Part shown: piece by piece, positions 1-64,000 of the stretch
Position numbering within the stretch: position 1 is the stretch's first letter
Layout: every line of letters begins with the position of its first letter
Notes under the pieces: model-generated
What the model saw: only the letters and a program-made list of their open reading frames with translations
Told to the model about the DNA's origin: nothing
Database searches by the model: none
DNA from: an uncultured Ignavibacteriota bacterium
GTDB taxonomy: Bacteria; Bacteroidota; Ignavibacteria; UBA10030; UBA8401
Length of the DNA: 64,000 nucleotides
Reading direction: 5' to 3'
Assembly (NCBI GenBank): GCA_903884005.1
Contig: CAISDA010000079.1
Span: forward strand, 1-64,000
Translations under genes and position numbers: made by a program

Positions 1-70
1 CCAAAGGCCGTCTATATTAATCCACCGTTACCACAACCACCACCGAAAATCATTGTGTGTGGTAGTTAAC

Positions 71-86
71 ACAAAAATATTTTTGT
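71..86. repeat. 16-bp perfect AT-rich palindrome after the small peptide gene
   Basis: ACAAAAATATTTTTGT is a perfect 16-bp palindrome beginning one base after the stop codon of the small exported peptide. It could fold into a weak hairpin at the mRNA 3' end or be a protein-binding site. It lacks the GC-rich stem of a standard terminator. Confidence 0.4.
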
Positions 87-87
87 C

Positions 88-228
88 TCACTCGGATTTG
101 CAGGTTCCGCAAACAAAAGTTGGCTTCGTCGAAGTAACGGATGCATTACTTATTGGTGATTTTGGGGCTTGCGCATAAACGGATGCGCAAGAGAGCAAAA
201 GCAGTAGGGCAGAGAAAATTTTACGCAT
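88..228 (-). CDS. Small exported peptide with C-terminal CxxC (46 aa)
   Basis: A 46-residue ORF starting at ATG 228-226 behind a strong Shine-Dalgarno (GGAGG at 234-238, 5-nt spacing) and ending in TGA at 88-90. The first 19 residues form a textbook signal peptide: basic MRK, a leucine-rich core, and a VYA cleavage site before QAPKSP. LLSC inside it also resembles a weak lipobox, so a lipoprotein is an alternative. The mature part is only about 27 residues, rich in Ser, Thr and Lys, and ends FVCGTCKSE. The two cysteines could form a disulfide, bind a metal or take a modification. I do not recognise a family. It follows the glycosyltransferase operon on the same strand, 340 bp downstream, and its partner genes, if any, lie off the left edge. 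The good RBS and signal peptide make it likely real; its function is unknown. Confidence 0.6.
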   Translation of the reverse strand: MRKIFSALLLLLSCASVYAQAPKSPISNASVTSTKPTFVCGTCKSE

Positions 229-240
229 AACTACCTCCAT

Positions 241-567
241 GTAATTGAATAATGTAAATCCAGCTATCCATTGTGCTGTTTCTTAATCATCGGCAGCAAT
301 CGTAAAAAATTGAGCCGGTTATTGTTTGTTTGTTGAGAAAATAAAATTCCCTGAAATTCTGCTGAATTATCGCTCGTAGTAGCGAAACAATTGGATCGGT
401 CAGCTAATTGGACAGAATATCACACCGTTGGTTTTTCGGCAAAAATGGCGCTTCCCTATAGAGGCCGCGCGAAATGGATCACCGCAGAATACCCTGTGTG
501 TATATACGCTGTGTTCTTCGAATGGTGGGTGACAAGAGGTGCGAACATGGAGAACGGTCTCGGCGGG
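241..567. other. Intergenic region, AT-rich
   Basis: This 327-bp stretch separates the end of the GT90 gene from the small exported peptide gene. It is AT-rich and must hold the promoter of the peptide gene if that is transcribed separately, but I see no convincing -35/-10 pair. No convincing terminator follows the GT90 gene either. An open frame on the plus strand (391-810) crosses into the GT90 gene and has no family character. Confidence 0.5.
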
Positions 568-1500
568 TTACGCGTTATACAGAGCATTGAAATTATGCAG
601 TATTGTCAGCAAATAGAGTTCATGTGTATATATATTTGCCAACATTTTTCCCAATGCCTTTTGTTTCTCTACATGCGAGAGCAGGCTTTGTTCATCTGCT
701 GTTTCAATAAATGCCTCAACTTCGTTTTCTTTGACATAAAAGAATGGCAACGTCTGGTGAAAAATATGGTAATACCAAGACATCAATTCTTCAGGCGGGA
801 TGATAAATAAGCATATGCTATTCGAATTCAGGATCCAAATCAATCTGTCCCAACTCGTACTATTTCCATTAATATTAATGAGGTAGCGATATTTCAATTG
901 CGTTTCTATGCTCAAAGGAGGCGACAGGATAGCCTCGTCTTTCTCTGATGGATTCTGAATAAAACTGGAAATTTTTGCGAAAACGACTTTGCTCTCCTTA
1001 TATCTGTGGCAAAATGGGATTCTCTGGTGTCCCGTATCCGCGCCGATAAAGATCGCTTTGTTTACTTTTTCGGTAAACGGAATGTCATATTTGTTAACAA
1101 CTTCAATTCGCGACGGAAATAATGAGATGTAACAATCAGGTACAAGGACGTTGTTGCTTTTATGCCGACGGGCAAATGCAAATTTGCTATATTCGCAGTT
1201 GTCTTCATCGGGAGGAATATCCTCAATATTAAGGATCACCCTGAATGATACATCCATGGAATATCGCTGAAGAAGATATTCCGTAAATTTTTTAAAATGA
1301 GAGATCCGATGCAGAGCGACCCCTTCCGATGTGTCTTTTTCTATCATGACAGACCGATTGACGATATTGATGAGGACTTCATTATGACCTAATGAAATAT
1401 CCCTATAATCTTTCCGTATTGTAGGTTTACGCGAATAGAGCTCCTCCCTGGCGGAGAGATCGATATAATAGTCCAGATTCGCGTCGGTCGTATTTTCCAT
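568..1500 (-). CDS. Glycosyltransferase family 90 (CAP10-like) protein
   Basis: A 310-residue cytoplasmic-type protein resembling CAP10/GT90 enzymes, which add xylose, glucose or other sugars to glycans in fungi, animals and some bacterial LPS core pathways. The C-terminal half carries the family signature: a KYRYLININGN block followed by SxSWDR near residue 205, then a hydrophobic strand and a WYYHIF/PFFYVKE segment, matching the usual 'yl.ldG...S.Rl..ll.s.s.vl......ew....l.PwvHyvpv' pattern. No signal peptide or membrane segment is visible. It lies 67 bp downstream of the giant glycosyltransferase gene on the same strand and is probably co-transcribed, so it likely adds a residue to the same glycan. 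Donor and acceptor cannot be deduced. The start is the ATG at 1500, with only a weak RBS. Confidence 0.7.
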   Translation of the reverse strand: MENTTDANLDYYIDLSAREELYSRKPTIRKDYRDISLGHNEVLINIVNRSVMIEKDTSEGVALHRISHFKKFTEYLLQRYSMDVSFRVILNIEDIPPDEDNCEYSKFAFARRHKSNNVLVPDCYISLFPSRIEVVNKYDIPFTEKVNKAIFIGADTGHQRIPFCHRYKESKVVFAKISSFIQNPSEKDEAILSPPLSIETQLKYRYLININGNSTSWDRLIWILNSNSICLFIIPPEELMSWYYHIFHQTLPFFYVKENEVEAFIETADEQSLLSHVEKQKALGKMLANIYTHELYLLTILHNFNALYNA

Positions 1501-1567
1501 AGTCTCATATTTCTATTGAACAACAGCAGTTCTTTGGCAGCGGTAGCCGCACGATGTTTTTTTGTGA

Positions 1568-4500
1568 TTACCGCGTGGCTGACGATTCGGCGGGAACTGG
1601 CAACGCCGATGCTCCTGCAGCAAAGCCCGATTGTTTGAGATACTTCCAGTTCTCGAGGGCAGTTTCATTCGTTGGATCGAGTGTAATGACCCGCGAGAGA
1701 AAATCGGCTGCCTCCGGATACTTTTCCTTCATAATGGCAGCAGCGGCAAGGTCATTCAGTGCATGGATGTCATCAGGATTCCGCGCGACCATCGCGGTAA
1801 GGATCTCGACAGCCTCCGCGATGTTGTTCTCACCAAGGAAACGCTCCGCTGTGCCGAGCATGGAATCGACTTGATCCACCCTCTCATAGCGTCGAATCGG
1901 GTTGTTGTTCAACACGGCAATTCTTTGTTTCATCACGTCATATGCATGGTCCCACGTCCATGCCGCATGGACATGGTCATGCGCCCGGCGGCCCAAGGCA
2001 GTCATCTCCGGTGTGTGACCCGCAGCATAGAGCATCTTTGTCTTGAGATCAATCAGAGATGGTTCAAGCACCCAAGGATTGACCGGTGTGTCGAACACAC
2101 CCACCTTTTTTTCCTCGAATATTGTTTTCCGGGCATCGATCAATACACTGTTCTCCGCCGTGCAGAAGTCGAGACAGGCCCCACCGTTGGATACGATCAC
2201 GGGAGTCCCACAAGCCATTGCCTCGAGAATGGGCAGTCCGAACCCTTCTCCGCGATATGGGTGCACGAGTACATCGCATGCACGGTAAAGTCCGGCGAGC
2301 TTCCGATCACTCAGCATCGTGTCTATGTATTCGATGACGGGCGCGTTCTTCTGTTTTCGAATCTCGGCAATTCGCTCCCTGCAATTTTGTCCCTTGTAGA
2401 ATGAATCACCGCCCATATCCTTGATCACAAGGCACACGTCATCTTTTTTCGTGAACGCCTGCGTATAGGCATCGAGCAAAATATCGATGCCCTTGCGATA
2501 GATCGTTCCACCCACAAACAGAAACTTAAATTTTTTCTTCGTCTTCAGTGCATAGGGTTTTGCCTTCACGTTGAATATCGTCGGATCGAATCCGTTCGGC
2601 ACAACGAACACCCGCTCGGCAGGGACGCCTGAATCGATGTAGACATTGCGCACGTACGAGCTGGGTACCCAAGCCTCGTCGACCTGCGTGGAAAACACAT
2701 TCACCCACTCTGTCGGCAGTGCACCGAATTCCCACGGCTGAATCACAACCCAGCGCCCATGCTCCGGTGCGGAGAGGTTCGGAGGCCACTGATGACGTAC
2801 ATGGATATCGGCCTCGCCGATCTCCTTGCCGATGAACTGCCGCAATGCCGCCGCCGGGTCGTTGGCGTCGGGCGAATAGGTGTCGGTTTCGTAGGGTATC
2901 AGCGACAGGTTCATTTCATCCTTCGCCAGGCGCACGCACATTTCCCGATTAATGAGCGCGAGCGAATGCTTCACAAATTGCGTGCCCTCCCAGATGAGTT
3001 TCATCTTCCCCACACGCGGCACACCGCCTGCGCCCGGGAGCCCCGCTGCTTTTTCGGAACCCGCTTTTATCGAATCGACAGTCTGTACTGCGTGAACAGA
3101 TGCCGTTCCGCTCTGTTCGATTTGCCGCAGTCGTTGAAGGATGGTCCCGCCAACGGTTGTGACGTTATATTTTTCAGCGATGTGCCGTTTAGCCGCGACT
3201 CCCTTTTCCTTTGCTTCGTCCCGATGCGCATATACGCGGCGAATGAGCTGCTTCAAATGTGAACAGGAAGGTTCCGCCCACCGATGGCCGATGTAGACTG
3301 GGATCTCATTGCCTGTAATTGTCACCAGAGACTCCACATCGATGAGGTACGAATTCTCGTTGTTCATGAATTCCGTATTGCCGCTCCAATTGGTGCCGAT
3401 CACGGGAAGGCCGAACGCCATCGCTTCCATCTGAGGCCTTCCCCATCCTTCTCCCCGTGCGGGAAGAACGAATGCATCGACCGCCTTATACAGACGGAGC
3501 ATATCGTTGAACGGCAATTGACTCGTCATCAGTTCAAACCGGGGCAGCCGCGAGGTCTTATACCCATGCTTGCGAATTAATCCGTTTATTTTTTCCGCTA
3601 TCAGTGCTTTTGTATCCCCGTCATAGTCCGAGAGCAAATGTGTCCGGAGATATAAACAAACGTCGTCTGAATTCGTGAATTCTTCAAAATATGCCCGAAG
3701 CAGTACATCCCATCCCTTCCGGTTCGTCCATTCGAACATGGACAAAAAATTATATCCCGCTTTATTGGGCAGCTCGAGGGGTTGTATTCCCTCCGGATCG
3801 AAGAGATCGGTGTCGATGCTGCCGGGGATAATATGGATCTTTCCCTCTTTCACTCCCGATTGAGCGAATGTGTCCTTATTGAATCGGCTTGGCACCCACA
3901 CTTCGTCCATGTCGTTGCATTTTTGCACCCAGTCCGGCGGAATTCTGTCTGTCTCGAACATCGTTCGGCCAATGCTGCGAAACACGCCCGGCACCGGCAT
4001 GAAATGATGCGCAGGCTTGTGCTGAATCAAAATTGTATTTTTATTCACCGACATGGGGGCGACCCAGTCCTGCGGCGGAATTTTGTGCAGCCGGAAGAGA
4101 ACTTCCTTCCATCGCACCGGCATGTTATCGATGAACGCCTGAGAGAATAATTGATTCTGATGCCGAATCGTAAGGTCGATTAGCGGATCCAAACCGAGTA
4201 TAAAACTAATCGCCTCGCTTGCGTACCCGCTCGGATTGAATATCGGGGCCGTCCAGACGATGTCATTCTTCAATTGTGCACGGGTGCCGGAAACCGCAGC
4301 ATGCACTGTTGCCGCTTCGGCATTTCCCGGAGTTGCTTCCGTTTTTGGTCGAACCGGTTCCGGTGCGCCGTGCTCTATGCCGAGCATAGACTCCCACACA
4401 TCGATGGTTTTCATCGCTGTACGTGCCCATGAGAATTTTGCCGCCTGTTCGGTTCCTTTGACGCGCACTATATCCCTTCGTTTCGGATTCTTCAGGAGCG

Positions 4501-7500
4501 ACAGCATCGCCGCGGAAACCCCAGCCAAATCATCCGGACGAAAAAGCAGCGCTGCATCGCCGGCTACTTCCGGAATGGAAGTTGCATTCGAGGCGATCAC
4601 AGGACATCGATGTGCCATCGCTTCAAGCACAGGGAATCCGAATCCCTCGGCCTTCGAAAGAAACAGCACACTCACGGCTCTCTCATATAAAGCGTTGAGT
4701 TCATTGCGTTCAATGAATCCGGTAAAAATGATATCCTTGGCCTTTTTCTTCTCGAATTCGTCGGCATAGGCTTTCAAGGTGTGATCTCGTTCACCGACGA
4801 CGACCAACTGGCATGCACTTTGTTCATGACAGAGAACGAATGCTTCCACCGCTCCCAAAAAATTTTTATGCGGATCCAACGCCCCGACATGAAGGAAAAA
4901 CGGTTTGGTGATCGAATACTTCTGCAACACACTGAAATCTGCAGGCACTGTCGACGTATTGACACCCGCGTGGATCGTGACCATTCGCGCTTCCGGAACT
5001 TTCATCATTTCCGTCACATCACGTTTTGTAAATTCGGAAATCGTCAGAAGCCGGCAGTCCGATTCCATGTATTGGTGGAGTCGACGCACGTAGAGTGATT
5101 TCGATTGTTCATCCATTGAATTCCAATATATCCTCAGCGGACAAAGATCGAAAAACGTTATCGTCGTCGTGGGATGAGGAAGCACGCGCAGGGGAGCATC
5201 GAAACCGGCGCCCATATTCATCGGATCGGGAATATGCATGAGGTGAACGATATCCTTATGCCGGTTCATGATCCGTTTATAGACGACGTTCGCATTCTGC
5301 ATCATCGGAGCAAGTGCCGCGCAGGGAACAGATTCCTCCCCATACAGAATGAAACGCCATTGCGGACGAAGCCGAAATACTTCCATGAGATGGTATTTCG
5401 AATATTGTCCTATTCCCCTGGCCACCGATGCCGAATAAAAAAATGTCCGGGCATCGATGCCGATGGTGACCTCATTGCTTGCGGCAGGCTGCCGGACGAT
5501 AGCCGTGCCCTGAGCAGCCATCGCGGATAATTGTGTAATTTCTTTTTCCCAGCGATCGAAAAACTTCCTGCCCGATGCAGCCAGCATCGATCCCAATTTG
5601 TTTCCATCTGTTGACGACTGGCTTTCGAAGTGAATGATGGTCGATGCCGGTTCATACACTACCGTCTTTCCCACCCGGCGTGTTTTGAAGCACAGGTCGA
5701 TATCTTCGAAATACATACCGTACGTTTCATCAAACCCCTGTACCGAAATAAATAATCCTTTTGAGATGCCCAGGCATGCCCCAGTCACCGCGGTCATCGT
5801 GGCAGCCATGTTCGCATCCGGATGGCTTTCGGACTGCCGGCGTAATCGGTGCATGGGCCAGAGCGGGTACGGACTCTCCGGGACTTTTACAAATTCAATA
5901 CCGCAGTGCTGAATAGTCCTATCGGGGTAAAGCAACTTCGCTCCGACAATGCCAACCGTAGTATCGGCCCGCAATCGGTGAACCAGCGGCGACAGCCATC
6001 CGGCCAGAACCTGTGTATCGTTGTTCAGGAAGACAAGGTACGTTCCCCGCGCGATGGCCGCGCCGGCGTTATTCGCCTTGGCGAAGCCCTCATTCGTCGT
6101 GTTTGTTATCACACGCAGATCCGGGCGTTGCTTCATTTCACCGGCGAGAAGCCGTGCCGTTTCGTCAATAGACGCATTATCGATGACGATCACTTCAAAC
6201 GACAGGCCGGTCCCCGTCACCCGATAGATCGACTCGATGCAATTTTTGGTCAACTCCGATTTATTATACACCGGTATGATGATCGATACATCGACAGCGT
6301 GGTCGTGCGCATGCACCCCCAGCTGTTTTCGCATTCCGGCCACGTCCGCATCGGAAGGGGCAACTGCCTCAAGTCTCGACAACAGTAATACTGCGGCCTG
6401 TTTGTCGCCAAAGCGTACTGCAACAGTCAAGAGACCTTTAAGAGCGGCGACATCATCGGGCGTCTGCCTCAGCACAGCTTCGTACCCGTTCACTATTGGG
6501 GCCATATCCGATTGCGACATCAGCATCACCCTCAGTGCTTTCGCGAATACGGAGAGTCTCATTTCCGTTACGTTATATGGCAGCAACGACGACTGATCAT
6601 GGAGAAACGATTTCGTAGCACTCGCAATATCATCATATTGGACATGCCAGCCGTTTGCACGCTCCTCTGCCGCGAACCGGGCGATACGTTCCTGATAGAC
6701 TTTTTTCCTGCCATGCTGTTCGCTGCGAATTGGATAGTGGCGAAGAATGAAATTGATCGGAAATAGTTTTCGATCGGGGAACTGGGCGTTATGCCCGCCG
6801 GTTGAAACAAGGTCAACTCTCGTCCCGGTTTTTTTCCACGCTTTAATTTGATTGCTGTCGAACCATCCTCCCGGTTCGTATCGCTTTAAATACTCTCGTA
6901 CGTCCTGACCGCCGACAAATGTATTATCGACCGGTTTGAAATTCAGTAATTCGAAATTAACGGCATTGTATCCGAGGGCATCGACAATTTCGAAGCCTTC
7001 GCGTAAAGAAGTCTGAACGAACGGGCTTTCCCGAAATTCGTCGGCATCTGCATGAATGAACCAGTCGGCTTCCAGTGTTTGTGCGAGTTCCTCTTTCCTT
7101 CGAAGCAGGTCTTTCCACACATATTCCTTCTTGTTACGCTCAGGATAACCGCAATCCTCTGGAAATCGTTCGATATGCAGGAGTCCCTTGCCAAGCCAGG
7201 GGGAGGCCTGCTTGACCGTATCATCATTCGAATTGTTGTCCAGGAGATAGACGTCCACGCCATTGGCGATGAGATCCCCAATGACGTGATGAATGACATC
7301 TCCCTCGTTATACGCCGAGATAATCGCGACGACGATGAACGATGTGCCTGAAGGAGAATTCGTGGGCTCCGGCGCAGAGACAGCGCTGTCCGCTACCCTC
7401 GGTGCTCCATCGCCGATGAGCCGGCGAGCGGCTTCCACGGCGCTCTTCGGATAGAGGGACGGATGAAACAACACGATCTGTGCTTTCAACTCCTGATCAC

Positions 7501-10500
7501 GTTCCAGGGCGCTTGTCAGCATGCTCACCTCTTTCACGCGATAGCGGAGGAGGACTTCAGGCAGGCGCCGGAATGCATACCCTGCCTCTGCACCGCTGAT
7601 CCAAAATTCCCAGTCCTCATACCCCCGGCAATTCCGCTTATACCCGCCGACAGCTTTCCACATCGCTTTTTTGTAGAGAGAACAATAGGCGAAATAATTT
7701 TGCCGGTAGAGTGTGTTGCGGTCAAAATCCAGGGTGCGGACAATTTTCTTTTCAACATTAAAATATTCCTGGTCCGTGTAGACGACATCACAGTTGGTCC
7801 TGCACATTTCCCGGTATGTCGATTCGAGCATCAACGGATTGAGAATGTCGTCCGCGTCCAACGGCAAAATGTATTCGCCGTGCGCAACCGCGATACCATT
7901 ATTTCGTGAAATTGCCGGCTGCCCTGAATTCGGCTGATTGATCAAAGAAATATTGCGGTGTGGATATTGGGCAATGATCGCTTCAGCAACTTCTTTTGTA
8001 TTATCCGTGCTGCCGTCATTGACGATAATGAGTTCCCAGTTGGCATAGGTTTGATTGACTACGCTCTCCACGGCCTCCGGCAAGTACAACGCATAGTTGT
8101 AACATGGCATCACAACCGATATCAAAGGAAGAGTTGTAGCCGACATGTTTTTGAGATTTCTTGACACGATTTTTTCGAGTTGGGGGTTAGACAGCATGCC
8201 CTTTTGCCGATGATAGCGATGGAGCAGTTGTACTGGCTCCAGGCATTCGGCGGCAATTTCGTGAACCAATGCGCTGGCGGTCTCTTTTTCCATTTTATGC
8301 AAAGCAGCGGCAAGTTGTTCCATCTGACTTTTAGCCGAGTCGACGTCAATGTTCCACTGTTCAACGATGTGCGCATTGATGTGATCTACTGAAAATGCGC
8401 CGGGCTGTCGAAACCCCAGTGTCACCGCTCCATATCCCCGCGTTTGGTGAATTCTGCAAAAAGATTCAACCGAAAGCGCGTGATCATGCCATGCGATGCA
8501 GGACGCCTCATACAGCACCTGATACCCGGCCTGCTCCAGCCGATATCCGAATTCAATATCTTCTGCCGCCGGCCCGCTGAATTCCTCGTCAAATCCGCCT
8601 ATCTCTTCGGCAGCCCTTTTTAACAATGAGATATTGCATGTATAAAAATGATTATAGTCATACAATAATCCGGAAACCATGTTCGGATAATCGAATACGA
8701 TATCTTTCGTCGCCGCAAGATGGCCTATAAATGTCCGTGTGTACTTGGGGAGATACTGGAACGCGCCTAACACGGAAATTTTTTCTCCGCGGTGTTTCAT
8801 CTGAAGGTCGTAATGAATTTTCACTGCATTCGGTTCCAGTATCGCATCATCATTGAGAATCAATATGTACTCTCCTGATGATGTGCGGATGCCCATATTT
8901 CGAGCAGCTGCGGGGCCTTTATTCTCCTGCCGGAGATAGATGAGACTGAACGGAACGCTCATGTTCCGTACGACATCACGAGTGTTATCCGTCGAACCAT
9001 CATCACAGACGATCACTTCGCATCGATCCGGCGGAAAGGTCTGACCGGCTATGGCATGGATGCATTTTTTCAAAATTTCACATCTGTTGTATGTCGGGAT
9101 AATAATGGAGAACGTAAGCAAAGGCTCTTCCTTGTCCGGAAAACGATCATGAAGATATTGGTTCTGAACATATTGAGACGGCACCCGTATGTCGTCAGGC
9201 ATCGCCAATACGGCCGGTTGCGGCTTGCCTTCGATCAATGAAATAAAAACCGGAAGTGACGATTTCCAACGGAATGATTGTTCCCAATGTCTTTTCCCAA
9301 GTTCACCGAGTGTGGTTATTATGTCGTTATGTGAAAGCAGGAAGTCGATCGCCATAGGGAAATCACTGACCGGAGCAATGATGCCCCCCGCTTCGTCTTT
9401 TACGGCATTGCATGACGGTGTCGCAATCCATGGAGTACCATAACTCATAGCCTGCAAGACAACCAAGGGACCGGCACTTTCCGCTTTTGAAGGTACCAAG
9501 AGTATGTCCGCATCACGGATTGCCGCCGAAGCCGCCGCCCTGGGTAGCCCGCCGACGATCTTCACTCGGTCATCCTGGCGTGCAAGTGAAACAATTTTTT
9601 CAAAATATGCCCCCTCTACATCGGTCGCATTACCAATGATCGCTAACTGCCACTTCCCCGGATATGTTTTTAATACAGAAAGAAGTCCGTCGTGATTTTT
9701 CACAGGCCAGAAATTTCCCACCATCACAAACAACGCATCTGTTGTGCTGAATCCATATTCAGTTCTGAAATCGATCGGATCGGCATCTTGTTCAATGGCA
9801 TGCGGAATGAACGTAGTTGGTATTCCCGCTCCCGATGTAAATGATGCATCGTATCCATTTTCGGAAACGGTAATGACCCGATCAACCGATCGCAGCAGGC
9901 GAATGATCTTGGCCCCGAAATCGTTCAGTGCCCACTCGGCCATGTTGCCGGCGCTGATACTCGGCATCATTATTATTTGAGGGTGTTGGCCCGGCAGATC
10001 TGCCAATCCCATCCCGATCCAATTATCGGGCTGTGCCAACGCGATGACGCTTGCGTATCCCCCGGTGCATAACAGGGTTCGGAATTTTTCGATCGCGCTG
10101 TTCCCCTGGCTCCCGGTGATATCCTTGGGGATCGCAAAGTCATGAATCGTCATTCCGGCGCAGCAATGTGACGTTCTTTCTGGCATTGCCCTGCAGGCCA
10201 CGTCGATATGATACCCTTTTCCCTGTAATTGACGGCCGAGGTCTTCAATATACACTTCTACACCGCCGACTGAGGGCCAGAAATAATCACACACCAGCAG
10301 TACTTTTTTTGGGCTTCCTTCCAGAAAAGGGATTGAATCACATGGTATTTCGAACGACTTCCACGCCGTGGCGGGTCTTTTACCCCACGCCGACGGCCAA
10401 TGAGCATCCCGTGCCCGTTCCGATTCATTCCAATTCAATGCCCCGTCGGCGAGAGAGATGCTCGCCTGATTTTCATAATAGATTCCCAGAACTTCAGGCA

Positions 10501-13500
10501 GATGCAGCATGTTCTCGTTACGCATTGCCAACTTGAGCCAGAATTCATAATCACCGGCTGAACGATAGCTGTCGTCAAAGTAGCCATAGGTGTCATGTAA
10601 TTTTTTCCGCCACATGGGATGCGGTCCCAGGAAGCAGACATCGAAGAGCTGTCGCGTATCGCTCTCCGGCCAGGCAAATCGTCCTTTGGGGGAACATTGA
10701 CTCCATGTATCCGTTTCATTTATTGTGACAACACTATCCGCATAGACGATGCTGATGTCAGGCCGGCACGACAACGTCTCGGCAAGAATTCGAAATGCAT
10801 CCGGCGAATGCCTGTCATCAGTATTCGCATTTGTAACATAGATTCCGGACGATGCCCGGATCCCGCGGTTCCAAGCCTGATACACCGTTTCCCGGTGTTT
10901 GGTTTTCACATACGTGATGTTCGGGTACCGAGTCTGGTACTCTCGAATAATGACATCTTCGTTTTGTTGCGAACCGGAATTTACGACAACAATTTCAAGG
11001 AGCCCTTTCTTCGACATCGTCTGCTGCAGGAGGTCGTCAAGGCAGCCCCGCATAAATTTTTCCGCATTATACACCGAGACAATCGCGGAGACAATATATC
11101 CGCCCGCCGCGGGTTCCGTGTCGGCGCGTTTCACAAATTGGCCCACTGTCTCTCGCGTCGCACCCTTATGTGCCGATGATTCCTCATCAGCGGTGGGGCC
11201 GTCGGCAGGTTTTCGGGCAGTCGCCCAGATCCATGGGGAGGGATTCTCAATGTCGATGGAACAATACCCCTGCTGAATGAGGAGACCGCGCAATTCTTCA
11301 GAGGTATAGCTGTTGCCGAAAAACGCATATTGCTTGTCCGGTGTTCCCTCTTCATCGAATCCTCCGAGGTTCGGGTTGCTTTTATCATGCACCTGCAGTC
11401 GAAAATATCCTCCCGGCTTCAGCACACGCATTACTTCGTCGAAATAACTCTTGACGACGGACACCGAACGAATATGCTGGAAGACGATCGTTGAAAAGAC
11501 AAGATCGTAATGGTGCGCCGGCAGCGGATGAAGGCTGAACCCGTCATTGAGCAGCACGGTGCCGTTGTTGCGGCCATCGGCAAGGTACTCGTGGGCAAAT
11601 TCAATCATTTTTTCGGAGATGTCGACACCGTCGACTTCTGCAAATTTTTCTCGCAGTGGTTTAATGACGCGTCCTACTCCGCATCCTATTTCAAGGATCT
11701 TCCATTGGGGATCAAGAGGAAGCGACTTCGTGATTTCTTCTGCCGAGCCGATGGCCGATGCGTACCAGCTTTTCATTTGCTCTTCAAACGGCATGGAATT
11801 GATCTCATCGCTGGTAAAGACTCGCCCGAACATTGCTTCATGCAACGTGCCGACGTTCCAAAATTCTTTTTCCTTCGACAAAAATGCCGTATTAACAACC
11901 GATACGCCATCAGCGCAGTTCACCGCCGCATTCCCATTCTTTCCTGTGTTCGTTCCGGTGACTTGAGCCTTCAACACCTGCTGAAGACAAATTAAATTAT
12001 CGAGCGCGATTTCATTTGCCGGGTCCAGCACAATAACCTGTTGCAACAGCTCAATTCCCACGGAATAATTGTTTTCGGAAATGTGAATAACCGCCAGGTT
12101 GTTCAGCGCATCGATGTTGCGGGGATCTTTTTCGAGCAGCCGGGTGAATATTATTTTTGCTGCGGCAAAATTTCCATTTTGAATTTCGAGTTCACCCGTC
12201 ACGAGCGCATCGGTCGACATCATGGTATTTCCGGATTTAGTGGCAATAATTGGCGGTGCCGGGAGCAGAGTCTTGTTCTGCGATTGCTCGAACAAGAGGC
12301 GTTCACGATCGAGTACGCATTTCGCTTCCTGATGGTATCGTTCAAGGAACTCTTGTGTCTTCTGGTTCGGCTGGCGGCGGAATCCAGCTAGCAGAGCATC
12401 TGTCGTATGCAATTGAGCGTAACGGAAAAACCTTGTCCATAATTCGAGATCACCGGCGTAGTGAAATTCCCGGCTCAAAAAACCTCCGGCTTGCTTCCAC
12501 AGCGTTCTCCGCCAGAATGTCCCCTCCTGCTGAATAAACGGATTTGAGTATTGGTTCAAAAGATATTTTCCCCTGTGCCACAACGGAAGGTAATCGTAGA
12601 CCCATTCCTGTGTTCCATCGGGAGCGAATCCGTTCGGTCTGCCCATGACCCAATCGACTTCCTGACGGGACGAAAAAATGTCGGCAACGGTCTTGAACGC
12701 TCCGGGATGAAATTTATCGTCCGAGTTCAACCACGTCATGACCTCACCCGAGCCCAATGCAAATCCTTCGTTGATGGCGGCATATTGTCCGCCATCAGGT
12801 TTCGACTGCCAGTTTGCGAGAAACGGGGAGTAGCGCCGTATGATGTCGGCGGACCCGTCCGTGCTTCCCCCATCCATGATCACATATTCCAAATTTGAAT
12901 ATTGTTGATCGAGCACGGATTCGATGCATTCTTCAAGAAATTCAGCCTGATTAAACGAGGGCGTCACAACGGATATCCTGGGCTGCGATTCGTCCTGAGG
13001 AGTAAGAAATTTTTTGTAATAGCTCCACTGCTTTTTTGTAACGCTATCGTCGCGTGTGTCGGGCTTTTCCCACAGTACATTCCATGACGAGGGTTTACCA
13101 TCGGCGTATTCGTTTACGTTCGGGGCGCCTTTCCAAAAGGCGTTGAAATACTGCTCCGAAACGACATAGAGTTCCGCATCGTTGACGAGGCGTTCGAATG
13201 GAACGCGTGACGGTACGCCGGTAAAATATTCGGACATGAAGGGAGCAAAATCGTTTGTCCAGCACGACCTGCGTTCCGAGATAAGTATATCAAAAAGGTG
13301 AAGCGATTTTCCGCCGGGTTTCAGAATCCTGTCGATGTCCAGGCACATATTGTGGTAGAGCTGTCCGTTTTTCACTCGGCCATTCGGAACGTGTTCGAGC
13401 GCGGAAATGCTGAAAATGAAATCGAAGTAGTTCTCCGGCAGTTGGTTGTTGAAATTACCGATAAAATCCTTGACCAGACGATAACCCGTGGAATCGACTT

Positions 13501-15124
13501 GCACAGGTCCGTTTCCATTCCCCTCGAGCTTGTCCAAATTCCAGCACTCATGCGAATTCTTATAGAACTGAAGAATTCGCGAGTCACCTCCACCGATATC
13601 GAGAATCCGTGATCCCAGAGGGATGTAGTTTTTGATAAACGTGAATACAAGCAAGTCCTGGTAGGCTTTCAGGTCGGCGTACATCGGATCGACCTTCGCG
13701 TGGAATAGTTCGCGATCACTCTTTCCGAAGAGAGTGAAATGATGTTTTTTCGCGTACGCGAAATCCTGAAATTTTTCTGCCACGCACACACGTTTCGCCG
13801 TTCGTTCATCGGCCGCTTGCGGATGGCGATTGCCTATAACACCCTGAGTGGGCGTAGTGGATTTGCCTTCTTGACTCTGTCTATGATGTTTTCCATCGCC
13901 GGCTTTCCATTGGTCGTTTGAATTCTGATTCATTGCCGGGTGCGCCGGTTGGCCGGACGCAGTCCCGATGCACACACGAATCTTCGTCATCAACGGGGCT
14001 ATTCTTGCATCAAGATCGAGTTCTTTTTCGAAGAATGATATGCAGTTATTCTTCCATGCCGAAAGATCTTGCCTGGAAATAGAGGCGAGCACCGAAGGTA
14101 TTTCGTGTAACTGTCCCACGACGCGGCCAAGATTCTCTTTCCGCGTGTGGCCGCCCATCTCTCCGCCATCGTTGATAAGAATTGGAACTCCATGCTGCAG
14201 GTACGTCGCCGTTTTGCCTGATGCCATGCCGATATATTTCAGATTGTTCCCGGCATTAATATCATGTTCCTGGGGGATGTAGAAACTCAATCCGAGATCG
14301 GCGGCAAAAAGCAATTCATGTATCTGAGAAAACGGCAGCGCCGCGAACGGAGACAAGAAAATATTCTTCTTTTGTTGTGACGCGATAAACACTTCCAGCT
14401 TTTTATTATACTGCGCATAACGGTGGTGGAGTACGAGCGCCCAATCATCGGGCCAGAGATGCACTTCGGCCAAGAGTTCGTTAATTCCGGACCATACCGA
14501 AGTGACGCCTCCCATATACAGCGCGATCTTTCGATCTTTCGATAATCCCAGTGCATCATGGAGAATGCTGGTCTGTGCACCGCGTCTCGCGGCACGTCCG
14601 GCAACGGGTATGTCAACGATGCGCTCAAGAGGAATGCCGTTTTCCCTTGAGAGATGCAATGAACGTACGCGGTCCTGGCACACGGCAAATGAGACATTGT
14701 GCGAAGCGGCAACAAATTCTGCAATATTTTTTTGCCCGGTTTCTTCTGCAAAGAGAAGCTCGTACGATATCAGACCATAGGGGACGCCAAAGTGGCGGGC
14801 AATGACCGACGCTTCCACAATGCCGCGATCGATGCCAATAACCAGATCGCACGGTTGTATATTGGACTCTATGAACGCATGGACCGCAAGTTGATCGTGG
14901 TGCACTTCGGTCGGAAGGACCGCCGTGACATTCTTCAGTATTTTATGTTCCGGAGTGAAGAAGAATCGTGAACGAGGGCAGGGAGCATACTGTTGGACGT
15001 CGTTCAACTTGGGGGAATACATGTGAACATCATACCCTTCGGCGCATAGTATTTCAACGATGCCGCTAAGGTTGGGGTTATTATTCAGATTCCCTTCGGG
15101 ATGTATGATCATAATACGCGGCAT
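1568..15124 (-). CDS. Giant multi-domain glycosyltransferase/methyltransferase protein (~4,518 aa)
   Basis: One uninterrupted frame. Residues below count from the upstream ATG at 15163; I prefer ATG 15124 (codon 14), which overlaps the preceding stop as TGATG. ATG 15133 behind GAAGGA is the alternative. Domains in order: GT-B-like (14-410), linker, SAM methyltransferase with LDIGGGDSR (about 516), GT2 (726-954), TPRs (988-1053), second methyltransferase with LEIGCGVGR (1151), GT2 (1354-1594), GT4 (1618-1990), three GT2 (starting about 2014, 2344, 2606), TPR-like segment, GT2 (2955-3200), three GT4-type (3230, 3631, 4051), C-terminal TPRs (4433-4508). That makes six GT-A and five GT-B modules. 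GT2 modules show DDGSTDN or NDGSTDN and DD/DAD metal motifs; GT4 modules show E-G-F/W-G-x-P-x-x-E-A-M. No membrane segment or signal peptide, so it should act in the cytoplasm, presumably building a complex O-glycan or repeat unit. Exact sugars are unknown. Confidence 0.85.
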   Translation of the reverse strand: MPRIMIIHPEGNLNNNPNLSGIVEILCAEGYDVHMYSPKLNDVQQYAPCPRSRFFFTPEHKILKNVTAVLPTEVHHDQLAVHAFIESNIQPCDLVIGIDRGIVEASVIARHFGVPYGLISYELLFAEETGQKNIAEFVAASHNVSFAVCQDRVRSLHLSRENGIPLERIVDIPVAGRAARRGAQTSILHDALGLSKDRKIALYMGGVTSVWSGINELLAEVHLWPDDWALVLHHRYAQYNKKLEVFIASQQKKNIFLSPFAALPFSQIHELLFAADLGLSFYIPQEHDINAGNNLKYIGMASGKTATYLQHGVPILINDGGEMGGHTRKENLGRVVGQLHEIPSVLASISRQDLSAWKNNCISFFEKELDLDARIAPLMTKIRVCIGTASGQPAHPAMNQNSNDQWKAGDGKHHRQSQEGKSTTPTQGVIGNRHPQAADERTAKRVCVAEKFQDFAYAKKHHFTLFGKSDRELFHAKVDPMYADLKAYQDLLVFTFIKNYIPLGSRILDIGGGDSRILQFYKNSHECWNLDKLEGNGNGPVQVDSTGYRLVKDFIGNFNNQLPENYFDFIFSISALEHVPNGRVKNGQLYHNMCLDIDRILKPGGKSLHLFDILISERRSCWTNDFAPFMSEYFTGVPSRVPFERLVNDAELYVVSEQYFNAFWKGAPNVNEYADGKPSSWNVLWEKPDTRDDSVTKKQWSYYKKFLTPQDESQPRISVVTPSFNQAEFLEECIESVLDQQYSNLEYVIMDGGSTDGSADIIRRYSPFLANWQSKPDGGQYAAINEGFALGSGEVMTWLNSDDKFHPGAFKTVADIFSSRQEVDWVMGRPNGFAPDGTQEWVYDYLPLWHRGKYLLNQYSNPFIQQEGTFWRRTLWKQAGGFLSREFHYAGDLELWTRFFRYAQLHTTDALLAGFRRQPNQKTQEFLERYHQEAKCVLDRERLLFEQSQNKTLLPAPPIIATKSGNTMMSTDALVTGELEIQNGNFAAAKIIFTRLLEKDPRNIDALNNLAVIHISENNYSVGIELLQQVIVLDPANEIALDNLICLQQVLKAQVTGTNTGKNGNAAVNCADGVSVVNTAFLSKEKEFWNVGTLHEAMFGRVFTSDEINSMPFEEQMKSWYASAIGSAEEITKSLPLDPQWKILEIGCGVGRVIKPLREKFAEVDGVDISEKMIEFAHEYLADGRNNGTVLLNDGFSLHPLPAHHYDLVFSTIVFQHIRSVSVVKSYFDEVMRVLKPGGYFRLQVHDKSNPNLGGFDEEGTPDKQYAFFGNSYTSEELRGLLIQQGYCSIDIENPSPWIWATARKPADGPTADEESSAHKGATRETVGQFVKRADTEPAAGGYIVSAIVSVYNAEKFMRGCLDDLLQQTMSKKGLLEIVVVNSGSQQNEDVIIREYQTRYPNITYVKTKHRETVYQAWNRGIRASSGIYVTNANTDDRHSPDAFRILAETLSCRPDISIVYADSVVTINETDTWSQCSPKGRFAWPESDTRQLFDVCFLGPHPMWRKKLHDTYGYFDDSYRSAGDYEFWLKLAMRNENMLHLPEVLGIYYENQASISLADGALNWNESERARDAHWPSAWGKRPATAWKSFEIPCDSIPFLEGSPKKVLLVCDYFWPSVGGVEVYIEDLGRQLQGKGYHIDVACRAMPERTSHCCAGMTIHDFAIPKDITGSQGNSAIEKFRTLLCTGGYASVIALAQPDNWIGMGLADLPGQHPQIIMMPSISAGNMAEWALNDFGAKIIRLLRSVDRVITVSENGYDASFTSGAGIPTTFIPHAIEQDADPIDFRTEYGFSTTDALFVMVGNFWPVKNHDGLLSVLKTYPGKWQLAIIGNATDVEGAYFEKIVSLARQDDRVKIVGGLPRAAASAAIRDADILLVPSKAESAGPLVVLQAMSYGTPWIATPSCNAVKDEAGGIIAPVSDFPMAIDFLLSHNDIITTLGELGKRHWEQSFRWKSSLPVFISLIEGKPQPAVLAMPDDIRVPSQYVQNQYLHDRFPDKEEPLLTFSIIIPTYNRCEILKKCIHAIAGQTFPPDRCEVIVCDDGSTDNTRDVVRNMSVPFSLIYLRQENKGPAAARNMGIRTSSGEYILILNDDAILEPNAVKIHYDLQMKHRGEKISVLGAFQYLPKYTRTFIGHLAATKDIVFDYPNMVSGLLYDYNHFYTCNISLLKRAAEEIGGFDEEFSGPAAEDIEFGYRLEQAGYQVLYEASCIAWHDHALSVESFCRIHQTRGYGAVTLGFRQPGAFSVDHINAHIVEQWNIDVDSAKSQMEQLAAALHKMEKETASALVHEIAAECLEPVQLLHRYHRQKGMLSNPQLEKIVSRNLKNMSATTLPLISVVMPCYNYALYLPEAVESVVNQTYANWELIIVNDGSTDNTKEVAEAIIAQYPHRNISLINQPNSGQPAISRNNGIAVAHGEYILPLDADDILNPLMLESTYREMCRTNCDVVYTDQEYFNVEKKIVRTLDFDRNTLYRQNYFAYCSLYKKAMWKAVGGYKRNCRGYEDWEFWISGAEAGYAFRRLPEVLLRYRVKEVSMLTSALERDQELKAQIVLFHPSLYPKSAVEAARRLIGDGAPRVADSAVSAPEPTNSPSGTSFIVVAIISAYNEGDVIHHVIGDLIANGVDVYLLDNNSNDDTVKQASPWLGKGLLHIERFPEDCGYPERNKKEYVWKDLLRRKEELAQTLEADWFIHADADEFRESPFVQTSLREGFEIVDALGYNAVNFELLNFKPVDNTFVGGQDVREYLKRYEPGGWFDSNQIKAWKKTGTRVDLVSTGGHNAQFPDRKLFPINFILRHYPIRSEQHGRKKVYQERIARFAAEERANGWHVQYDDIASATKSFLHDQSSLLPYNVTEMRLSVFAKALRVMLMSQSDMAPIVNGYEAVLRQTPDDVAALKGLLTVAVRFGDKQAAVLLLSRLEAVAPSDADVAGMRKQLGVHAHDHAVDVSIIIPVYNKSELTKNCIESIYRVTGTGLSFEVIVIDNASIDETARLLAGEMKQRPDLRVITNTTNEGFAKANNAGAAIARGTYLVFLNNDTQVLAGWLSPLVHRLRADTTVGIVGAKLLYPDRTIQHCGIEFVKVPESPYPLWPMHRLRRQSESHPDANMAATMTAVTGACLGISKGLFISVQGFDETYGMYFEDIDLCFKTRRVGKTVVYEPASTIIHFESQSSTDGNKLGSMLAASGRKFFDRWEKEITQLSAMAAQGTAIVRQPAASNEVTIGIDARTFFYSASVARGIGQYSKYHLMEVFRLRPQWRFILYGEESVPCAALAPMMQNANVVYKRIMNRHKDIVHLMHIPDPMNMGAGFDAPLRVLPHPTTTITFFDLCPLRIYWNSMDEQSKSLYVRRLHQYMESDCRLLTISEFTKRDVTEMMKVPEARMVTIHAGVNTSTVPADFSVLQKYSITKPFFLHVGALDPHKNFLGAVEAFVLCHEQSACQLVVVGERDHTLKAYADEFEKKKAKDIIFTGFIERNELNALYERAVSVLFLSKAEGFGFPVLEAMAHRCPVIASNATSIPEVAGDAALLFRPDDLAGVSAAMLSLLKNPKRRDIVRVKGTEQAAKFSWARTAMKTIDVWESMLGIEHGAPEPVRPKTEATPGNAEAATVHAAVSGTRAQLKNDIVWTAPIFNPSGYASEAISFILGLDPLIDLTIRHQNQLFSQAFIDNMPVRWKEVLFRLHKIPPQDWVAPMSVNKNTILIQHKPAHHFMPVPGVFRSIGRTMFETDRIPPDWVQKCNDMDEVWVPSRFNKDTFAQSGVKEGKIHIIPGSIDTDLFDPEGIQPLELPNKAGYNFLSMFEWTNRKGWDVLLRAYFEEFTNSDDVCLYLRTHLLSDYDGDTKALIAEKINGLIRKHGYKTSRLPRFELMTSQLPFNDMLRLYKAVDAFVLPARGEGWGRPQMEAMAFGLPVIGTNWSGNTEFMNNENSYLIDVESLVTITGNEIPVYIGHRWAEPSCSHLKQLIRRVYAHRDEAKEKGVAAKRHIAEKYNVTTVGGTILQRLRQIEQSGTASVHAVQTVDSIKAGSEKAAGLPGAGGVPRVGKMKLIWEGTQFVKHSLALINREMCVRLAKDEMNLSLIPYETDTYSPDANDPAAALRQFIGKEIGEADIHVRHQWPPNLSAPEHGRWVVIQPWEFGALPTEWVNVFSTQVDEAWVPSSYVRNVYIDSGVPAERVFVVPNGFDPTIFNVKAKPYALKTKKKFKFLFVGGTIYRKGIDILLDAYTQAFTKKDDVCLVIKDMGGDSFYKGQNCRERIAEIRKQKNAPVIEYIDTMLSDRKLAGLYRACDVLVHPYRGEGFGLPILEAMACGTPVIVSNGGACLDFCTAENSVLIDARKTIFEEKKVGVFDTPVNPWVLEPSLIDLKTKMLYAAGHTPEMTALGRRAHDHVHAAWTWDHAYDVMKQRIAVLNNNPIRRYERVDQVDSMLGTAERFLGENNIAEAVEILTAMVARNPDDIHALNDLAAAAIMKEKYPEAADFLSRVITLDPTNETALENWKYLKQSGFAAGASALPVPAESSATR

Positions 15125-15318
15125 CAGAAACATCCCCCATCCTTCGACCGTTGCGATACACATTGTGCTTTCCCGTCTGTGAGCACTGTTGTCTCAGGCT
15201 GATACTTCCGTGTCATTATCTCGATATGTGTAATGAACTCCGGCATATCGTCTCTGCGGATACGTGTAGAACTATGCCGGTCTTTCCAGACGATCTGTCC
15301 AACCTGCTCATTATTCAT
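15124..15318 (-). CDS. Small hypothetical ORF translationally coupled to the giant glycosyltransferase (64 aa)
   Basis: The ATG at 15318 lies 10 nt after the stop of the WbsX-like gene and is preceded by AGGA with 5-nt spacing. The ORF ends in TGA at 15126-15124, whose A is the first base of the giant protein's ATG (TGATG). Tight spacing on both sides is what a real operon member would show, and ribosomes ending here could reinitiate on the giant gene. The 64-residue product is hydrophilic and basic, ends SKDGGCF, has no signal peptide or membrane segment, and matches no family I know. It could be a small accessory protein, a leader/coupling ORF, or chance. Confidence 0.4.
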   Translation of the reverse strand: MNNEQVGQIVWKDRHSSTRIRRDDMPEFITHIEIMTRKYQPETTVLTDGKAQCVSQRSKDGGCF

Positions 15319-15328
15319 GATGTTCCTG

Positions 15329-16744
15329 TTATCGAGATAATATATTTTTGCCGTAGACACTGTTCCGCACTGCGTCAAGGTAACCGTAGCCATGAAGCAG
15401 ATCGGGTTCCAGATGGTTGCCTTCAGCCCATTCATTCCACGCTTTAATGAAAACAAAACGTGATTCCGCATTCGGATTCTTCGCTGCTTTCGCCACCGCA
15501 TCGTTCATCATACGTTCAAACTGTTCGGGAGTGGATCCATGAAGTACGATGCCGTTCTTGCCGCTGCGCGGCGTGTTGTCCCAATTGGGGAACACAAGCG
15601 GATGTTCATTATGTGCCAACGGATATCGTTGCAGGTATTGTACGAGTTCATCATACGAAACTACTTTCGGGACGCCTTCGGCAGACATTGGCTCGACATT
15701 GAGAGCAGGGGCATTCATGTCATAAAACGGCGCATTATCGACGCAGCTTTGGCAACCGAATTCTTCCGGAGAGCGTGTCATATGGGCGATAAAATGAAAT
15801 CCTGCAAGTCCTTCACTTTCGGCCAGTTGTTGCCAATATTCAGTGAAGATGAACGGATTCGGTATACTCTGCGGGGAATAAATCAGAAATACCAATTTAC
15901 CGTTCACCTTTAAGTATCGTTTGTCGCGGAACGCCGGCAAGAGCGATTCGAAGTGTGCCTGATAATCCTTCAGTCCCGGATACGTCTGCTCGATCAAAAT
16001 CTTATTGGGCGCTCCATGCCAAATGCCCGACCATGTTTGGTTCGCCCAACCCAGACAGAACGGAAATTCGGGCTGGCCTGATTCGACGACTTCCATAAAA
16101 GGACGTTCCAGGAGCCGATGGCCTGCAAACCAGTAATGCCAGTAACAGAATGCTTCAATGCCGTACGCGCGGGCAAGGTCCGCCTGGGCAATTCGTGTTT
16201 CGGACACCCGCAGATCATAATATCCCAGCTCTCCCGGCAGCTGCGGCTGGACATGACCATGGTATAGCGGTTTTGCCTTGCCGACATTGCTCCACTCTGT
16301 AAATCCTTTTCCCCACCATTGGTCGTTTTCGGGTATGGGGTGATATTGCGGCAGATAGAATGCGATCACGCGAGCCTTCGGCACAGGCGGCCTGTCGAGT
16401 GTATTCTCCGCTGGTTTTCGCGGCTTCATGCCGAGCAGGTCATCCTGAATTTCGCGGACGATCCTTCTCAATACTTCGGAGACAGGCTCCCAATCGGGAA
16501 CGGACTCGAGAATCGTGAGGGTGTTCCCGCAGAGTTCCGCCTCTTCGGCGCTCGGTGCACCGAGCATGGCCATGCGGATGTGATGATCGGCGCAGGGTGC
16601 TCTCCCGTCGCGCACGCTGAGCAGTTCGTTCAAATGCGCCTGAAACCGGCGCAACGGAGCACTCGGTTTCGGCATTGCCGAAATATTTTTTATGAATCCG
16701 GCCAATTGCGCACGCACGGGATCGTTGTTGGTATGGTTATTCAT
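15329..16744 (-). CDS. WbsX-like protein with GH99-like domain
   Basis: A 471-residue protein. Residues 1-115 are a poorly conserved lead-in; from about residue 122 it carries the WbsX/glycoside hydrolase 99-like domain: AFYLPQYHPIPEND, WWGKGFTEW and the FCYWHYWF block, followed by CLGWANQTW and a C-terminal KAWNEWAEG. These (beta/alpha)8-barrel proteins are common in O-antigen and capsule clusters and are often annotated as glycosyltransferases or lipopolysaccharide biosynthesis proteins; a demonstrated activity is lacking for most. It leads the second glycan unit and is followed after 10 nt by the 64-codon ORF and then by the giant glycosyltransferase. There is no signal peptide, so if it hydrolyses or trims glycans it does so in the cytoplasm. 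A 341-bp gap upstream suggests its own promoter. Confidence 0.8.
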   Translation of the reverse strand: MNNHTNNDPVRAQLAGFIKNISAMPKPSAPLRRFQAHLNELLSVRDGRAPCADHHIRMAMLGAPSAEEAELCGNTLTILESVPDWEPVSEVLRRIVREIQDDLLGMKPRKPAENTLDRPPVPKARVIAFYLPQYHPIPENDQWWGKGFTEWSNVGKAKPLYHGHVQPQLPGELGYYDLRVSETRIAQADLARAYGIEAFCYWHYWFAGHRLLERPFMEVVESGQPEFPFCLGWANQTWSGIWHGAPNKILIEQTYPGLKDYQAHFESLLPAFRDKRYLKVNGKLVFLIYSPQSIPNPFIFTEYWQQLAESEGLAGFHFIAHMTRSPEEFGCQSCVDNAPFYDMNAPALNVEPMSAEGVPKVVSYDELVQYLQRYPLAHNEHPLVFPNWDNTPRSGKNGIVLHGSTPEQFERMMNDAVAKAAKNPNAESRFVFIKAWNEWAEGNHLEPDLLHGYGYLDAVRNSVYGKNILSR

Positions 16745-17085
16745 AGTATCACGGTAATGTACACAAGGACACCCCTGTCTGTTCAGGGTTTAAACTGGCA
16801 AACATTACTATGTGCTTCAATAAATATGCCATAAAAAGCCAATAATAATTGCTGTTTTTACGAGTTTACACAGGCTATTTACATTGATAAGCGACAACGG
16901 GGAGGGTACAATTGAACGTATTTGGCTTAATGGCTATATTCGGCCATGCGTTCGGTCAAGCATAATTCCCATGAATTGCAGGTATGGCTGGGCACTTCTC
17001 TGGCGGTACAATTGACAACGAAGAAACGATGGCACCGCGATGTGTTTTTAAAATCTGAATCCGAAATATGTTATGGAGATTCGAG
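16745..17085. promoter_or_regulatory. Intergenic region upstream of the WbsX unit, with repeats
   Basis: This 341-bp gap lies between the dehydrogenase stop and the WbsX-like start, both on the minus strand, so it probably contains a promoter for the giant-glycosyltransferase unit. Two copies of GGTACAATTGA occur exactly 100 bp apart (16905-16915 and 17005-17015), and an imperfect palindrome TGGCT-N6-GGCCA lies at 16931-16946. I could not pick out a convincing -35/-10 pair. No credible gene is present. Confidence 0.4.
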
Positions 17086-17814
17086 TCACACGATGCTCCC
17101 ACCGTCTATCGGCAGTACAATACCGGTGACCGATTTTGCATCCTCTCCCAGGAGATAACCGACTGCGGCACTAACCTCCTGCGTTGTCACCAATTTGTTC
17201 ATTGGGGACCGCCGAATGATTTTTTGCAAATTCTCTTCGCTGATGGACGACGACATGTCGGTTTGCATATAACCGGGTGCAACGACATTAACCGTGATAT
17301 TCGCCTTTCCCAATTCGCGGGCGAGCGACTTGGAAAATCCGATCAATCCTGCTTTTGATGCGCCATACACGGACAGACCGTTAAAACCAGTCAATCCGAT
17401 GATCGATGAAATATTTATTATTCGCCCCTCGCCCTTGAGCAGCATGGACCTGCAGGCATATTTTGTCAACAAGATCGTATTGATCAGGTTCAGCACAATA
17501 ACTTCCGCTATTTGAGAGTCATGCATTGTCGCAAGAACCCCTTCGTGGGCGACCGCCGCATTGTTCACCAATCCGTACAGAGCTGGGTACTGTTTTCCAA
17601 GATCCTGCATAAATGGATAAATTGTTTCAGCGTTAGCAAGGTCAAGGCGGTTAAAAGAGATCCTGCCGGAATTTGAATCGATCAATTTTTGCAACTTCTC
17701 GCTCATTGTTCTTCCGCTTGCGATGACATAGAATCCATCGGCGATGAGACGCTCTGCAATCGACAGCCCCAATCCCCTAGTCGCTCCTGTCACCAGCACA
17801 TATTTCAATGGCAT
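17086..17814 (-). CDS. Short-chain dehydrogenase/reductase, FabG-like
   Basis: A 242-residue classical SDR. The nucleotide-binding TGATRGLG motif is at residues 9-16, NNAA at 84-87, and the catalytic tetrad is complete (Asn109, Ser137, Tyr150, Lys154), followed by a PGYMQTDM segment. FabG-type enzymes reduce 3-oxoacyl thioesters on acyl carrier protein with NADPH. Its neighbours make that reading attractive: it starts 3 nt after the stop of an acyl-adenylating enzyme, which itself overlaps an acyl carrier protein. The likely role is to shape a small acyl group (for example 3-oxo to 3-hydroxy) on the carrier before transfer to a sugar, rather than housekeeping fatty acid synthesis. A nucleotide-sugar or other oxidoreductase role cannot be ruled out. 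Confidence 0.8.
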   Translation of the reverse strand: MPLKYVLVTGATRGLGLSIAERLIADGFYVIASGRTMSEKLQKLIDSNSGRISFNRLDLANAETIYPFMQDLGKQYPALYGLVNNAAVAHEGVLATMHDSQIAEVIVLNLINTILLTKYACRSMLLKGEGRIINISSIIGLTGFNGLSVYGASKAGLIGFSKSLARELGKANITVNVVAPGYMQTDMSSSISEENLQKIIRRSPMNKLVTTQEVSAAVGYLLGEDAKSVTGIVLPIDGGSIV

Positions 17815-17817
17815 ACT

Positions 17818-19191
17818 CTATCTCCTCGTCAATTTTCCGGCTGTGGTTGTATCTATATCGGTGGTGTTGGTGATGATCGCCGGCACTTTATATCCCGGCA
17901 AACGGGACGCACAGTGCGCGGCGATTTTTTTACGCAACTGCGGGAAATCCGTTTCATTGTCTTTGGTGACGACAAATGCTTCAACGACCTCTCCCACGAT
18001 GGAACTTTTTTTACTCCCGACTCTCACCAACGCTATTTCTTCCATTTCCAGGATGACCGATTCAACTTCTTCAGGAAACACCTTGCTTCCGCCGACATTG
18101 ATCGCGCCATTGGCACGGCCTAAAAAGAGGAACCGGCCGTTGACTTCTTTAACGATGTCTCCCGTATTGATCCATCCCGACGCATCGTGAATGGTCCGGC
18201 TCTCTCCCAAATATTGTTCCGCATGTATCTCTTTGCGCAGCATCAAAAATCCGTCGGCGTCGACTGAAATTTCCACACCTCGCGGAGGCTGCTGCACATA
18301 TGAAACGGGAAACCCTTCGCGCTTGTCATGGATTGCAAAGCCGACGCCTGCTTCCGTTGATGCGTAGATGTGAGTGATATTTGCCTCGGGGTATTGGCTC
18401 GAAAGTGCGTTGAGAATATTTTGATCCGCACGCTCGCCGCCAAGCGTTATCTGCTGCAAAGCCAATAATTGACTCTCTCCGGTCATGAGAATTTTTCTCC
18501 ACTGGGTTGGCGTTGCCGAGAGTGCGCTGCATGTGTGCTTCGCTAGGAATGCAACCTGGCCGGCTATGTTCGTTGTCCGGTCGGGCATGAGTAACAGGCC
18601 GCCGTTCATGAAACTTTGGAAAAAAACCTGTAAGCCTGCAAACCGGACAACATCGTAGAGCAGTCCCCAGATCATCCCTTCATATTTGGATGATACGATG
18701 GTGGCAGTTGTCAAAGACGCGAGAGTATGGACCACCAGTTTCGGACGTTCTGTCGTGCCCGATGTGGGAATGATCCAGCGAGTCTCGATAGTTCGCAAGC
18801 CGGATACCACTGCAGACAATGAAAGAGGGCGGCGTCCGACCACCACGGGAATTGATAGTGTGAACGATTGTATTCCTTCAAGAGCGATTTCCGTATCGGC
18901 AAAGACGATTTCAGATCCGGCCATGATGCATAATGCATGGATTCCCTCGGCATCAAGATCTGACGGCAGGAGCAGCATTTCACTCGCGGCACCGTCGCAG
19001 AGGATCATCAAAACTGCGGCAACCTGAGGATCCCTGGAAAATAACGCCACTCGTTTACCGGCAATCAAAGTTCGTTCATTCCCCGACACCAATTCAGCGA
19101 TAGCGGCAGCAGACACGGCGGCGGTTTCGGAGATCCACAGGAATTTTTCGCGTACCGTGCCGGCTAACACATGTAATAAGGAGGTGTACAT
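17818..19191 (-). CDS. Acyl-adenylating enzyme of the ANL superfamily
   Basis: A 457-residue AMP-binding protein, shorter than standard acyl-CoA ligases. The P-loop-like PTSGTTERPK is near residue 140, YASTEAG serves as the A5 motif, and NTGDI plus FLGRANGAINVGG mark the hinge region. The short C-terminal subdomain retains the late lysine within TTAGKLTRR. Such enzymes activate a carboxylic acid with ATP and load it on CoA or a carrier protein. The ATG overlaps the stop of the acyl carrier protein gene (TAATG), and the SDR gene follows after 3 nt, so the three form a self-contained acyl supply module. The acid cannot be predicted from sequence alone. Confidence 0.85.
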   Translation of the reverse strand: MYTSLLHVLAGTVREKFLWISETAAVSAAAIAELVSGNERTLIAGKRVALFSRDPQVAAVLMILCDGAASEMLLLPSDLDAEGIHALCIMAGSEIVFADTEIALEGIQSFTLSIPVVVGRRPLSLSAVVSGLRTIETRWIIPTSGTTERPKLVVHTLASLTTATIVSSKYEGMIWGLLYDVVRFAGLQVFFQSFMNGGLLLMPDRTTNIAGQVAFLAKHTCSALSATPTQWRKILMTGESQLLALQQITLGGERADQNILNALSSQYPEANITHIYASTEAGVGFAIHDKREGFPVSYVQQPPRGVEISVDADGFLMLRKEIHAEQYLGESRTIHDASGWINTGDIVKEVNGRFLFLGRANGAINVGGSKVFPEEVESVILEMEEIALVRVGSKKSSIVGEVVEAFVVTKDNETDFPQLRKKIAAHCASRLPGYKVPAIITNTTDIDTTTAGKLTRR

Positions 19192-19451
19192 TACTCGCTT
19201 TGCTTCGGTTCGTGGGATTCGTAGACGGAAATAAATTCGGCCAATGTTCGCGGATAGATCGGGTCCTTCATCTCAACGAATGGATCAAAGCCTAATTCAG
19301 ATTCCAATCGAATGACAAGGACGGCAAACCCCAATGAATCCAGGCCGGTATTCAGCAATATTGCATCATCTGCAATCGGCTCCCGAAGGAGTACCTTCTT
19401 CTCGGCGAGAATGTCCTGCAGTATTGACATTACTTTTTCTCTGATACCCAT
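19191..19451 (-). CDS. Acyl carrier protein
   Basis: An 86-residue acidic carrier protein with the phosphopantetheine attachment site GLDSL at residues 36-40 (Ser39). I chose the ATG at 19451, with GGGA 6 nt upstream, over an in-frame TTG at 19463 that lacks an RBS. The stop overlaps the ATG of the adenylating enzyme. The family holds acyl groups as thioesters on a 4'-phosphopantetheine arm. Its place beside a dedicated adenylating enzyme and an SDR, within a nonulosonate-type locus, suggests it supplies an acyl group for sugar N- or O-acylation rather than serving general lipid synthesis. Confidence 0.85.
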   Translation of the reverse strand: MGIREKVMSILQDILAEKKVLLREPIADDAILLNTGLDSLGFAVLVIRLESELGFDPFVEMKDPIYPRTLAEFISVYESHEPKQSE

Positions 19452-19489
19452 AGAGATTCCCAATTATGACCGGTTAATGACAAGGTGAA

Positions 19490-20800
19490 TTATCCAGCTA
19501 AAGACACAAGTCCGTGAGGAAATAATTTTTCCACATACTCTGCGCATTCGTGGAACGGGATCCCAATACGGTCGGCAATATCGATCAGATCCGTCTTTCC
19601 GTCCATATAGGCGATCATATTCATCATGTTCCGCACAGCAACGGCAGATCCCTTATAACTCGTCGTCGGATACAGGCCCCGTTTTCCCAATTGCGGTTCA
19701 CAGCACGTCTCCACTTTGTATATGGCATTATTTTCAAGGACATCGATGCATTTGACATGAGCGCCATACGCTCCGGCCAGTCCTTCCGGCGATATGAACG
19801 AAAGATCATCCAGCGAAGTATGATATTCTTCAAATTCACAGTACTTTGACCGCATCATGGAAACGACCGGAAGGTCTATTCCGGGACTGCAATATTGCCT
19901 TTCATCACTCCCGCGCTGAAGGAATGAATATTTTGTAAAATCCGGGGCATGGTGGTGCAAAACATGCAATGCGGCCTTGTCGGCGATGGTATTTCCCAAA
20001 CGCGAAGGCATGAACGAATAGGCGCGGTCATCGCCGACGCAGGTAAGCACGAATCCCGCGAGTGTGTTTCTGAGTTCGTCTCTGTGAGTGCAGATATATG
20101 CGATCGCCCCGATAGTCTCCGGTGCAAAGACGAACCGGTATGTGTACTTGCGGTCGCGCCGTGACAGCAGCATCTTCGCAAGGAACGTCGCAACAGTCGG
20201 TCCGGAGACCTCGTTGTTGGCCATTGAAGGATGGCATACATAGGTGGAAAACAAAATTTCCCGGGTCGAGCTTCCCGGTATAACAATATCTGCATACGTA
20301 AGTGAACCGTGCCGCAGTTCGCTATCTATCCGGACTCTGTAATTTTTTTTTTCAAGGGAGCGCCGCTGATTCTCGGAAAGGCAGAATCCCCAATTTTCCT
20401 TATAGTACGACGTCACATACGGGATAGCATCGGGCTGTTCAGGCAGCGAATGCAAATGTGCGTCGAGTTCATCGAATGAAACCATCCGGTCGATCGGTGA
20501 AGAGTACCCCACAACGTGGAGATTGTTGCTGCGAAAATCGACGATCCTGGTTCCATCATCATGTGCAATATATGCTTCTCGTATGCTCCATTCCTTCGGA
20601 ACCACCCAATCGTACACCTGCGTACCAGTGGGGATCTCATGAATGGCGAGTCCCGGAAGGTGCTCCTTGATGCACCGGAGCGTTTCGCGGACGCCCTCTC
20701 CAGTCAGGCTGCGGTTGATCGGAAACAAACGCTCGGCGAATGCATACATCAGTTGTCCGGGTGCGGCCTCGGCATCATCACTCTTCATCGTATCGCTCAC
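19490..20800 (-). CDS. DUF4910-type aminopeptidase-like protein with C-terminal winged helix
   Basis: A 436-residue protein of the DUF4910/DUF2172 group: an M28-like zinc hydrolase fold with an inserted domain and a C-terminal winged-helix-like segment. Visible motifs are the opening FPINRSLTGEGVRETL, the metal-ligand block CHPSMANNEVSGP near residue 187, FAPETIGA, and late SDERQYCSPGIDLP and HTSLDD. The start is GTG at 20800, which overlaps the TGA of the upstream gene (GTGA) and has GGGAG 6 nt before it; an ATG follows 12 nt later. These proteins recur in surface-polysaccharide clusters next to carrier-protein genes. A role in cleaving an amide or aminoacyl group from a sugar or carrier intermediate is inference; no substrate is established. 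Confidence 0.75.
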   Translation of the reverse strand: MSDTMKSDDAEAAPGQLMYAFAERLFPINRSLTGEGVRETLRCIKEHLPGLAIHEIPTGTQVYDWVVPKEWSIREAYIAHDDGTRIVDFRSNNLHVVGYSSPIDRMVSFDELDAHLHSLPEQPDAIPYVTSYYKENWGFCLSENQRRSLEKKNYRVRIDSELRHGSLTYADIVIPGSSTREILFSTYVCHPSMANNEVSGPTVATFLAKMLLSRRDRKYTYRFVFAPETIGAIAYICTHRDELRNTLAGFVLTCVGDDRAYSFMPSRLGNTIADKAALHVLHHHAPDFTKYSFLQRGSDERQYCSPGIDLPVVSMMRSKYCEFEEYHTSLDDLSFISPEGLAGAYGAHVKCIDVLENNAIYKVETCCEPQLGKRGLYPTTSYKGSAVAVRNMMNMIAYMDGKTDLIDIADRIGIPFHECAEYVEKLFPHGLVSLAG

Positions 20801-21639
20801 ATCTGTCTCCCTTCAATTCGCTCATACTGAAGAGGCTTTCCATGATCAGCATAGAGTTGTTGTGTGAAATGTGCGGAAGAGTTCGTGAGCAGATAATGTT
20901 CGTCCTTCTTCAACTTGTCGAGCCAGAATGCCAGCAATGTGCCGCTCTGAAATGTATGTATGAAACCTTTCCCCAGTGGTCCTTTTTTTAATATGTCAGC
21001 CCGGTACAGGTCATGTGCCAGTTTCTCCCAATCATATACGACCGCTCCTGGAAGAAGCGGACGGACGCGATACTCAATTTGTACGGGCATTGCCGTTCCG
21101 CCTTGGATAAGCGTGCCCGTGAATGGTTTGATGTAACGATAGCCGACCTGCGCCATTTCTTCCACATAATGCACGAACGTATTTGAAGAAAATTCCGCTC
21201 CGGCAAAAACGATCGCGGCCTGTCTCGACACAAATTCACCGAACGCCGATGTTGCATCGAACGGATTCGATGCGGGCGCGCAGGGGAAAGCGGCATCGTT
21301 CAAGACAAAAAAATTAAATACTGGCGTTGCTGTGCGTATCCCGGCCGCCGTCTGCCGGATATGCTCGTTTAACATTCCAACCTGACATGGATCGGCATCC
21401 ACATTATACAGACCATTTTTCGTAAAATCATAGTTAAACGTCGGAAAGACCAGGACGCTATCTGAAAACGCTCCACACAACGCCTCCATATGGTCATCGA
21501 GCATTTTCGCATTCGTGTTCAGTTGGCCGATAATTCCTATTTTTCCGATATCGGTATGAACCATGACGGTATCACCGGCAATGTTTTCCTGAATCTTCCG
21601 GTACTGATCCGATAGCGTATTTTTAGAAATAAATGTCAT
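20797..21639 (-). CDS. AAC(3)-fold N-acyltransferase
   Basis: A 280-residue protein of the aminoglycoside 3-N-acetyltransferase-like family. Members in polysaccharide loci N-acetylate or N-acylate amino sugars; resistance is not the likely role here. Visible features include the early VMVHTDIGKIG segment, VFPTFNYDF, the NPFDATSAFGEF block corresponding to the family's HP..S..A.G segment, and a degenerate TFVHYVEEMA in place of the usual TxxHxxE. The start is ATG 21639 with AAGGA 10 nt upstream; an in-frame GTG at 21672 is possible. The stop overlaps the next gene by 3 nt. With an acyl carrier protein and ligase downstream, it is the best candidate to transfer the acyl group onto the sugar. 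Confidence 0.75.
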   Translation of the reverse strand: MTFISKNTLSDQYRKIQENIAGDTVMVHTDIGKIGIIGQLNTNAKMLDDHMEALCGAFSDSVLVFPTFNYDFTKNGLYNVDADPCQVGMLNEHIRQTAAGIRTATPVFNFFVLNDAAFPCAPASNPFDATSAFGEFVSRQAAIVFAGAEFSSNTFVHYVEEMAQVGYRYIKPFTGTLIQGGTAMPVQIEYRVRPLLPGAVVYDWEKLAHDLYRADILKKGPLGKGFIHTFQSGTLLAFWLDKLKKDEHYLLTNSSAHFTQQLYADHGKPLQYERIEGRQM

Positions 21640-21806
21640 GAATCGCTGTTCCTTGTATTTTGTTGCCAACACGAAGCAGCCGTTCTCATGTTACCCGGAC
21701 CAACGCGGCGGCACGTCGGATGTTATTGTGTCAACACACTCGCGACCATGAAATGTCGATTCCGGTTAACTTCGACGGCAGCATTGCATGGAACCGGATC
21801 GTGAGG

Positions 21807-22508
21807 TCAGGACCCGCGTTTGGCCAGGTCTTTGTATGTTACATCCGTACCATACGTGGACAGAATATTTTGTATGTTCACCGCATCCTCTGCCGTGTCG
21901 ATGGTGCACCGTACTTCACTCGCTTCAATGCAGTGCGGAATTTCCAACAACTTTATGTTATACTTGTTATGTGTGTAAAAAATCGGAGTAACATGTTCCT
22001 TTTCGTAATCCGTAAGGCCATCGATATCTGCGTTTAAAAATGTGTCTGTTTTTACCAACTCGCAAAATAATCCGAATTTATGTTGAATGGCGGGCATGCC
22101 GTCACGGCTCATAAAGGAGACATAGTCGTATTGTTCATGCGTGGATTCAACACACTCGATCATTTGTTCGATAAAGATCGGCTCGATGAGGGGGTTGTCT
22201 GCACAGATCCTGAAAAAATAGTCAGCAGGCGCGCGTGCCGCTTTAAGAAAGTCATAAAATCGTTTAAAGACATCGTGTTCATCCCCTCTGAAGCATTGTA
22301 TTCCGTGTGTTTGTACATAGTCCGCCAATCTATCGTCGATGCTGTTTGTTGTTGTTAAGACAATAATAGTAGCATGCACATTCCGTACTTGCCGGATGCG
22401 TTTGATGATGATGTCCAATAATGATTCGCCGGGCAGCAGATCCAGCAACACTTTATTCGGCAATCGTGTAGAGCCCAATCGGGCCTGCAGTAAAAAGAGA
22501 TATTCCAT
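21807..22508 (-). CDS. SpsF-like cytidylyltransferase (CMP-sugar synthase family)
   Basis: A 233-residue nucleotidyltransferase. The N-terminus shows the family signature LQARLGSTRLPNKVL (residues 6-20), then a DxxIDD/RLADY region, FRGDEHDVFKRFYD and ICADNPLI, where the Asp is the expected metal ligand. SpsF and NeuA/KdsB-type enzymes couple CTP to a sugar, often a nonulosonic acid. The start is the ATG at 22508, one base after the HAD gene stop. Its place immediately after NeuB-like and HAD genes argues for CMP activation of the synthase product. A 167-bp gap with no clear gene separates it from the next gene. Confidence 0.8.
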   Translation of the reverse strand: MEYLFLLQARLGSTRLPNKVLLDLLPGESLLDIIIKRIRQVRNVHATIIVLTTTNSIDDRLADYVQTHGIQCFRGDEHDVFKRFYDFLKAARAPADYFFRICADNPLIEPIFIEQMIECVESTHEQYDYVSFMSRDGMPAIQHKFGLFCELVKTDTFLNADIDGLTDYEKEHVTPIFYTHNKYNIKLLEIPHCIEASEVRCTIDTAEDAVNIQNILSTYGTDVTYKDLAKRGS

Positions 22509-22509
22509 G

Positions 22510-23178
22510 CTAAATGATGTTTGTAAGTTCGGCAAGTCCAGCGATCGTATAGTCCGTGTGTATACGTCGTCCGAGATAATTGTTATACTCTACCGTCGCA
22601 ATTCCTATTGCTGCTGCGCCTTCAAGTTCATCCCGGTCGTGGCCAACAAATAGTACTTCGGAAGGTTTCATATCCAGTCGTGCAAGAGCATGGAAAAAAA
22701 TTTTGGGATCAGGTTTTGTCGCCCCTACATCTTTTGATGTGACGATAAGATCGATGAATTGATCGATGAAATGCTTTGACAGGATGGTGTTGCGTACTTC
22801 CTCTTCGCCGCTTTCGTTGTCGGTGATAATGACGTTCTTCATGGCCTTTGAGTGAACATAGATCAGGGTTTCTTTCACGCCGTCAAATAACACGCGGTTG
22901 TCTTCGAATTCCTTTTTTTTCGCAAATGAGCGCGCAGTAAATGCGGCCCTGTCCGGTACTCCTGCGTGAAGGAGAAATTTAGTGAATGCAGATTCATACG
23001 TCTCCAGCGATTCAGTCGTATAGACTTCCTCAAGAAACGAATCGTATTCGTCATAGAATTCCGCAAAACTTCCGACGAAACAGCCCAACGTGCGCAATTC
23101 TGTATAATTCCATTCCCTCCAATAATGGGCTTCAAAAAAAATGTCCCCCAGATCGTATAGAACCGCTTTGCACGTCAT
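22510..23178 (-). CDS. HAD-superfamily hydrolase
   Basis: A 222-residue HAD phosphatase-like protein. Motif I is YDLGD at residues 8-12, so the usual second Asp is Gly, as in the YihX-type branch; motif II is IITDNESG (Thr), motif III KPDP, and motif IV VGHDRDE. The ATG overlaps the TGA of the NeuB-like gene (ATGA), implying coupled translation. In nonulosonate pathways a phosphatase removes the 9-phosphate made when the synthase uses a 6-phosphate substrate, so this is a candidate Neu9P-phosphatase-like enzyme. That role is inferred from context only. Confidence 0.8.
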   Translation of the reverse strand: MTCKAVLYDLGDIFFEAHYWREWNYTELRTLGCFVGSFAEFYDEYDSFLEEVYTTESLETYESAFTKFLLHAGVPDRAAFTARSFAKKKEFEDNRVLFDGVKETLIYVHSKAMKNVIITDNESGEEEVRNTILSKHFIDQFIDLIVTSKDVGATKPDPKIFFHALARLDMKPSEVLFVGHDRDELEGAAAIGIATVEYNNYLGRRIHTDYTIAGLAELTNII

Positions 23179-24218
23179 GATGCGACCATAGCGGGAAATA
23201 TGAGTTCCGATTCCTGGATATTGCCATTGGCTCGTTTACCGACGATCTGATATCGTTCGGACCATTTCAATCCCGTGCCAGGGCTCAGAAGGACCAAGTC
23301 TTCTTCCCGGATAATTTCGCCTTCGGTGATGTTTTTTTTTGATGCGACCGAACGCTCGAGTTTGTGTTTTGCCGATGTTGCACCGTCTGATATGAAGAGA
23401 TCATTCTCTCCCATGGCTAGTTCGGTCAATCGGATATCGCGGATCAACCGATTAACGCCATCGGGCCCGAGCGAACCCGCCTGGTCTGTTCCTTTCATTC
23501 GGCGATCGATCGTAACGTGCTTTTCTATGATCTCGGCGCCGAGCGCAACGGCACAGATGGCGGCTGAAATTCCGATCGTATGATCTGAGTACCCGATTCG
23601 ATATTGAGGATAATGTTCCATTAAAAAGGAGATCGAATTCAAGTTTATATTATACGGGTGTGTCGGATATTCTGAAACACAATGGAGGATTGAAATATTA
23701 GTATGATATTTTGAGACGATTTCTATTGCCGTCTCCAATTCTGCCTTATCGCTCATGCCTGTGGACATGATGATTGGAATTTTTGTTTCAGCTAATGCAG
23801 AAAGCAGCGGCAGATTCGTCAGATCCCTGCTTGCCACTTTTATATGATCGGGAGTAAATAATTTCAATATGCTCAGCGTCCCCGGAGCGCACAGTGTTTC
23901 AACCAAATCAAGATTTTTTTCCTTTACGTACTTGTAGATTTCATAATGTTCCTCGTCATCCAATTCCAGATATTCGCGATGTTGGCCATACGTTTTTCCA
24001 AAAGAATTGGGGCTGTCGTATACTTTCTCCATTTCACTGCGAGTGAGTTCCTGTTTCAAGTCCCGTTTTTGAAGTTTAATTGCATCCATGGGCTGCAACT
24101 TCAATCCGAACATTTGCTCGTGGACGGGTCTGGAAACCAAATCAACAATTAATTTTGCAATATCAACCGAACCGTTATGGTTCTGACCGATTTCTCCGAT
24201 GATGTATGTTGGTTTCAT
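23175..24218 (-). CDS. neuB: NeuB-family nonulosonic acid synthase
   Basis: A 347-residue sialic/legionaminic/pseudaminic acid synthase family protein. These condense phosphoenolpyruvate with a six-carbon sugar in a TIM barrel. Visible landmarks: IGEIGQNHNG at residues 7-16, AIKLQKRD, PIIMSTGMS, LHCVSEYPT, GYSDHTIG and IIEKHVTIDR, then a C-terminal SAF (antifreeze-like) domain with SVASKKNITEGE and REEDL. The length is typical. The sequence cannot say which nonulosonate is made, and no epimerase, aminotransferase or NeuC is present in the window, so the sugar precursor must come from elsewhere. It lies 31 bp after the large fusion gene and overlaps the HAD gene. Confidence 0.85.
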   Translation of the reverse strand: MKPTYIIGEIGQNHNGSVDIAKLIVDLVSRPVHEQMFGLKLQPMDAIKLQKRDLKQELTRSEMEKVYDSPNSFGKTYGQHREYLELDDEEHYEIYKYVKEKNLDLVETLCAPGTLSILKLFTPDHIKVASRDLTNLPLLSALAETKIPIIMSTGMSDKAELETAIEIVSKYHTNISILHCVSEYPTHPYNINLNSISFLMEHYPQYRIGYSDHTIGISAAICAVALGAEIIEKHVTIDRRMKGTDQAGSLGPDGVNRLIRDIRLTELAMGENDLFISDGATSAKHKLERSVASKKNITEGEIIREEDLVLLSPGTGLKWSERYQIVGKRANGNIQESELIFPAMVAS

Positions 24219-24249
24219 AGTGATGGTTCGCCTTTATGTACGAAGATGG

Positions 24250-27200
24250 TCAAAGAGATTCGGTCTTTCCATCCAATTGCAGCGCCGCAGTTAATTCGTC
24301 GATCAGGCGTGTCACAAAACCTGTTACAGCATTCCAATCGGGAGCATCCTTCATGACACCCAGCAATTGCCGGCATGTCGTCACTTCAAGTTCATGGGCG
24401 TGCCCCATCGTTCTCAGCTTTTCAAAGTATCCGTTCGATTCGCCTATACGGTATACGATACACATTTCATCGATATGCGAACATAAACGGTCAACCACAA
24501 TGCCGGTGTCCGGGAAATTTTTCTTTTTTTCGATCAGTTTATCCCGTACCGACACTAATAATTTCCAGAATGGGTGGTTTTCGAATAACCGAATATCGGG
24601 TTCCGCTCCTGTGTACACCTGGGAGACAATCTCGTTGGTGAGCATTTCGTACTCGTTGATAATGCCATCATCGATCCGATACCCTGATCGGTTCAGGAAT
24701 TTGATGAGGCTCGCTTTGCTTAACTCGGGCGCACTGCTCTTGAGCGCACACAGTGCATCCACCGTTCTCATCAATAATGCTCCGACAGACACCGTCTTCC
24801 TCACTTTCCATTCCTTGTCGATCAGAAATAAGGCGCCGTTCCGAAGAATCAGGTTGGAAGGAATAGCATCGATGAAATCCGGGTGAATCTCCGATACTGA
24901 AGGGTTGTTGAGATTGAGCTTTTTGATTGCATTATTTTCAATGAATTCAATTTGGAGCGCTATCAAGGACGAGAACCGTGTATAGTCATTCATCGTGGCA
25001 CATGTGCGATACTCGTTTTCTAAATTTTTCCCATCAGTATATAAGGCAGTTTCAAGCGTGTGTTCCAGAATACCGTGAGGTATCCCCTTCGCCAGATCGG
25101 CCGATAGTAATTCTTTATGAACAACGATCTCTCCATTGTTCATAAAAAATCCAGTCTGAACATTATACGCATTCATCCTGTCTGTCGTATAAAAAGATCC
25201 AAGCCAGTCTTTTTTCCTGAATTGCGCCGGAAGCTCCCTACCGGGCGCGGCAAGCACAAGGAATGAGTTTGACATGTCTTCCATCATCCCATTGCGGCAC
25301 AGCACATCGACCGCCAAGGCCTGGTCGAATGAAGCGGTGAAGTCACCCGAATAGTCCCGGACCTCCATTTGACTGATGATCTCCGCGGAACGGAAGGACT
25401 CTTGATGAAAAGCGTCTGATGTGAAGACCGCCCTCGGTATTTTATAATCGGGGAACGGATACTGAAATTCAACCGTTGGGAATCCGACCCGGTTCAATAT
25501 CCGTTTCAATTCTTTTTTTCCGAATGTCACGGCGGTGGCCTTGTTGTACCGGTCCTCAATTCCATAAAAAGGAATATCGACGTGGTCTTCGTTGTACCCG
25601 CAGAAATATTTCAGTCCCAGCTGGTTTTCAATCGCAATAAGTAATACGCCGCCGGGTTTAAGCGCATCGAACGCGATGTTCAAACACTCCCCGATCGGGT
25701 CATCCGATGTAAAGAACAGCGGACTATACTCAAGTACACCGATCAACGTTACCACATCATATTTTTTGGCTACGGCAACATCCTGAAAATTGGAGCAGAA
25801 GACCTGGACATTGGAGAGGTCCCGGCACCGCGCAGCGGCTGAACAGGCGCGCGCATAACTGCCTTCAATGGCCGTGACTGATGCGCCGCTTTCCCCCAAC
25901 TGACGGGTGATTGATCCGCAGCCGCACCCAAGCTCTAAAATGTTCCAATCGGGCTGAAACTCGATGTGCCGCAACAGGTTATGCCGCTGGCGTGAAAAAT
26001 GATATTCGGTCACCCAATCGTGAATACTCGCACGCAGTTCCTCGGAGGAGGTGGACACATCATGAACCGAGCACAAAATCTTATAAACATCATCTTCGCG
26101 GTCGAGACCGTCTGAATAATTGAAACGTTTGTTATTGTTCGGATTTGTATACACGCGATTACCGTCCTTGACGAAATTAGTCAATTGAATTTTCGATCGC
26201 GCTGCAACGACAGATGTGTCGTCCGGTTCCTTCAACACCGGTTGAGAACCTGCCGACGGGTGTGCAAAAGATTGTTTAAATTCACTGGTGCGAAGCACGG
26301 ACATCAAGTACGTGATCACGTTCGAACCGGGGGCCAGTGCAAGGCTGATCAGTTTTTTGATCGGGGTTTGCACGTTGGCATGCATCCACCATTCTTCAGC
26401 TGTGTCGTAATATTTGGTTAAATGGTCAGCGGCCGATTTTGCCGTCGTATGCACCACACCCTGGGATTCCAATTCGTTGAAGATGAGTCTCAATTCTTCA
26501 GGGAACGGAATGATCGAAATATCGTGGAGCAGGATAAAGGGAACATTCATCAACATCAATTCAGCGATGCTCGTCGATATGTGATCGATGACAACGATTC
26601 TGGAGCGCGAAATGCTCCCGATGAAATCGTTCCCGTTATCGATAGCGACGTTTCTCTCTTTTAATTCCAGATTCATTTCTGTGTCCCAGAAAAATATTTC
26701 ATTCCGAGGCCGGTATAAAAATCGATCTTTTATTCTTTCCGGCAGGAAGTCAATAAAATCCTGCACCATTTTCATCTCTTTGATAAACGTCGAATTGACC
26801 GCATTGTACGGGTTGAATTCCTCCCAGTACAAAAATTTTGCCCGGCCGATATAAAGAACTTGTTCCTTATCGGAAGAAAATTGATAGGATATAGAATCTT
26901 TAATGGCAAAACCGCCCCTGACAAATTTGCCCTTGGTAACTCCCCACCCGACCGAAAGGTAGGCGTCGGCGACATCGTGTATCATAAAGGATATTGAACT
27001 CTTGCCATAAAAATAGGCGCCCGATGCATGTTCAAAGGAAATAAAAGTTTTTCCCTGTGCTTTGGCTGCAGCCACATATATTGATGCCGGAATATTGGTA
27101 ATCCACACTTCGGAGACAATGTGAGTGAACCTCTTGCTCGCAATGTCTCGCTCAAATGCGGCGTAGTATGCATGAAAATTTTCCAACAGATCCTTGGGGA

Positions 27201-28005
27201 AACAGTAATAAAGCGTCTGAAAGAAAAAATACTCGAATGCATCGGCATCAGGATACTCGGCCAGGATGGTTCTTTTCTTCGGATCCGTTTCATCGCTCAT
27301 ACCGGTAACGACAGGGAGAACGATATTCCCTATCCGCCCACCTGATCGCGCTTGAAGCTCCTTAGACACAGTCGGCGAAAAATATGCGCCAAGAAGGGCT
27401 ATCTCCGGATTTGCGTTGGAATTGTTTTGAGGGATGCTCCAGATGTCGTTCGGAAAAGACGCTGTTTTTCTAACAACGGGAAATTCCTTCGTTTTAAATA
27501 AGTAGTAATAGTGACTGACTAATTGCTGAACGCCAAAATCGCGCGTGAAACAAAGCAAATAATCATAATGGTTATGAGGGATATAAAAATCGCTTCGGTC
27601 CAGCAGTTTCATTCCGGTAGCATCGATATCGAAACTCTTGAGATATACAAATTTGTCATAAATGACTGAAATGTGTCGATACAGCCACAACCCTAAAGCC
27701 GTTTGCCAGAAAAGATCCGGTTCATTTACATGATGTATCGTATTTAATTTTTCTGCAAGGATAGGCAGCGACTTGTAATAAAACGAAGTACAAAAATCAT
27801 GCCCATCCTGCAATTCTTCTTTCGTCGTAAACTGATCAGGAAGAGTTGGTGTATCGCAATCAAGTATTTTGGAAAGGGGTAACGTATGTTTGGCGCCTTC
27901 CCAGAGGTAGCAGGAAGCGTTATACTCGTCGCTCCAAAACTCCTGCAGTGAAGTCGCCCTAATATTAACATCGTTCAACAGAGTATCTGCAATTTTAGTG
28001 TTCAC
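24250..28005 (-). CDS. LIC12162-like transferase / SAM methyltransferase / kinase-like fusion
   Basis: A 1,251-residue protein with three parts. Residues 1-560 resemble the LIC12162 family of putative surface-saccharide transferases (WQTALGLWLYRH, FISFEHASGAYFYGKSS and ISTSIAELMLMNVPFILLHD blocks), which often sit beside NeuB genes in spirochetes. Around residue 687 a class I methyltransferase begins (ILELGCGCGSITRQ, VVTLIGVLEYSP, LKPGGVLLIAIENQLG). Residues 950-1110 include GEIVVHKELL and a PSNLILRNGALFLIDKEW block that recalls the catalytic end of kinase-like domains. A methyltransferase next to a kinase-like domain recalls WbdD, which caps O-antigen chains, but that comparison is inference. 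The start is GTG 28005 with AGGA 8 nt upstream. It begins the operon that continues into neuB. Confidence 0.7.
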   Translation of the reverse strand: MNTKIADTLLNDVNIRATSLQEFWSDEYNASCYLWEGAKHTLPLSKILDCDTPTLPDQFTTKEELQDGHDFCTSFYYKSLPILAEKLNTIHHVNEPDLFWQTALGLWLYRHISVIYDKFVYLKSFDIDATGMKLLDRSDFYIPHNHYDYLLCFTRDFGVQQLVSHYYYLFKTKEFPVVRKTASFPNDIWSIPQNNSNANPEIALLGAYFSPTVSKELQARSGGRIGNIVLPVVTGMSDETDPKKRTILAEYPDADAFEYFFFQTLYYCFPKDLLENFHAYYAAFERDIASKRFTHIVSEVWITNIPASIYVAAAKAQGKTFISFEHASGAYFYGKSSISFMIHDVADAYLSVGWGVTKGKFVRGGFAIKDSISYQFSSDKEQVLYIGRAKFLYWEEFNPYNAVNSTFIKEMKMVQDFIDFLPERIKDRFLYRPRNEIFFWDTEMNLELKERNVAIDNGNDFIGSISRSRIVVIDHISTSIAELMLMNVPFILLHDISIIPFPEELRLIFNELESQGVVHTTAKSAADHLTKYYDTAEEWWMHANVQTPIKKLISLALAPGSNVITYLMSVLRTSEFKQSFAHPSAGSQPVLKEPDDTSVVAARSKIQLTNFVKDGNRVYTNPNNNKRFNYSDGLDREDDVYKILCSVHDVSTSSEELRASIHDWVTEYHFSRQRHNLLRHIEFQPDWNILELGCGCGSITRQLGESGASVTAIEGSYARACSAAARCRDLSNVQVFCSNFQDVAVAKKYDVVTLIGVLEYSPLFFTSDDPIGECLNIAFDALKPGGVLLIAIENQLGLKYFCGYNEDHVDIPFYGIEDRYNKATAVTFGKKELKRILNRVGFPTVEFQYPFPDYKIPRAVFTSDAFHQESFRSAEIISQMEVRDYSGDFTASFDQALAVDVLCRNGMMEDMSNSFLVLAAPGRELPAQFRKKDWLGSFYTTDRMNAYNVQTGFFMNNGEIVVHKELLSADLAKGIPHGILEHTLETALYTDGKNLENEYRTCATMNDYTRFSSLIALQIEFIENNAIKKLNLNNPSVSEIHPDFIDAIPSNLILRNGALFLIDKEWKVRKTVSVGALLMRTVDALCALKSSAPELSKASLIKFLNRSGYRIDDGIINEYEMLTNEIVSQVYTGAEPDIRLFENHPFWKLLVSVRDKLIEKKKNFPDTGIVVDRLCSHIDEMCIVYRIGESNGYFEKLRTMGHAHELEVTTCRQLLGVMKDAPDWNAVTGFVTRLIDELTAALQLDGKTESL

Positions 28006-28483
28006 GTTTTTTTCCTATGGGTCAATTTTCAGACACGTCATGGACAATTCGGCATAGATTCCCGATGTACAATTGTTCAGGAGGCCGGGAGATACCTACC
28101 ATGTATCTTTCAAATAATATGCCATCATTACACAATTTTTGAGATCGAGTCGCTCTTGGCGCACGATAGGGAAAATTCACGTTTGTGTGTAAATCAACGA
28201 TATTCAACGCAATTTTACTGAATATTGGAATAATGTGATGGGGAAGCATGCGGACGGGCGGAAAAGGAGGAGTCGGGACGATGCAAATATTGAGTATCTT
28301 TGCATTAATGGCTGATAATAGCCAATCATATACTCACCATTTTCTCTCCTGCTCGAGAGATGATGTGAACGGCTCGGACACCGAAAACAGGGTAGGCGGG
28401 TCAAGCGGAGAGTGCACGGGAAAAAGCACACATGAGACTCCGGTGCAGTGCAGAATCATTCCATATACGTGCGCCGTTGATTC
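28006..28483. promoter_or_regulatory. Intergenic region upstream of the nonulosonate operon
   Basis: A 478-bp gap before the first gene of the minus-strand nonulosonate operon, which should contain its promoter. A perfect inverted repeat TGGCT-GATAAT-AGCCA lies at 28309-28324, preceded by CATTAA, and GTACAATTG occurs at 28067-28075; both motifs recur upstream of the WbsX unit. A 75-codon minus-strand frame (28022-28249) has no RBS or recognisable family. I see no terminator for the DUF4175 gene that ends at 28484. Confidence 0.4.
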
Positions 28484-31400
28484 TCAGTGTTGCATTTTTT
28501 CGAGCGCCTCGTAGTAGCGGCGTATCAATTCCATGTATTCTTTTGTGTAGCCCGATTCGGCGGCGCGCTGAAGGTCGCGGCTGAGGCCCGTGGGTTCCGA
28601 TTCCTTTTTCAGTTCGGCGGGACTTTTTTTCACCATCGATGTGCCGGTGGTGGCTTTGCGTTTCTGTTCGTAGTCGCGTTCGCGGAGCGAACGCTGCGCG
28701 TTCAACATGCGCGAGAGGATGCGGTCCTGTTTCTGCAGCGTCTGCTGATCGGCCGAATGTTCCGAAAGGCTCTGCGCCACTTCTTTCATTTCGTCCGCGA
28801 TCTTTTTTAAGTCGCCGAGGATCTTGTCGCGGTCCGGGCTGCTCTGCGCTTCGCGGTTGAGCTGCTCCATCGATTTCTGCACAGCCTGCTGCTCGGCCGC
28901 AAGCCTGCCCATTTGCGACAGCTGCTGCTGCGACATCTCGCCGGGCTTCCCCTGCCCGATCTGCTGTGTCTGCGAATTGATCCCTTGCTGCTGAGCGGAC
29001 ATGCGCTGCAGCTGCTGCATGAGCGAACCGCCCGCTCCGCCGCCGCCTTGCTGCAGGTCTTTCATCGCATTCTGGACGACCGTCGCCCCTCTGTTGAGCG
29101 AGGCCATTGCCTCACTCTCATGGCCGCCTGCCTGTTGTCCGTTTCGCCCTTCGAGCCCTTTCATGGCTTCGTTCATCTCGCCCATCGCCTTGCCGAGCGC
29201 CTTGCCCATCTCGGGAGTGACCACGAACGACTGCTGCGACAATTCGGCGAGCCCGTTTGCGATGCTCGACAGGTCGCCCTCTAGGTTCATCTGCTGTTCG
29301 GCATTCTCGCGGAATTGCGGCGAGTTCGCATCGAGCTGCCGGACCTGGTTCTTCAGCTGCTCCTGTCTCTGCGACACATCCAGCATGTCCTGCATCGCTT
29401 TGCGCAACCCGTTCAACGCCTCTGCCATCTGGTTGGCGAGGAGCTGCTCCTGCATCTCGGAAAGCTTCTGCGACATTTCATTCATCGACGCACCGGCCTT
29501 CTGCTGGCTTTTCATCGCCTGCTGCTTCTGTCCGCTCTTGAGCTGCTGGGACGATTGCTTCATCGCTTCTTCCATTGCGGCATCGTTCGCGGACTCGGCG
29601 GCCTTCTCCATTTTTTCAATCGGCATCGGACGGCCGAGTTCTTCCATTTTCTTTTTCAGCCGGTTGATTTCTTTTTGTATGTCTTTCAAATCGCCGGTCA
29701 GGTCGTCCTGCTTCTTCGCCAGCGTCTCTGCTTGTTCCTTGTCCGCTGGCGCCAGCTGCGATGTCTCGTTCTGCAGCTGCCCCTGATTTTTTTGAAGCTC
29801 CGCCGCCCGCTTCACAAGCTCGTCGGTCTTCTGTTCCACTTGGATGCGCTTCAGCAGATTCATCGTGCGCTCGATCGAGGCGCGGAACGCATCTTCGGAA
29901 AATTGCATGTTCTGCATCGCCTGTCGCATCTGCTCGGGATTGGCGCTCTTCATCGCCTCCTGCATTTTTTTCAGCGCATCCAAAAATTCCGGGGAATTCA
30001 TCTGCTGCATGAGTCTCTGCAGCTCTGCATATTTTTGCATCGTTTCGGGCGACAGCAGGTTTTTTTTCTGCAGGTCCTGCGTCATGGCATCGATGCTCTT
30101 GTTCACATTGTCAATCTTCTTCTGTATGTCATCGTATTTTTTCGACAGCTCTTCGGCTTTCTGCTGTTTCTGCCAGTCGGAGCCTTTGTTCGTCTTCAAA
30201 TCGCGATCGAGTTCCTCCAATTCCTTCTTCAGTTCCACGGCCTGTTTGAGCGACTCATCCAGTGTCTTCAGCACATCGTCGTGGCTCTTGTCCGCTTCGG
30301 CGAACACTTCATCGAGCGAGGGCAGCCGCAGAAGATACGAATCGCTCTTCGCGGTCTTGGGCCCGTTCACCGCGTCGTTATCCGCCACTTCAGCATGATA
30401 TTCAACGACATCCTCCGGCACGAGGTGGAGCGATGAGGCGTCCCAGAGATAACCGACGATCTGTTCCTTGTCCGTTCCCGGGGGGAGAGGGATGGTGATG
30501 CGCCGGAAGTCGGCCTGCGGCTGTTCGTATTTCGAATGAATGAGCCGGTAGGCGAGCGTCAGAGACGTAAACCCGAAGTCATCTGCGATGCTGATCTGCA
30601 GCGGCACGTTCATGTCTTCTACAAGGTCGAGATTTTTTCCGGGAACGAGGATCGCCACGGACGGCGCTGCATCGGGAAGTGCCGTGAGCGCATAGCGGAT
30701 AGGATTCTCGTTGGCAACACCCTCGGCGTCTTGAAGCGCGAGCCGATAGGTGACGGAAGAGTCGAACGTCATGCTGCCGCGGAATTTTCCACTACGGAGG
30801 TCCAGCTTTATCGTCCCGCCTCCGTCGATCATCACCGATGCGGAACGGATGTCCTTGCTCGGCAGTACTTCCCATGAGACCGTCGACCCGGCAAGCGCCG
30901 ATGCGTCTCCGATATTTTCATCGAGCCGCTGTTCCGGGAGCCGGGCATATCGGGGGGGAAGTATACGCGTGGTGAACGAACGGACGAACGGACGATCAAT
31001 GACGCGAATGTCGTACCGTTCGCTGCATATCTCGCCGCTCTCAACGGAATAGGCGAGGTTGCGGCGAAGCGAAGACAGAACGTATGAAAATGCCCCGGAG
31101 GTATCGCGATGCAACACGATTTTTTCGGGCACGGCAATTCCTTCCTGTTCAACCACGAGCACGATCTCCTTCGGCGACATGAACGTCAGCGGAGCGCGCG
31201 GGTTGGCAATGATGCGAATCGAGACCTGCACCGAACCGTTTTTGATCACGCTGCATGTGCCCGGCCGGACCGCCAAGTCATACGGCATCGGCGCGCGGAA
31301 TTCCTCGGAATAATGAATGAGCCGGTAGGCGGCCGCAGCAATGTCGCTGCCGGGATACAGGAACAAGACCATTGCACCTGCAAGTGTGCCTACGGCGATA

Positions 31401-31903
31401 CCCAGGAACCGGAACACACGAGAGTACGACACGGCTTCTGTGAAGTTCACAGCAGAGAAGCGGCCGAAGAAGTCGTTCAGCGAGGCGTTCAGGAGCTCAT
31501 GTGAGTAGAGCGATGCGGCACTGCTGTCCGCGGCAAGTTGAAGGAGGTTGCGCAGATGGTCGCTGATCGATGGAAAATATTTGCCGATGATAACGGCGGT
31601 GTCTTCGAGCGACGCCGGACGAATGATGCCGAAATTTTTCAGCAGCGGCACGCCGATGAGCGCAGCGGCAAGGGCAATGGCGCACACAGCCCAGGAAAAC
31701 ACCATCGCGCCCCGCACTGCACTCGGAAGCGAAAACACATATTCAACAAGAGACGCACAGACCGTCAGACAGATGAGGCTTACCACAAACGCAAGGGCTC
31801 CGGCAATCGCCTCTTCCCTGTACATTTTCGAACGCACTTCTTCCACACGCTGCGTTAAGCGCGTATGATCGCGATCGAACGTATGTGGTAGAGTGTCGTT
31901 CAT
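28484..31903 (-). CDS. DUF4175 family membrane coiled-coil protein
   Basis: A 1,139-residue protein of the DUF4175 type. Two hydrophobic segments near residues 33-58 and 65-85 and a third near 165-185 anchor it in the inner membrane; residues 190-530 form a beta-rich, probably periplasmic region; from about 545 to 1110 the sequence becomes a long, highly charged and then Gln/Met-rich coiled coil, including Gly-rich and Gln-rich low-complexity stretches near 935-1000. The function of DUF4175 is not known. In FCB bacteria such genes commonly lie near DUF4159, MoxR ATPase and von Willebrand factor genes; only DUF4159 is present here, immediately upstream. Confidence 0.75.
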   Translation of the reverse strand: MNDTLPHTFDRDHTRLTQRVEEVRSKMYREEAIAGALAFVVSLICLTVCASLVEYVFSLPSAVRGAMVFSWAVCAIALAAALIGVPLLKNFGIIRPASLEDTAVIIGKYFPSISDHLRNLLQLAADSSAASLYSHELLNASLNDFFGRFSAVNFTEAVSYSRVFRFLGIAVGTLAGAMVLFLYPGSDIAAAAYRLIHYSEEFRAPMPYDLAVRPGTCSVIKNGSVQVSIRIIANPRAPLTFMSPKEIVLVVEQEGIAVPEKIVLHRDTSGAFSYVLSSLRRNLAYSVESGEICSERYDIRVIDRPFVRSFTTRILPPRYARLPEQRLDENIGDASALAGSTVSWEVLPSKDIRSASVMIDGGGTIKLDLRSGKFRGSMTFDSSVTYRLALQDAEGVANENPIRYALTALPDAAPSVAILVPGKNLDLVEDMNVPLQISIADDFGFTSLTLAYRLIHSKYEQPQADFRRITIPLPPGTDKEQIVGYLWDASSLHLVPEDVVEYHAEVADNDAVNGPKTAKSDSYLLRLPSLDEVFAEADKSHDDVLKTLDESLKQAVELKKELEELDRDLKTNKGSDWQKQQKAEELSKKYDDIQKKIDNVNKSIDAMTQDLQKKNLLSPETMQKYAELQRLMQQMNSPEFLDALKKMQEAMKSANPEQMRQAMQNMQFSEDAFRASIERTMNLLKRIQVEQKTDELVKRAAELQKNQGQLQNETSQLAPADKEQAETLAKKQDDLTGDLKDIQKEINRLKKKMEELGRPMPIEKMEKAAESANDAAMEEAMKQSSQQLKSGQKQQAMKSQQKAGASMNEMSQKLSEMQEQLLANQMAEALNGLRKAMQDMLDVSQRQEQLKNQVRQLDANSPQFRENAEQQMNLEGDLSSIANGLAELSQQSFVVTPEMGKALGKAMGEMNEAMKGLEGRNGQQAGGHESEAMASLNRGATVVQNAMKDLQQGGGGAGGSLMQQLQRMSAQQQGINSQTQQIGQGKPGEMSQQQLSQMGRLAAEQQAVQKSMEQLNREAQSSPDRDKILGDLKKIADEMKEVAQSLSEHSADQQTLQKQDRILSRMLNAQRSLRERDYEQKRKATTGTSMVKKSPAELKKESEPTGLSRDLQRAAESGYTKEYMELIRRYYEALEKMQH

Positions 31904-31946
31904 AAATTAATGCTGCAGTTGGTTCACTGGTAACTCGTCGTAGTGC

Positions 31947-31969
31947 AGGGCGAACTGTTAGCTCGCCCT
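31947..31969. repeat. Small hairpin repeat, copy 1
   Basis: AGGGCGA and TCGCCCT form a perfect 7-bp inverted repeat around a 9-nt loop between the DUF4159 and DUF4175 genes, followed by ACA. A longer-stemmed relative occurs at 32784-32804 and shares the GGGCGA and CTCGCCCTACA blocks, so this looks like a dispersed intergenic palindrome rather than a terminator; no T-tract follows. Confidence 0.5.
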
Positions 31970-32003
31970 ACATGTGCCTCGATGTTATTTCGCCTGCTTG
32001 CTA

Positions 32004-32678
32004 TTATTGCGTGAGCGCCCACACTAAAATATTCGCGCCGAAGCGCAGGGCCTCCTGCCGCTTCTCTTCAGGATCCTTGTGCACTTCAGGGTCCGCCCAG
32101 CCGTCGCTCGGATTGGTCTCGTACGTGTAATAGACCACCAGGCGTCCCTGGCGGATAATGCCGAACCCCTGTGCCGCCTTGCCGTCGTGCTCGTGCGTTT
32201 TCGGCGGCCCGTTCGGGAAATCGAACAAGCAGTGATACAATCCATAGGAATACGGCAGTTCCACCAGATCGGCATCGGGGTAAACTTTTTTTATTTCCCT
32301 GCGGAATGCCTTATCCATGCCGTAGTCGTCGTCCGCATAGAGAAAACCACCGTTCTCCAAATATGCCCGGAGGCGCTTCACTTCATACTCGGAAAACACA
32401 ATATTGCCATGGCCGGTCATGAAGATAAACGGATAGGAAAAAAAATTGTCGCTGCCAATTTCAGTGAACTCGTATTTAGGGTCGGCATCGATGCCGGCGC
32501 AGTCGCGTGTGAATGCGAGCAGGTTCACTTCTGCCGACGGATCGTTATACCAGTCCCCGCCCCCGGCATATTTCAACCGGGCGATGCGGAACTGCGATTC
32601 GATGCGGGGAGATTGCCCCCACGCGCACTGAAACGCGGCGATGAACACGATGACGCTCTGAAGCAGAATTTTTCTCAT
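32004..32678 (-). CDS. Secreted DUF4159 domain protein
   Basis: A 224-residue protein with an N-terminal signal peptide (MRKILLQSVIVFIAAF core, probable cleavage after CAWG) followed by a DUF4159 domain: FRIARLKYAGGGDWYNDP, a PFIFMTGHGN strand-turn, LENGGFLYADDDYG, and a C-terminal GRLVVYYTYE segment. The fold resembles a glutamine-amidotransferase-like alpha/beta unit in which GGFLYADD replaces the usual nucleophile region, so catalysis is uncertain. It is 100 bp upstream of the DUF4175 gene on the same strand and likely works with it at the cell envelope. The molecular role of either is unknown. Confidence 0.75.
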   Translation of the reverse strand: MRKILLQSVIVFIAAFQCAWGQSPRIESQFRIARLKYAGGGDWYNDPSAEVNLLAFTRDCAGIDADPKYEFTEIGSDNFFSYPFIFMTGHGNIVFSEYEVKRLRAYLENGGFLYADDDYGMDKAFRREIKKVYPDADLVELPYSYGLYHCLFDFPNGPPKTHEHDGKAAQGFGIIRQGRLVVYYTYETNPSDGWADPEVHKDPEEKRQEALRFGANILVWALTQ

Positions 32679-32783
32679 ACAAAAAAATACTCATTCAGGG
32701 ACGCAGATGCAAGAGAACGGGGTTTTCAGCATTTCTTTCATGCGAATATTCCGCCTGCATTGGCATCCCGGCACGATCAAATG

Positions 32784-32804
32784 GGGCGAGATACCATCTC
32801 GCCC
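32784..32804. repeat. Small hairpin repeat, copy 2
   Basis: GGGCGAGAT and ATCTCGCCC form a perfect 9-bp inverted repeat with a 3-nt loop (ACC), followed by TACA. It is related to the hairpin at 31947-31969 and lies upstream of the DUF4159 gene. Confidence 0.55.
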
Positions 32805-32830
32805 TACAATGCTGCATCTACGAAACTGGT

Positions 32831-32904
32831 GTTTTCATGCGGGGTAGTGAACCCCACATTCATGCACGCTACATGGTAACGCATGACGGCGCAGGCATGA
32901 AAAC
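32831..32904 (-). other. Structured intergenic element with potential three-way fold
   Basis: GTTTTCATGC (32831-32840) and GCATGAAAAC (32895-32904) are perfect 10-bp inverted arms. Between them are two further perfect stems: GGGGT/ACCCC (32841-32855) and TCATGC/GCATGA (32860-32886). Together they can fold as a three-way junction. The element lies between the ftsZ terminator and the DUF4159 gene, just upstream of a hairpin repeat. It may be a dispersed repeat or a structured leader for the DUF4159 transcript. Confidence 0.4.
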
Positions 32905-32940
32905 AAAACGCCCCGTGCCGGAATCGGGCACGGAGCGTTT
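32897..32940 (-). terminator. Rho-independent terminator of the dcw cluster (after ftsZ)
   Basis: On the minus strand a 14-bp stem, AAACGCTCCGTGCC with GGCACGGGGCGTTT (one U-G wobble), closes a 7-nt loop and runs into TTTTGTTTTC. It begins 27 bp after the ftsZ stop and is a textbook intrinsic terminator. Confidence 0.85.
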
Positions 32941-32967
32941 CAATTCGCGCGTGTATACAGTAGCCAC

Positions 32968-34143
32968 TTAGTCCATGATCTTCCGTAAAAATGCGGGACG
33001 ATCACTCACTTCGTAATTGTGATTGTTGTAGAACTGATCGTTCTCCACATTCACCGTGGCAAGCGAGTTTTGATGGCGCGAAATTGCCGGCGCATCGTAC
33101 GGTCTCAATTCGCTCGGGCCCGTGGGCACATGGTCGATGATCGTTTTCGGCGCGCGCGCGGGACGTTCCTGCGGGGCCGTCCCCTTCTTATTGAATCCGG
33201 TTGCGATCACGGTGACCATCAGTTCCTCGGTCATATTGTCGTCGAAGACCAGGCCGGAAATGACTTCCACATCGCCGCCTGCCGCTTCGGTGATGACCTG
33301 TACGGCTGCATCATATTCTTCGATGGTGATCTGGCTGTTGCCCGTCACGTTCACAAGCACTTTTTGCGCGCCGGCAACCGAGACGCCCTCAAGGAGCGGA
33401 CTTGAAATCGCCATTGTCGCCGCTTCAGACGCACGGTTCTCGCCTGTTGCAATGCCGGTGCCCATGAGCGCATCGCCCATTTCGCGCATCACGCGTTTCA
33501 CATCGGCGAAGTCGACATTGATGAATCCGGGAACGGTGATGATGTCTGAAATACCGCGCGCAGCATTATGCAGCACGGCATTGGCGACTTCAAAGGCCTG
33601 CGAGATCGGCGTCGCGCGGTCCACCACAGACAGCAATCGCTGGTTGGGGATCACGATGAGCGTGTCGACTTGTTTGCGCAGTTCTTCGATGCCGGCTTCG
33701 GCAGACGCCATGCGACGCTTGCCTTCATGATGAAACGGCTTTGTCACTATGCCCACAACGAGAGCACCGAGGCTCTTGGCAATATTGGCCACGACCGGTC
33801 CTGCGCCGGTGCCGGTGCCGCCGCCCATTCCGGCGGTCACAAAGACCATGTCGCAATTTTGAAGCAGACGTGCGATCTCTTCCTTGTCTTCTTCCGCGGC
33901 ACGCTGTCCCACCTGAGGATCGGCACCCGCGCCGAGGCCGCGCGTTAAATTTTTACCGATGCGGATCTTGTTTTCAGCTTTGTTTCGCTCGAGCGCCTGC
34001 ATATCCGTATTCACAGCGACAAAATCGACGCCGATAAGGCCTTTTTCGATCATGCTGTTGACCGCGTTGCCGCCGCCGCCGCCGACACCAACGATGCGTA
34101 TCTTCGCGCCGCTCTCGGACGATGATGCTGCAAACTCTATCAT
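32968..34143 (-). CDS. ftsZ: Cell division GTPase FtsZ
   Basis: A 391-residue tubulin homologue that polymerises at midcell to form the division ring. The N-terminal GTPase domain contains [11 protein letters not shown] and the tubulin signature [10 protein letters not shown] near residue 106, with the T7-loop NVDFADVK later. The globular domain ends near 320; a variable linker (rich in Pro, Ala and Asn) leads to the conserved tail [11 protein letters not shown], which binds FtsA. The start ATG has AAGGAG 5 nt upstream. It is the last gene of the dcw cluster and is followed by a strong terminator. A 98-bp gap separates it from ftsA. Confidence 0.97.
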
Positions 34144-34241
34144 AGTGACTCCTTGTTAATGGGTGGGTGTTTGGAATGTAATGTATTTTTTTTCGTTCTC
34201 TTCATACCCCTTCCGCGCGCTCGAAATCGCGCACGGCAGCT

Positions 34242-35483
34242 TTACAGTTCGTTGAACATATCCTTCATACGCTTGAGTACCGTCACAAATTTCGTGTCCA
34301 TTTTTTTGGGTTCCTCCTTCACCGAATGAGCGGCAGTCTGACGGTGTTTGATGGCATGCATGACCAGCCCGACGCCTGTGGCATACATGGGATTTTCAAT
34401 TTCACGCAGCAGTCCGCCGTGAAAGCCCGACGGAATGCCGATCTTCACGGGCATGCCCAGAATCTCGCGGGCGAGATCGGCGGTGCCTTTCACCAGCGAG
34501 CCTCCGCCGGTGAGGACGGCGCCGGCGAAGAGATGTTTCTGGTACCCCGAACGCTTGATCTCGACGGCAGCCAGTTTCAGTATCTCTTCCATCCGTGCCT
34601 GAATGATGTTGCTCAACATTTTCTTGTCGATGCTGAGGGGCGTGCGTCCGCCGATGCCGGGGATCATGATCGGTTCGTCGTCGATCACCGATGAGCGGTG
34701 CGCATGGCCGTGCTCTATTTTCAAATGCTCCGCCTGATCGGTGAGGATGCCGAGCACGTGACGGATATCGTCTGTGACCTTCTTGCCTGCGATGCCGATC
34801 ACCGCCGTGTGCCGGATCGTCCTATCGACGAACACGGCCACATCGGTCGTGCCGCCGCCGATGTCGATGAGCACAACGCCGACTTCCTTTTCTTCTTCGT
34901 TGAGCACGGCGTCGCTCGATGCGATCGGCTCGAGCACGATGTCGCTCACATTCACGCCCGCACTCTGCACGCACCGCATGATGTTCTGCGTTGCCGAAAT
35001 GAGGCCGGTGATGATGTGGACCGTCCCTTCCAGGCGCACGCCCGACATGCCGACGGGTTCGATGACGCCGTCCTGCCCGTCCACGATATACTCCTGCGGA
35101 ATGACGTGGATGATCCTCCGGTCCGACGGCAGCGCCACCTTCTTCGTATCGTCGATGAGGCGCTTCTCGTCGGCTTCGGTGATGATCTGATCCTTGCCGC
35201 TGATCGCCACTACGCCGCGCGTCTGCAGGCACTGCACATGGTCGCCGGCGATGCCCGCGACGACCGAATCCAATTTGAGGCCCGATTGCTCCTCCGCTTC
35301 ATGGATCGCGGCCTTGATCGATTCGATGGTCTTGTTGATGTGCGTGATCACGCCGCGCGTCAGCCCTTCGGATTTGCTCCGGCCGATGCCGAGAATATTG
35401 ATCTCGTTGTTCTCGTTGAGCGAAGCCACGATCGCACATACTTTGGTGGTGCCTATATCCAGTCCGACGTAAATATTTTCCAT
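34242..35483 (-). CDS. ftsA: Cell division protein FtsA
   Basis: A 413-residue actin-like ATPase that tethers FtsZ to the membrane. The phosphate-1 motif YVGLDIGTTKVCAIV opens the protein, the characteristic 1C domain follows, and IDIGGGTTDVAVF and LTGGGSLVKG are the phosphate-2 and adenosine motifs. The C-terminus ends in a short amphipathic helix (VLKRMKDMFNEL) suited to membrane binding. I chose the ATG at 35483 over an in-frame TTG at 35507, because conservation starts at MENIYVGLD and GAAGAGAG precedes it. It lies between ftsQ and ftsZ as usual. Confidence 0.96.
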   Translation of the reverse strand: MENIYVGLDIGTTKVCAIVASLNENNEINILGIGRSKSEGLTRGVITHINKTIESIKAAIHEAEEQSGLKLDSVVAGIAGDHVQCLQTRGVVAISGKDQIITEADEKRLIDDTKKVALPSDRRIIHVIPQEYIVDGQDGVIEPVGMSGVRLEGTVHIITGLISATQNIMRCVQSAGVNVSDIVLEPIASSDAVLNEEEKEVGVVLIDIGGGTTDVAVFVDRTIRHTAVIGIAGKKVTDDIRHVLGILTDQAEHLKIEHGHAHRSSVIDDEPIMIPGIGGRTPLSIDKKMLSNIIQARMEEILKLAAVEIKRSGYQKHLFAGAVLTGGGSLVKGTADLAREILGMPVKIGIPSGFHGGLLREIENPMYATGVGLVMHAIKHRQTAAHSVKEEPKKMDTKFVTVLKRMKDMFNEL

Positions 35484-35517
35484 ACTCTCTTCGTTGATGA
35501 TGGTCAAGTGCGCATTG

Positions 35518-36348
35518 TTACAGCGTAGATTTCATCGGTGCATGCAGAGCGGCCGATGCCTTCGGCAGTGTCACGATCTGTCCATCGAACCGGAGATCGA
35601 TGTACTGCAGATTGTGAACACCGCCTTCCACAATAATTTTTTTCCAGAACGCGTCGAGCGCTGCCATTTTTTTCACCGCATTGCCCTGGCCGAAGATGAT
35701 CGGCGTCCCGCCCTCAAATGCATAGAGCACGATGTCATGTCCGTTGCGCACGCGCACTTCCGAGATCACGTGGCTCACTTCCTCGCTCACCGCCTTCGCC
35801 GCCTTCAGGATCTCTATTGCGGACAGAAGGTCCTCATTCGTGGTCTGCATGCCCGGCTTGAACGTCTGCGCCGAATCCACTCCGGTGATCACCGGCAGAT
35901 CGTAGATGGCGGCAGACTCGACCGGCGGCAGCAGATACCCCTCGTCATCGATGTACAGATGTTCCCCGTGGCTGCCGAGCACCAGCATCGCCGAGGGTTC
36001 GCGTTCGGTGATGGACACGCGGATCGTGGACGGCATCTCGCGCTGCACGCTCGCATGACGTATGAACGCGTTCGTTTGCAGTGCGGTCTGCAGGGCCGCA
36101 AGGTTGATGTCGAACAGCGCCCGCTGCGAGGTCAACTGCGCGAGACGCAGCACGTCGTCCTGCGTCACGATCTTCTGCCCGTCGATCGAGACCGACTGCA
36201 TCATGAGGTGCTTTTTCCATTGCGCCGCAGAGAACACCACACATGCCATGAAGGCCGCGATCAGGATGAATGCAGCATACACGCTGCGGCCGTACACCGG
36301 CCCACGCTGATTCCCCGTCGTCTCCTCATTCGGTCTCATGGCAGCCAT
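35518..36348 (-). CDS. ftsQ: Cell division protein FtsQ
   Basis: A 276-residue bitopic membrane protein. After a short cytoplasmic N-terminus there is one transmembrane helix (about residues 22-43), then a POTRA domain (QSVSIDGQKIVTQDDVL to TIRVSITEREPSAML) and the FtsQ beta domain (DDEGYLLPP, LPVITGV). FtsQ recruits FtsB/FtsL and links early and late division proteins. The ATG lies 3 nt after the murC stop; a second ATG three codons later is possible. Sequence divergence is normal for this family; position in the cluster supports the call. Confidence 0.9.
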   Translation of the reverse strand: MAAMRPNEETTGNQRGPVYGRSVYAAFILIAAFMACVVFSAAQWKKHLMMQSVSIDGQKIVTQDDVLRLAQLTSQRALFDINLAALQTALQTNAFIRHASVQREMPSTIRVSITEREPSAMLVLGSHGEHLYIDDEGYLLPPVESAAIYDLPVITGVDSAQTFKPGMQTTNEDLLSAIEILKAAKAVSEEVSHVISEVRVRNGHDIVLYAFEGGTPIIFGQGNAVKKMAALDAFWKKIIVEGGVHNLQYIDLRFDGQIVTLPKASAALHAPMKSTL

Positions 36349-36351
36349 TGG

Positions 36352-37737
36352 TTACGATGCATCTCCGATCGACTTCAAAAATTGTTCGCCGTATTTCCAT
36401 ATGTCGCCGGCGCCCATGGTGATGACGATGTCGCCGGGACGCGTGATCTCACGTAACGCGTGGACGACCTGCGATTTGTCCCGGACATACAATGCTTCCT
36501 TGTGGCCGAACTGTTTCGCCGCCGACACGATCAATTCGCCCGTCACACCCTGGATCGGCTCTTCGCGTGCAGGATATACGTCTGTGACAACCAGCACGTC
36601 GGCGAGGAGGAACGCCTTGCCGAATTCCTCATAAAAGTCTCTCGTGCGCGAATACAGATGCGGTTGGAAGACGCAAACAACGCGCTTCCGCCACCCGGCC
36701 TTCACGCCGCTCAGCGTCGCCTTGCATTCGGTGGGATGATGCGCGTAATCGTCGTACACGACGATGCCGTCGGCTTCGCCCTTTTTTTCCCAGCGGCGAT
36801 AGACGCCGGTAAATTTGTCGATGCCGGCCTTCACTTTTTCGAACGGCACGCCGAGTTCGAGACCCACCGACACCGCGGCCAGCGCGTTCTGCACGTTGTG
36901 TATGCCGGGGAGCTGCAGTTTAATCGAACCCAGTTCTTTATACTGCCGCACAACGGTGAACGTGACGGTGTTTTCCTTGTGAACGATATCGACCGCCTGA
37001 ACGTCGGCCTGCGGCGTGAGTCCGTAGGTGATGATCTTTTTCTTCGAAAGTTGCGGCATGATGTCCTGGAGCGCAGGTTCATCCAAACACATGACGATGA
37101 ATCCGTAGAACGGCACCTTGTTGGCGAATTGAACGAAAGCCCCCTTGATGTCCTCGAGATCGCGATAGCAATCCAGATGGTCCGTCTCAAGCGTGGTCAG
37201 CACGGCGACGGTCGGCGTGATGGACAGGAACGACCTGTCGAATTCATCCGCTTCGACCACAATGAACTCGCCTTTGCCCAGGCGCGCATTGGTGCCGCCG
37301 AGGCCGCTCAGTTTTCCTCCGACGATCACCGTCGGATCGAGTCCGCCTTCCATTAAGACAAGGCTCACCATGGACGTCGTCGTCGTTTTTCCGTGCGTGC
37401 CGGCGATGCCGATGCCGTATTTCAAACGCATGACTTCGGCGAGCATTTCGGCGCGGCGCACAGTCGGGATCTTGCGGCGCAGCGCTTCGGCGATCTCGGG
37501 ATTATCCAGCATCACTGCGGACGAATACACCACCGTGTCAACATCGGACGTCACATTTTCGGCGCGATGCCCTTCACACACCGTGATGCCGAGGGACACG
37601 AGCCGTTCCGTCACCTCGCTTGAAGCACGGTCGGATCCGCTCACGGCAAAGCCCTGGTCCACGAGGATCTCGGCAATGCCGCTCATGCCGATGCCGCCGA
37701 TGCCCACAAAATGAATTTTTTTGATTGATGAAAACAT
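36352..37737 (-). CDS. murC: UDP-N-acetylmuramate--L-alanine ligase MurC
   Basis: A 461-residue ATP-dependent ligase adding L-Ala to UDP-MurNAc in the cytoplasm, the first step of stem peptide assembly. The N-terminal Rossmann-like domain begins HFVGIGGIGMSGIAEIL; the ATP loop is GTHGKTTTTSM near residue 114; EADEFDRSFL and DDYAHHPTE are the central metal and C-terminal ligase motifs. Length is normal. It is separated from the upstream PH-domain gene by a repeat element of about 200 bp, unlike the tight spacing elsewhere in the cluster, and is followed after 3 nt by ftsQ. No murB or ddl follows. Confidence 0.96.
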   Translation of the reverse strand: MFSSIKKIHFVGIGGIGMSGIAEILVDQGFAVSGSDRASSEVTERLVSLGITVCEGHRAENVTSDVDTVVYSSAVMLDNPEIAEALRRKIPTVRRAEMLAEVMRLKYGIGIAGTHGKTTTTSMVSLVLMEGGLDPTVIVGGKLSGLGGTNARLGKGEFIVVEADEFDRSFLSITPTVAVLTTLETDHLDCYRDLEDIKGAFVQFANKVPFYGFIVMCLDEPALQDIMPQLSKKKIITYGLTPQADVQAVDIVHKENTVTFTVVRQYKELGSIKLQLPGIHNVQNALAAVSVGLELGVPFEKVKAGIDKFTGVYRRWEKKGEADGIVVYDDYAHHPTECKATLSGVKAGWRKRVVCVFQPHLYSRTRDFYEEFGKAFLLADVLVVTDVYPAREEPIQGVTGELIVSAAKQFGHKEALYVRDKSQVVHALREITRPGDIVITMGAGDIWKYGEQFLKSIGDAS

Positions 37738-37765
37738 GTTCCGCCTCTATTTATTACTTTTGTCG

Positions 37766-37939
37766 TAACTACTCGGTGTGAATACAAATCACTGTCATCC
37801 TGAGCGAAGCGAAGGATCTAAATAATTATCGCTCGGGGAAGCACATAATCACTGTTTCCTGTTGCCGTGTTTATGTTAGATTCTTCGGTCGCTGCGCTCC
37901 CTCAGAATGACATGGACTTGAGGGAGCGTTGAGTAGTTA
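37766..37939. repeat. Palindromic (MITE-like) repeat element inside the dcw cluster
   Basis: The inner arms, TGTCATCCTGAGCGAAGCG-type text at 37793-37819 and its imperfect inverted partner ending CCTCAGAATGACA at 37878-37912, belong to a widespread dispersed palindrome type seen between genes of many bacteria. Outside them a 9-bp perfect inverted repeat, TAACTACTC (37766-37774) and GAGTAGTTA (37931-37939), may be the true ends. The right end supplies the stop codon of the PH-domain gene. The element would add a long hairpin to the murG-murC mRNA. Confidence 0.7.
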
Positions 37940-38425
37940 TCTTTTACGCTGCAATCTGAATCTGTTGGTCTTTCGTTTCGGCGTATGCGCGGCGATCGAC
38001 TCCATTGCCGCGAGCAATTCTTTTTCACGTTCGTAGCGCCCGATGCGGACGCGGTACGCGCGGCGGGACCCGCGCACTTTCAGTATCACCACCTGCATTT
38101 TTCCGGCGGTGCGCACGCCGCGTTCTTTGCCGATATGCATCCATTCGATGTCGCCGAAGGCGACCTGCTGTTCGCCGAATTTATGATGAAACACGATCGC
38201 CCGGTCCGTTACGACAATTTTTCTGTCGCGGATCTTATTGAGCACGAGCATGACGAACGCCTGGATCACAAAAAACGCGAAAATAAATAACAGCGGATCG
38301 CGGATGACGAAATGGAACTGCTCGTCGATGACCCATCCGCGGATGCCGACATAGAGCAGCATTGTCACCAGGTACATCAGCATCTGCTGATAGTAAAAGT
38401 CCAATTTGTATTTATACTCTGTCAT
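37937..38425 (-). CDS. Membrane protein with bacterial PH-like domain
   Basis: A 162-residue protein with two membrane helices (about residues 12-30 and 42-64) followed by a bPH2-like beta-rich domain (RKIVVTDRAIVFHHKFGEQ, VAFGDIEWMHIGKERG, VVILKVRGSRRAYRVRIG) and a very basic C-terminus (TPKRKTNRFRLQRKR). It overlaps the end of murG by 14 nt, so it is translationally coupled to a peptidoglycan gene. It is not a standard dcw member; PH-like membrane proteins of this sort have no assigned role in division. It may anchor or regulate MurG or lipid II delivery, but that is conjecture. Confidence 0.7.
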   Translation of the reverse strand: MTEYKYKLDFYYQQMLMYLVTMLLYVGIRGWVIDEQFHFVIRDPLLFIFAFFVIQAFVMLVLNKIRDRKIVVTDRAIVFHHKFGEQQVAFGDIEWMHIGKERGVRTAGKMQVVILKVRGSRRAYRVRIGRYEREKELLAAMESIAAHTPKRKTNRFRLQRKR

Positions 38426-39530
38426 GGCCCTTCACCGTCGATTCCGATTGCGCCAGCGCGATAATGCGCTGTGCGATGTCTCTCCCCGCATGGGGTTTTC
38501 CGAGCGCGCTGCTGTGTGCGCTCATTGTCCGGCGCTTGTCGTCATTGTTCAACAGATCACAGACCGCACCGAACAAATGTTCCGGCGCATCCGCATCGGA
38601 AATCATCACCGCGGCTCCCGCATCCGCAAGGGCGCGGGCGTTCAGTTCCTGATGATTCGCCGCCGCATGCGGATATGGAATGAGTATAGCCGGCTTGCCG
38701 AGCCGTGTCAATTCTGCCAGCGTCGTCGCCCCCGAGCGGCAGATGACACAGTCGGCTGCGGCATACGCGATGCTCATCGCATCGATAAATTCCATCACGC
38801 GCACTCTGTCACTTCCGTGCGTCTGCAGCGCGTCTGCACCGGGATATTTTCCCGTCTGCCACAAGATCTGAAATCCCATTTCCGTCAAGGGCGCAATGCT
38901 CGGTGCCAGTGCGATGTTGATAGAGGCCGCTCCCAGACTCCCTCCGAACACCAACAGCGTTTTTTTCGTCCCGTCGAAGCCGAACGACCGGATTGCCTCG
39001 TCGCGCGTCACCGTTGTCAATTCGTCCCGCGTCGGCGTGCCCACAACGTGTGCTGCGACTCCCTTCGGCAGCCAGCGCTTCGTCACATCGAATGTGATGA
39101 GCACCTGCGAAACGCGGCGCGCGAGCATGCGTGTGGTGGCTCCTGGAAAACTATTGCTTTCGTGGATCACCGTCGGTATGCCCATAAGCGATGCCACGAA
39201 CAGGACCGGGCCGCACACATACCCGCCTGTTCCGACAACCACATCCGGCCTCAGCATCCGGAGCAGCCGAAACGACTGCGTCAGCGCGGCAACGGCCTTC
39301 ACCGGGAACAGCATGTTGTCGAATGTGAAACGCCGCTGAAAACCGCTGATCCAGATCGTATGAAACTCATATCCTTTTGCAGGCACCACGCGCGCTTCGA
39401 TCCGGTTTTTTGTGCCGACAAAGACACACCGCACGGCCGGATCGATCTTTGTCAATTCTTCGGCAATGGCGATGGCGGGAAACACATGGCCGCCTGTACC
39501 ACCGCCCGCAAAAAGCACTGTCATGGACAT
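38412..39530 (-). CDS. murG: Lipid II synthase MurG (N-acetylglucosaminyltransferase)
   Basis: A 372-residue GT28 enzyme that transfers GlcNAc from UDP-GlcNAc to lipid I at the inner face of the membrane. The glycine-rich N-terminal loop FAGGGTGGHVFP, GTGGYVCGP and HESNSFPG fall in the acceptor domain; VFGGSLGA, CRSGATTLAEL and PYPHAAANHQELNA form the donor domain. Two of these Gly loops are diagnostic. It follows ftsW with a 7-nt gap and overlaps the PH-domain gene. Length is normal. Confidence 0.96.
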   Translation of the reverse strand: MSMTVLFAGGGTGGHVFPAIAIAEELTKIDPAVRCVFVGTKNRIEARVVPAKGYEFHTIWISGFQRRFTFDNMLFPVKAVAALTQSFRLLRMLRPDVVVGTGGYVCGPVLFVASLMGIPTVIHESNSFPGATTRMLARRVSQVLITFDVTKRWLPKGVAAHVVGTPTRDELTTVTRDEAIRSFGFDGTKKTLLVFGGSLGAASINIALAPSIAPLTEMGFQILWQTGKYPGADALQTHGSDRVRVMEFIDAMSIAYAAADCVICRSGATTLAELTRLGKPAILIPYPHAAANHQELNARALADAGAAVMISDADAPEHLFGAVCDLLNNDDKRRTMSAHSSALGKPHAGRDIAQRIIALAQSESTVKGHDRV

Positions 39531-39537
39531 TGTTCCC

Positions 39538-40743
39538 TTAAAACACTTTTCCGACGCTTGGCTGCGGCTTGACGGCCGGCACAGGCGCAGGTTCGATCGG
39601 CGCCAGGCGCGGATTCATTTCCGTCTGCGACGAGATGTTCAGCAGCACGCCGACCGCGAACGCCGAGAAAATGATGGCCGATCCTCCGTAACTCACAAAG
39701 GGCATTGGCAGCCCCGTTGTGGGCACAAGGCCCAGTGTCACCATTGCATTGCCGAGCGCGTACGTCACGATCGAGACCGTGATGGACAGCGCAAGAAATT
39801 TTCCGAGATCATCCGGCGCATGTTTCGCAATGCGCAGCCCGCGCAGCAGAATCAACAGGAAGACAGTCATGAAGATTATCGTTCCGATCAATCCGTATTC
39901 TTCCCCCACGATCGAGAAGATGAAGTCGCCGTACGATTCGGGCAGGAAGAGATCGCGCTGCTTGCTCTGTCCCATCCCGACGCCGAAGATGCCGCCGTTG
40001 CCGAATCCGATGATCCCCTGCCACAATTGATACTTTGCCTTCTGCAGGCCTTCGGGATTGTCGCCGAACCCGAAATAGGCCAGCACGCGCTGACGCCGGT
40101 ACGCGGCTGTGAGCATATACACCAGGAGCGTCGGAACGAGTGCGAGCATCGAATACGCGAGATGCTTGATCCGTGCGCCGCCGATGAACATCATCAGCAT
40201 GCCGAGCATGAAAATGATGCCGCCCATGCTGAAGTTCGGCTGCGCCAGCACGAGCACGGACACCGCGCCCACCCACATCAGCAGCGGCAGGAATCCTTTT
40301 TTCAGGTCGTTCAGTTTCTCTTTCTTCGTCGAGAGCAGCGTGCTCAGATGGAACAGCAGCGCAAACTTCGCAAACTCCGACGGCTGAAAACTGAATCCGC
40401 CGATCGAGAGCCACCGCACAGCTCCTTTGGTCTCGCCGCCGAACACCTTCGTCACAACGAGCAGGATGATCGCTCCGATCAGCACAGCCTTCGTGTAGTC
40501 CTTGTACTTGTGATAGTCAACGCCGATGCCAATGAACAGTACCACCAGTCCGATGAGCACTTTCACGATATGTTTGTTGACGAGTCCGCTTTCGGATTTC
40601 AAATTTTGCAGCGCCCATGCGGATGACGCGCTGTACACGATGAATGTGCTCACGCCCATCAGCACGATGACGACGATGAATGTCAAAGGATCAATATGAT
40701 TGCGCTTCTTCCCCACGTCCGGCTTCCTCTTGTTACAATGCAT
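39538..40743 (-). CDS. ftsW: SEDS peptidoglycan polymerase FtsW
   Basis: A 401-residue polytopic membrane protein with about ten helices. SEDS landmarks: GGFSFQPSEFAKF, LAQPNFSMG, SIVGEEYGLIG (the conserved acidic pair region), and PTTGLPMPFVSYGGSA near the end. FtsW polymerises glycan strands with its partner transpeptidase FtsI at the septum. The gene begins inside the 3' end of murD (11-nt overlap). A proline-rich cytoplasmic tail (APIEPAPVPAVKPQPS) follows the last helix. Confidence 0.95.
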   Translation of the reverse strand: MHCNKRKPDVGKKRNHIDPLTFIVVIVLMGVSTFIVYSASSAWALQNLKSESGLVNKHIVKVLIGLVVLFIGIGVDYHKYKDYTKAVLIGAIILLVVTKVFGGETKGAVRWLSIGGFSFQPSEFAKFALLFHLSTLLSTKKEKLNDLKKGFLPLLMWVGAVSVLVLAQPNFSMGGIIFMLGMLMMFIGGARIKHLAYSMLALVPTLLVYMLTAAYRRQRVLAYFGFGDNPEGLQKAKYQLWQGIIGFGNGGIFGVGMGQSKQRDLFLPESYGDFIFSIVGEEYGLIGTIIFMTVFLLILLRGLRIAKHAPDDLGKFLALSITVSIVTYALGNAMVTLGLVPTTGLPMPFVSYGGSAIIFSAFAVGVLLNISSQTEMNPRLAPIEPAPVPAVKPQPSVGKVF

Positions 40744-42118
40744 TCACGATGGATTTAAACACCCTGCCGCGTTCTTCATAATCCTTGAACCAGTCGAACG
40801 ATGTGCACGCCGGCGCCAGCAGCACAATATCGCCCGGCTGCGCCAGCGACGCTGCGACTGCGACGGCATGTTCCATCGAGACGCGGTTCGGCACGGCCGC
40901 GCCCGTCGTGTCAACGCGCCGGACGGGAACCGTGCCGCTGAAATTTTTCTCTATCGTCTCCGCCGACGCGCCGGTGGCGACAATGGCGCGGACATGCTGC
41001 TTCACCAGGTCGACGATCGTCGTATAATCGTTTCCCTTGTCCATGCCGCCGAGCATCAGCACGATGGGCTCTGTGTAACTCTTGAGCGCTGCAGCAACCG
41101 CCTCGACCGTCGTCGCCTTGGAATTGTTGATGTACGTGATGCCGTTGACTTCGCGCACATATTCCTGCCGGTGTTCCACTCCCTTAAAACTGCGGAGCGT
41201 GCCGCGTATGGATGCAGGTTCGATTCCCAGCAGCCGCGCGGCCAGTGCGGCAGCCATGGCATTATACACATTGTGATCGCCGCGTATGCCGATCTCGTCC
41301 ACGGAGATGATGGGTATCGACGTTCCGTTGAGCCGCGTGATGAGGATCCCCTCGTCAACATAGGCGCCTTCGTTCACGCGCCCGCGGAGGCTCACATGCA
41401 ACTGCCGTGCGCTGGCCGCGGCGAGCTTTTGTACGCTCCACTCGTCGTCGACGTTCCAGATGACCGTGTCGTTCTCGGTCTGGTTCATGATGATCCGCGC
41501 TTTCGCGTCCGCATACTTTTCCATCGACGACTCGTAACGGTTGAGATGGTTCTGCGTGATATTCAACACGATCGCGATCGACGGACGGAATGCTTCTATC
41601 GTATCGAGCTGGAAACTGCTCACTTCGAGCACAACGGCCGTGTCGGGTGTCACATCATCGACGACGGCAGAAAACGCAGTGCCGATATTGCCGGCAAGCA
41701 CGTGGTCCTTTCCGGCGTCGGCAAGCATACGCTCGAGCAGTGTCACCGTTGTGGTCTTGCCGTTGCTCCCGGTGACCGCGATGATGGGCGCCGGACACAG
41801 CCATGAGGCCGCTTCGATCTCTGCAACCACACGGAGTCCCCGGCGGCGCGCTTCTTTCATGACAGGCGCATGGGACGGAACGCCCGGACTGGCCACGATC
41901 AGATCGGCGTCGAAGACACGTTCCGAATGGCCGCCCGCTTCATAGGCAACGCGGCTGCCGGCCAGCACGGCAATGCTCTCGCCGAGCGCGTCGGCGGGCG
42001 CCGCATCGCTCACGAAGACGACAGCTCCGTGGCGCTGCAGCATGACCGCCGCCGCGACTCCGCTTCGCTCCGCTCCAAGCACCGATATTTTTTTCCCGTG
42101 AAGATCCTGTTCGCGCAT
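40733..42118 (-). CDS. murD: UDP-N-acetylmuramoylalanine--D-glutamate ligase MurD
   Basis: A 461-residue Mur ligase that adds D-Glu to UDP-MurNAc-L-Ala. The N-terminal UDP-binding domain (ISVLGAERSGVAAA) replaces the longer one of MurE; the ATP loop is VTGSNGKTTTV near residue 117; LNITQNHLNRY and GVEHRQEYV and NNSKATT follow in the expected order. It lies 5 nt downstream of mraY and overlaps ftsW by 11 nt. Confidence 0.95.
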   Translation of the reverse strand: MREQDLHGKKISVLGAERSGVAAAVMLQRHGAVVFVSDAAPADALGESIAVLAGSRVAYEAGGHSERVFDADLIVASPGVPSHAPVMKEARRRGLRVVAEIEAASWLCPAPIIAVTGSNGKTTTVTLLERMLADAGKDHVLAGNIGTAFSAVVDDVTPDTAVVLEVSSFQLDTIEAFRPSIAIVLNITQNHLNRYESSMEKYADAKARIIMNQTENDTVIWNVDDEWSVQKLAAASARQLHVSLRGRVNEGAYVDEGILITRLNGTSIPIISVDEIGIRGDHNVYNAMAAALAARLLGIEPASIRGTLRSFKGVEHRQEYVREVNGITYINNSKATTVEAVAAALKSYTEPIVLMLGGMDKGNDYTTIVDLVKQHVRAIVATGASAETIEKNFSGTVPVRRVDTTGAAVPNRVSMEHAVAVAASLAQPGDIVLLAPACTSFDWFKDYEERGRVFKSIVNAL

Positions 42119-42123
42119 GTGGG

Positions 42124-43239
42124 TTACCGTACTTTGAACGTTGTCAGACTGACGATCATCAGCAAGATGGCGATGATGTAAAACCGTGTCACAATTTTAG
42201 GCTCGGGCACGCCGAGCATCTCGAAATGGTGGTGCAGCGGCGCCATCCTGAAAACACGCCGCCCTTCGCCGTACCGTTTCTTCGTGTATTTGAAATAGAG
42301 ACGCTGGATGATCACCGAGATCGTTTCCATGAAAAACACGCCGCCGAGGATCGGCAGGATCAATTCTTTTTTCACCATCACGGTGAGTGCGCCGATCGCA
42401 CCGCCGAGTGCGAGCGAGCCGGTATCGCCCATGAACACCTGGGCGGGATACGAGTTGTACCACAAAAAACCGAGCGATGCCCCGACCAGCGCCGTGCAGA
42501 AGATCACCAGTTCGCCGTTGCCCTTCAAATAGATGATGCTGAGATAATGGCTGATCTCGATATTGCCCGACATGTAGCAGATCACCGCCAATGTCAGCGC
42601 GACAATGCCCACAGTGCCGATCGCCAGGCCGTCCAGTCCGTCGGTCAGATTCACCGCGTTCGATGTTGCGGTGATCACGAAGATCACGACGGGAATATAG
42701 AGATACGAAAAATCGACCATCACGTTCTTGAAAAACGGAACCGTCGTGAGCGTGTTGGCGTGAATATGCGAAAGGTCCGGGGATACATAGAGCGCGGCGC
42801 CGAGTATCGTTCCCACCGCCACCTGCCCGACGATCTTGTACCATCCGATCAATCCCTTCGGCTTCTTCTTCACCACTTTCAAATAGTCGTCGAGGAACCC
42901 GACAAAACCCAGCCCGACGGTGACCATGATGATGAGGAGCACATAGCGGTTTGTCAGGTCGCCCCACAACAGCGTCGGCACGAGCACCGAACCCAGCACG
43001 ATAAGGCCTCCCATGGTGGGCGTGCCGGCCTTGCTCAAATGATTTTTCGGAGCTTCGAGCTTTGCCGCTTCGCCGATCTGCAGTTTTTTCAGGAGCGCAA
43101 TAATTTTCGGGCCGATCCAGAAACTCATGATGAGCGCAGTGATCGCCGCAGCCGCAGAACGGAACGTCAGGAACCGGACGACGCCGAATCCGGGCGGGTG
43201 GTATAATTTTTCTATGAGCGTAAAAAAATAAAACAACAT
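42124..43239 (-). CDS. mraY: Phospho-MurNAc-pentapeptide translocase MraY
   Basis: A 371-residue integral membrane enzyme with about ten helices that makes lipid I from UDP-MurNAc-pentapeptide and undecaprenyl phosphate. Conserved motifs: KAGTPTMGG, the Asp pair in FLDDYLKVVKKKPKGL, NAVNLTDGLDGLA, GDTGSLALGG and the late HHHFE. All are in the usual order and length is typical. It is followed after 5 nt by murD and lies 22 nt after murF. Confidence 0.97.
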   Translation of the reverse strand: MLFYFFTLIEKLYHPPGFGVVRFLTFRSAAAAITALIMSFWIGPKIIALLKKLQIGEAAKLEAPKNHLSKAGTPTMGGLIVLGSVLVPTLLWGDLTNRYVLLIIMVTVGLGFVGFLDDYLKVVKKKPKGLIGWYKIVGQVAVGTILGAALYVSPDLSHIHANTLTTVPFFKNVMVDFSYLYIPVVIFVITATSNAVNLTDGLDGLAIGTVGIVALTLAVICYMSGNIEISHYLSIIYLKGNGELVIFCTALVGASLGFLWYNSYPAQVFMGDTGSLALGGAIGALTVMVKKELILPILGGVFFMETISVIIQRLYFKYTKKRYGEGRRVFRMAPLHHHFEMLGVPEPKIVTRFYIIAILLMIVSLTTFKVR

Positions 43240-43261
43240 AATGGCCTGTCTTCAATAAATG

Positions 43262-44635
43262 TTAGAGATGCGCGACAATGGTTTCCATCGCCATCCCGCG
43301 CGAACCTTTTACAAGCACCGTATCGCCGGGTGCGGCGATCGACTTCAGGATCGCCACCGCCTCGTCCTTCGTTGCACAATGGTACGACTCAGCCAGGCGC
43401 GCCGATGCAGCAATGTGGTGCGCAAGCACGCCGTACGTCAGCAGCACATTCGGCTTCAACTTGCGCACCGCCCTGCCGATGGCCGCATGCTCCCGTTCCG
43501 AAGCGTTGCCCAATTCCTTCATGTCGCCCAGGACGGCAATTTTTTTACCGGCCGATTTCATCGACATCAGCGTCGCAAGCGCGGCAAGCATCGAATCCGG
43601 ATTTGCATTGTACGTATCGTTGAGTATCGTCAGGCCGTTGCGCATCACGATCTCCATCCGCTTCGATGCCGACGTGAACGCCGACAACGCCTTCTCCGCG
43701 GCGCTGAGAGGGATCCCGAAGGCAGTTCCAACGGCGATCGCCGCCAGGGCATTCGACACATTGTGCATGCCCGAGGCGCCGAGCGTGAATTGACGTCTGC
43801 GGTGCAGCCGCTTCGTGGTGCACACGAACACAGGCCTGCCGTCGTCCGTCACGCTCACATTGTTCGCCCTGACGTCAGCGTCGGGGGCTATGCCGTATAA
43901 CAATTTTTTCGCGAGTCCGGAGGAGGCTTTCACGAGCATCGGATCATCGGCGTTCACGAAGGCTGCACCGTAGGAGCCGTCCATGAACCTGTATAATTCC
44001 GTTTCTTCTTTTGCCACGCCCTTGAGATCGGTGAAAAATTCCAGATGCTCCCTGCCGATGTTCGTGATGACCGCATGCGTCGGCAGGGCGATGGAGCATA
44101 AATTCTGCAGTTCGCCAAAATGATTCGTGCCGAGTTCAAGCACGGCGATCTGATGCGACGGCTTCAGACGGAAAAGCATCTGCGGAACGCCGATGTGATT
44201 GTTGAGATTGCCTTCCGTGCTGAGCACCGTGTATTTTTGCCGCAGCACCGAAGCGATCATGTCCTTGGTCGTCGTTTTTCCGTTGCTGCCCCCGACGGCG
44301 ACAATGGGAATGTCGAATTTCAAGCGGTAGAGCCACGCCAATGTACCAAGCGCCTTCGTCGTATTGGGAACGACGACGACCGCCGCATTCATTTTTTTGA
44401 GCGCAGCGGCGTCATACTTCGCGTCGACCACGATCGCAGATGCTCCCGCACCGGCGGCGTTGAGGACGAACTCGTGTCCGTCGAATGTGTCGCCGCGAAG
44501 CGCGAAGAATACATTGCCGGGGGCAACCGTTCGCGAATCGGTGGACACGCCGGTCAGGCGTTTACCGCGCTGCGCGCCGGACTGAAATATTTCAGCGCCG
44601 GAGAGCATTGACAAATCCTTGATCGAAAGATTCAT
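43262..44635 (-). CDS. murF: UDP-MurNAc-tripeptide--D-alanyl-D-alanine ligase MurF
   Basis: A 457-residue Mur ligase that adds D-Ala-D-Ala to complete the stem pentapeptide. The N-terminal domain has GVSTDSRTVAPGNVFFALRG typical of MurE/MurF; the ATP loop is GGSNGKTTTKDM near residue 117; ELGTNHFGEL, NADDPM and NDTYNANPDSM follow, the last being characteristic of MurF. The ATG overlaps the murE stop (ATGA). Confidence 0.95.
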   Translation of the reverse strand: MNLSIKDLSMLSGAEIFQSGAQRGKRLTGVSTDSRTVAPGNVFFALRGDTFDGHEFVLNAAGAGASAIVVDAKYDAAALKKMNAAVVVVPNTTKALGTLAWLYRLKFDIPIVAVGGSNGKTTTKDMIASVLRQKYTVLSTEGNLNNHIGVPQMLFRLKPSHQIAVLELGTNHFGELQNLCSIALPTHAVITNIGREHLEFFTDLKGVAKEETELYRFMDGSYGAAFVNADDPMLVKASSGLAKKLLYGIAPDADVRANNVSVTDDGRPVFVCTTKRLHRRRQFTLGASGMHNVSNALAAIAVGTAFGIPLSAAEKALSAFTSASKRMEIVMRNGLTILNDTYNANPDSMLAALATLMSMKSAGKKIAVLGDMKELGNASEREHAAIGRAVRKLKPNVLLTYGVLAHHIAASARLAESYHCATKDEAVAILKSIAAPGDTVLVKGSRGMAMETIVAHL

Positions 44636-46137
44636 GATGGTTCGGTGTTGGATAAAAACTGCGCCACGATTTCTTTGTCGCTGAAATGGGTCTTCAGAGA
44701 CCCGATGATCTGATAGTCTTCATGCCCTTTGCCGGCGATCAGCACCACATCGCCCGGTGCGGCCGAAGCGAGCGCCTGTTCGATCGCCGAGCGTCGGTCC
44801 AGCTCCACGGTCACATCGTTCCGGTTGTTCATCCCGCCGAGGATCGCATCCGCGATCGATTGCGGATCTTCGGTGCGCGGATTGTCCGTTGTCACGATCA
44901 CACGGTCGCTGTAGCGTTCGGCGATGGCGCCCATCAGCGGACGCTTGTGAACGTCCCTGTCGCCTCCGGCACCGAACACGGTGATCACCGACCCCGCGGC
45001 ACCCGGCGGCAGGATCGCCCGAATGGTCTGCAGACAGTTTTCGAGCGCATCCGGCGTGTGCGCATAATCCACGATTGCCGTCCAGCCGCGGGACGAATGA
45101 AACTGTTCGAACCGTCCCGGCGCCGGGCTCAAGCGCCGGATCTGCTCCGCGCTGATATCGATACGCGGTTCCACGCTGTTGACTGCGGCATAGGCCGCAA
45201 GAAAATTCGACACGTTGAATGTTCCCGTCATGGCGGTTTCCACCGCTGTGCCGTTGACGTCGGCCGTAAACCCCGATGTGCTCATGCGCACATGGTCGGC
45301 CCGGTAGTCGGCCGCATTGTCGATGCCGAAGGTGACGATGCGCGCACGCGTGGTTCCGACGATCGCTGCTCCCTGCGGAGAGTCCGCATTGACGACGGCA
45401 ACAGCATCGGGTGCGAGCATGTCGAACAATATTTTTTTTGCCTGAAAATAGTCGGCCATCGTTCCGTGATAATCCAGATGGTCCTGCGTCAGGTTCGTGA
45501 ACACTGCCGCCGCGAACGGGATGCCGTAGACGCGGTCCTGATGAAGCGCATGCGAGGATACCTCCATCACCGCATGCGTGCAACCCTCTGTCACCATGCG
45601 CGCGAGGAGCCCGTGCAGTTCGAGCGATTCCGGAGTCGTATGCGTCGCCGGCATGCTCTCGTGTCCGATCGCATACCCGATGGTGCCGATGAGCCCCACT
45701 TTTGCGCGGCCGTCGGCCTCCAGGAGCTGTTTGATCAAATACGTCGTTGTGGTTTTACCGTTCGTTCCCGTCACGCCGATGATGCGAAGGCTCCGCGCGG
45801 GATGCCCGAAATAATTTGCCGACATGCCGGCCAGCGCCTTGCGCGTGTTCGCCACGACAAGCTTCACGGTGCCCGTATGCATGCAGAGCGGGTCCGGCGG
45901 ATTCGTGTCGTCTTCGGTCACGATGACCTTTGCCCCGTTCGCGATCGCATCGCCGATGAACCGGTGGCCGTCGGCGGCGGCACCGCGCAGAGCAACGAAG
46001 ACTCCGCCGCGTCCGACGGTGCGCGAGTCGTAATGAATGCCCGACACCATCACGTCGTGAGTGGACGCCATTTTCCCAAAGACTGTTTGAAACATCTTCG
46101 TGACAGGCACGCCATCGAGCAATTCGTTGAGTTCCAT
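44632..46137 (-). CDS. murE: UDP-MurNAc-L-alanyl-D-glutamate--2,6-diaminopimelate ligase MurE
   Basis: A 501-residue Mur ligase. I start at ATG 46137 (MELNELLDG), 14 nt after the ftsI stop, since the in-frame codons upstream lie inside ftsI. Motifs: SRTVGRGGVFVALRG, the ATP loop GVTGTNGKTTTTYL, TNLTQDHLDYH (carbamoyl-lysine region), DYAHTPDAL, and TTDNPRTEDP. The DNPR box is the known marker for meso-diaminopimelate rather than lysine, which fits the dapD gene at the right edge of the window. It overlaps murF by 4 nt. Confidence 0.96.
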   Translation of the reverse strand: MELNELLDGVPVTKMFQTVFGKMASTHDVMVSGIHYDSRTVGRGGVFVALRGAAADGHRFIGDAIANGAKVIVTEDDTNPPDPLCMHTGTVKLVVANTRKALAGMSANYFGHPARSLRIIGVTGTNGKTTTTYLIKQLLEADGRAKVGLIGTIGYAIGHESMPATHTTPESLELHGLLARMVTEGCTHAVMEVSSHALHQDRVYGIPFAAAVFTNLTQDHLDYHGTMADYFQAKKILFDMLAPDAVAVVNADSPQGAAIVGTTRARIVTFGIDNAADYRADHVRMSTSGFTADVNGTAVETAMTGTFNVSNFLAAYAAVNSVEPRIDISAEQIRRLSPAPGRFEQFHSSRGWTAIVDYAHTPDALENCLQTIRAILPPGAAGSVITVFGAGGDRDVHKRPLMGAIAERYSDRVIVTTDNPRTEDPQSIADAILGGMNNRNDVTVELDRRSAIEQALASAAPGDVVLIAGKGHEDYQIIGSLKTHFSDKEIVAQFLSNTEPS

Positions 46138-46150
46138 GGGAGATCTTTTT

Positions 46151-48289
46151 TTAATACAATTGCGCCGTGCTGATCTGATTCGGCTCGCAGTGCATGACAA
46201 TTTTTTCTCCGGCGCGCACCGGCACGCCCGGTTCGGGAGTCTGGCTCACAACGCATCCCGATCCGATCAGGACGGCAATCAAATGTTCCGATCCAAGCGT
46301 GTTCACGGCCCGTCTCGCGCTCATGCCCCGCAGGTCGGGTACGAGGTGCGCCATCGTGGCGTCCTCCGTCGTGATCAACTCTACGATGCTTCCCGCCGCC
46401 AGCGCGTTCCCCGGATCGGGGGACTGATGACGCACCACCGTGCCGTTGCCGACAATGTGCACCGTCATGCCGATCGTTTCCAGCATCGATGCGGCATTTT
46501 TGGCCGCGAGCGTGCGCACATCCGGCAGCACGATCGAACCGGAACGTTCGGCCACCATCGTTCGCGTGAGTGCGCCGTTATTGTTGATGATGCGCTCGGC
46601 GATCGCGCGAAACACCGGTACGCTTGCCATGGCGCCGGTGTAATATTCCATTGCAGGATGTTCGATGATCACGAGGATCGCAACTTCGGGATCTTCCGCC
46701 GGAAAGAACCCGACGAACGACGCATTATACACGCCGTTCTCATATCCGCCGTTGACATACTTGCGCGATGTACCCGTTTTGCCTGCTATCGTTGTGCCCT
46801 TGAGCGCAGCGCCTTTTCCTGTGCCGTGATCCACCACGCCCACAAGCATGGACTTGACCTGGCGCGCCACATCCTCCGGTATCACACGTCGGATCATCTG
46901 CGGTGTTCCCTCGCGCACGATGGTTCCCGCAGCATCGGTCTCATTGCGCAGGATATACGGCTTCATCAAAATACCGTTGTTCGCGATGGCACCGTATGCG
47001 GACACGATCTGCAGCGGCGTCACGCCGACTTCGTATCCGTACGCCATGCTGTTAAGCGTTGCACCGGACCATTCCGCCGGCTTTTTCAACTCTCCGCTGA
47101 TCTCTCCGGGAAGCTCGATGCCGGTGCTGATGCCGAAGCCGAAATTTCTCGCCTGCGTGTATAACCTGTCTGCACCGATCAGATTGCTGACTTTCGCCAT
47201 CACGATGTTGCTCGAATGGGCCATTGCATCGGCAAACGTCACATCGCCCATCCCGTGCGTATCCGAGATCGTGCGCGAGCGTCCGTCCGCGAAGGTGACA
47301 TGATAGCGTCCCATTTCTGCATAGAAGTGCGTCGAGAGCGAGACGACATTCGCCGACAGAGCCGCCGACGCCGTGACGATCTTAAACACCGATCCGGGTT
47401 CGAACATGTCGCCGATCGTCCGGTTCTTCAGCGCATCGGCGTTGCCGATATCATTCAGATTCGTGGTCGGGTAATTCGCCATCGCGAGCACTTCGCCGGT
47501 CGACGGCTTGAGCATCACGACGATGCCGGCTTCGGCCTTCGTCTGCTGGATTCCTTTTTTGAGCTCTTCTTCCGCGATCGACTGATAGGTAAAATCGATC
47601 GTCAGGTAGACCGAATGTCCGTTGATCGGTTCCTGGCGCGGATAATCGGTCGACGGCCGCTTCCGTCCAAGGCCGTCTTTCTGCATAATGACAAACCCGT
47701 CTGTCCCGCGCAGCACCGGATCGAATTCCCGCTCGACGCCGCTGACGCCCGCGTTCTGGCTGTTCGTCGCGCCGATGATCTGCGATGCGAATTCATCGTA
47801 ATGATGCATGCGCACGGGGTCATTCATTTTCACGACGCCGGCCATTTTACTGAGCGGAATTTTTGCGGCAAGATCCGGACGCACATGCTTTTCGAGGTAG
47901 ACAAAGCGCAGGTCCGTTTTGAGCTTCTGGAGATATTCCTGCTCCGGCTTTCCGGTGCATAATGAAAACTGCGAGGCAATAAACCGCTCGTCATCGGATG
48001 CGATCTGCGGATCGGCGGTAAACGAGACGAAGGTGGACGTGGAGGCAAGGATGTTGCCGTCCCTGTCGTAGATGGAACCCCGCACGGCGGGCAGTACGAC
48101 GCGCGCTTCATATTGCTTGCGCGCCGCTTCCCGGTATTTCGACGCGTTCAGCCCCTGAATCATAATGAGGCGCCCCATGACGATGAGGAAGAGCCCGACA
48201 AAGCCCGCCTTCACGCACAACAGTCTCCAGCGGTACCGTATCGCAGGATCGGCCGGAAACAATTGTTCGATGTATGCTTTTATCTTCAT
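46151..48289 (-). CDS. ftsI: Septal penicillin-binding protein FtsI with PASTA domains
   Basis: A 712-residue class B transpeptidase. One membrane helix (about 25-45), the dimer/pedestal region beginning AVRGSIYDRDGNILA, then the transpeptidase domain with the nucleophile in EPGSVFK (about residue 299), SSN (about 358) and KTGTSRK (about 502). Two C-terminal PASTA domains follow (VLPDVRTLAAKNAASML... and LVPDLRGMSARRAVNTL...), as in SpoVD-like and Bacteroidota septal PBPs. It crosslinks septal peptidoglycan with FtsW. The start overlaps ftsL by 4 nt (ATGA). Confidence 0.95.
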   Translation of the reverse strand: MKIKAYIEQLFPADPAIRYRWRLLCVKAGFVGLFLIVMGRLIMIQGLNASKYREAARKQYEARVVLPAVRGSIYDRDGNILASTSTFVSFTADPQIASDDERFIASQFSLCTGKPEQEYLQKLKTDLRFVYLEKHVRPDLAAKIPLSKMAGVVKMNDPVRMHHYDEFASQIIGATNSQNAGVSGVEREFDPVLRGTDGFVIMQKDGLGRKRPSTDYPRQEPINGHSVYLTIDFTYQSIAEEELKKGIQQTKAEAGIVVMLKPSTGEVLAMANYPTTNLNDIGNADALKNRTIGDMFEPGSVFKIVTASAALSANVVSLSTHFYAEMGRYHVTFADGRSRTISDTHGMGDVTFADAMAHSSNIVMAKVSNLIGADRLYTQARNFGFGISTGIELPGEISGELKKPAEWSGATLNSMAYGYEVGVTPLQIVSAYGAIANNGILMKPYILRNETDAAGTIVREGTPQMIRRVIPEDVARQVKSMLVGVVDHGTGKGAALKGTTIAGKTGTSRKYVNGGYENGVYNASFVGFFPAEDPEVAILVIIEHPAMEYYTGAMASVPVFRAIAERIINNNGALTRTMVAERSGSIVLPDVRTLAAKNAASMLETIGMTVHIVGNGTVVRHQSPDPGNALAAGSIVELITTEDATMAHLVPDLRGMSARRAVNTLGSEHLIAVLIGSGCVVSQTPEPGVPVRAGEKIVMHCEPNQISTAQLY

Positions 48290-48744
48290 CGTGTTTGTGA
48301 CAATGCGTGTTCACTGCGGACGTGATCGATCTCGAACCAGGATGGCGCTTCGCGCGGGTTGACCATGCCGGCCTTCTCGCGCGCCAGCATTGTGATACGT
48401 TCTAAATTTGATTTTCGGTTGATGTCGGCGCGCAGCACTTCGTTCGTGCTGATCACGGTGTTGTAGCGCATCGTCAATTCGTTCATATCCCGTCCGAGCC
48501 GGAGCACCGCGATCACGTTGCTCGTATAAAACAGACAGCCGACCACCAGGCACAGTACAACGGACATGACCGTCGACATTTTTGTCGTACGCGCCGCGGG
48601 CTTGCGCGCCGGTCTCACGGCGTAGCCGGGGACCGTTCCCTGCGGATCGTAAAGCACCGCATCGCCGCCGTAGATCGGCCGGTCGTTGAAGAGCGGGAGC
48701 TGCGCTTCCGCATCGGACATATGTTTCGAGGCGCTTCGTGCCAT
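48286..48744 (-). CDS. ftsL: FtsL-like division protein
   Basis: A 152-residue bitopic protein: cytoplasmic N-terminus of about 55 residues (Pro/Arg-rich), one transmembrane helix (about 58-80), then a short coiled coil (NELTMRYNTVISTNEVLRADINRKSNLERITMLA cut short here) and AGMVNPRE, matching the FtsL/DivIC layout. The ATG at 48744 shares its A with the rsmH stop (TGATG); a GTG one codon upstream is less likely. FtsL bridges FtsQ and FtsI. Sequence identity in this family is always low, so the call rests on topology and position. Confidence 0.85.
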   Translation of the reverse strand: MARSASKHMSDAEAQLPLFNDRPIYGGDAVLYDPQGTVPGYAVRPARKPAARTTKMSTVMSVVLCLVVGCLFYTSNVIAVLRLGRDMNELTMRYNTVISTNEVLRADINRKSNLERITMLAREKAGMVNPREAPSWFEIDHVRSEHALSQTR

Positions 48745-49673
48745 CACACTTTCTCCGCTACACGCATTTTGGCGCTCCGCGAACGGGGATTCGTCATCTG
48801 TTCATCCTCCGAGGCGATGAGCGGTTTTTTCGTCACCAGGCGCAGCACGGGAACACGCGGCGTGTCGGGAAGGAACTTCACCCCCGACGGCGTCATCGTG
48901 GCTGCCTGCTCTGCAAAATAATTTTTCACGATCCTGTCTTCCAGTGAATGATAGGCGATCACGACGATGCGGCCTCCCGGCACCAGCATCTCCACGCCGT
49001 CGCGGAGCATCGTTTCAAGCCGTCCCAGTTCGTCGTTCACTTCGATGCGCAGCGCCTGAAAAATCCGGGCCAGCGATTTCGTCACAAATTTTCCACCGAC
49101 ACATCGTTCAACGATCGCGACGAGCTGGCTCGTCGTTTCGATCGGCGCTTCCGAACGCTGCGATGCTATCGCCCGGGCGATGCGGCGCGACATTTTTTCT
49201 TCGCCGTAGGTGAAAAAGATATCGGCAAGCGAGTGCTCGTCGTATTCATTCACGATGGCCCGTGCATCGCGCGTCTGCCGACGATCCATGCGCATATCCA
49301 ACGGCGCGTCGGCGCGGAATGTGAATCCCTTCCCGTGTTCGTCCAATTGAAACGACGACACGCCAAGATCAAGCAGCAATCCCTGGATGCCGTCAATATC
49401 ATGAGAGTGGAGAATCGATCGGAGGAACACCGTATTGTCGTGCACAAATTTCACGCGCGGAGCAAACCGCGCCAGTTTTTTTTTCGCTTCCCGCTGCGCA
49501 TCCTCGTCGGCATCGATGCCGAGAACGAGGCCTTCCGGGAAAATTTTTTCACAGATCGCTTCCGCGTGTCCGCCGCCGCCGAGCGTGCCGTCCACGTACA
49601 CTCCGCCGCGCGTCGTCACAAGCATGTCGACAGCGTCGTGCAGCAGTACCGGAATATGATATGCATCGCCCAC
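48744..49673 (-). CDS. rsmH: 16S rRNA (cytosine(1402)-N(4))-methyltransferase RsmH
   Basis: A 309-residue SAM-dependent enzyme (formerly MraW) that methylates N4 of C1402 in the ribosomal P site. Motifs: HIPVLLHDAVDML, VDGTLGGGGHAEAI (SAM loop), GIDADEDAQ, LLLDLGVSSFQLD, GFTFRADAPLDMRMD and the C-terminal VIAYHSLEDRIVK. It follows mraZ after 3 nt and overlaps ftsL by one base. It is a constant second gene of dcw clusters. Confidence 0.97.
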   Translation of the reverse strand: MGDAYHIPVLLHDAVDMLVTTRGGVYVDGTLGGGGHAEAICEKIFPEGLVLGIDADEDAQREAKKKLARFAPRVKFVHDNTVFLRSILHSHDIDGIQGLLLDLGVSSFQLDEHGKGFTFRADAPLDMRMDRRQTRDARAIVNEYDEHSLADIFFTYGEEKMSRRIARAIASQRSEAPIETTSQLVAIVERCVGGKFVTKSLARIFQALRIEVNDELGRLETMLRDGVEMLVPGGRIVVIAYHSLEDRIVKNYFAEQAATMTPSGVKFLPDTPRVPVLRLVTKKPLIASEDEQMTNPRSRSAKMRVAEKV

Positions 49674-49676
49674 CGC

Positions 49677-50132
49677 TTAGCCTTCGATTGACTGCGGGAA
49701 CACCACTGCCGCGACATCTTCGTAACTCTCGGCAAACGTCTCTTTATAGTCCGCATACACGGACGGATTCCAAATCTCGATATGATCCATGATACCGAGG
49801 ATGATCACCGCACCGTCGATCCCCGCAAACTCCATCAGGTCTTTCGACAGCATGAGGCGTGAGGCAGAATCGATCTGCACCTCGGTCGCCATTTCGAGCA
49901 GCGTCCGCATGAACTGGCGGTGTTTTGGGTTCGGCGTATGCAGTTTCCTGATCGACGATTCGAGCACGAGCCATTCATCATTCGGGTATACATAGATGCA
50001 TTTTTCGAACCCGCGCGTGAGCACAAAGGTGTCTCCGGCTTCCTGCGCGACGTTTTTCCTCATCTTCGCGGGAAGATTGATACGGCCTTTTGCATCGACG
50101 GTGAATTGAAATGAACCTTTGAAGGACGACAT
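49677..50132 (-). CDS. mraZ: Transcriptional regulator MraZ
   Basis: A 151-residue protein with two SpoVT/AbrB-like repeats: FQFTVDAKGRINLPAKMR and the second with IDSASRLMLSKDLMEFA. MraZ binds repeated TGGGN boxes before its own gene and controls the dcw cluster. Such boxes are visible upstream at 50180-50204. It is the first gene of the cluster and lies 3 nt before rsmH. Its C-terminus is slightly longer than in Escherichia coli. Confidence 0.96.
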   Translation of the reverse strand: MSSFKGSFQFTVDAKGRINLPAKMRKNVAQEAGDTFVLTRGFEKCIYVYPNDEWLVLESSIRKLHTPNPKHRQFMRTLLEMATEVQIDSASRLMLSKDLMEFAGIDGAVIILGIMDHIEIWNPSVYADYKETFAESYEDVAAVVFPQSIEG

Positions 50133-50179
50133 TGTGACCCTTGATCTTAATATTGGCGAAAATAGTGTGTTTTTAACAC

Positions 50180-50204
50180 ACCACTACCCCACTTTCACCC
50201 ACTT
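50180..50204 (-). promoter_or_regulatory. MraZ-box operator
   Basis: On the minus strand TGGGT-GAAAG-TGGGG-TAGTG-GTGTG gives two perfect TGGGN boxes with 5-nt spacers and a degenerate third, the layout recognised by MraZ. It begins just downstream of a -10-like TAAATT. A 7-bp hairpin GTGTGTT/AACACAC (50165-50181) abuts it. Confidence 0.8.
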
Positions 50205-50214
50205 TACAACACAA

Positions 50215-50242
50215 AATTTACGCAATATTAATTCAAAGTCAA
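50215..50242 (-). promoter_or_regulatory. Candidate dcw promoter
   Basis: TTGACT (50237-50242) and TAAATT (50215-50220) are separated by 16 bp on the minus strand, about 83 bp before the mraZ start and immediately upstream of the MraZ boxes. This position allows MraZ to repress by covering the transcription start. The stretch is strongly AT-rich compared with its surroundings. Confidence 0.6.
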
Positions 50243-50272
50243 GTTAATTTCTACTTATTTTGAAGCATTGTT

Positions 50273-50911
50273 TCAGCGAGGGAGGGGGGAAACCGGGGAA
50301 GGCGGAGGGATGATATTCCATTGCGTCAAATCCCGTTCCAGGCACGCGGGATCGGTGAAGAGGAGTCCGTTCATGCCGGCCTCGAGCGCGGCATCGATAT
50401 TTTCCTGAAGGTCGTCGATGAACAGGAGCTGCGCCGGATCTTCGTGCAGTTCGCGGATGACGTGGCGATAAATTTCGGGCGATGGTTTCGCCGCACCGAT
50501 CTCGAACGAGAGAAACCGGCGCGTGATCTTTCTGACTGTCGCGCATTCGCGTTCCGCCTTTTCGAAATGCGCAGCGCTCGTATTGCTGAGCATCGCCGTT
50601 GCGCACCGCGCTTGCACGCGCTCGATGATGCCCGTCATGCCGGGCACATCGTCGCGTATTATTTCGTTCCATGCGAACAGCAGATGGTCGCGCGTATAGC
50701 GGCCGTGGAACACATCGAACAGGCGGTCGATAAATTCATCGGTCGACAATCGTCCCGTCTCATAGAGCCGGCCGTGCGCCGCAGCTGCGCTCCGGTACGG
50801 TGCTCGAGATTCGGGCGTCGACAGCGCAAGCGCGTTGGGAAAAGCATCGAAATCGATGTTCACCATGACCCGGCCAAGATCGAAGATTACCGTTGAGATC
50901 ACATTCGCCAT
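50273..50911 (-). CDS. HAD-superfamily hydrolase (YihX-like)
   Basis: A 212-residue HAD protein. Motif I is FDLGRVMV (residues 10-17), with Gly in place of the second Asp as in YihX-type phosphatases; motif II LSNTS, motif III KPSPEIY, motif IV FIDDLQENI. A helical cap (about 18-90) follows motif I. YihX-type enzymes dephosphorylate sugar phosphates; the substrate here is unknown. The C-terminus is proline-rich. It lies between mfd and mraZ on the same strand, 35 nt after the mfd gene start side is passed (its ATG is at 50911, mfd stop at 50947), so it may be co-transcribed with mfd. Confidence 0.8.
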   Translation of the reverse strand: MANVISTVIFDLGRVMVNIDFDAFPNALALSTPESRAPYRSAAAAHGRLYETGRLSTDEFIDRLFDVFHGRYTRDHLLFAWNEIIRDDVPGMTGIIERVQARCATAMLSNTSAAHFEKAERECATVRKITRRFLSFEIGAAKPSPEIYRHVIRELHEDPAQLLFIDDLQENIDAALEAGMNGLLFTDPACLERDLTQWNIIPPPSPVSPLPR

Positions 50912-50946
50912 GTGTGCATCCGTGCTCGTGAATGGAAATTTTTTTG

Positions 50947-53900
50947 TTATTGCAGCATGTCAAGAATGCTGCGCGCTTCGGCGATGCGTTCCGCGCCGGT
51001 GCGGTGTTTCAGGAATGTGGTCACATATAAATTTTTTTCCGCTTGCTTCAGCGTCAACACGTAGTCTGCCGTTTTGCTCGCCTTATCCATGAGCGCCTGG
51101 AAGTCGCCGCTTTCGTAAAACGACGACTCCTTTTCGCCGGGAAGATAGAGCCGCAGCGTCCGCTGATTGATCTCGATTTTCTTGAGGCCGATGTCAGCGC
51201 CCGAAATCCGAAGCTGCGCCAACGCAAAGAGGTGGTCCACCTCGGCCATTGCCGCGCCGAAGCGGTCGACGAGCTCCAGCCGGATGTCATCCGCTTCCCG
51301 TGTCGTTGACGCCTTGTAGAGACGGCGATAGATGTCCAGGCGCTCCGAATCGTTCTCGACGTAGATGTCGGGAATATACGCTTCAATATCCGCTTCGATC
51401 TGCGTCTCCGTTTTCTTTTTCTGCTGCGGCTGATGCGCAAAGAGCTCCGAGAATTCCTGTTCCTTCAATTCGGCGACCGCCTCTTCGAGGATCTTCGTGT
51501 ACATCTCGAATCCCATTTCCATGATGAAGCCGCTCTGCTCCGCGCCGAGCATGTTGCCGGCCCCGCGGATCTCGAGGTCGCGCATGGCAAGATTGAATCC
51601 GGAGCCGAGCTCCGTGAATTCCTCGATCGCCTGGAGACGCCGGAGCGTCTGTTTCGGAAGCGTTGCGATCGGCGGCACCAGGAGGAATGCGTACGCCTGC
51701 ACATTCGATCGTCCGACGCGCCCCCGCAGCTGATACAATTCCGCAAGCCCGAAGTGGTCGGCCCGGTTGATGATGATGGTGTTCACGCTCGGGATATCGA
51801 CGCCCGACTCGATGATCTTCGTGGTAACGAGCACATCGAATTTTTTCTGCAGGAAATCCATCATCACTTTTTCCAGTTGATGCGCGTGCATCTGTCCGTG
51901 CGCCACGCGAAACCGGGCTTCGGGAATGAACTCCTGAAACACTTCTGTCAGCGCGTCGATCGAATGGACCCGGTCGTTCACAATGAAGACCTGGCCGCTC
52001 CGGTGCAGCTCCTTCAGCACCGCTTCTCTGATGATGCGTTTGTCGAACCGTGCGATCTCGGTCTGTATCGGCAGACGGTTGCGCGGAGGCGTATTGATGA
52101 GCGACAGATCGCGCGCGCCCATGAGCGAAAAATTCAGCGTGCGCGGAATGGGCGTCGCCGTCAGCGTCAGCGTGTCGACGCTGATCTTGAGCGCGCGCAA
52201 TTTTTCCTTTGCCGCCACGCCGAAACGCTGTTCCTCATCCACAATGAGAAGGCCGAGGTCCTTGAAGCCGATGTCCTTCGACAGGATTCGGTGTGTCCCG
52301 ATGAGAATGTCGATCGTGCCGTCCTTCACGGATTGGATCACCGACTTCTGCTCCTTCGGCGTGCGAAAGCGCGAGAGAAGTCCGATGCGTATCGGATATC
52401 GGTTCAAGCGGTCCGTGAATGTGTTGAAGTGCTGCTGCGCGAGGATCGTGGTGGGCACGAGGATCGCGACTTGCTTGTTGTTCATCACCGCTTTGAACGA
52501 CGCGCGCACGGCCACTTCCGTCTTCCCGAAGCCGACATCGCCGCAGACGAGACGGTCCATGGGAGTGGAGCTTTCCATGTCCAGCTTGACCTCGGCTGTG
52601 GCGCGCGCCTGGTCCACGGTATCGTCGTACATGAACGATGCTTCCATTTCCTTCTGCCAGTGCGTGTCGCTTTGGAATGCGAACCCGGGCTCCTGCTTGC
52701 GCTTGCCGTAGAGACGGATGAGGTCGCGGGCGATGTCCTTGATCTTTTTCTTTGTCCGCGTCTTGAGGCGGTCCCACTCGGCGCTCCCCAGGCGGTTGAG
52801 CTTCGGCTGGTGTCCTTCCGCCGACGAATATTTTTGGAGCCGCGTGATGAAATTCAAATTGACGAACAGCGTTCCGCTGTCGGCGTACTCGAGTTTCGCG
52901 ACTTCCTGCTCAACGCCCCCGACGGCGATCTTCTGCAGGCCCAAAAATTTTCCGATGCCGTGATCGACATGGACGACGTAATCGCCGCGGCGCAGCGTCT
53001 GCAATTCTTTCTGCGAGATGCCTTTGAAGCGCCGGCGCTTCGCTGCGCCTCGCCGCTTGATGCGGCCGAACACTTCGTGTTCGACAAAGACCGCCAGCTT
53101 CGCTGCGGGAAAAATGAATCCCGCATGGCATGTTTCGGTGGCATATTCTATGGCGGTGATGGCCACCGGCATATCGGCGTCGCTGTCCGTGAAATCCGGG
53201 GCGTCGCGGAGATCTCCGGCGAACGGTTCACGGTCATCGCCGCCGACCGGATGCCGCGGGCCGTCATCGTACGACTCGCCGTCGGACTCGGTGCTGATGT
53301 CATCATCGCCGGCCGGATGCCGCGGGACGTCACCGTACGACTCGCCGTCGGACTCGGTGCTGATGTCATCATCGCCGGCCGGATGCCGCGGGACGTCCTG
53401 CGTATCCGCGCGGCGCCGTATTTTTTTCGGCCCGCGGACGCCTTCCTCGATCAACTCCCGGATACGGTCCGCCTCCTCCTTCGTATCGGAGGCGAGCACG
53501 ATCTCGAAACCCTTTTCGAAGAGGGCCTCCATGGCGCTCAGCAGCGCTTTCACGCTCCCGTTGGCTGCCGGCTGAGGCACCGCATTGAAATCGATCGCCT
53601 CATCGGCTCGGCCCAGCACGCTCATGATGAAGCGCGGATACCGTTCGACCGACGCTCGAACATCGTCGTATGAAAAATCGGCGGCGACGCCTTCCTTCTC
53701 CAGTTCCTGAAATTCTTTTTCGATCAGTCCCGGATCATCCGCGAGGATAATGGCCTCGGGCGAGAGATACGTGAAAAATGGAATCGCGGGTATCTCCATG
53801 TCCGTGTCCGGTGCGGACTCGCCGTCGGCGGTCACTGCCGGCCTCTTCATGCCGGCGAGGTCGGGAATAATGCTCACGCTCTGCAGGTCGCGGACGGAGC

Positions 53901-54534
53901 GCTGCGACAAGACGTCGAATTCACGAATGGACTCGACCGTGTCACCCCAAAACTCGATGCGAACCGGATTGTCGCCGATGAACGGGAACACGTCCACGAT
54001 GCCGCCGCGCACCGCATAATCACCGTAGGTTTCAACGATCGACTTCCGTTCGAATCCGAGCAGGGACAGTTTGTCGAGAAAGGATTGAAATTCGGTTTCG
54101 GCGCGCAGCGTAATGTCGACGACGGATTCCTTCAATCGTTTCTTTTCCGGAACGGCATACGCAAGCGCCGAGGCGTGCGTGATATAGACGCCCGGCGCCT
54201 GAGCGCTGAGCGCCTTGAGCGTCTCAACCTGGCTGATCGGGGCCGACATGTTGAGCGACTCTCCTTCGTGCGCCGAATCGACGAGATACAAGCGCACATC
54301 CGCATCGCCGAGCAGCATCGCGCAATCGTCCCGCATTTTTTCGGCGTCGTCCTTTTCGGCGCACACCACCAGCAGCTGCCGCTGGAATTCTTCGTACACA
54401 TGCGCCGCCACAAACGCGCGCAGCGATCCCGCAATGCCGCGCAGCACCACGGGAGTCCCGGGGATCGGCTCATCTGCCGTCAGCTGCTCGAACGGCACGC
54501 TGCCGAATATTTTCCGCTTTATTTTTTCGATCAT
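50947..54534 (-). CDS. mfd: Transcription-repair coupling factor Mfd
   Basis: A 1,195-residue DNA translocase that removes stalled RNA polymerase and recruits UvrA. I start at ATG 54534, 7 nt after GGAG; an ATG at 54558 is less likely because it lies within the previous gene. Layout: UvrB-like N-terminal domains, RNA polymerase interaction domain (RRGDYVVHVDHGIGKFLG), translocase with Walker A GDVGFGKTEVA near residue 665 and DEEQRFG near 767, LTLTATPIPRTL, the TRG region with ESGVDIPSVNTIIINRA and QLRGRVGRS, and the C-terminal D7 domain. Unusual is an Asp/Glu/Ser-rich insertion at about residues 378-433 made of a 66-bp tandem repeat. Otherwise complete. Confidence 0.95.
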   Translation of the reverse strand: MIEKIKRKIFGSVPFEQLTADEPIPGTPVVLRGIAGSLRAFVAAHVYEEFQRQLLVVCAEKDDAEKMRDDCAMLLGDADVRLYLVDSAHEGESLNMSAPISQVETLKALSAQAPGVYITHASALAYAVPEKKRLKESVVDITLRAETEFQSFLDKLSLLGFERKSIVETYGDYAVRGGIVDVFPFIGDNPVRIEFWGDTVESIREFDVLSQRSVRDLQSVSIIPDLAGMKRPAVTADGESAPDTDMEIPAIPFFTYLSPEAIILADDPGLIEKEFQELEKEGVAADFSYDDVRASVERYPRFIMSVLGRADEAIDFNAVPQPAANGSVKALLSAMEALFEKGFEIVLASDTKEEADRIRELIEEGVRGPKKIRRRADTQDVPRHPAGDDDISTESDGESYGDVPRHPAGDDDISTESDGESYDDGPRHPVGGDDREPFAGDLRDAPDFTDSDADMPVAITAIEYATETCHAGFIFPAAKLAVFVEHEVFGRIKRRGAAKRRRFKGISQKELQTLRRGDYVVHVDHGIGKFLGLQKIAVGGVEQEVAKLEYADSGTLFVNLNFITRLQKYSSAEGHQPKLNRLGSAEWDRLKTRTKKKIKDIARDLIRLYGKRKQEPGFAFQSDTHWQKEMEASFMYDDTVDQARATAEVKLDMESSTPMDRLVCGDVGFGKTEVAVRASFKAVMNNKQVAILVPTTILAQQHFNTFTDRLNRYPIRIGLLSRFRTPKEQKSVIQSVKDGTIDILIGTHRILSKDIGFKDLGLLIVDEEQRFGVAAKEKLRALKISVDTLTLTATPIPRTLNFSLMGARDLSLINTPPRNRLPIQTEIARFDKRIIREAVLKELHRSGQVFIVNDRVHSIDALTEVFQEFIPEARFRVAHGQMHAHQLEKVMMDFLQKKFDVLVTTKIIESGVDIPSVNTIIINRADHFGLAELYQLRGRVGRSNVQAYAFLLVPPIATLPKQTLRRLQAIEEFTELGSGFNLAMRDLEIRGAGNMLGAEQSGFIMEMGFEMYTKILEEAVAELKEQEFSELFAHQPQQKKKTETQIEADIEAYIPDIYVENDSERLDIYRRLYKASTTREADDIRLELVDRFGAAMAEVDHLFALAQLRISGADIGLKKIEINQRTLRLYLPGEKESSFYESGDFQALMDKASKTADYVLTLKQAEKNLYVTTFLKHRTGAERIAEARSILDMLQ
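53236..53399. repeat. 66-bp in-frame tandem repeat inside mfd
   Basis: Two nearly identical 66-bp units (53268-53333 and 53334-53399) each encode 22 residues of the form DVPRHPAGDDDISTESDGES plus two; a diverged partial third unit precedes them (53236-53267). The repeat keeps frame and makes an acidic, probably disordered loop. Confidence 0.85.
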
Positions 54535-54548
54535 TGTTCGCTCCGGCC

Positions 54549-54839
54549 TTACACCCATTCCTGCAGGAACGGCTGATGCTTCACGGGCGAGAATTCGATG
54601 AACCGATAGTCGGCGGCGCCGCGCACGCGGTACGGATCGCTCTCGAAAAAGCGCGTGATCGCCTCAATCGACTCAGCGCGCGCGACGATGATCCCGCCCG
54701 TGCGGGGAGTCATCGGCCCCGAACAGAGCAGCATGCCGCTGTCGTATCCCCGCTGAAGATACGCCCTATGCTCGGGGAGCACCTCGTCAATGATGCCGAT
54801 GGGCGCCGTATAGGTGATCTCAACAATGCAATGTTTCAT
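54549..54839 (-). CDS. YciI-like protein
   Basis: A 96-residue ferredoxin-like alpha/beta protein of the YciI family (HCIVEITYTAPI, PEHRAYLQRGYDSGMLLCSGPM, GGIIVARAES, FFESDPY). The conserved His-Asp pair typical of the family appears as the HRAY and DP segments. The function of YciI proteins is largely unproven; some act as small hydrolases or stress-related enzymes. It ends just before the mfd start and may be co-transcribed with it. Confidence 0.8.
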   Translation of the reverse strand: MKHCIVEITYTAPIGIIDEVLPEHRAYLQRGYDSGMLLCSGPMTPRTGGIIVARAESIEAITRFFESDPYRVRGAADYRFIEFSPVKHQPFLQEWV

Positions 54840-54866
54840 GATAGCCGTCCTTGATGTCGAACTCTG

Positions 54867-57854
54867 TTACGAGGTCTTCCCCGGTTTCAGGATGACGCCT
54901 TTGTTTTTGTGTCCGTTAATTTTTACGGTCAACGGCTCGATGAGCTGCAGATGCCGCGTGTACTCCATGGCCTCCGCCGCGCGCTGGCACGCAAGCCAGT
55001 TCCAATCGATCGAGCCGAGATTGTTCATCTGGTTCACCGTAAAATATCCGATGCGGAAGCTTGTGATGTTCTGAAAAAAATGCGATCCCTGGCTCGGGGT
55101 GACGCTGAAATCCTTGAACCCCGATTCAACGATGACAGCCGCGCCGGAGATCTGATCCCATGTGACGGGGATGCCGAGCCAATGATCCAGGCTGCCCCAG
55201 CGGCCGACGCCGATGAGCACGTACGGACGCTTCTGCGACACGAGCTTGGCATTCATCATGCTCACTTCGTGCGCCGCCTCACGGCTCTTGCCGCGGTCGA
55301 ATTTTGTGATATCCACGACGACGATATCATAGAGGTTCTGTATCGACCCGTTGCCGAGCACCTGCTCACTCTGACAGAGAATATTCTCCGGCGTGAATTT
55401 TTCAATATCGATGTCTTCGACCTCGCTGCTCAAGACGAGCGGCCTGATCTGCAGCAGCGCAAATTCTTTTTTTTGTCCCGGCGCCGCATTGATGTTCGCG
55501 GCAAATTCTATTTCGACAGGTGTGCCCATGCCCGAACTCCCCATGGCCAGCATCGTCTCCAGAATTTCGGGAAGAGGAAAGACGTTATGTTTGAGGATCG
55601 GGGCAAACGTCACCACGCGCTTCCCCTTGCGCGAGATCCCGTCGTACACCGCATCATTCTCCGACGAGTACGTGGATGCAACGTTCGAGAGCGTTTGATC
55701 TTTTTCGGCCACCGCAAGGTCGTATTTTTTCACGAATGCATCCGGCGTATGCTGCTCCGAATTCTCGAGCGTCTGGTGAAGGTCGAGCGCGTAAAATTCA
55801 TTTTGTCCATTCCGCAGCGTTTCTTTTGCCGAAAAAAACTGCATCAGATGGCGCGGATATTTTGGGCAGAACCGTACGGTGTTGCCTCCGTCGACTACGG
55901 TTTTACCCAGTCCGAGCGCGACGTAGACGATGCCGTCTGTCGATTTCTGCGGCGCCACGGGGTAAAAATTATACGATTTTCCCACGCCGGCAAGATCCGG
56001 ATAAAAACGATTCCCGTGGCCGCTGCCCACCATGCGCTGGACGATGACCGCCATTTTCTCCTCTTCCATGCGGTACGAGGTCGCCTTCATGTACTCTTTC
56101 GCGCCCTTGGAAAATGTCGACGCATAGATGAGCTTGATGCTCTGCAATAATTCACGCAGCCGGACCGCGTCGTCCTGATTGTTGTTCGGGATCATATAGG
56201 TCTGATACACGCCCGCGAACGGCTGGTACTGGGAATCTTCAAGGAGACTGGACGACCGTACCGCGAGCGGTTCGCGGCTGATCTCCAGGAAATCCATCAG
56301 CTTGATCACGATCTCCTCGGGAAAATACGGCGCTTCGACAAACCGCTGGTTCAGTTCGTCATCATTGGCCGCGCCGAGGGCGAAATTTTCGAGAGCGTTG
56401 CGCTGCAGAAAATGGTCGAACACGTCGGTCGCGATCACGAGCGCCGCAGGAACGGAGATATCGATGCCCTGATATCGTTCGCGCACGTTCGTGGCATTAA
56501 TGAGCGTGTTGATGAACCCCAGACCGCGCGCTTTGCCGCCGAGCGAGCCTCCTCCGACACGGGCGAAACTGTCGTACGGCTCGAATGTCTCTTTCGAAAA
56601 CTCGGTGATCACTCCCAGGCGCCGGGCCTGCATGTAGCGGCGGAGCGATCCGAGAACCATCTGGCGCACCTCGCCGATGCTCGTGAAGTCCGACACCTTC
56701 CGCGGCCGCAGCTGGTCCGCGAGTTCGAATTCAGTGCGGGCCTTGAACCAGTTCGAAAAATGGTTCTGCTGCGAATGGTACTCGATGGATGCATCGGGCA
56801 CGACAAGCAGCTGCTGTTCGAGTTCCTTCAGGTCGGCCGCCCTCCCGACGACAGTGCCGTCGGGGAGCCTGAAGATGAAATCTCCGAAGCCGAATTGATC
56901 GAGCATGAATTCGCGCAGTTCGTGAAGCAGGCGGGGCGACGACTTCAGCAGGAACGACGCGCCGATCTCGGCCGCTTTTTCGGCGTGTTCCTTGTTGCTG
57001 GATTGGAGAAGGATCGGGATGTCCTGATGCCGCGCCTTCACATTCATCGCGAACGTGATGCCGGCCTCGGGATCTTTCACGCCGCCGCGCTTGAAATTCA
57101 CATCCGAGATGATGCCGAGCACCGTCTCCTCGTACGCCTCAAAATATTCCCACGCCTCTTCGTACGTCGTGCTCAGCAGAATTTTGGGACGGGCGCGCAT
57201 GCGGAGGAATCGGTGCGTGAGATTGACGCCTTCGGTGATGAGACGCTGCGACTGGTCGAGGATCTCGGTATAGATAATGGGCAGGTATGAGGAATAGAAA
57301 TTCACGCTATCCTCGACGAGGATGATCGACTGCACGCCGACGGCCTCCGTATCGCGCTGCACATTGAGCCGGTCTTCGAGATACTTGATGATGGCGATGA
57401 TCAGCCGGTAGTCGCCCTGCCAAATGAATATCTTATCGAAGACCGACGTATCGAAATTGTCGACGAGATCCCTGCGCTCGCGGTTGTCGTACGCGAGCAG
57501 AATGACGGGCAGCTTCTTCGCGCGCTCCGAAAGTTTGTGCGCCAGTTTCGTGACATGCATATCCTCGATATGCAGCGTCGTGATGACGAGGTCGAACTGG
57601 TTGTCGGCGTCGATCCGCTCGAGCGCCTCCTTCCCGCTCGTGACGTGCGTGATCTCGATCGAGTGCCTCAGATTGAGCGCCTGCACCTCGCGGCGGAGCA
57701 GTTCATACAACTGTCCGTCTTCTTCGAAGAGATAATTGTCGTAGAGACTCGACACAAGCAGAATATCGCGCACCTTGTATCGCATTAAATTCTGGAACTT
57801 GTTCATCCGGAAGGGATGCGGTTCCGTGCCTGTCGCCGTGTCGGTTCGTGCCAT
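54867..57854 (-). CDS. Receiver-like / PEP-synthase ATP-binding domain fusion protein
   Basis: A 995-residue protein. Residues 27-170 and about 172-330 look like two receiver-type alpha/beta domains (ILLVSSLYD...LVITTLHIED; SIILVEDSVNF...GIISDVNF), the second retaining acidic residues; residues about 430-840 match the N-terminal ATP-binding domain of PEP synthase and pyruvate phosphate dikinase (GGGSLGGKARGLGFIN, PLAVRSSSLLEDSQYQPFAGVYQT, GLGKTVVDGG, LLQIRPLV). The phospho-His swivelling domain (GGxTSHAA) and PEP barrel are absent, so it cannot run the normal PEP synthase reaction. The family is widespread in Bacteroidota but has no known function; an ATP-dependent phosphotransfer or sensory role is conceivable. 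Confidence 0.75.
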   Translation of the reverse strand: MARTDTATGTEPHPFRMNKFQNLMRYKVRDILLVSSLYDNYLFEEDGQLYELLRREVQALNLRHSIEITHVTSGKEALERIDADNQFDLVITTLHIEDMHVTKLAHKLSERAKKLPVILLAYDNRERRDLVDNFDTSVFDKIFIWQGDYRLIIAIIKYLEDRLNVQRDTEAVGVQSIILVEDSVNFYSSYLPIIYTEILDQSQRLITEGVNLTHRFLRMRARPKILLSTTYEEAWEYFEAYEETVLGIISDVNFKRGGVKDPEAGITFAMNVKARHQDIPILLQSSNKEHAEKAAEIGASFLLKSSPRLLHELREFMLDQFGFGDFIFRLPDGTVVGRAADLKELEQQLLVVPDASIEYHSQQNHFSNWFKARTEFELADQLRPRKVSDFTSIGEVRQMVLGSLRRYMQARRLGVITEFSKETFEPYDSFARVGGGSLGGKARGLGFINTLINATNVRERYQGIDISVPAALVIATDVFDHFLQRNALENFALGAANDDELNQRFVEAPYFPEEIVIKLMDFLEISREPLAVRSSSLLEDSQYQPFAGVYQTYMIPNNNQDDAVRLRELLQSIKLIYASTFSKGAKEYMKATSYRMEEEKMAVIVQRMVGSGHGNRFYPDLAGVGKSYNFYPVAPQKSTDGIVYVALGLGKTVVDGGNTVRFCPKYPRHLMQFFSAKETLRNGQNEFYALDLHQTLENSEQHTPDAFVKKYDLAVAEKDQTLSNVASTYSSENDAVYDGISRKGKRVVTFAPILKHNVFPLPEILETMLAMGSSGMGTPVEIEFAANINAAPGQKKEFALLQIRPLVLSSEVEDIDIEKFTPENILCQSEQVLGNGSIQNLYDIVVVDITKFDRGKSREAAHEVSMMNAKLVSQKRPYVLIGVGRWGSLDHWLGIPVTWDQISGAAVIVESGFKDFSVTPSQGSHFFQNITSFRIGYFTVNQMNNLGSIDWNWLACQRAAEAMEYTRHLQLIEPLTVKINGHKNKGVILKPGKTS

Positions 57855-57884
57855 CGCGTCTCGCAGAAAAAAAATCGGTTGGGA

Positions 57885-57926
57885 ATAAAAAAAAGCCCGG
57901 CAGATGGGAAAATCCTGTCAGGCTTT
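57885..57926 (-). terminator. Rho-independent terminator after gdhA
   Basis: On the minus strand AAAGCCTGACAGGAT and ATCTGCCGGGCTTT pair imperfectly around a TTTCCC loop and run into TTTTTTTTA. It lies about 45 nt after the gdhA stop and insulates the receiver-like/PEP-synthase fusion gene. Confidence 0.8.
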
Positions 57927-57970
57927 AAGATTACTCGATTGCATCGTCAATGTCAAGCACCCGCTGGCTC

Positions 57971-59338
<1,368 letters not shown>

Positions 59339-59460
59339 TCAACATAGGAGCGCCGCATGAAGCATGATCTGCATCATCAGGGATACCGGGGAAAAGAACA
59401 TGTGTGATGCCGTTTCATGATGCGCGCTCCCGGATGCATGAAGCCGATCGGTGAAAATAC

Positions 59461-59479
59461 CCGGCGCATGACGCGCCGG
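59461..59479 (-). terminator. Hairpin after the M14 peptidase gene, probable terminator
   Basis: CCGGCGC and GCGCCGG form a perfect 7-bp stem with a 5-nt loop, 32 bp after the peptidase stop; on the minus strand it is followed by GTATTTTC, a weak T-tract. The gap to gdhA (about 187 bp) also contains a small CGGAA/TTCCG palindrome, and no other gene is visible. Confidence 0.5.
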
Positions 59480-59510
59480 ATGCGGAATTTTCCGTGTCAA
59501 GAATATACTA

Positions 59511-60770
59511 TTATTTTTGCAATAAAACTTTTTTCGTCTGAATAAAAACTTTTTCGGCACCGTCGGACGAATTCCCGGCGCGCAGGACGGCAATATACAT
59601 GCCGCTCGGATGATCGGACGCATTCCATTCCACGGCGTACGTCCCGGGCTGCACACTTCCGTTCACGAGCGTCGAGACGACCCTGCCGAGCACATCGACG
59701 ATCGTCAGTTCCACCGGCCGCGCGTGCAGGATGGTGAATCTGATCGTCGTCGTGGGATTGAACGGATTCGGATAATTCTGATCGAGCGAGGTGGCAGAGG
59801 CCTCCGTCAACAGCGGCCGCACGGTTGTCGCCTGGCGCGTCACGCCAAGAAAATCGGTGACGCCGTGAAGGATCGCATTGGCGGTAACGTCGAATTTCGT
59901 CGCACCGGGATCATTCATATCTTCGTACGTCAGCGCCATCACCGCCTCGTGGCAATTTTGCCAGAACCAGCTCTCGGGATACTGTGTCGGTATCGGCACC
60001 GACGGCCAGCTCACCAACCCCTTATTGAAATCCTGAATGCCGCCCGGAAAATATTGCTGCACGCCTGCGATGAACGCGCGTTCAGACGCCGAGTAGGGGA
60101 CTGATGTTCCCTCTGGCGTGTGATAGACAAAGTACCGGATAGTGCCGTACGCTGAATGCATATTGAGTGCGACGCGGATGGGATTCGGCTGCGCCATCAA
60201 CTTCACCAACTGCCCACGCAACACCTGCACCTCGGGCTCTCCTGGTGTCACATTCCAGTTGCTTTCAATGTCCACCTTGTCCGCGTTGTATCTGTCGTAG
60301 GTGAATCCCGGCTGGATGCCAAGCTCGACGCCGTCCACATTGTACATCGGCATGATCGAGAACACACAACTGTCCCGCACGACCCTGCCGAACGGCGTTT
60401 CGGAGAGGAGTATCTTGATGATCTCGTTCGTGACCAATGTTCCCTGCACCTCTATAGGATGCGTGCGCGCATGGATCCACACCCTTTTTTTCGCCGCCTC
60501 GGGCGTGGTCCGGTTGTGTATTGTCATCACATACATCGTCCGGCGCTGCACCGTGAGGCCGACGGAATCGATCGATACATACGGGCTCTGCTTCCATCGG
60601 CCGAGATCGGCGCGGAGTGAATCATAATTATATCCCCACCCGGTCCCGACAATTTTATTGAGGCGCGCGAAGGATGAATCCGGAAAACCACAGGGGTCGG
60701 GTGTGTTGATGAGTTGTGCGGATAACGGCGTACAGACCAAGAGCACGACAAACAGCGGTAACAAGCGCAT
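59511..60770 (-). CDS. Secreted M14 zinc carboxypeptidase with C-terminal sorting domain
   Basis: A 419-residue exported peptidase. Signal peptide at 1-18 (LLPLFVVLLVCTPLSA). The M14 domain has the zinc ligands His104 and Glu107 in HARTHPIE, the third ligand His205 in NMHSAYG, and the likely catalytic Glu283 in TYEDM. From about residue 328 a C-terminal module begins LDQNYPNPFNPTTTIRF and ends SGMYIAVLRAG...VLLQK, the beta-sandwich sorting/anchoring domain typical of Ignavibacteriota and relatives and akin to type IX secretion signals. It probably works outside the cell or on its surface, trimming peptides. It is adjacent to an M28 peptidase with the same tail. Confidence 0.85.
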   Translation of the reverse strand: MRLLPLFVVLLVCTPLSAQLINTPDPCGFPDSSFARLNKIVGTGWGYNYDSLRADLGRWKQSPYVSIDSVGLTVQRRTMYVMTIHNRTTPEAAKKRVWIHARTHPIEVQGTLVTNEIIKILLSETPFGRVVRDSCVFSIMPMYNVDGVELGIQPGFTYDRYNADKVDIESNWNVTPGEPEVQVLRGQLVKLMAQPNPIRVALNMHSAYGTIRYFVYHTPEGTSVPYSASERAFIAGVQQYFPGGIQDFNKGLVSWPSVPIPTQYPESWFWQNCHEAVMALTYEDMNDPGATKFDVTANAILHGVTDFLGVTRQATTVRPLLTEASATSLDQNYPNPFNPTTTIRFTILHARPVELTIVDVLGRVVSTLVNGSVQPGTYAVEWNASDHPSGMYIAVLRAGNSSDGAEKVFIQTKKVLLQK

Positions 60771-60874
60771 AAGACAGGATCCGGTGCATCTATTTTCCCG
60801 GCCGCGTTGAATGACGGACGCGCGTGATGCGTTTGCCGGGTAGAGGGTCCGCAGCCGACATTTTCGGCAGCGGA

Positions 60875-62182
60875 TTATTTATTGACAAGTATTTTTGTCA
60901 CAGCGGTGCCGTATGCACCGGTCATCCGGCAGAAATAACAACCACCATCGACGTGTGCCGCATTCCAATCAATCGTGTATGCCCCGGGCTGCACGAGTGC
61001 ATCGAGGAGCCGGGCCGTCTCGCGGCCGAGCATGTCATACACGACGATCCGGACATGCTGTGCCGAGGCGATCGTAAACGGAATCCTCGTTGTCGGGTTG
61101 AACGGATTAGGGTAGTTGTGTCCCAATGCCGACGAGAACGGCGGCGGCGCCGACAGGGTCGTCACAGACGACGGCCGCCGCACCGAGTACGAGGCGGCGG
61201 TGGCGAGCGCAAGCTGCGTGCTGCGTCTGACGAGTTCGGGATTGATCGCACCGAGTGTATCATACGATGTATGATACAGCGCGTTCGCCGTGTATAGGTC
61301 GCTCGACTTGTTGGGGGGCGCATGCTCGATGATCAGTATGGCTGGATACCCCTGCGTCCAAAACGGAGAATGATCGCTGTACAACGCGTAGACGAACGGA
61401 GGAGCATTCATCGTCAGGCCGAACGAATACTGCCGGTTCATGCCGACAGCCTCGATACCGATCGGCACCGATGCACTGTCTGAAACGATGTCCGCTGTGA
61501 GCCGGCCATTGAACCCGATCATGTCCAGCGCGATCATCGCGGCGACCGAATACCCTTGCTCCTTCAACCGCGCCGAAAAATGCTGGCTGCCGTAGAGGTA
61601 CCAGGGATATACTTCGCTCGCCTCTTCGCAATTGAATGCGACGAACATCATCGTATAGTCGTTCGAAAATCCCGACGACGAATACTGCGTGAAGATGCGC
61701 GCCATTTCAAGAACGGCGGCGACGCCGGTCGCATTGTCGTCCGCACCGGGAGCACGGATGGTCTGCCATCCCGTTTTCCAGGCGCTTTCATAGCCCGCAT
61801 ACGAGTCGAAGTGCGCACCGATCACAACGACCGTTGCAGGATCTTTCTTGCCGGGCAGGACGCCGTAGACATTATACATCCGTTTTGCGTCGTACGGAGC
61901 GTGTGCGCTGTACACGTAGAATGTGTCGAACGCGACAGTCAGCGGCGCCGGATTCCGTTTCATTGCCCGCAGCAGCATCTGTGCGCTGCTGTCGTTTCCC
62001 GGTGTGAAGGCCACGCGGCTGTAATAGCCCGCAGCGCGTTCCATCGCAACGTCTGTGGCCATGAGACTGTCGGCGGAGACGGCATCGAGCATTTTTTGCA
62101 CAACGCCGACCTGCGCCTGCACGGCAGCGGAGGCCGCGCACGCGATCACGACAACGACCGAAATCTGTATCCAGCCCCTCAT
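60875..62182 (-). CDS. Secreted M28 peptidase with C-terminal sorting domain
   Basis: A 435-residue exported aminopeptidase-like protein. Start is ATG 62182 (GAGG 6 nt upstream); the preceding GTG is less likely. Signal peptide about 1-23 (VVVVIACAASAAVQA). M28 motifs in order: GAHFDS (His124, Asp126), PGADDNATG (Asp148), NCEEASE (Glu186/187), ALDMIGFN and YHTSYDT (last metal His). The C-terminal 90 residues begin GHNYPNPFNPTTRIPF and are the same sorting domain as in the neighbouring M14 peptidase. Two secreted peptidases in tandem suggest external protein use or surface-protein processing. Confidence 0.85.
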   Translation of the reverse strand: MRGWIQISVVVVIACAASAAVQAQVGVVQKMLDAVSADSLMATDVAMERAAGYYSRVAFTPGNDSSAQMLLRAMKRNPAPLTVAFDTFYVYSAHAPYDAKRMYNVYGVLPGKKDPATVVVIGAHFDSYAGYESAWKTGWQTIRAPGADDNATGVAAVLEMARIFTQYSSSGFSNDYTMMFVAFNCEEASEVYPWYLYGSQHFSARLKEQGYSVAAMIALDMIGFNGRLTADIVSDSASVPIGIEAVGMNRQYSFGLTMNAPPFVYALYSDHSPFWTQGYPAILIIEHAPPNKSSDLYTANALYHTSYDTLGAINPELVRRSTQLALATAASYSVRRPSSVTTLSAPPPFSSALGHNYPNPFNPTTRIPFTIASAQHVRIVVYDMLGRETARLLDALVQPGAYTIDWNAAHVDGGCYFCRMTGAYGTAVTKILVNK

Positions 62183-62359
62183 CACGTTCCTCTCGTACAG
62201 CTTTCACCGAGTAACAATATGCGTCTCTCCACACGGCTCCCCGGCGGAGCTCGTTTCATTTTCCGTACGAACGGTGAAATCAATGACCGGAATATACAAA
62301 GAGAAAGTGAAACAAAAAACACCGGAACGATGCGCGGGACATTATTTATTTTGATATTC

Positions 62360-62408
62360 ATCGAATCATATTGACACGAATCGGGAAAGTGCGTATATTT
62401 GATTCGAT
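62360..62408 (+). promoter_or_regulatory. Promoter and repeated operator of the ArsR/GIY-YIG gene
   Basis: TTGACA (62371-62376), 17 bp, then TATATT (62394-62399) make a near-consensus sigma-70 promoter; extended to TATATTTG it also fits the Bacteroidota TAnnTTTG element. Flanking it are perfect inverted arms ATCGAATCA (62360-62368) and TGATTCGAT (62400-62408), and the core hexamer CGAATC recurs at 62377-62382 between -35 and -10. This is what an autoregulated ArsR-type promoter would look like. Confidence 0.7.
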
Positions 62409-62438
62409 AACCATCGCAGCAATATAAGGGAGACGCCG

Positions 62439-63416
62439 ATGAAGAGAAAAGAGAGTCTGGCCGTCATGAAAGCATTGGCGGATGAAACGCGCCTTGAGAT
62501 ACTCCAATTTTTGAAGGGACGTCCGGGATACGGCGAAGAGCTCGCGGCGCAGTTGAAACTCACTGCGTCGACCGTGTCTTTTCATTTGAACAAATTGGAA
62601 CAGGCCGGACTGGTCAGCAAGACGAAGGATCAATACTACGCCGTCTATGCGCTGAGGGAGGAGCTGCTCGATCTGCCGGTACGCGAATTTTTCTCGTTCG
62701 ACGATGCGCCTCTCGTACTCCACGATTCGCGCCTTGAAGCGTACAGAAAAAAGGTCGTGGCATCGTTTTTCAAACACAACATTCTGCAGCAGATGCCGAC
62801 GCAGAAAAAAAAGCGCCTCATCGTCCTGGAGCACTTCGCGCGGAAATTCACTCCCGGCGTTGTCTATGCTGAACAGGACGTCACGGCGATGATCGCCCCG
62901 CAGTATGCCGACTACTGCACGATCCGCCGCGAATTGATCGATGAGGGATATCTCTCGCGCGACGGGCAGCGATACAGGCGGCTCGAACCCGCATTCCGCC
63001 GGACGGCAGAGACCACACGCACGCATACTCACAAGGACGAGGCCATGGGGTCGATGAAAGAAATCAAGATGCACTATAAATTACTGCCAACAACAGCCGG
63101 GGTCTACCAGATCCGGAACAACGCGAACGGGCGGTTCCTTCTGGGCAGCAGCCTTAATCTGCACGGCCCCTGGAACCGTCATAAATTCTCGTTGGCCACA
63201 GGCGGACATTCCAACAAGGCGCTGCAGGCGGACTGGAACGCGTACGGGGCGGACCAGTTTACATTCGATATCCTCGCGACGGTGAAGGAGGACCCGGATG
63301 TGCACACGAGCGACGCACTCAAGCTTCTGGAAGAAGAATGGACGAAGAAGCTCGATCCGTACGGCGAACAGGGCTATAACAAAGACAACGTCGTCAAACG
63401 GATACGCGAGGCATAA
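62439..63416 (+). CDS. ArsR-type regulator fused to DUF2087 and GIY-YIG domains
   Basis: A 325-residue protein and the only clear plus-strand gene. Residues 5-75 form an ArsR-like winged helix (ALADETRLEILQFL, LTASTVSFHLNKLEQAGLV); no metal-binding cysteine motif is visible. Residues 118-185 match DUF2087 (RLIVLEHFARKFTPGVVYAEQDV, DYCTIRRELIDEGYLSR). Residues 215-325 are a GIY-YIG-type domain: GVY at 221-223, FLLG at 233-236 where the catalytic Tyr of YIG is Leu, then Arg247, Glu298-300 and Asn314 near PYGEQGYN. RBS AAGGGAGA precedes the ATG. It may regulate its own promoter; whether the nuclease domain is active is doubtful. Confidence 0.75.
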   Translation: MKRKESLAVMKALADETRLEILQFLKGRPGYGEELAAQLKLTASTVSFHLNKLEQAGLVSKTKDQYYAVYALREELLDLPVREFFSFDDAPLVLHDSRLEAYRKKVVASFFKHNILQQMPTQKKKRLIVLEHFARKFTPGVVYAEQDVTAMIAPQYADYCTIRRELIDEGYLSRDGQRYRRLEPAFRRTAETTRTHTHKDEAMGSMKEIKMHYKLLPTTAGVYQIRNNANGRFLLGSSLNLHGPWNRHKFSLATGGHSNKALQADWNAYGADQFTFDILATVKEDPDVHTSDALKLLEEEWTKKLDPYGEQGYNKDNVVKRIREA

Positions 63417-63422
63417 GCGCAT

Positions 63423-63452
63423 CCCGCGCCCGCGCAGATGCACGGGCGCGGG
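63423..63452. terminator. Strong hairpin between convergent genes
   Basis: CCCGCGCCCG and CGGGCGCGGG form a perfect 10-bp GC stem with a 10-nt loop between the ArsR/GIY-YIG gene and dapD, which converge. It lacks a T-tract on either strand, so it may be a factor-assisted or bidirectional stop or simply an mRNA 3'-stabilising hairpin. Confidence 0.5.
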
Positions 63453-63524
63453 GGACGAGGCCGCAGACTGACAGCAGTACCGCACTCTTCCGCTCCGGAC
63501 CAACCATTCGCCATGCGGGGTTGC

Positions 63525-64000
63525 TCACCGCAGCGATTCTTCAAGCGCAGTGCGCGCATCCGTGCGGTTATCGCGGTATTTCACGATGAGCGGCGTATAG
63601 ATGCCGAGATTCTGCGCATGGGCGAACGCGCCGCCCAGCGAACGTGTTCCCGCGACAACCACCGCATTCTCCGGGATCACGACAGACCCGTTTTCATTTT
63701 TCCGGATGATCGTTTCGTTCACACAATCGTAGACCGGCGTCGACGCCGTGATGAACACTCCGGCCCCGAGCACGGCACGGCGCTTCACGATCGTTCCTTC
63801 GTAGATGCCGCAATTGCCTCCGATCAGGACATCGTCTTCGATGATCACCGGCAGCGCGCCGATGGGCTCGAGCACACCGCCCAATTGTGCGGCGGCGCTG
63901 ACGTGAACTTTTTCGCCCACCTGCGCGCACGATCCGATGAGCGCATGCGAATCGACCATCGTTCCACGTCCCACATATGCTCCGACATTGATATAGGACG
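63525..64000 (-). CDS. dapD: Tetrahydrodipicolinate N-succinyltransferase DapD (partial, 5' end off window)
   Basis: The last 158 codons of a left-handed beta-helix acyltransferase. Reading continues open to the window edge ([16 protein letters not shown] at the edge), so the start lies beyond 64000. Diagnostic blocks are [60 protein letters not shown] and a C-terminal VIVKYRD...ALEESLR, all matching DapD. The enzyme succinylates tetrahydrodipicolinate in the lysine/diaminopimelate route and so supplies the DAP that MurE adds in the same window. Confidence 0.9.

Follow-up and report, generated by a model that had tools for sequence, protein, structure and literature searches.

A 4,531-residue protein with eleven glycosyltransferase domains and two methyltransferases in an uncultured Ignavibacteriota bacterium, a probable flagellin glycosylation enzyme

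We analysed a stretch of 64,000 nucleotides (the window) at the start of contig C79 from an uncultured Ignavibacteriota bacterium. An unbroken frame of 4,531 codons lies on the minus strand, running from an ATG at 15163 to position 1568. The first-pass annotation had placed it at 1568–15124 and gave no strand. The frame is real and free of stops. Its start is at 15163, and position 15124 corresponds to an in-frame ATG at residue 14; across 1568–15163 the plus strand is riddled with stops. Domains were called segment by segment with Pfam and with our own HMMs, built iteratively from fetched loci. Sixteen units were identified, namely five GT-B/GT4, six GT2, two methyltransferase, and three TPR. 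From the N-terminus, the order is GT-B, methyltransferase, GT2, TPR, methyltransferase, GT2, GT4, and GT2, followed in the second half by GT2, GT2, TPR, GT2, three consecutive GT4 domains, and TPR. The features of the locus are as follows.

1–112, no strand: window start; insertion sequence end, identical to C21:1501–1612, where it lies beside transposase-like ORFs
107–263, no strand: contig overlap, 155/157 nt matching the end of contig C88 (186944–187100) in the same orientation
568–1500, minus: next gene downstream of the giant gene (310 aa), with weak GT90 similarity under the Pfam cut-off
1568–15163, minus: the whole giant ORF (4,531 aa); other in-frame starts at residues 11 and 14
13964–15136, minus: domain 1 (residues 10–400), atypical GT-B; no Pfam hit, no EX7E
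12989–13726, minus: SAM methyltransferase a (480–725); motif LDIGGGDS
12281–12985, minus: GT2 domain a (727–961); SDD and GDLE motifs
11966–12220, minus: TPR a (982–1066); 39% identity to TPR c
11351–11740, minus: SAM methyltransferase b (1142–1271); motif LEIGCGVG, Methyltransf_11 E 5e-20
10376–11101, minus: GT2 domain b (1355–1596); TDD and GDYE motifs
9194–10309, minus: GT4 domain b (1619–1990); altered motif ESAGPLVVLQ
8426–9118, minus: GT2 domain c (2016–2246); NDD and EDIE motifs
7442–8131, minus: GT2 domain d (2345–2574); DADD and EDWE motifs, chondroitin-synthase-like
6638–7342, minus: GT2 domain e (2608–2842); Glyco_tranf_2_4-like, DAD motif, no ED motif by pattern search
6320–6553, minus: TPR b (2871–2948); weak
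5531–6298, minus: GT2 domain f (2956–3211); NND and EDID motifs, part of the TPR-GT2 core conserved across the family
4346–5446, minus: GT4 domain c (3240–3606); EX7E
3083–4270, minus: GT4 domain d (3632–4027); EX7E, kept in the homologues that have this domain
1877–3007, minus: GT4 domain e (4053–4429); EX7E unchanged in all 7 homologues aligned, the module that marks the class-wide family
1622–1873, minus: TPR c (4431–4514); helical hairpins in the AF2 model
15329–16744, minus: WbsX-type glycosyltransferase gene, upstream
21807–22535, minus: CMP-sugar synthetase (cytidylyltransferase) gene, upstream
22510–23178, minus: HAD phosphatase gene, upstream
23175–24218, minus: NeuB-family nonulosonate synthase gene, upstream
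24250–28005, minus: LIC12162-family transferase fused to a methyltransferase (1,251 aa), a further fused glycan enzyme, clustered with the NeuB-family gene

The five GT-B, six GT2, two methyltransferase, and at least two TPR segments described in the first-pass annotation were all recovered. The DxD-type motif is present in all six GT2 domains and the ED-type motif in five; GT2e alone fell slightly under the Pfam cut-off (22.0 vs 23.3 bits). Among the five GT-B/GT4 domains, EX7E is present in three (c, d, and e), altered in GT4b, and absent from domain 1. A sister-species homologue of GT4b retains both acidic residues (E..E) at the position where the giant protein reads ESAGPLVVLQ. SAM motif I is kept in both methyltransferases. 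Loss of catalytic residues from most domains, named beforehand as fatal to the annotation, did not materialise, since the motifs are retained in most of them. Pfam reported no MptE-like/Maf catalytic domain (PF01973), no TagF-like glycerol- or polyol-phosphate transferase domain, and no PKS/NRPS-like carrier domain in the scanned segments of the protein. Comparison of the internal copies gave 22–33% identity between GT2 domains, 31% between GT4d and GT4e, and 39% between TPRa and TPRc; the modules appear to be mostly old and diverged.

Domain 1 was silent in Pfam (residues 1–440 scanned), and its GT-B assignment comes solely from a low-confidence AF2 model (pLDDT 55), which was used for fold class only. 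With very few exceptions, Foldseek matched this model to GT-B enzymes or to epimerases with the GT-B fold (MshA, BshA, GlgM; E 1e-8), and a sequence search of the Protein Data Bank with domain 1 returned nothing. The C-terminal 895 residues were modelled at pLDDT 81 as two complete GT-B folds with a disordered linker between them and terminal TPR hairpins; the pTM of 0.48 leaves the relative placement of these folds unfixed. The best Foldseek match of this GT4d-GT4e-TPRc end was the capsule multienzyme Cps3D (8qoy).

The giant ORF contains no N. Using a codon-usage score trained on neighbouring genes, we found that the annotated frame scored highest among the six in 74 of 75 segments of 90 codons, with all inter-domain linkers included. 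Ala, Pro, Thr, Ser, and Gly are abundant in the linkers, which have the appearance of ordinary inter-domain linkers. The continuous in-frame codon bias makes an assembly join inside the ORF very unlikely. Separate genes run together by assembly error had been put forward as a way for the annotation to fail; the continuous frame and the fused versions of 1,600–3,664 aa in independent genomes speak against it. The contig does break near 1–260, where the insertion sequence end at its terminus accounts for the break, and nothing else that would favour an assembly or frame artefact was found. Fused relatives occur across many independent assemblies, including that of the single-contig genome G578, whose member has 1,710 aa, and no frame switch was detected. 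We rejected the artefact on the six-frame scan and consider it scarcely credible. The earlier remark that the protein has no membrane anchor also holds, as no 19-residue segment exceeds a Kyte-Doolittle mean of 1.6.

The genes around the giant ORF include those for a NeuB-family synthase, a HAD phosphatase, and a cytidylyltransferase. Among the neighbours at 568–28005, we found no Wzx, Wzy, ABC exporter, or sugar-1-phosphate transferase. The WbsX and LIC12162 families take their names from O-antigen loci. Between 17086 and 21672, genes for an SDR, an AMP-ligase-like protein, a DUF4910 protein, and an AAC(3)-like acetyltransferase lie amid the sugar genes; their products may synthesise an uncommon acyl group or attach it. 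The window also encodes a Por_Secre_tail (T9SS) protein, suggestive of Bacteroidota, and, at 54867–57854, a 995-aa protein combining a response-regulator-like stretch with a pyruvate phosphate dikinase ATP-binding domain.

The flagellins of this genome are encoded on contig C88. That contig carries, on one strand shared with the giant gene, a secreted T9SS-type protein, a 1,019-aa protein, a TPR protein, two GT2-TPR proteins, two fliC, fliS, and fliD. In a sister species, one contig runs from the multi-GT gene to a secreted protein, and a second runs from a secreted protein through TPR and two GT2-TPR genes to fliC. On the basis of the 157-nt overlap and this matching two-contig order, we infer, with good support, that C79 joins C88, which would place the giant gene ~14 kb upstream of fliC. 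Against the join, the overlap is short and includes one real mismatch, and a paralogous gene copy could equally produce it. The insertion sequence end adjoins the N-terminal part of a secreted-protein gene with a near-identical start on C88, which would mean that the population contains strain variants or that the gene exists twice. Further motility genes, identified by eye (motAB, flgK, flgL, flgH, flgI, and others), lie on C79 beyond 64 kb.

In at least ten genomes of the order (G003, G007, G013, G017, G030, G035, G036, G077, G085, and G089), we observed the full or near-full order multi-GT, GT2-TPR, one or more fliC, fliS, and fliD. The orthologous C-terminal core lies 2–3 kb from fliC in G030 and G035; in both genomes the giant gene leads into a GT2-TPR gene of ~530 aa, behind which lie two flagellins and fliD. 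Downstream of the flagellins in G017 (L149:9421–17805, contig G017:C105), a frame of 2,795 aa gave no GT, methyltransferase, or TPR match with the HMMs used. Across the class, flagellin was adjacent at three of the 20 loci inspected and non-adjacent at 17, yet all 20 genomes have flagellin; the giant gene therefore travels with flagella but is not always beside them.

The C-terminal module was carried by 72 of 391 class genomes (E ≤ 1e-60, most via GT4e-TPR). Flagellin was present in 71 of these carriers and in 100 of the 319 non-carriers (Fisher 5e-29, uncorrected for relatedness; the carriers span 40 genera, and related genomes are not independent). The sole carrier lacking flagellin (G055) has a FliG-like ORF beside its giant-type gene. 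The 17 non-adjacent loci had led us to weigh whether the family serves any surface glycan, and this co-occurrence restored the flagellar reading.

In known systems, flagellin is glycosylated in the cytoplasm, ahead of export. The giant protein is probably a soluble, cytoplasmic multi-glycosyltransferase of this kind, docked through its TPRs and building a long, methylated O-glycan on flagellin before export. One or more TPR segments would hold flagellin or the partner GT2-TPR proteins encoded beside the flagellins, while the eleven tethered GT domains would add sugars stepwise from nucleotide-sugar donors. The upstream NeuB-family, HAD, and cytidylyltransferase genes would supply a CMP-nonulosonate donor, and the two methyltransferases would methylate or cap chain sugars, as that of WsaE caps rhamnan (PMC2943079). 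Not all eleven GT domains need be active, given the altered GT4b motif and the atypical domain 1. In this scheme we infer that flagellin is the acceptor and that the TPRs dock, as well as which sugars are used, in what order they are transferred, and what activity each domain has. Gene order in the relatives and the co-occurrence point to flagellin as the acceptor, as do the C79–C88 join, which ties the gene to the flagellins of its own genome, and the absence of Wzx, Wzy, an exporter, and a sugar-1-phosphate transferase among the neighbours. Two further arguments come from known systems: TPR regions recruit flagellin in FlmG (PMC7591256) and, reportedly, in Maf-1 (PMC13317340), and nonulosonates, for which NeuB-family genes lie upstream, are common flagellin sugars (PMC13317340). 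The proposal in the first-pass annotation that one protein builds an oligosaccharide with TPRs as docking sites fits this evidence; it missed the probable acceptor, flagellin being favoured over a lipid-linked repeat unit. A strict correspondence between the order of domains and the order of sugars, as on an assembly line, would be speculative, and modules are exchanged between relatives.

A close functional comparison is with FlmG of Caulobacter crescentus (596 aa), which likewise combines TPR and GT-B in one soluble protein and has the flagellin acceptor and nonulosonate chemistry proposed here (PMC7591256). FlmG has one GT domain and adds one sugar, whereas the 4,531 aa of the giant protein accommodate eleven GT domains along with two methyltransferases. 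The two share TPR and GT in one polypeptide and a linkage to flagellin, the own-genome part of which comes through the contig join. In Geobacillus (PMC5109656) and Clostridium (PMC13317340), flagellin glycosylation islands place GT2, GT4, methyltransferase, and nonulosonate genes beside flagellin in highly strain-variable sets, and GT2-TPR proteins have been proposed as flagellin transferases in Clostridium (PMC13317340). The Geobacillus island holds up to five GTs as separate genes (PMC5109656); the giant protein has much of such an island in one polypeptide. In Pseudomonas syringae, Fgt1 and associated genes make a flagellin glycan of several sugars, as proposed here, but the trisaccharide is the work of several separate gene products rather than a single giant chain (PMC3927599).

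Large cytoplasmic multi-GT proteins also act on other acceptors. WsaE and WsfC (S-layer glycan, Geobacillus and Paenibacillus) and WbdA (E. coli O8/O9a) are such enzymes on lipid-linked chains, and WsaE joins two GTs and a methyltransferase in one chain (PMC2943079). The giant protein likewise has at least two GT domains and a methyltransferase in one soluble chain. The protein might by analogy build a lipid-linked O-antigen, capsule, or exopolysaccharide unit, or elongate a chain in the manner of WbdA or WsaE, its flagellar linkage being incidental. The WbsX and LIC12162-type transferases of the upstream cluster would suit this role, and so would the match of the C-terminal pair to Cps3D, a capsule enzyme that also bears TPRs (PMC11666461). 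The capsule polymerases Cps3D and Cps7D (PDB 8qoy; PMC11666461) resemble the end of the giant protein in having TPR and two GT-B in one chain, but they contain a TagF-like polyol-phosphate transferase domain, make capsule, carry their TPR on the N-terminal side, and show 11% identity over the alignment. WsaE, WsfC, and WbdA differ in that they unite two or three activities, work on a lipid-linked acceptor, and have a product exported by an ABC transporter, with no TPRs described and no flagellin linkage (PMC2943079). The ABC exporter and initiating sugar-1-phosphate transferase of those systems are missing among the neighbours at 568–28005, as are a flippase and a polymerase. Together with the flagellin co-occurrence and the direct adjacency of fliC, fliS, and fliD in many relatives, this makes a lipid-linked product unlikely, and we rank it below flagellin. 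Counting against flagellin are the 17 non-adjacent loci, the short, mismatch-bearing overlap behind the join, the O-antigen-named neighbour families, and the flagellins themselves, which at 278 aa in this genome are short and an unusual target for so many GTs.

The long frame could also be a record of gene fusions, with a C-terminal core that alone works and otherwise mostly inactive or superfluous domains. The altered GT4b motif would agree with such decay, as would the restriction of domain 1 to this one genome of its family and the fact that relatives get by with three to six GT domains. Dead modules, however, would be expected to accumulate stops or frameshifts, whereas the codon bias is uniform over all 4,531 codons. 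Every GT2 also retains a DxD-type motif and five of six an ED-type motif, three GT4 domains keep EX7E, and both methyltransferases keep SAM motif I, all of which argues against decay; we regard this explanation as quite improbable.

The GT4d-GT4e-TPR region, whole or partial, was found in nine genomes of two families among the 98 genomes of the order; this search for relatives was not exhaustive across all bacteria. These relatives share the C-terminal GT4-GT4-TPR core at 43–72% identity behind different preceding modules, so that the giant protein stands at the far end of a modular family. In G001, of the same genus, equivalents of residues 2590–3205 (53%) are followed directly by those of 4056–4523 (71%), with GT4c and GT4d missing, and G016 has a GT2b-like module ahead of GT4d-GT4e-TPR (65%). 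G035 has a complete 2,807-aa frame with three TPRs, GT2, four GT4, and TPR, and a protein-kinase-like stretch near its N-terminus (L129, G035:C1). Other enzymes are fused into the multi-GT chain elsewhere, with part of an asparagine-synthase domain in G055 (L130, G055:C193) and an RgpF domain in G006 (L125, G006:C75). The next-largest frame with the C-terminal module among the loci fetched from the class has 3,664 aa and six recognised GTs; several frames end at contig ends, so that full lengths may exceed those seen. Domain 1 and the first methyltransferase occur in no other genome of the window's family, and domain 1 has two distant homologues in 395 genomes of the phylum. The relatives manage with three to six GT domains, and the giant protein, with eleven, is the largest example found here.

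Multi-domain glycosyltransferases and TPR-type flagellin glycosyltransferases are already known, but the literature searched offered no precedent for a fusion on this scale or for a class-wide modular family around one. The multi-domain glycosyltransferases described there join two or three activities. No paper joining Ignavibacteria, flagellin, and glycosyltransferase was found, and looking for GT-methyltransferases of very large size in one chain turned up only an unrelated survey of polymorphic toxins. More tentatively, though with some plausibility, the class may hold a family of giant modular flagellin glycosyltransferases with a conserved GT4-TPR end and exchangeable GT2, GT4, methyltransferase, and other modules ahead of it, in which lineages rewrite the flagellar glycan by swapping modules within a gene; such a family would be a glycan counterpart of modular synthases. 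Bacteria usually split the making of a flagellar sugar coat among many separate enzymes. The giant chain and its dozens of shorter, module-shuffled relatives would offer a natural setting in which to ask whether the sequence of a glycan can be encoded by the arrangement of domains in one protein, and they would supply parts for programmable glycan synthesis. The flagellin link makes the proposal testable, as the mass of the flagellin glycan should track the module content of each relative.

A parallel case exists in another phylum: a Deltaproteobacterial MAG encodes a 3,388-aa chain (L003:17096–27259) with a methyltransferase, an MptE-like/Maf domain, five GT2, one GT4, and many TPRs. Within one genus, three species (G035, L121/L122; G030, L126/L127; G043, L128) differ in multi-GT content at the same site, and G043, with the same upstream neighbours as the other two, has several smaller genes and a partial multi-GT frame there. 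This site is a natural experiment on flagellar glycan variation.
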